Assembly: GCA_934247125.1 (NCBI GenBank)
Contig: CAKQIZ010000046.1
Span: 1 to 15,675, forward strand
Length of the DNA stretch: 15,675 bases
Reading direction: 5' to 3'
From: an uncultured Clostridia bacterium
GTDB lineage: Bacteria; Bacillota; Clostridia; Peptostreptococcales; Anaerovoracaceae
Shown: positions 1 to 15,675 of the stretch, one piece after another
Layout: each line of letters opens with the position of its first letter
How positions within the stretch are numbered: position 1 is the first letter of the stretch
Made by a program: the position numbers and the translations under genes
Notes under the pieces: model-generated
What the model was told of the DNA's origin: nothing
Database searches by the model: none
The model's input: only the letters and a program-made list of their open reading frames with translations

Positions 1-182
1 TCCGGTTTGCAAGAGATAGAATTCAAAAGACAGATAAAGACAAGGTCGAAGACATATTGCTCAGATCCATATCGAAAAACTCCTCTGCATTCAGACGACT
101 TAGGCGGGAGCTCCGTCATCTGGGGAAATATCCGTTCAGACATCCGTTTTTCTGGAGTGGATTCATCCTTGGCGGGGTATAG
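1..182 (+). CDS. C-terminal end of a CHAT-like (caspase-type) protein, partial
   Basis: Reading frame 3 is open from the window edge to a TAG at 180-182 and gives about 59 residues ending in RRELRHLGKYPFRHPFFW followed by SGFILGGV. The His-Pro-aromatic-aromatic-Trp, then Phe-Ile/Val-Leu, then Gly ending is what I know from C-termini of CHAT domains, a caspase-like cysteine peptidase fold used in bacterial defence and signalling proteins. The catalytic His and Cys would lie upstream, outside the window, so activity cannot be judged. The same tail occurs at the other window edge on the opposite strand, with only a handful of base differences and one clear cluster (Lys-Asn versus Lys-Glu). The near-identity holds in this frame and ends exactly at the stop, which supports it as the coding frame. 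CHAT assignment is inference from a short tail. Confidence 0.6.
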   Translation, partial: RFARDRIQKTDKDKVEDILLRSISKNSSAFRRLRRELRHLGKYPFRHPFFWSGFILGGV

Positions 183-651
183 TAACAATCTCGAATCTCA
201 AAATGGGACAAGTGTGTGAACGTTCTATTGAACTATATAAATGCCTGATCTGAGTTTATGCACGGAAGAACAGAGCGTTCTTTTAAGGAACGTAAACATA
301 TCAAGGACGCCTTCACTTTGAGGGAGTCCTTTAAAGTGGGCTCCTTCCTTCATACATTACAGCAAATTCACCATAAACCTTTCCCCAGCCTCGCAGCAGC
401 TGTGTCCATCTTTTAGTACCCGGTTAATTCTTAGTTGGTTTAGGTCAACAGCCCTTTTGCTGCATCGATGATACCGAAACCAGGTACCATAGCTTGATAT
501 ATGTAGCTACAGTGGCAGGGGATAAAGGGTTACGACCGCGATAACAGACATTATCCCCAATATAGCTGGCAGTGCTATTGCAGATAAGCGATACGTCACT
601 CCGCTGATGGGAAGCCATAATCACACTGCCATTATTTTCCTAATTGACTTT
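183..651. other. Intergenic region between convergent genes; no gene seen
   Basis: No open frame here has a convincing start and ribosome binding site. It separates the + strand CHAT-like tail from the end of the minus-strand DUF6273 gene. It holds a small hairpin (CGTTCT / GGAACG around 276-293) and two competing short stems near 303-338 that could act as a weak terminator, but no good U-tract follows. Parts of 445-620 on the minus strand resemble fragments of coding sequence in shifted frames, so decayed gene material is possible. Confidence 0.4.
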
Positions 652-1674
652 TTACAAATTATCTTCACTCCAAAAGTTGCAGACTGTACCCGCATAGCTG
701 TAGAAATCAGAACACGACAGATCAAGATACAAAGCAGGGCGTATTGCAACGCCACTACAGTCGACATAAAACGCATCATATACACCTCCGTCATAATTGA
801 CAAATGCAGTATGATCAGTAATGCCCTGTGAACGGAGCCACCACCAGTAATACCCTACGCCAAAGTCCTCTTCATCACCATACATTGCTGTTACGAATGC
901 ACTGCCTTCACAGGCGCGGGCATAAGATGTATCGCAGACCTCTTCAAACCCGTATGAAACGGCTGTATCAGAGTTGCAAACTTCATTTTCCGATAGCAGA
1001 AATATCTTATCACCGTTATGATCGGTATCATTAATCACTTTTGTAGTTTTTATCGCACTACGTTCGTCGGATGTGAATGCATGGTTTATAAAATTCAGTT
1101 TTGTATAATCCTCAGTATTGCCATTGAAAGAGCTGTCATATCCATTAAGCCAGCTCCTCATGGTGCATGTCTCCCATGTCACACTTTCTCTTGTCATGTG
1201 ATAGCGCTGAGCGTCTACAGCCTTTTCCGACAACAACAAGGCATCATTCCCATTGACATTCAGTATGCGCCATTTAATGGGCTCGTACCTGAAGTACTGC
1301 ACAGTATCTTTATCCTCTCCAATACAATTGCTGTCTCCATTTTCCGCATCATTGATGTTAACCGTTCTTAGACGTCTGTACTTAATACCATCCACAACAG
1401 CATCACCACTCTCGTCATATGCGGCAACGATTATCTTATTCCACTGCGCACTGCTGACAGTAACATACTGTTTATCATAATCACTGTCGTTCAGTTCATT
1501 AATACGCAAGGTATCTGTTTCGCATACAACTTCTGACTGAGGGTAATTTCCGAACCATATGCAGTCCCAGGTCACTCTCTGTCCTGAATCGATTGATGCA
1601 TCTTCTACGATCCTAGGACTCTTCAGAGCAGGCATTACTTCAAGTTTCTCATATTTCATCTTATTCTTATCCAT
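652..1674 (-). CDS. DUF6273 domain protein (copy 1 of a tandem pair)
   Basis: 340 residues. The ATG at 1674 is preceded by AAGGAG six bases upstream. Residues 35-48 (TWDCIWFGNYPQSE) and 130-150 (EPIKWRILNVNG, then LLLSE) are the opening of the DUF6273 fold. Residues 166-178 (TWETCTMRSWLNG), about 193-203 (NFINHAF), 222-231 (DKIFLLSENE), WWWLRS near 277-282 and the closing IRPALYLDL (311-319) follow in the family order. From general knowledge, DUF6273 is common in Firmicutes and looks related to C-type-lectin/FGE-like folds used for binding. There is no signal peptide or membrane segment, so the protein is probably cytoplasmic, unlike many secreted family members. It lies 66 nt downstream of a clear paralogue and is the last gene of operon B. 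No catalytic residues can be assigned. Confidence 0.85.
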   Translation of the reverse strand: MDKNKMKYEKLEVMPALKSPRIVEDASIDSGQRVTWDCIWFGNYPQSEVVCETDTLRINELNDSDYDKQYVTVSSAQWNKIIVAAYDESGDAVVDGIKYRRLRTVNINDAENGDSNCIGEDKDTVQYFRYEPIKWRILNVNGNDALLLSEKAVDAQRYHMTRESVTWETCTMRSWLNGYDSSFNGNTEDYTKLNFINHAFTSDERSAIKTTKVINDTDHNGDKIFLLSENEVCNSDTAVSYGFEEVCDTSYARACEGSAFVTAMYGDEEDFGVGYYWWWLRSQGITDHTAFVNYDGGVYDAFYVDCSGVAIRPALYLDLSCSDFYSYAGTVCNFWSEDNL

Positions 1675-1740
1675 TACATTCTCCTTAGTGTATTTCTCTA
1701 ACTGATCTTGACAACTGTTATTATCATTTTTATTGCTTTT

Positions 1741-2820
1741 TTATAAATTATCTTCACCGCCATCACTGCTGACCGTCCCTGCATATCTGTATATGTTAGA
1801 GTATGAGAGATCAAGATGCAAAGCGGGTCGAACCGCGATACCTGTAAAATCAGCGCCAATGCCGCTATAGTGGTCATAGGCAGAGCCGTCATAGTCAACA
1901 CCAGCAGCTTCATCAATAACGCCTGGTGAACGGAGCCACCAGAAGCAGTTTTCCAAGTATTGGCTTTGTGAACAGCTCATCACTCCCATTGCCTTCGCAT
2001 ATGTGCTGCTTTTACATCTGCGTGCCTCGTCATCTGTACTGAGGCTTTTTACAAATCCGTATGGGAGTGCTGTACTTGAATTGCAGACCTCATTCTCCGA
2101 CAAAAGAAATATTTTATCGCTGGTATTATAGCAACCCTCGGTACCATAGACTATATTGTCGCTATTTATCACTTCTGTTATTTTTATCGCACTGCACTCG
2201 CTCGGTGTGAATGCAGCATTTATGAAGTTCTTATGGCTGTAATCCGTACCATGTCTGTTTACAGAAGAATCATACCCGTTTAACCAGCTCCTCATGGTGC
2301 ACGTCTCCCATGTCACACTTCCTTCATCTGCATTGTTGTATTTCTGATCATCAAGAGCCCTGTCTGCAACCAGGAATGCATCAGTTCCATTAACGTTAAG
2401 TACACGCCATTTGATAGGTTCGCACCTGAAATACCGTACGGTATCATCGCCCCACTCATAACAGTCGCCGTATTCGGATTCGATATCAACTGCATCTATC
2501 TTACTCAGGCGCCTGTATTTCACTCCATCTACCATGGCATCCCCGTAGTTGTCATATTCTGCACTTATAATCTTATCCCACTGTGCACTGCTGACAGTGA
2601 CATACTGGTGCTCATACGAACCGCCGATCAGCTCACTGATTCGGTCTTTATCAGTTTCACATACCACCTCTGACTGAGGATAGCTGCCGAACCAGATGCA
2701 GTCCCAGGTTACCTTCTGTCCAGATTCCATCGATGCATCTTCTGCAATTCTCGGATTTTTCAGGCACACCTCCATCTCCGGGCCCGTTTTCGACTCACTG
2801 CATACTCTTATCTCGGTCAT
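1741..2820 (-). CDS. DUF6273 domain protein (copy 2 of a tandem pair)
   Basis: 359 residues. The ATG at 2820 follows AAGGAG with a seven-base spacer. It keeps the same landmarks as the downstream copy: TWDCIWFGSYPQSE (38-51), EPIKWRVLNVNG (134-145), TWETCTMRSWLNG (170-182), DKIFLLSENE (235-244), FWWLRSPG (293-300) and VRPALHLDL (330-338). The two proteins share long identical stretches around these cores and differ most at 105-125, 215-232, 255-292 and 300-325. That is the pattern of a tandem duplication with divergence in loops. Even the sequence just after both stop codons is related (TATCTTCAC-type tails), which supports duplication. There is no signal peptide. The role is unknown; a ligand- or protein-recognition function is inferred from the fold class. 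Confidence 0.85.
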   Translation of the reverse strand: MTEIRVCSESKTGPEMEVCLKNPRIAEDASMESGQKVTWDCIWFGSYPQSEVVCETDKDRISELIGGSYEHQYVTVSSAQWDKIISAEYDNYGDAMVDGVKYRRLSKIDAVDIESEYGDCYEWGDDTVRYFRCEPIKWRVLNVNGTDAFLVADRALDDQKYNNADEGSVTWETCTMRSWLNGYDSSVNRHGTDYSHKNFINAAFTPSECSAIKITEVINSDNIVYGTEGCYNTSDKIFLLSENEVCNSSTALPYGFVKSLSTDDEARRCKSSTYAKAMGVMSCSQSQYLENCFWWLRSPGVIDEAAGVDYDGSAYDHYSGIGADFTGIAVRPALHLDLSYSNIYRYAGTVSSDGGEDNL

Positions 2821-2869
2821 CTTAGTTCTCCTTTCGTTTAAGTGGTGCGTAGTCTCCTTTTATTTCTAT

Positions 2870-2878
2870 AATATACCA
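2870..2878 (-). promoter_or_regulatory. Possible extended -10 promoter for the DUF6273 pair
   Basis: On the minus strand the sequence TGGTATATT fits an extended -10 element (TGnTATAAT-like), about 50 nt upstream of the ATG at 2820. No recognisable -35 is present at 17 nt, so this rests on the extended -10 alone. It would allow the two DUF6273 genes to be transcribed apart from the upstream genes, which are 215 nt away. Confidence 0.35.
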
Positions 2879-3035
2879 TGCTGGGAGGCAGTTTTGTTTA
2901 TTTTGTTCCGAAAATGTGGAATCCCAATTTTTCTGCTGCCCTTGTTTGCTGAATGGACAAGGCTGTTCGTGCCTGATTAATACTGATGACAGAAAACATG
3001 GGATGCACAGACAGCAGCTCTGCCTCGTGCTAGTT

Positions 3036-3275
3036 CTAAAGCAAAGGAAAGATTTCCCTTATCAGCTTCTGGTCATTTATTTCTTCCAGATCGGCGTCTT
3101 CCGAATGTATCTCCATGACCTTGCAGGTACCTGTAAAGTCAGATTCATCCGCAAGCATCTCCCTTACATAGGCAAATTTTCTATTTTTATGCTTACAGGT
3201 CGAAATTACCATTACCTTTTCGTCGTCTGTAAAAGTGATGATATCATATTTTTTCAGTGTGTCGACGTTGTTCAT
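3036..3275 (-). CDS. Small protein of unknown function, 79 aa (possibly DUF1292-like)
   Basis: 79 residues. The ATG at 3275 has a GAGGG just upstream, a rather short spacing. The sequence alternates short beta-strand-like stretches (YDIITFTDDEKVMVIST, then RKFAYVREM) with an acidic tail (HSEDADLEEIND). Small Firmicutes proteins of the DUF1292 type have a similar shape (a D..K.MVI strand followed by a Lys/Arg-aromatic-aromatic strand), but I do not see a decisive motif. The first ~60 residues of the ClpX-like protein upstream (ATG at 5054) have a comparable pattern (SVKVMLIVDSVVYKGEEYARAEE), which may mean a shared small domain in this operon. It lies between the metalloprotease gene and the DUF6273 pair, all on the same strand. 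Confidence 0.6.
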   Translation of the reverse strand: MNNVDTLKKYDIITFTDDEKVMVISTCKHKNRKFAYVREMLADESDFTGTCKVMEIHSEDADLEEINDQKLIREIFPLL

Positions 3276-3338
3276 ATTCCCTCACTTTCTGCATTTACAT
3301 AACTATTATTAAAATCCTGCTGTGATATTAACCGGTGT

Positions 3339-4463
3339 TCATAATTCGTCACCGCCTTCCAGATACTCTTGTATCGCTCTTGTATATACTAAAAGAGATG
3401 AAGCAGCATGCTCATTGGCATCACTTTCGACACGCTGTGCGGCATAGGCATCGTATCCGTAGCTGTAAGCGTCCTTGTATTCGGAAAACTCCTTTATATA
3501 CTGCTCTGTTTTTCGGAAGCACATCAGTCTCCTGTCATCATCGCTAACTTTTTCGTAGAGTTCAATGAGCTGGTATGAATAGGCATGATATGCCTCGTGA
3601 CAGACTGTTCCTATCATTTTATATCCGTCGGCCTCAGACTCAAGGAACTTTTGATTGATTACTATTTCATGTCTGACCACAGAATAGTTTGCAACGGTAC
3701 GCTCTGCATTTTCCATATACTCGGAACCGACATTAAGCTCATGATTGATACCCAGACTAGTTCTTTCTAAATTCGCAACAGTCTGAAGCACATCAAGCTT
3801 TTCTTTCGTGGAAAGTGTTCTCCAGTCATCCGTTCCTGCCGCTGCGATTTTTTCTGTATAATCACTGAGTCTGTACTGTTCGGATGCCGATGCGGCTTTT
3901 ACATCAGGAAGATACATAGGCTGCCCTGTAATGGTTTTATAGGCGACAGGTACGAGAGTGAACAATGAGGCCAGTGCTGCCAGTACAAGGATAACAATCA
4001 AGATTTTCTTGCAGGAAACTACCCGGAAATTCACGCCTAGCTCTTTAGTTCTGTTTCTGCGTAAGGAGTATATTGTGTGGATAACCAGAATCAAGTAAGG
4101 AAGGCTCAGTACAATAAATATCACTGCAGATGCCTTCACATGTCCTGGCATATATACACGGTATGCCAGCATGGTATATATCCCTGCAGCATCAGTCATG
4201 CATACTCCCCGCAGAAAAAAGATGTGAATTCCCTCCAAATTCATTGGCAGAATCACAAATGCATCAACGGTCGCCATCACGGAAAATGCGAACAGCATTA
4301 TCATGACAGATATGCGGTATGTCGTGCCGCTGACAGGGTAAAAACACATGGTGTAATATATGTACATTGCCCAAGCATACCAGAAGGCAGTGACGGCGGT
4401 GTGAAGAGCTGTGGTTCTGAAATTATTTCCTGAATCCCTCTGCAAAATGTCTGGCTGCATCAT
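3339..4463 (-). CDS. Membrane-anchored gluzincin-type metalloprotease
   Basis: 374 residues. The N-terminal half is hydrophobic, with probable membrane segments near 20-40, 48-73, 112-133 and 152-175. The C-terminal half is soluble and carries HEAYH (His289, Glu290, His293), a zinc-binding HExxH motif within GTVCHEAYHAYSY. About 53 residues later ESDAN (Glu346) fits the third zinc ligand of gluzincins. It is therefore very likely an active membrane zinc peptidase; substrate and side of the membrane are unknown. Start: the ATG at 4463 follows AGGAAAGG at a normal distance. The gene begins inside the out-of-frame continuation of the ClpX-like gene (41-nt overlap if that continuation is translated), suggesting translational coupling between an AAA+-related protein and a protease. 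No family name beyond the zinc-peptidase clan is claimed. Confidence 0.75.
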   Translation of the reverse strand: MMQPDILQRDSGNNFRTTALHTAVTAFWYAWAMYIYYTMCFYPVSGTTYRISVMIMLFAFSVMATVDAFVILPMNLEGIHIFFLRGVCMTDAAGIYTMLAYRVYMPGHVKASAVIFIVLSLPYLILVIHTIYSLRRNRTKELGVNFRVVSCKKILIVILVLAALASLFTLVPVAYKTITGQPMYLPDVKAASASEQYRLSDYTEKIAAAGTDDWRTLSTKEKLDVLQTVANLERTSLGINHELNVGSEYMENAERTVANYSVVRHEIVINQKFLESEADGYKMIGTVCHEAYHAYSYQLIELYEKVSDDDRRLMCFRKTEQYIKEFSEYKDAYSYGYDAYAAQRVESDANEHAASSLLVYTRAIQEYLEGGDEL

Positions 4464-4559
4464 GTATATCGTCCTTTCCTATTTTGATAATCTGCTGTCC
4501 GTTCGAAGTATCGGCAGCGTCAAAGAATCTTTCATTTACTGCCTGTGAGAAAATGCTTC
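4423..4559 (-). pseudogene. Out-of-frame continuation of the ClpX-like gene
   Basis: After the G7 tract at 4572-4578, the frame reached by one extra G (or a -1 slip) reads GASGLRSIFSQAVNERFFDA and continues to a TAA at 4423-4425. This matches the ClpX sensor-2 region GARGLRSI and the helix after it, with Arg replaced by Ser. Its preservation suggests the break is recent, a sequencing error in a homopolymer, or a slippage switch. The last 41 nt overlap the start of the metalloprotease gene. Confidence 0.55.
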
Positions 4560-5054
4560 TCAGTCCTGACGCCCCCCCAGCCCCAGATTTTCAGCCTCTT
4601 CAGCGAGGCTGTCGGCCGTTTCGTCCGGTGAATCAATTTTAAGAAGTATATTGTTTATACTCAGAAAACGGGATACTTCATCAAGTATGCCGCTGTTGAT
4701 ATCCGTAAAGATTTTTCTGTAATCGCTGCAGGTAAGTCTGCGAACCGGTGCATATACTGAAATTCTCCTTGCTAACTCGGGAATCATTCCGAACTTTATG
4801 AAGTCATTGACACCGAAGTAAATGTCATTATCGGAGGGGCTGAACGAGATAATCAATTCATTGAAAGATGTCCCGACACATCCGTTTCCTGTGATTTCAG
4901 CCGCACTGCAGATTCTGTATGACTTGTTATCACCACTGCCGAAGCACTCTTCGGCACGAGCGTATTCCTCGCCTTTGTACACTACAGAATCCACAATGAG
5001 CATTACCTTGACGGATCTTCTTGGAACTATTAATCTTCTGATTTTAAACTTCAT
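4560..5054 (-). CDS. Small protein with the C-terminal part of a ClpX-like AAA+ module, cut at a G7 tract
   Basis: 164 residues as read. From about residue 83 the sequence follows ClpX closely: NDFIKFGMIPELARRISVY matches the ClpX segment around DLIKFGLIPEF.GRLPV. The helical lid subdomain follows (SDYRKIFTDINSGILDEVSR, then a stretch equivalent to EL.FTDEAL..IA). The Walker A and B motifs are absent: residues 1-82 are a different, unrecognised domain. The ORF ends in LGLGGRQD exactly where ClpX has its sensor-2 motif GARGLRS. One base of frameshift at the G7 run (4572-4578) restores GASGLRSIF and about 50 more residues. The ATG at 5054 sits about 18 nt after a predicted transcription start and has an AGGGG box, so the short N-terminus is probably native. 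It could be a regulator or adaptor rather than an ATPase. Confidence 0.6.
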   Translation of the reverse strand: MKFKIRRLIVPRRSVKVMLIVDSVVYKGEEYARAEECFGSGDNKSYRICSAAEITGNGCVGTSFNELIISFSPSDNDIYFGVNDFIKFGMIPELARRISVYAPVRRLTCSDYRKIFTDINSGILDEVSRFLSINNILLKIDSPDETADSLAEEAENLGLGGRQD

Positions 5055-5078
5055 GGTCCCCTACTTTTTTAAGATGTT

Positions 5079-5107
5079 ATGTTAAATATTCCTTCCTGAT
5101 ATGTCAA
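5079..5107 (-). promoter_or_regulatory. Predicted sigma-70-type promoter of operon B
   Basis: On the minus strand a consensus TTGACA (5102-5107) is followed after exactly 17 bases by TAACAT (5079-5084), four of six matches to the -10 consensus. Transcription would start near 5072, with the AGGGG box and the ATG at 5054 right behind it. It reads into the ClpX-like, protease, 79-aa and DUF6273 genes. Confidence 0.6.
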
Positions 5108-5423
5108 GCCCTAAATCGTTGATTTTTCAGGCTTTTTCTTTAAACATTAACCTCAAACAAGCCGCCGAAAATGCATAACAGTCATTGTATCATGTACTGA
5201 ATAGCTGAAAATGAGTATGTTTAACAGATCGTCCTTATCTACTGATTTATTAAGGCTATAATTCCTCTGTTCGGCTATGCTGGTGAAGCTTCCGTGTCTA
5301 ATGGTATCGTGTGCCAACTTCCCTCGTCCCACCTGTTTATACACTGAGTGCCGGCGAAGCTTTCAAACAGGATCGTGCCCTAAGGTATATAACTTTTCTT
5401 CATGGCTTTGTTCTCCTTTCAAT
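5108..5423. other. Scar region with a broken reading frame; no intact gene seen
   Basis: On the minus strand an AAAGGAGA box precedes an ATG at 5403 that reads MKKSYIP and then stops. The same frame reopens as GTILFESFAGTQC and continues to a stop at 5275-5277. This could be the 5' end of a gene destroyed by rearrangement next to the 188-bp repeat. An overlapping 63-codon frame (5153-5344) has no ribosome binding site and no recognisable motif. Confidence 0.3.
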
Positions 5424-5611
5424 TCATTGCTGAATTTCTTTTCGCTTATAATAGTGAATCTTTTTTCATTTATCGGGAGTTACTCTTAAAAAAATTTAAT
5501 ATTCTTTTCATGGTGTCTCCTCACGATAACTTGCAGACATTAAATACAAGAATTGATTTATACGAAAATTTGCGTCAATCTCTTAGCAGCATTTGTTTAT
5601 CTTTACGATTT
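5424..5611. repeat. 188-bp direct repeat, copy 1
   Basis: This block matches 12207-12394 in the same orientation over 188 bases with no net gap and only about a dozen differences. It ends against the decayed IS110 transposase remnant. It is probably the end of an older mobile element or a repeat mobilised with one. On its minus strand it carries a 13-codon ORF (5470-5511) behind a GAGGAG box. Together the two copies bracket operon A. Confidence 0.9.
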
Positions 5612-5644
5612 CTGCAAGGTCATCTTCATTTGAAATGCCAGATT

Positions 5645-6220
5645 TCATGGGATATCTCTGAGATCCGGCATCTCGAAGCTTCCGTCTTCCACAAGATTTG
5701 CTATCAGTTTCGGATCCTTTGTATCATCCTTCATCTGGCTGTTGGCCTCAATTTCCTTTGTTTGTTATACCGCATATGGATTTACCTGTACCACACTGAT
5801 TCCGTTTGAAATCATCCATGTCGCAATGCAGAGCCAATAGTGTCCTATCGGTTCCAGCACCATGATTATCTGGTTCTTGTCGTTCGCTGCAGCAAGTTTA
5901 ACAGCCCATTGTTTTGCACTTCTGAATCCCTCGGATGTGTTGCTGAATGGAAATGCTGTCCTGCTGAGTTCTCTGCCTCTGGTATCAATCGCTCTCAGAT
6001 AATGCGTCTCACTGCCTACATTGCATCCTAATATGAGCATATCCTCACTGATAAATGAGAGCTTCGCATTTTTATCAAATTTCCCATTGCTTTCCAGTTC
6101 ATGCCAGGTAAAGGATGGCAGATTGTTTATGATTACCTCCACTTTCTTCATAAGCTCCTGCTGTTCAAAAATATTTGCTGCTGATACTTGATTTTTCTTC
6201 TTTGTGCCTTTAACATTCAT
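5645..6220 (-). pseudogene. IS110-family transposase, truncated and decayed
   Basis: The frame from 6220 reads 151 residues to a TAA at 5765-5767. It has the IS110 N-terminal order: a GCNVGSETH segment (65-73), a FSNTSEGF segment (92-99), VLEPIGHYW (121-129) and VQVNPYAV (144-151). Beyond the TAA the same frame continues with QTKEIEANSQ, then DPKLIANLVEDG, as expected for the family, up to a TGA at 5645-5647, so the first stop is a point mutation (AAA to TAA). The first catalytic Asp of the DEDD set (normally in G.DV) is Asn67 here, while Glu123 is present. The C-terminal Tupase_20-like half is missing, cut off near the 188-bp repeat. No mobility is expected. Confidence 0.85.
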
Positions 6221-6360
6221 TTTAGATAGCTCTCGTATTTTAAGATTTTACTAACTGGCGGGTCGGTAACAATCTAAATTTACTTGAGGTATTTTCTTAT
6301 ATCAATCTCTCGACCTGTTTAAAATATACAGGAAGCTTTCTTATTGATGTATACAGCATA

Positions 6361-6573
6361 TCATCCTAAACCTTTCACTCGGGAAGGGGGGCAGACAATC
6401 CTCTTTCCTGTTTTGATGTATCGAAAATACCGATCAGACAAATAATGCGCAACTTTTTGAATCTCTTCCAATTTCCTTATCGGTTGGGCACAGTCAATAT
6501 TAAGACAACCATTACAATGTTTTCTCCGATTTGAATCAAGATGTGCTATAGGGGTATTCCACTCACGTGCCAA
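6361..6573 (-). pseudogene. 3' part of a split relative of the 147-aa E2-like protein
   Basis: 70 residues if a TTG at 6573 is used. It has no ribosome binding site of its own and overlaps the stop of the upstream 75-codon ORF by 11 nt in a different frame. The core is a Cys cluster (CNGCLNIDC) followed by PIRKLEEIQKV, then YFRYIKTGKR. The latter aligns with the end of the 147-aa protein (PVNSLSDMQTI, then IQEYIATGKR). I read it as the second half of a frameshifted paralogue, though an independent small Cys-rich protein cannot be excluded. It is the last recognisable piece of operon A before the IS110 scar. Confidence 0.45.
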
Positions 6574-6790
6574 GTATCAGGTCGCCTAAAACGTATGTTC
6601 GACATCTTCCTTCAAGATACACATATTTGAAAATAAATTTTCTGTCCTTACAAAAGGCTTTCAGATGTGATACCCCATGTAAGTTCACGACTTTCAGATT
6701 CGCAAAATATGTTTCAGTCATCGTTCCGATAACATTTCCACCTGTGTAAACTCTTAGGTTCACCTTATCAGCCTCCTCTAAGAATTCCAT
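6563..6790 (-). CDS. Small protein of unknown function, 75 aa; probably 5' part of a split gene
   Basis: 75 residues from an ATG at 6790, 20 nt after the stop of the 147-aa gene, with only a weak GAG upstream. Residues 47-68 (CKDRKFIFKY, then EGRCRTYVLG) resemble the segment of the 147-aa protein around residues 68-88 (DREYRFNYKK, then NGSWRAYILR). Joined by one frameshift to the following 70-codon frame, it would give a protein aligning with most of the soluble part of that neighbour but without its membrane anchor. The residues before that (LRVYTGGNVIGTM) have a beta-rich look with no match I recognise. It may be translated alone; function unknown. Confidence 0.45.
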   Translation of the reverse strand: MEFLEEADKVNLRVYTGGNVIGTMTETYFANLKVVNLHGVSHLKAFCKDRKFIFKYVYLEGRCRTYVLGDLILGT

Positions 6791-6810
6791 TGATACTCAA
6801 CACAATTCGA

Positions 6811-7254
6811 TTATCCAAATCTTTTGCCTGTAGCAATATATTCTTGAATATTATCAGCCCATACTCGTGATATTGTTTGCATGTCGCTCAGTGAATTTAC
6901 CGGACTATCCCAGCATACATATGGTTTAGAGCCATCCCAGAGTCTGTGAGTTGCATGTCCATCTGTCGAACGGTTTCCCAGGCTAGGCATTCGGAGTATA
7001 TAAGCTCTCCATGATCCGTTTACTTTTTTATAATTGAAACGATACTCTCTATCCTTGCCACCATGCCTATCATTTGCATAGTAGACCATTGGACCCGTTT
7101 CATTTTTTTGAGAAAGCGGCACCACTCTTGTCTGCTGTGGTGTCGTTCTTTGTGTTGTCTCGGCAGGTCTTGCTGGGGTCTCCTTTGTTCGACTGCAATA
7201 TATAAGTATGCCAGCAACTACCATCACTACTCCTGCTACAATCCATCCTGTCAC
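6811..7254 (-). CDS. Membrane-anchored small protein with E2-like H..H...C motif (candidate conjugating factor)
   Basis: 147 residues from a GTG at 7254, chosen because TAAGGAGGT lies seven bases upstream and overlaps the stop of the preceding gene. Residues 4-20 are a single membrane segment with no charged residues, and 21-50 are a Thr/Pro/Gln-rich linker. The globular part (67-147) includes YRFNYKKVNGSWRAYILRMP, then His100-x-x-His103, a Gly at 108 and Tyr-Val-Cys114-Trp-Asp. The His to Cys spacing of about 11 recalls E2 ubiquitin-conjugating enzymes (HPN...G.ICL). The end (ISRVWADNIQEYIATGKRFG) is a helix that is repeated in the neighbouring split ORF. In an operon with an E1-JAB fusion an E2 is expected, and this is the best candidate. 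The E2 call is inference; no family name is claimed. Confidence 0.6.
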   Translation of the reverse strand: MTGWIVAGVVMVVAGILIYCSRTKETPARPAETTQRTTPQQTRVVPLSQKNETGPMVYYANDRHGGKDREYRFNYKKVNGSWRAYILRMPSLGNRSTDGHATHRLWDGSKPYVCWDSPVNSLSDMQTISRVWADNIQEYIATGKRFG

Positions 7255-7267
7255 TTATAACACCTCC

Positions 7268-7567
7268 TTAATACAAGCACTTCAAGCTTCTTAAAAACTC
7301 TTTCATATCTGTGAAATCCAGAAATCTTACTGTTCCAATCGCAAGCCAGTCTTTAAAAAGAGCCGGTGCCTGATTGTTGCTGCAAGAAATACCTTTATCG
7401 ATAAAGAGGGCATATGTATTCTCCTCCTTTTCAAAACCGATTCTGGCGATATTCTTGCTGCAAGCTCCTGGCAGATAACAGCGCGAATACACATGGCAAA
7501 GATGATCTTCAAGGGATTCTTTCAGTAATTCGTACTGATGATCACTTCCATATACAAATTCCTTCAT
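7268..7567 (-). CDS. Stand-alone copy of the AAA+ N-terminal domain, 99 aa
   Basis: 99 residues. The ATG at 7567 follows TAGGAGG. It aligns end to end with residues 1-98 of the AAA+ protein (10814-9462). Shared positions include M-x-EF-x-x-G-x-D, CHVYxxCxLPxxC, IARIGFE, a Tyr-x-Leu-x-IDKGI block, FK, a RF block and FLRxL at the end. Three Cys (24, 30 and 35/36) are kept in both and could bind a metal or form a thiol centre. I do not recognise the domain. A free copy beside an unfoldase carrying the same N-domain suggests an adaptor, decoy or competitor for the same partner. It sits between the JAB-E1 gene (111 nt upstream) and the E2-like gene (13 nt downstream). Confidence 0.75.
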   Translation of the reverse strand: MKEFVYGSDHQYELLKESLEDHLCHVYSRCYLPGACSKNIARIGFEKEENTYALFIDKGISCSNNQAPALFKDWLAIGTVRFLDFTDMKEFLRSLKCLY

Positions 7568-7678
7568 ATCTCGTTCCTCCTAACATATTATGATTTCATC
7601 TACAATGATACTTGAACCCCTTTGACGATTTGCTGGAGGGGAAGCCCCTAAAGGCCTCCACCACCCACTACGTATACC

Positions 7679-9451
7679 TTAGGCAGTCTGATCGGCATAA
7701 TTGCTTGCCACCGAATTAGCGGTCACTTCCTCCATCTTGATATTTCTTGTGTCCGGCCATTTCATATGAAGGTCTTCCAGATGACCTGTACCGCCACAAA
7801 GTTTACAGGTTTCATATCCGTTTGATGGATGATCCGGTTTCTGCGGAATCCAGACTGTTTCATCCATAAATGTATATCGTTCGGCCCCTGTAAACACTCT
7901 GTCAAAAATACCGATACCCAGCACATCCCTTACATTAGGATTCAATCTGATCTGTACAAAGTTTCGATCTTTGACGCTGTCGAGCATATCGCTGAATGCA
8001 TTGCCCGGTGCCTCATGATACATCAGCAGCATGAGAGCAATATATCCTTTCAGTGCATTCATTCTCTCAGTTGCAAAAATAGTACAAGCAGATGAGTCAA
8101 CATCATTTTCAAATCCATTCTCATACTTTTCGAATCGACTGCCAAGAAGGCATCTCGGACAGCTCTCTGTTACTCCTGGATACACGAAGATGAGTTCAGC
8201 AGCAGCACCTGCTTTATACATCATTGCTGCAAGATACGGAGTACCATACTTTAATGCAAGGATAGAGCTTCTTTTCTGCGCTTCGAAGTTATCCGTACAT
8301 CCCAAAATCAGATAGTCGGTAGGTTTTCTTCCAGGAAACATGTCCATGTAGGACTTAAACTCTTCATCAGACATATCGTCATCAAGGAAACGATCAACGC
8401 ATACAACTTTTGCATCAGGATTAATGTCCAGAATACGCTGGCGGATAACATCAACCTTCTTTTTACCCATCTCACTGATGAAGACTCCCTGTGTAGCAAC
8501 ATTTGACGGGCTTACAATATCAGCATCCATAAGAATATAATTTCTGAAGCCGCTTCTTGCAAAATTCTCAAGTGCACTTCTTGCGCCACCAGTACCAATG
8601 CAGATGATCACCTTATCAAGAACATTATCCGGATATAAGCCCTGCACCTTAGTAAAGTAATCATTGCTCTCTACGGCTCTTCTCATAACACTCTCCTCCT
8701 GACTTGTAATGGTAGTAACATTGAGGCCATCTACCTTCTTTTCTTCCGCTTCTGCATGTCTTTCTTCCTGGCGGTTAATGCCATCACGATATGCATCCAA
8801 CTGTTTGATTGAATAATTCTGACTCCACTTTTTAAATGAAGCATATACATAGCCGTCTTCGTTGGCTTTAAGTACATATTCCAAATTAACATTCAGGCAA
8901 TCATCTTCCTGACGCACCACATAGAAGTACATAGTGTAAAATCCTCTTCTTTCATTCTGGATAATCGGGAGATAGAAGTAATCCAGTTCGAAGAATCTCA
9001 GGTGAAGAAGCGCTGTAGAAATATCATGGTAGGATGGGCGAACGCATCCAATCGGATGAGAATGGTAAATACCATTTGTCACAAATCCATTGGCCTTCCA
9101 TGCCCTAAACACTTCAGACATAGACTCGACATCATAGTAAAAGGTGCCTGATGTATTTCTTGAGTGAACATCAAAGTAACACTCATCAATTAAGTTTGGA
9201 TCCGTCTTTGATGCAAGCATACCACCTGTTTCAGCTCTGTACTTTCCTACATTTCTTCTGAAATCATCCAGCACTTTAGTCGAGAATTTAATTGTCTTAT
9301 TAGGAATCCCTTTTTCCTGCATTGCCTCCATTGTTTCTTCCTCCTCCATCAGATCTTCGTCATAGTCACAGCTAAAGCAGCTCATTACCGAATCTAAACC
9401 ATCGGCTACTCTTGTAAGTCCATTCTCAATCAACTTTACTACTCGTCTCAT
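7679..9451 (-). CDS. JAB/JAMM isopeptidase fused to ThiF/E1-like adenylyltransferase
   Basis: 590 residues from the ATG at 9451. This start is preferred over the one at 9490 because TAAGGAGG, overlapping the AAA+ stop, lies five bases before it. Residues ~58-185 are a JAMM metalloprotease: Glu74, then HSHP (His130, His132) followed after seven residues by Ser140 and Asp143, an exact HxHx7SxxD zinc site. A charged linker (~220-245) leads to the E1 domain: GTGGARS at 286-292 (nucleotide loop), MDADIVSPSN (308-317), Lys330-332, CTDN (385-388), CPRC (431-434) and CKLCGG (549-554) as the usual paired zinc cysteines, and Cys456 (SSACTIFATER) as a possible thioester Cys. Such fusions activate a C-terminal Gly of a ubiquitin-like protein and also process or remove it. 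All active-site residues look intact. It is cytoplasmic. Confidence 0.92.
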   Translation of the reverse strand: MRRVVKLIENGLTRVADGLDSVMSCFSCDYDEDLMEEEETMEAMQEKGIPNKTIKFSTKVLDDFRRNVGKYRAETGGMLASKTDPNLIDECYFDVHSRNTSGTFYYDVESMSEVFRAWKANGFVTNGIYHSHPIGCVRPSYHDISTALLHLRFFELDYFYLPIIQNERRGFYTMYFYVVRQEDDCLNVNLEYVLKANEDGYVYASFKKWSQNYSIKQLDAYRDGINRQEERHAEAEEKKVDGLNVTTITSQEESVMRRAVESNDYFTKVQGLYPDNVLDKVIICIGTGGARSALENFARSGFRNYILMDADIVSPSNVATQGVFISEMGKKKVDVIRQRILDINPDAKVVCVDRFLDDDMSDEEFKSYMDMFPGRKPTDYLILGCTDNFEAQKRSSILALKYGTPYLAAMMYKAGAAAELIFVYPGVTESCPRCLLGSRFEKYENGFENDVDSSACTIFATERMNALKGYIALMLLMYHEAPGNAFSDMLDSVKDRNFVQIRLNPNVRDVLGIGIFDRVFTGAERYTFMDETVWIPQKPDHPSNGYETCKLCGGTGHLEDLHMKWPDTRNIKMEEVTANSVASNYADQTA

Positions 9452-9461
9452 AAATACCTCC

Positions 9462-10814
9462 TTATGCGATTTCAAACTCGATTGCACCAATTGTTCCCTT
9501 CAATGCGACCGATTTATCTCTTAGTGTCTCCAGTCGTCTTTCTCTCAAGAGATGCTCTCCAATAGCATCACTGACAAGATCTCGGATTCCTCTTGCTCCG
9601 TATTTTGTCTGATGCTTTAAGAAATCAAGCATTAATCCTTCATCAATTCGCACCAGTCGAAGCTCATAGTTTTTGAGTTCTTCCTTTACAAACTTGGCTA
9701 CAATATCCATGGTTGCAGTGTCAGAAAGTTCATTGAAAACAATAAAGTTTCCAATCTTACCGCTGATTTCCGGTCTACCACAGTGCTTTGTGAATTGATC
9801 CCTACACATCTCTGCTTTCTCAAACTTAGATAACTTCTGGTATCTATCCATATCGATTGGAATGTTTGAGGTAAAAAACAGGATGCATTCGTTCAAGTCA
9901 ATCGGTTTTGAATTATCTGCCATCCCCAGGAAACCGGTGTCAATAGCTTCCATTAATCCAGTAAGCAGCTTTGTGTCAGCCTTCTCGATTTCGTTAATTA
10001 CAACCACGTGCTTTTTGTTTTTTCTGACAGGTTCTAAAACCGTATCGTTACCAAAACCTACATACCCAGGAGGCGCTCCGAAGAATCTATGAACAGTATG
10101 TTCACCTACGAACTCACTTCCTGCAATCTCGATGTAACCATACGGAGTTTCATATACATTACTAAGAACATCAGCCAGTGATTTCGCCGTTTCAGATTTA
10201 CCGGTTGCTGTCGGGCCGATCAGCGCCATTACCAAAAGCTTCTTTTCCTTCCTCATTTTGTTGATCACAATCTTGTTGGCGATTTCATCGATTACATTAT
10301 CCTGTCCAAACACCTTTTGCTTGAGAGGTGCCGCAATCTCCTCAGGCCAAACCATCTTAGGAACCTCTTCTTCCTCCTTGAGTGCTTTTACTTTTGAGGG
10401 ATCGTAAACAGGATCCTCGGATACAGGTTCTGCAGTTTTATATAAACAAGACTTCGCCCCATTATTCAGCTGACTCTCACTACCATGATGCGTACTTATA
10501 TCCACAGAACAGGGACTCTCAAAAAGGGGCTGTAATCCGCGAAGGAAACAGATCATATCATCCATACAAATGAATCTGATTTCACCATTCTCAATAAAAT
10601 TCTTAAAATCGGAATGATCCGTCTCGGCACAAATGCCCTTGTCAATATACAGGATATAATGTCCGTTGCAGTTCTGCTCAAATCCAATTCTTGCGATTTT
10701 TGGAGTGCAGCATTCCGGAAGGATACAACCGTTATATACGTGACACTGATTATCCAATAACTGCTGCTCCAGTTCGTTAAACTGCTGATCTGTTCCAAAT
10801 GCAAATTCTCTCAT
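9462..10814 (-). CDS. ClpA/ClpB-D2-like AAA+ ATPase with a novel N-terminal domain
   Basis: 450 residues; the ATG at 10814 follows GGGAGG. Residues 1-98 are a separate domain found again in the 99-aa protein downstream. About 100-155 is a low-complexity linker. From ~156 a single AAA+ module of the Clp D2 class follows: Walker A GPTATGKS (200-207), pore loop GAPPGYVG (246-253), Walker B VVINE (271-275), sensor 1 TSN (315-317), GRPEISGK (346-353), and sensor 2 YGARGIRDLV (405-414). It should be a protein unfoldase feeding or dismantling targets. Two oddities: the Walker B Asp is Asn274, and the Arg-finger position of ClpB (RPEFLNR) is Lys353. No obvious ClpP-docking IGF loop is seen. The stop overlaps the ribosome binding site of the JAB-E1 gene, so the two are translationally coupled. 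Confidence 0.9.
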   Translation of the reverse strand: MREFAFGTDQQFNELEQQLLDNQCHVYNGCILPECCTPKIARIGFEQNCNGHYILYIDKGICAETDHSDFKNFIENGEIRFICMDDMICFLRGLQPLFESPCSVDISTHHGSESQLNNGAKSCLYKTAEPVSEDPVYDPSKVKALKEEEEVPKMVWPEEIAAPLKQKVFGQDNVIDEIANKIVINKMRKEKKLLVMALIGPTATGKSETAKSLADVLSNVYETPYGYIEIAGSEFVGEHTVHRFFGAPPGYVGFGNDTVLEPVRKNKKHVVVINEIEKADTKLLTGLMEAIDTGFLGMADNSKPIDLNECILFFTSNIPIDMDRYQKLSKFEKAEMCRDQFTKHCGRPEISGKIGNFIVFNELSDTATMDIVAKFVKEELKNYELRLVRIDEGLMLDFLKHQTKYGARGIRDLVSDAIGEHLLRERRLETLRDKSVALKGTIGAIEFEIA

Positions 10815-10832
10815 CTCATTTTTCCTCCCATA

Positions 10833-11063
10833 TTAATTGGCTACTGCACCAATGATTGCCAATACGATAGCTACTACAATACCCCAGCAAATGAATGAAG
10901 CAATTGCTTCAGCTACCGGGACAATCAACACACCTCCACACAGCAATCCTGCCGATGATCCTATGCTTCCCCAAATAGTTTGTCTCTTACATATGAACCA
11001 TACTGCAAAGGCTGCGTATCCTATGATCAAAGCAATTGCTGTAATATGAATAAACCCATCCAT
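10833..11063 (-). CDS. Small integral membrane protein, 76 aa
   Basis: 76 residues. The ATG at 11063 is preceded by GAGGAGGG. Nearly the whole protein is hydrophobic, with segments at about 5-24, 35-52 and 55-74 separated by one short basic turn (CKRQT, 25-29). That gives two or three membrane spans. There are no catalytic motifs. It lies 18 nt upstream of the AAA+ gene and is on the same transcript, so it may anchor the complex at the membrane, like the N-terminal span of the 147-aa protein. Small membrane proteins of this kind cannot be assigned by sequence inspection; a holin-like or pore role is also possible. Confidence 0.7.
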   Translation of the reverse strand: MDGFIHITAIALIIGYAAFAVWFICKRQTIWGSIGSSAGLLCGGVLIVPVAEAIASFICWGIVVAIVLAIIGAVAN

Positions 11064-11141
11064 ATCATCCCTCCTCTCAACTCAATACCTGAAACCTTCT
11101 CATGAATAACCTTTCCTAATAACGTCTCAAATATTGAGTCG

Positions 11142-11267
11142 TTACGGTAATTCATCTACAGCCTTATAATAAGGCCCTGAATTACCAGAAGGGCAGGGGG
11201 GAGCATTAGGCATATTTTGTGCCTGAACAGCAGAAACATTGCACATTTTAAATGTTTTCTTAATCAA
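11142..11267 (-). CDS. Small peptide gene, 41 aa, TTG start
   Basis: An open frame with a strong ribosome binding site (GGGAGGTGAT, four to five bases before a TTG at 11267). It begins MIKKTFKMCNVSAVQAQ, continues NMPNAPPCPSGN, and ends GPYYKAVDELP. It lies 46 nt after the repeat-protein stop and 78 nt before the membrane-protein start, on the operon strand. Features: basic N-terminus, two Cys (9 and 25), a Pro/Gly/Asn-rich middle and an acidic end. It is the right size for a peptide substrate or RiPP-like precursor, or for a small structural partner. An internal ATG (residue 8) is possible but worse placed. No homologue recognised. Confidence 0.6.
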   Translation of the reverse strand: MIKKTFKMCNVSAVQAQNMPNAPPCPSGNSGPYYKAVDELP

Positions 11268-11313
11268 AAAATCACCTCCCGACTACCGAATAACGCCTGC
11301 AAAGACAGGTCCG

Positions 11314-11904
11314 TTAGTGGAAACCGCCACCTGGGAGCGTCTCCTTCTGTTCACCTCCATGGAAGCCACCGCCCGGGAGCGTCTCCTTCTGTTCACCTCC
11401 GTGGAAGCCACCGTCCGGAAGCGTCTCCTTCTGCTCGCCTCCGTGGAAGCCACCGCCCGGAAGCGTCTCTTTCTGCTCGCCTCCGTGGAAGCCACCGCCC
11501 GGAAGCGTCTCTTTCTGCTCGCCTCCATGGAATCCGCCGCCCGGAAGCGTCTCTTTCTGCTCGCCTCCATGGAATCCGCCGCCCGGAAGCGTCTCCTTCT
11601 GTTCACCTCCGTGGAAGCCACCGCCCGGAAGCGTCTCCTTCTGCTCGCCTCTGTGGAAGCCACCGCCCGGAAGCGTCTCTTTCTGCTCGCCTCCATGGAA
11701 TCCGCCGCCCGGAAGCGTCTCTTTCTGCTCGCCTCCATGGAAGCCACCGCCCGGAAGCGTCTCTTTCTGCTCGCCTCCGTGGAATCCGCCACCCGGAAGC
11801 GTCTCTTTCTGCTCGCCTCCAAAGAAACCTCCACCAGGAAGCATTTCACGCTGGTTCATGTTGTTATTGATTACATTCTGATTACCCATATTCATATTCT
11901 TCAT
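11314..11904 (-). CDS. Tandem-repeat protein, 14-residue GEQKETLPGGGFHG units
   Basis: 196 residues from the ATG at 11904, which has AAGGAG upstream; an earlier in-frame ATG at 11949 lacks one. Residues 1-17 are a Met/Asn-rich leader (MKNMNMGNQNVINNNMN). Then come a divergent first unit (QREMLPGGGFFG) and 12 units of GEQKETLPGGGFHG, the last ending at His before the stop. Only two residue changes occur across the 12 (one Gly to Arg, one Gly to Asp), while many codons differ synonymously, which implies selection on the peptide. It should be disordered and has no signal peptide. Each unit offers one Lys and a Gly-Gly-Gly. As the second gene of an operon with E1, JAB and AAA+ genes, it is a candidate substrate, scaffold or polymeric modifier. 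Other options: structural/adhesive repeat protein or multi-core peptide precursor. Confidence 0.85.
   Translation of the reverse strand: MKNMNMGNQNVINNNMNQREMLPGGGFFGGEQKETLPGGGFHGGEQKETLPGGGFHGGEQKETLPGGGFHGGEQKETLPGGGFHRGEQKETLPGGGFHGGEQKETLPGGGFHGGEQKETLPGGGFHGGEQKETLPGGGFHGGEQKETLPGGGFHGGEQKETLPDGGFHGGEQKETLPGGGFHGGEQKETLPGGGFH
11317..11853 (-). repeat. 42-bp tandem repeat array, 12 full copies plus one divergent
   Basis: Twelve 42-bp units (11317-11817, the last one base triplet short) and one diverged 36-bp unit (11818-11853) lie entirely inside the coding frame. Units differ mainly at third codon positions (for example CCATGG/CCGTGG, CTCC/CTCT, TTCAC/CTCGC on the + strand). Copy number could change by recombination without breaking the frame. 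Confidence 0.95.
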
Positions 11905-11970
11905 AGAATTATTCTCCTTCATATTTGTTTTATATTGCATTATTGTCATCTCGATCCTAAAAACAAACTC

Positions 11971-12165
11971 CTAATTACTTGAAAGCCAACACCTCCCTAT
12001 AAAGTCAAGTGGTTTTTCCTTGAAAATCACAGACACGATTGCCTTCGGCACAGTCTTTGCTTTCGCTCCATTGCTCGCATCTTCAAACTGAGGATCTCCA
12101 GCTCTTTCGATGGTACCGTCGTCATCGATAACGAGGTTTTCGCCCGACGTGAGCATGTCTCTCAT
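11971..12165 (-). CDS. Short protein of unknown function, 64 aa, possibly 5'-truncated
   Basis: An ATG at 12165 has GGAG nine bases upstream, but the frame stays open back to a stop at about 12203, next to the edge of the 188-bp repeat copy 2. It may therefore be the tail of a longer gene cut by that element. The start-proximal part is acidic (ENLVIDDDGTIERAGDPQFE), followed by a basic stretch (NGAKAKTVPKAIVSVIFKEK) and a short end (GRCWLSSN). I do not recognise it. It is first in the direction of transcription of operon A, 66 nt before the repeat-protein start, so the native operon may have extended further upstream. Confidence 0.45.
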   Translation of the reverse strand: MRDMLTSGENLVIDDDGTIERAGDPQFEDASNGAKAKTVPKAIVSVIFKEKPLDFIGRCWLSSN

Positions 12166-12206
12166 TTTCTGAATCTCCGAGTCAGCAGATACACTTGAAT
12201 TTTACA

Positions 12207-12394
12207 TCATTGCTGAATTTCTTTTCGCTTATAATAGTGAATCTTTTTTCATTTATCGTGATTTATTCTTAAAAAAATTCAATATTTTTTTCATGGTGTC
12301 TCCTCACGATAACTTGCAGACACTAAATACAAGGATTGATTTATACGAAAATTTGCGTCAATCTCTTAGCGGTGTTTGTTTATCTTTACGATTT
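12207..12394. repeat. 188-bp direct repeat, copy 2
   Basis: Same length and orientation as 5424-5611. On the left it abuts the possibly truncated 64-aa ORF and on the right a transposase C-terminal remnant. The minus strand again has a GAGGAG box and an intact 13-codon ORF (12253-12294, MKKILNFFKNKSR). The differing flanks of the two copies show that the block ends near these coordinates. Confidence 0.9.
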
Positions 12395-12543
12395 CCGTCA
12401 ACAAACAACAAAGCCGAACGGCTGCTTCGCGCATACAAGCGAAAACAGAAGCAGACAATGCCATTCCGAAGCTTTGAAAGCATCTAGGCTTTGTGCAGTG
12501 GCATGATCGTGCTGTGTTTGTTGCGCCGGGATATGGATCCATC
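12395..12543 (+). pseudogene. C-terminal remnant of an IS66-like transposase
   Basis: The + strand reads PSTNNKAERLLRAYKRKQKQ, then MPFRSFESI and a TAG at 12485-12487, after which the frame continues for a few residues (ALCSGMIVLCLLRRDMDPS). The (S/T)NN.AER.LR core is the region around the third catalytic acid of IS66 transposases. It differs from the intact TnpC next door, so it is an older element. The intact IS66 copy has inserted just after it. Confidence 0.65.
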
Positions 12544-12551
12544 GATTTGCA
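12544..12551. repeat. IS66 target-site duplication, left
   Basis: gatttgca, identical to 15137-15144. Perfect identity suggests a fairly recent insertion. Confidence 0.92.
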
Positions 12552-12577
12552 GTAAGCGATTAAAAAGATGATGCCTT
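12552..12577 (+). repeat. IS66 terminal inverted repeat (tnpC side)
   Basis: Begins gtaagcgattaaaaagatga and continues to the shared GATGCCTT block. It pairs with 15111-15136. Confidence 0.9.
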
Positions 12578-12615
12578 GATTTACACCACCTGAAGAGATA
12601 CAATTTCCCGGTTAA

Positions 12616-14196
12616 CTACCTGCTGGCATTCTCCTTCATAAATTCAGACCACGGAAGCATATCCTCGAGATATTCGGTAGTATGATCCCAGTCAGCCATG
12701 TTATGCAGTAGAAGTTCCAGGTAACGGTACGGCTCAAGATTATTGGCCTTGGCTGTTTCGATAACGCTGTATATTCCAGCTGATGCATCAGCTCCTTTAG
12801 GGCTGTCTGCGAAGAGCCAGTTCTTGCGTCCGACTACGAATGGTCTGATGGCATTTTCGGCCGCATTGTTTGAAAGCGACAGTCTGCCGTCCAGGAGATA
12901 ATTCTCCATGCAAGGTTTCTGATTGGCAGAATAAGCAACTGCTTTGCCCAGTTTGCTGCCAGGCAGTGCATTCACCGTTTCAAGCCACGACCAAAATGCC
13001 TCCAGAACAGGCTTTGCAAGTTCAAGACGCTTGATGTATCTATCTTCAGGACTCATGTCCTTAAGTTCATCTTCAATTTTGAAAAGCCTGTCGCAGTATC
13101 CTACGCCGATCTGCGCTTGCGAACCATTTGACCCCGAGGCTTTTACTTTCGGGATGGCTTCCACAAACTTTCGTCTGAGGTGTGCCCAGCATCCGCACCT
13201 TGTAACTTCAGTCAGTTTGTTGTATCCCGAAAATCCATCGGAATGAACGAACCCTCTGAAGTCCTTCAGGTAGGCAGCGGCATTGTCACCGCTTCTCGAA
13301 GGCTGGTAGTCATACATTATGATAGGCACTTTGTCGTCATTTCCTGTTCTGTAGACCCACATGTATGACTTGCTCTGTGCTTCCTTTCCATCCTCCTTGA
13401 GGACCTGAACAGGAGTTTCGTCTGCATGGACGATATCTCGAGAAAGCATCTGATTTCTCATGTATTCAAGCACAGGACTGAGATACTCTTCATGACATCT
13501 GATCACCCAGTTTGCCATCGTTGTTCTTGAAAGCTGTATGCCCATTCGCTCCCATTCCTTTTCAAGGCGGTAGAGCGGGATGCCCTGTACATATTTCTGA
13601 TACATGACATAGGCAACAGAACTTGGTGATGCAAGTGAATGATCAAGAAGTGATGGCGGTGCAACAGTCCTTATGATAACAGGCTTGTCTGTATGCTTGC
13701 ACTTAGGACATTCATATGCGATACGCATATATCTGATTACCCTGAGACTCGAAGGTATGTATCTGATCTCATCTCTGACAAATGTCTTGCCGATAGGTTT
13801 AAGTCCAGTGCCGCAGATATCACAGAACTGATCATCTTCTTCAAGCTCGATCAGGTATTCTTCTACAGGAATGTCATCCATAATCATGTCCTTACGAGTA
13901 CGTTTGCTGTTCTTTGTCACTTTGCCTTTGGCATCGGCTACGAACGGTTCATCAGATACCGGAGGTGCAACCTCGATCTCAACTTCGTTGAAAATTGACA
14001 ACTGATCAGGAAGAACGCCAAGCTTCTTCTCGCTGGATGGACCATATTTATCGTGACGCATCTGAAGTATCGCCTCAGTAAGATTTGATACCTGGCGAGT
14101 AAGATCGTCTATCGACTTCTGAAGGGCAAGAATAGTGCTTCCTTTTGCAGAAAGTTCTTTCCTAAGTTGTTCAATGAGTAATTTATCGGCGTTCAT
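12616..14196 (-). CDS. tnpC: IS66 transposase TnpC (DDE)
   Basis: 526 residues, full length for the family. An N-terminal coiled coil (about 5-45) is followed by a linker and zinc-finger cysteines (FCDICG at 124-129, YECPKCKH at 161-168). The catalytic core has Asp259 (HADETP), Asp320 (HSDGFSGY) and Glu447 (SNNAAENAIRPF), and the C-terminus has the LEPYRYLELLL motif (487-497). The ATG at 14196 has an AAAGGA box. It cuts and joins the IS ends. It follows tnpB on the same strand, separated by about 95 nt. Confidence 0.95.
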   Translation of the reverse strand: MNADKLLIEQLRKELSAKGSTILALQKSIDDLTRQVSNLTEAILQMRHDKYGPSSEKKLGVLPDQLSIFNEVEIEVAPPVSDEPFVADAKGKVTKNSKRTRKDMIMDDIPVEEYLIELEEDDQFCDICGTGLKPIGKTFVRDEIRYIPSSLRVIRYMRIAYECPKCKHTDKPVIIRTVAPPSLLDHSLASPSSVAYVMYQKYVQGIPLYRLEKEWERMGIQLSRTTMANWVIRCHEEYLSPVLEYMRNQMLSRDIVHADETPVQVLKEDGKEAQSKSYMWVYRTGNDDKVPIIMYDYQPSRSGDNAAAYLKDFRGFVHSDGFSGYNKLTEVTRCGCWAHLRRKFVEAIPKVKASGSNGSQAQIGVGYCDRLFKIEDELKDMSPEDRYIKRLELAKPVLEAFWSWLETVNALPGSKLGKAVAYSANQKPCMENYLLDGRLSLSNNAAENAIRPFVVGRKNWLFADSPKGADASAGIYSVIETAKANNLEPYRYLELLLHNMADWDHTTEYLEDMLPWSEFMKENASR

Positions 14197-14290
14197 TTTG
14201 CATCCTTTTCTTAGCTTTTTAACTAAGAAAATTACACCACAAAATGCACCGAAAAGCCAGTGACTTCAACGATTTCGGGCTGTTTTGTCA

Positions 14291-14644
14291 CTAATATATA
14301 CTGCCGATTTTTGCAGCTCTGACCTTTTTCTGCTCGATCTGAAGACCTTCCATAAGCCAGCGAAACTGCTGCCAGGTGATGGGCATGAGTTCTTCTTCGG
14401 TACGAGGCCACTGGAACTTGCCGTTCTCCAGTCTTTTGTAGAGGAGAAGGAAACCATCGCCTTCCCAGAGAAGTGCTTTTATCCGATCGCACCTTCTGCC
14501 GCAGAAGATGAAAAGAGACGGTTCTAAGGGATCCATTTCAAATCTGCTTTGGACCAGAGTCGCAAGATCATCGATAGACTTACGCATATCGGTGTATCCG
14601 CATGCAATGTATATCTTCTCGGCAATGGTTATATCGCCTAGCAT
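14291..14644 (-). CDS. tnpB: IS66 accessory protein TnpB
   Basis: 117 residues with the family landmarks IYIACGYTDMRKSIDDLA (residues ~11-28), FIFCGRRCDRIKALLWEGDG and WPRTEEE. The ATG overlaps the tnpA stop (ATGCTAG), so translation is coupled. It is needed for IS66 transposition, but its exact biochemical role is not known to me. Confidence 0.95.
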   Translation of the reverse strand: MLGDITIAEKIYIACGYTDMRKSIDDLATLVQSRFEMDPLEPSLFIFCGRRCDRIKALLWEGDGFLLLYKRLENGKFQWPRTEEELMPITWQQFRWLMEGLQIEQKKVRAAKIGSIY

Positions 14645-15012
14645 GTTGCTTTCAGTGCCAGGAGCACCGCCTCCACGGTATGTTGCGATACGCCGTCAGG
14701 TACTTCTATGGTTGCCTGCGGAAGATGAACAATGACGGATGCCCGCATTCCAGCCACGGGAGATGTGACCTCCAGGGGCTTGAACACCAATGGAGATTCT
14801 ACGGGTTTCTCTGGAAGTTTTTCTGATAACGCCGGCATGCTGTCCAAAGTATGTAATCTGACTTTTTTCAGCCAGTAGTAATATGATTTTATATTTATGT
14901 TGTTGGCTTCACACCATGCAACCACCGTCATGGAGCTTGTCTGACATTCAGCTATTCGTTCAGCCCACTGCTGAAGCTTTAGCTTAGATTTAACAGCTGT
15001 AATTTTATCCAT
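14638..15012 (-). CDS. tnpA: IS66 protein TnpA (helix-turn-helix)
   Basis: 124 residues. The N-terminal region (WAERIAECQTSSMTVVAWCE, then NNINIKSYYYWLKKVR) is the helix-turn-helix domain of IS66 Orf1, presumably binding the IS ends. The rest is a Pro/Val-rich tail. The ATG at 15012 has AAGGAGGT upstream. It is the first gene of the element. Confidence 0.93.
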   Translation of the reverse strand: MDKITAVKSKLKLQQWAERIAECQTSSMTVVAWCEANNINIKSYYYWLKKVRLHTLDSMPALSEKLPEKPVESPLVFKPLEVTSPVAGMRASVIVHLPQATIEVPDGVSQHTVEAVLLALKATC

Positions 15013-15110
15013 TATTGAGACCTCCTTAGAGTTAGACCTTTTGGGACTAAGCTAGGCGCCTAGTTTAGTCTAATCTGTTCTAAATTATCTCATCTATGGA
15101 TAATGCGTTA

Positions 15111-15136
15111 AAGGCATCATGTTATTGAGCGCTTAC
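15111..15136 (-). repeat. IS66 terminal inverted repeat (tnpA side)
   Basis: On the minus strand it begins gtaagcgctcaataacatga, then GCCTT. It matches the opposite end at about 21 of 26 positions. Confidence 0.9.
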
Positions 15137-15144
15137 GATTTGCA
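15137..15144. repeat. IS66 target-site duplication, right
   Basis: gatttgca, identical to 12544-12551. Confidence 0.92.
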
Positions 15145-15233
15145 ATGCGCGATGATATGAATTGCTATTTTATAACGGTATTTTTATATACATTAATTAG
15201 ATAAATAGGAGAAATTTTTAGGAGGTGAATAAA

Positions 15234-15352
15234 ATGAAAAAACTGATAAAAAAGTTAAAAAAACAGGTTCAAAGCAGATTTCCATTAAGGAAATAAAACA
15301 CAGTGTTTCTGGTTCACATTGTTTATGTGGCTCACATTGCAGGTGCAGTTAA
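15234..15352 (+). pseudogene. Cys-rich RiPP-like precursor peptide gene, out of frame by one base
   Basis: A near-ideal ribosome binding site (TAGGAGGTGAATAAA) leads to an ATG at 15234. As read, frame 0 gives a 20-residue basic peptide (MKKLIKKLKKQVQSRFPLRK) ending at 15296. After the A6 run behind the ATG, the -1 frame is open to 15352 and reads KKTDKKVKKTGSKQ, then ISIKEIKHSVSG, then SHCLCGSHCRCS. One more A, or a -1 slip on AAA AAA, gives a 39-residue product with Cys 30, 32, 36 and 38 in two GSHCxC units. A basic leader followed by a short Cys-rich core is typical of ribosomal peptide natural product precursors. No modifying enzyme lies within the window beside it. The IS66 insertion 98 nt upstream may have removed its promoter. 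Confidence 0.55.
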
Positions 15353-15431
15353 AATGCGTATAGGCTAGTGTATTGACACGTTGATAATTGCCGGATTTCA
15401 GGATACGGGGATGCAGAAATTAAAATCCGTT

Positions 15432-15483
15432 AAAAGTATAACCTTTTATGACGAAAACACAATCATAGAAGGTTATACTTTTT
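15432..15483. terminator. Strong bidirectional rho-independent terminator
   Basis: A 14-bp perfect stem (aaaagtataacctt at 15432-15445 with its complement at 15469-15482) extends by about five more pairs with one G-T wobble. The loop is about 13 bases. T-runs follow on both strands (TTTTT on +, TTTT on -). It lies 11 nt past the stop of the minus-strand CHAT-like gene and also faces transcription of the peptide gene from the left. Confidence 0.85.
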
Positions 15484-15493
15484 ATATGTGCAC

Positions 15494-15675
15494 TTATACC
15501 CCGCCAATGATGAATCCGCTCCAGAAAAACGGATGTCTGAACGGATATTTCCCCAGATGACGGAGCTCACGCCTAAGTCGTCTGAATGCAGAGGATTCTT
15601 TCGATATGGATCTGAGCAATATGTCTTCGACCTTGTCTTTATCTGTCTTTTGAATTCTATCTCTTGCAAACCGGA
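15494..15675 (-). CDS. C-terminal end of a second CHAT-like protein, partial
   Basis: The minus strand is open from the window edge to TAA at 15494-15496. It gives RRELRHLGKYPFRHPFFW followed by SGFIIGGV, nearly identical to the + strand tail at 1-182. Differences include Lys-Asn to Lys-Glu, one Leu to Ile near the end and a few silent changes, and a different stop codon (TAA versus TAG). Sequence similarity ends at the stop. The downstream terminator fits a gene end. The catalytic part lies outside the window. CHAT identity is inferred from the ending and has the same uncertainty as for the other copy. Confidence 0.6.
   Translation of the reverse strand, partial: RFARDRIQKTDKDKVEDILLRSISKESSAFRRLRRELRHLGKYPFRHPFFWSGFIIGGV

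Follow-up and report, generated by a model that had tools for sequence, protein, structure and literature searches.

Results

The window analyzed here, the whole 15,675-nt stretch of contig CAKQIZ010000046.1 from an uncultured Clostridia bacterium (Anaerovoracaceae), carries on its minus strand a candidate ubiquitin-type operon headed by the gene of an LPxGxF repeat peptide (Table 1).

Table 1. Features of the operon and its surroundings, in window coordinates
Feature	Position	Strand	Details
Membrane protein, weak SprT-like match	3339..4463	-	PF10263 below cut-off here and in the L002 relative
Overlapping pair of ORFs (75 aa, 70 aa)	6361..6790	-	Second piece 13.0 bits vs E2 profile
Membrane-anchored E2-like protein, His103/Cys114	6811..7254	-	147 aa; predicted model E2-like (middling Z)
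99-aa free copy of AAA+ N-domain	7268..7567	-	44% identity to AAA+ residues 1-98
JAMM-E1 fusion	7679..9451	-	590 aa from ATG 9451; ORF opens at 9490; PF00899 1.2e-19
Clp-family AAA+ ATPase, N-terminal domain residues 1-99	9462..10814	-	PF07724 4.9e-19; ClpA model 5.6e-34
76-aa membrane protein	10833..11063	-	48% identity to L002, 47% to L004
RNA hairpins separating the peptide gene from the enzyme genes	11120..11200	-	z -3.48
41-aa ORF	11142..11267	-	TTG start, good Shine-Dalgarno
LPxGxF repeat peptide gene	11314..11904	-	196 aa from likely start ATG 11904; ORF opens at 11949

The operon described in an earlier note on this DNA is real: a JAMM-E1 fusion, an E2-like protein, a Clp AAA+ ATPase with its own N-domain and a short LPxGxF peptide are co-conserved. 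The window, L002 and L004 share one gene order, which L001 and L003 keep in part and which recurs in three compact loci (L016, L022 and L043), whose operons contain the peptide, E2, JAMM-E1 and unfoldase and nothing else. The AAA+, JAMM-E1, E2-like protein and 99-aa domain, the last found in L001-L004, occur together and in order in other genomes, a check that the note had asked for, except that the L003 locus lacks the AAA+.

The window peptide comprises 12 full 14-residue units, mostly LPGGGFHGGEQKET, with GG following LPxGxF in most of them. It has 198 database matches at E <= 0.01. Relatives lie at the operon heads of L002, L016 and L043, with the tail of one in L022; together with the window, these are all of the loci with a readable operon head. 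L043 had been retrieved through its AAA+ only. Such relatives support membership of the repeat protein in the system. Contig 68 of genome G001 has a further relative at its end, and a scan of 397 family genomes for the pattern GGFHGGEQ hit 1, the genome that has the window-type operon. In the compact loci, the peptide is 27 aa long with two LPxGxF motifs. The Gly-ended modifier envisaged in the note is not borne out, as only 3 of the 120 peptide relatives listed have a C-terminal Gly and the window peptide ends in His (LPGGGFH).

Hairpins are found at the same place in L002 (z -6.65), L043 (z -4.17) and L016 (z -2.59), the stretches for all hairpin z-scores having been picked after the folds had been seen. 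We infer that they are attenuator- or terminator-like, and a hairpin between the peptide and enzyme genes may let the peptide be made in excess. The 41-aa ORF, which the note had counted as part of the operon, had no match in the loci searched and is of doubtful status.

The JAMM domain is fused to the N-terminus of E1. The fusion has 411 database matches, and its JAMM motif, GxGGAR, two CxxC and C469 are conserved; among the best 120 relatives listed, the JAMM motif and the Cys of C[TP]IFATE are each present in 118 and GxGGAR in all. The ATP-site residues and the catalytic Cys are likewise in place (GxGG, R312, D324, N330, K345, D400, C469), while a Thr replaces the Arg of SNxxRQ, an E1 motif.

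For the 147-aa protein, the predicted model points tentatively to an E2-like fold, its best match being CdnG-E2 (8hsb, 8yjy) with a middling Z, and 26 of the 50 structure matches listed are E2 or UEV domains by our own count of titles. C114 and H103, the putative active-site Cys and a nearby His, are invariant in 34/34 aligned sequences. No membrane helix was seen by eye in the compact E2s, and membrane association, which the note had made part of the pathway, may not be a general rule. The two short ORFs at 6361..6790 are possibly a decayed second E2-like copy split between two frames, a doubtful reading. The first piece had no match to the E2 profile when the pieces were searched separately.

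The best NCBIfam model for the AAA+ is ClpA (117 bits, far under the ClpA full-length cut-off). Its motifs include Walker A GPTATGKSE, sensor FTSN and Walker B INE, with N in place of the D of the DE usual in Clp/Hsp100 proteins. An IGF/IGL-type loop is a feature of ClpP-partner unfoldases; it is absent from the AAA+ of the window, L001, L002 and L004 and present in the compact AAA+ of L016, L022 and L043, where it aligns with the ClpC loop region. Calling the protein ClpA-type, as the note did, is reasonable as to family but does not extend to this loop in the window protein. The predicted model of the free 99-aa N-domain gave no clear fold match.

Discussion

The LPxGxF system is best read as a rare, probably mobile protein-conjugation system. 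The earlier note's reading as a conjugation pathway survived the tests which that note itself had set, given the conserved neighborhood, the E2-like model and the E1 ATP-site residues. Supported are the gene set and its order, the E2-like model, the E1 ATP site and the place of the repeat protein in the system; the Gly end and a general membrane association are not borne out, and the 41-aa peptide is not supported as a conserved part.

The mechanism we favor, with slightly less than even confidence, is that the peptide is the modifier or a processed partner, which JAMM cuts, E1 and E2 transfer and whose products the AAA+ unfolds. As encoded, the peptide does not present a C-terminal Gly acceptable to E1. 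The JAMM domain would cut after the Gly of LPxG, both between units and to trim the last three residues. E1 would then adenylate the newly exposed end, load the peptide on the crossover cysteine C469 and hand it to Cys114 of E2, which, membrane-tethered in the window branch, would join it to targets. Tags would be removed by the same JAMM domain. The AAA+ would recognize tagged proteins through its N-domain, unfold them and, in the compact systems with their retained IGF loop, pass them to ClpP, with the free 99-aa N-domain serving as a receptor or brake. A bolder and more tentative extension is that of a bacterial ubiquitin-proteasome analogue, in which a non-beta-grasp LPxGxF tag of 27 residues minimum, JAMM-cut and E1/E2-transferred, is read by a dedicated Clp-family unfoldase able to dock ClpP, with the tandem arrays of one branch resembling polyubiquitin.

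E1/E2/JAMM systems usually act on a folded Ubl, the sole exception to our knowledge being CBASS, which conjugates its CD-NTase. If the LPxGxF peptide is a modifier, we know of no smaller E1/E2-transferred tag, and the conserved 27-residue partner with E2, JAMM-E1 and unfoldase would constitute a minimal four-gene tag-and-unfold pathway. The system would reveal whether E1 and E2 can use a short unfolded peptide as modifier and whether bacterial Clp proteolysis is fed by ubiquitin-like tagging. The Pup-Mpa/ARC proteasome route similarly combines a small unfolded tag with an AAA+ unfoldase, but Pup is joined by PafA and the route is not known to use E1, E2 or JAMM.

Several known systems share modules with the window operon. 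In CBASS, an E1/E2 protein can conjugate a partner that has no beta-grasp fold, and the JAB protein cuts at the C-terminus of that partner (PMC10097602); we count both precedents in favor of the peptide-modifier mechanism. Like CBASS type II Cap2 (E2-E1) and Cap3 (JAB), the operon has E1, E2 and JAMM modules, and the CdnG-E2 match adds to the likeness, middling as the fold match of the E2 part is. Unlike CBASS, the window E1 is fused to JAMM rather than E2, a Clp AAA+ and the peptide are added, and no CD-NTase or other nucleotidyltransferase appears in the Pfam matches of 19 window proteins. The JAB-E1 operons of type 6e, as outlined by Iyer et al. 2006 (PMC1779556, section 14), also have JAB at the E1 N-terminus, an E2/RWD-like partner and a sporadic distribution. 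However, their Ubl repeats number one to three and their E2 is inactive, whereas the window system keeps the E2 H and C, adds the AAA+ and LPxGxF peptide and has no recognized Ubl, the small window proteins scanned having no beta-grasp Pfam match. Bil operons (BilABCD) share E1, E2, JAMM and a processed modifier (PMC11354881), but BilA has two Ubl domains in place of a low-complexity peptide of 27 to about 200 residues.

Among other readings, an unlikely one is a RiPP-type pathway, where the peptide would serve as precursor with a short leader and one or many cores, and the E1-like enzyme would activate its carboxylate in the manner of microcin C or related ThiF-like RiPP enzymes. JAMM would be the maturation protease, the E2-like protein would act as acyl carrier or cyclase, and the AAA+ would provide immunity or quality control. 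In its favor, the precursor is tiny, its N-terminus resembles a leader, its units vary in number and a hairpin follows its gene, and microcin C-type clusters combine a tiny precursor, a ThiF-like enzyme and, in some, ClpA homologs (PMC12250964). However, section 8 of that source describes no E2 or JAMM, the RiPP review has 0 matches for "JAB" and "E2 enzyme", no exporter or transporter was found among the 19 Pfam-scanned window proteins or, by eye, beside the compact operons, and a ClpP-docking loop is hard to accommodate.

It is less probable still that the peptide serves as a scaffold or as a tag for recognition, its LPxGxF units binding the AAA+ N-domain and the free copy and clustering or triggering the unfoldase, with E1/E2/JAMM acting on some chromosomal modifier elsewhere. 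The duplicated N-domain, the CxLPxxCxP-like core common to the window, L002, L004 and compact AAA+, the multivalency suggested by the arrays and P0348, in which repeats are joined to the N-domain sequence, speak for it, but the two-motif compact peptide makes a poor scaffold and no other modifier was found within the loci. Equally improbable is that the E2-like protein is itself attached through its GKRFG end (bare, or with PE/PQ-like extensions trimmed by JAMM), as the CD-NTase C-terminus is in CBASS, with the peptide merely regulating or recruiting: 60/120 relatives listed end exactly in FG, 53/120 carry a short extension and 7 do neither, L003 has one bare and one extended end, and CBASS conjugation requires a C-terminal Gly or Ala (PMC10097602), but the compact E2s lack a C-terminal Gly and the terminal Gly may be structural.

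As for the surroundings of the LPxGxF operons, a relative of the window's weakly SprT-like membrane protein is encoded downstream of the L002 operon (32% identity, 1e-29). The island around L002 also encodes a kinase with a Card1-like nuclease domain, RyR, ClpP and a TIR-like protein (by eye), neighbors that suggest a role of the LPxGxF system in defense.

The operon and its relatives

The operon on the minus strand of the window reads, 5' to 3', repeat peptide, 41-aa ORF, 76-aa membrane protein, AAA+ ATPase, JAMM-E1 fusion, 99-aa protein (a free copy of the AAA+ N-domain) and 147-aa membrane-anchored E2-like protein, followed by two short overlapping ORFs. Each of the membrane-protein, AAA+, JAMM-E1, 99-aa and 147-aa genes has a ribosome-binding site ahead of it, and it is doubtful that the 41-aa ORF is a real gene. 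A single scan of genome contigs yielded six loci, four of which (L001-L004) are clear relatives; in L003, the AAA+ gene is absent upstream of JAMM-E1 and a different sequence stands there. A distant form, L016, was found in genome G264 by a family-wide search, and two further compact loci, L022 and L043, came from viral-contig scans. The JAMM-E1 proteins of L016 and L022 each share 36% identity with that of the window, and by eye the compact operons adjoin genes resembling MT-A70 methylase and TraG. A contig filed as phage (L023, MT836827) carries an E1-like stretch adjoining a large FtsK-like ATPase, which by eye resembles EccC of type VII secretion.

Coordinates of individual features and gene orders of the related loci
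Feature	Locus	Position	Remarks
Repeat peptide gene	window	start 11904 or 11949, end 11314 (-)	operon head
IS66 genes	window	12616-14644	upstream of operon; Pfam
IS110 transposase piece	window	5765-6220	downstream of operon
196-nt direct repeat	window	5417-5612, 12200-12395	93% identical; brackets operon
ORFs near direct repeat	window	5402-5809, 12293-12487	share a stretch; second weakly matches IS66 transposase
DUF6273 proteins, two in tandem	window	652-2820	
Kinase with Card1-like nuclease domain near C-terminus	L002	992-5410	upstream of peptide operon
Same	L035 (second genome)	551-5050	upstream of peptide operon
Tandem repeats, JAMM-E1 N-terminus region	L001	1111-1821	sequence partly N
Separate tandem repeats, E2 linker	L001	3881-4744	
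Gene order	L001 (Lachnospiraceae MAG)		AAA+ (cut) - JAMM-E1 - N-domain - E2
Gene order	L002 (Lachnospiraceae MAG)		TM - AAA+ - JAMM-E1 - N-domain - E2 - zinc/membrane protein - HerA-like ATPase
Gene order	L003 (Eubacterium MAG)		JAMM-E1 - N-domain - two E2s - zinc/membrane protein - HerA-like
Gene order	L004 (4-kb contig, filed under Rikenellaceae)		TM - AAA+ - JAMM-E1 - N-domain - E2; cut by contig end
Gene order	L016, L022, L043 (compact)		soluble E2 (112-123 aa) - JAMM-E1 - AAA+

A repeat peptide accompanies several of the operons

Directly before its membrane-protein gene, L002 has a 58-aa ORF with window-type repeats, which include only one full LPxGxF unit (first unit CPGGFHGG, tail LPKVHVF). 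In G001, the repeat pattern runs off the end of contig 68 and the operon (L001) begins at the start of another contig, and we infer that the two adjoin. Among the compact loci, L016 contains a 27-aa ORF with LPVGIFNGGREGQELPSGVFC just ahead of the E2 gene, preceded by a strong ribosome-binding site, and the cut L022 retains a terminal LPIGVFC-stop. A peptide was therefore predicted in L043 and is present there as a 27-aa ORF with LPDGTFRGGRQGELPPGTFR. Across 364,974 bases of sequence from loci of which many overlap, the double motif LPxGxF...LPxGx[FW], which misses the L002 and cut L022 peptides, is confined to the peptide genes found in the window, in G001, in G264 and in L043. Among 397 family genomes, the codon pattern GGFHGGEQ was found in a single one, which carries the window-type operon. 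A looser repeat pattern, which gave one additional chance match in G001, was found in three of five operon genomes (G001, G002 and G264) and was absent from G003, whose contig is without the operon head, and G004, whose contig begins near the membrane-protein gene. Downstream of the peptide gene, stable hairpins are present in L002 (z -6.65), L043 (z -4.17), the window (z -3.48) and L016 (z -2.59), z-scores that are biased high because the stretches were picked after the folds had been inspected.

A database search with residues 1-110 of the 211-aa reading, scoring only the 7990 candidates with most words in common, gave 198 matches at E <= 0.01, some of which may be functionally unrelated. 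The 120 relatives listed contain 463 units by a counting pattern that itself fixed positions 1-6 as LPGGGF-like; at the free positions 7-11, H occurs in 382 of the 463, G in 360, G in 342, E in 382 and Q in 371, and the last three of the 14 are variable. Tails in these 120 include ETLPGGGFH (6), LPTGFWI, LPTGCWI, LPTGAWD, LPNGAWI and longer ones such as GVDWFFV, with C-terminal Gly in 3. One database protein, P0348, contains both LPGGGFHGG repeats and the sequence of the 99-aa N-domain and is either a fusion, a deletion product or a chimera. Some repeat peptides, the P0245 group, carry a long, strand-rich-looking C-terminal extension (WQKVTLLLENGERADVLI...).

Proposed mechanism and relation to known systems

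Upon an established gene set, gene order, conserved catalytic residues, E2-like model and conserved peptide, a pathway can be proposed in which the peptide would be cut after LPxG, loaded onto E1 and E2, attached, and recognized by the N-domain. In CBASS, the conjugated protein, which lacks a beta-grasp fold, is attached via its C-terminal Gly or Ala, where Cap3 cuts (PMC10097602); by this logic, the JAMM domain here would have to expose a Gly. The conserved FG end of the E2-like protein, which is bare in 60, extended in 53 and neither in 7 of the 120 relatives listed, is a second candidate for the conjugated end. JAB-E1 fusions with E2-like partners (type 6e; PMC1779556), Bil systems (PMC11354881), Ubl-conjugation genes with AAA+ partners in conflict systems (PMC7159879) and ClpA homologs in microcin-C-like clusters (PMC12250964) have all been described, and a search of a limited literature collection turned up no account of the present combination.

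After sensor 1, the AAA+ proteins of the compact loci have an IGF loop (RKIGF in L016 and L022, NPIGF in L043), presumably the ClpP-docking loop of Clp proteins, and HMMER aligned that of L043 to a ...GF... stretch of ClpC; the insertion is absent from window-type AAA+. A ClpP gene (PF00574, 1.3e-47) lies upstream of the L002 peptide gene. A link to ClpP is thus plausible in the compact branch and possible in the window branch. Asn replaces the Walker B Asp in the window, L001 and L004, with Asp kept in L002, and the (R)PE stretch is followed by Lys in window-type AAA+ versus Arg in the compact forms.

Distribution and genomic surroundings

At the thresholds used, E1 matches occurred in 2/397 family genomes, in 1/392, 1/200, 1/150 and 1/344 of other genome sets and in 1/3, 2/47, 2/47 and 1/5 of smaller ones, all counts from overlapping sets that contain the query genomes themselves; G264 was the sole genome newly found. 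Since matches are so rare, the system is accessory, and its patchy occurrence together with TraG-type neighbours suggests that it is mobile.

Upstream of the L002 operon, the kinase with a Card1-like domain (Pkinase 2.4e-16; Card1 1.3e-9) is accompanied by RyR, ClpP and a TraG-type ATPase; downstream are a weakly SprT-like protein, a relative of which is kept in the window (32%, 1e-29), and, by eye, KptA-like, DUF4062-like and TIR-like proteins. In G001, the gene immediately upstream of the peptide encodes a protein likewise built of kinase and Card1 domains. Judged by gene content, the L002 surroundings, including the HerA-like ATPase, are a large conflict island, and the neighbours in L002, G001 and the window favour a role in defence or inter-element conflict. 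PADLOC profiles match E1, AAA+, the L002 kinase and the L002 HerA-like protein only as relatives of known defence genes.

In the window, a 124-aa ORF beside the IS66 genes had no Pfam match, and neither tRNA genes nor Rfam families were detected at threshold. Through the direct repeats, the intervening 6.8 kb could be excised.
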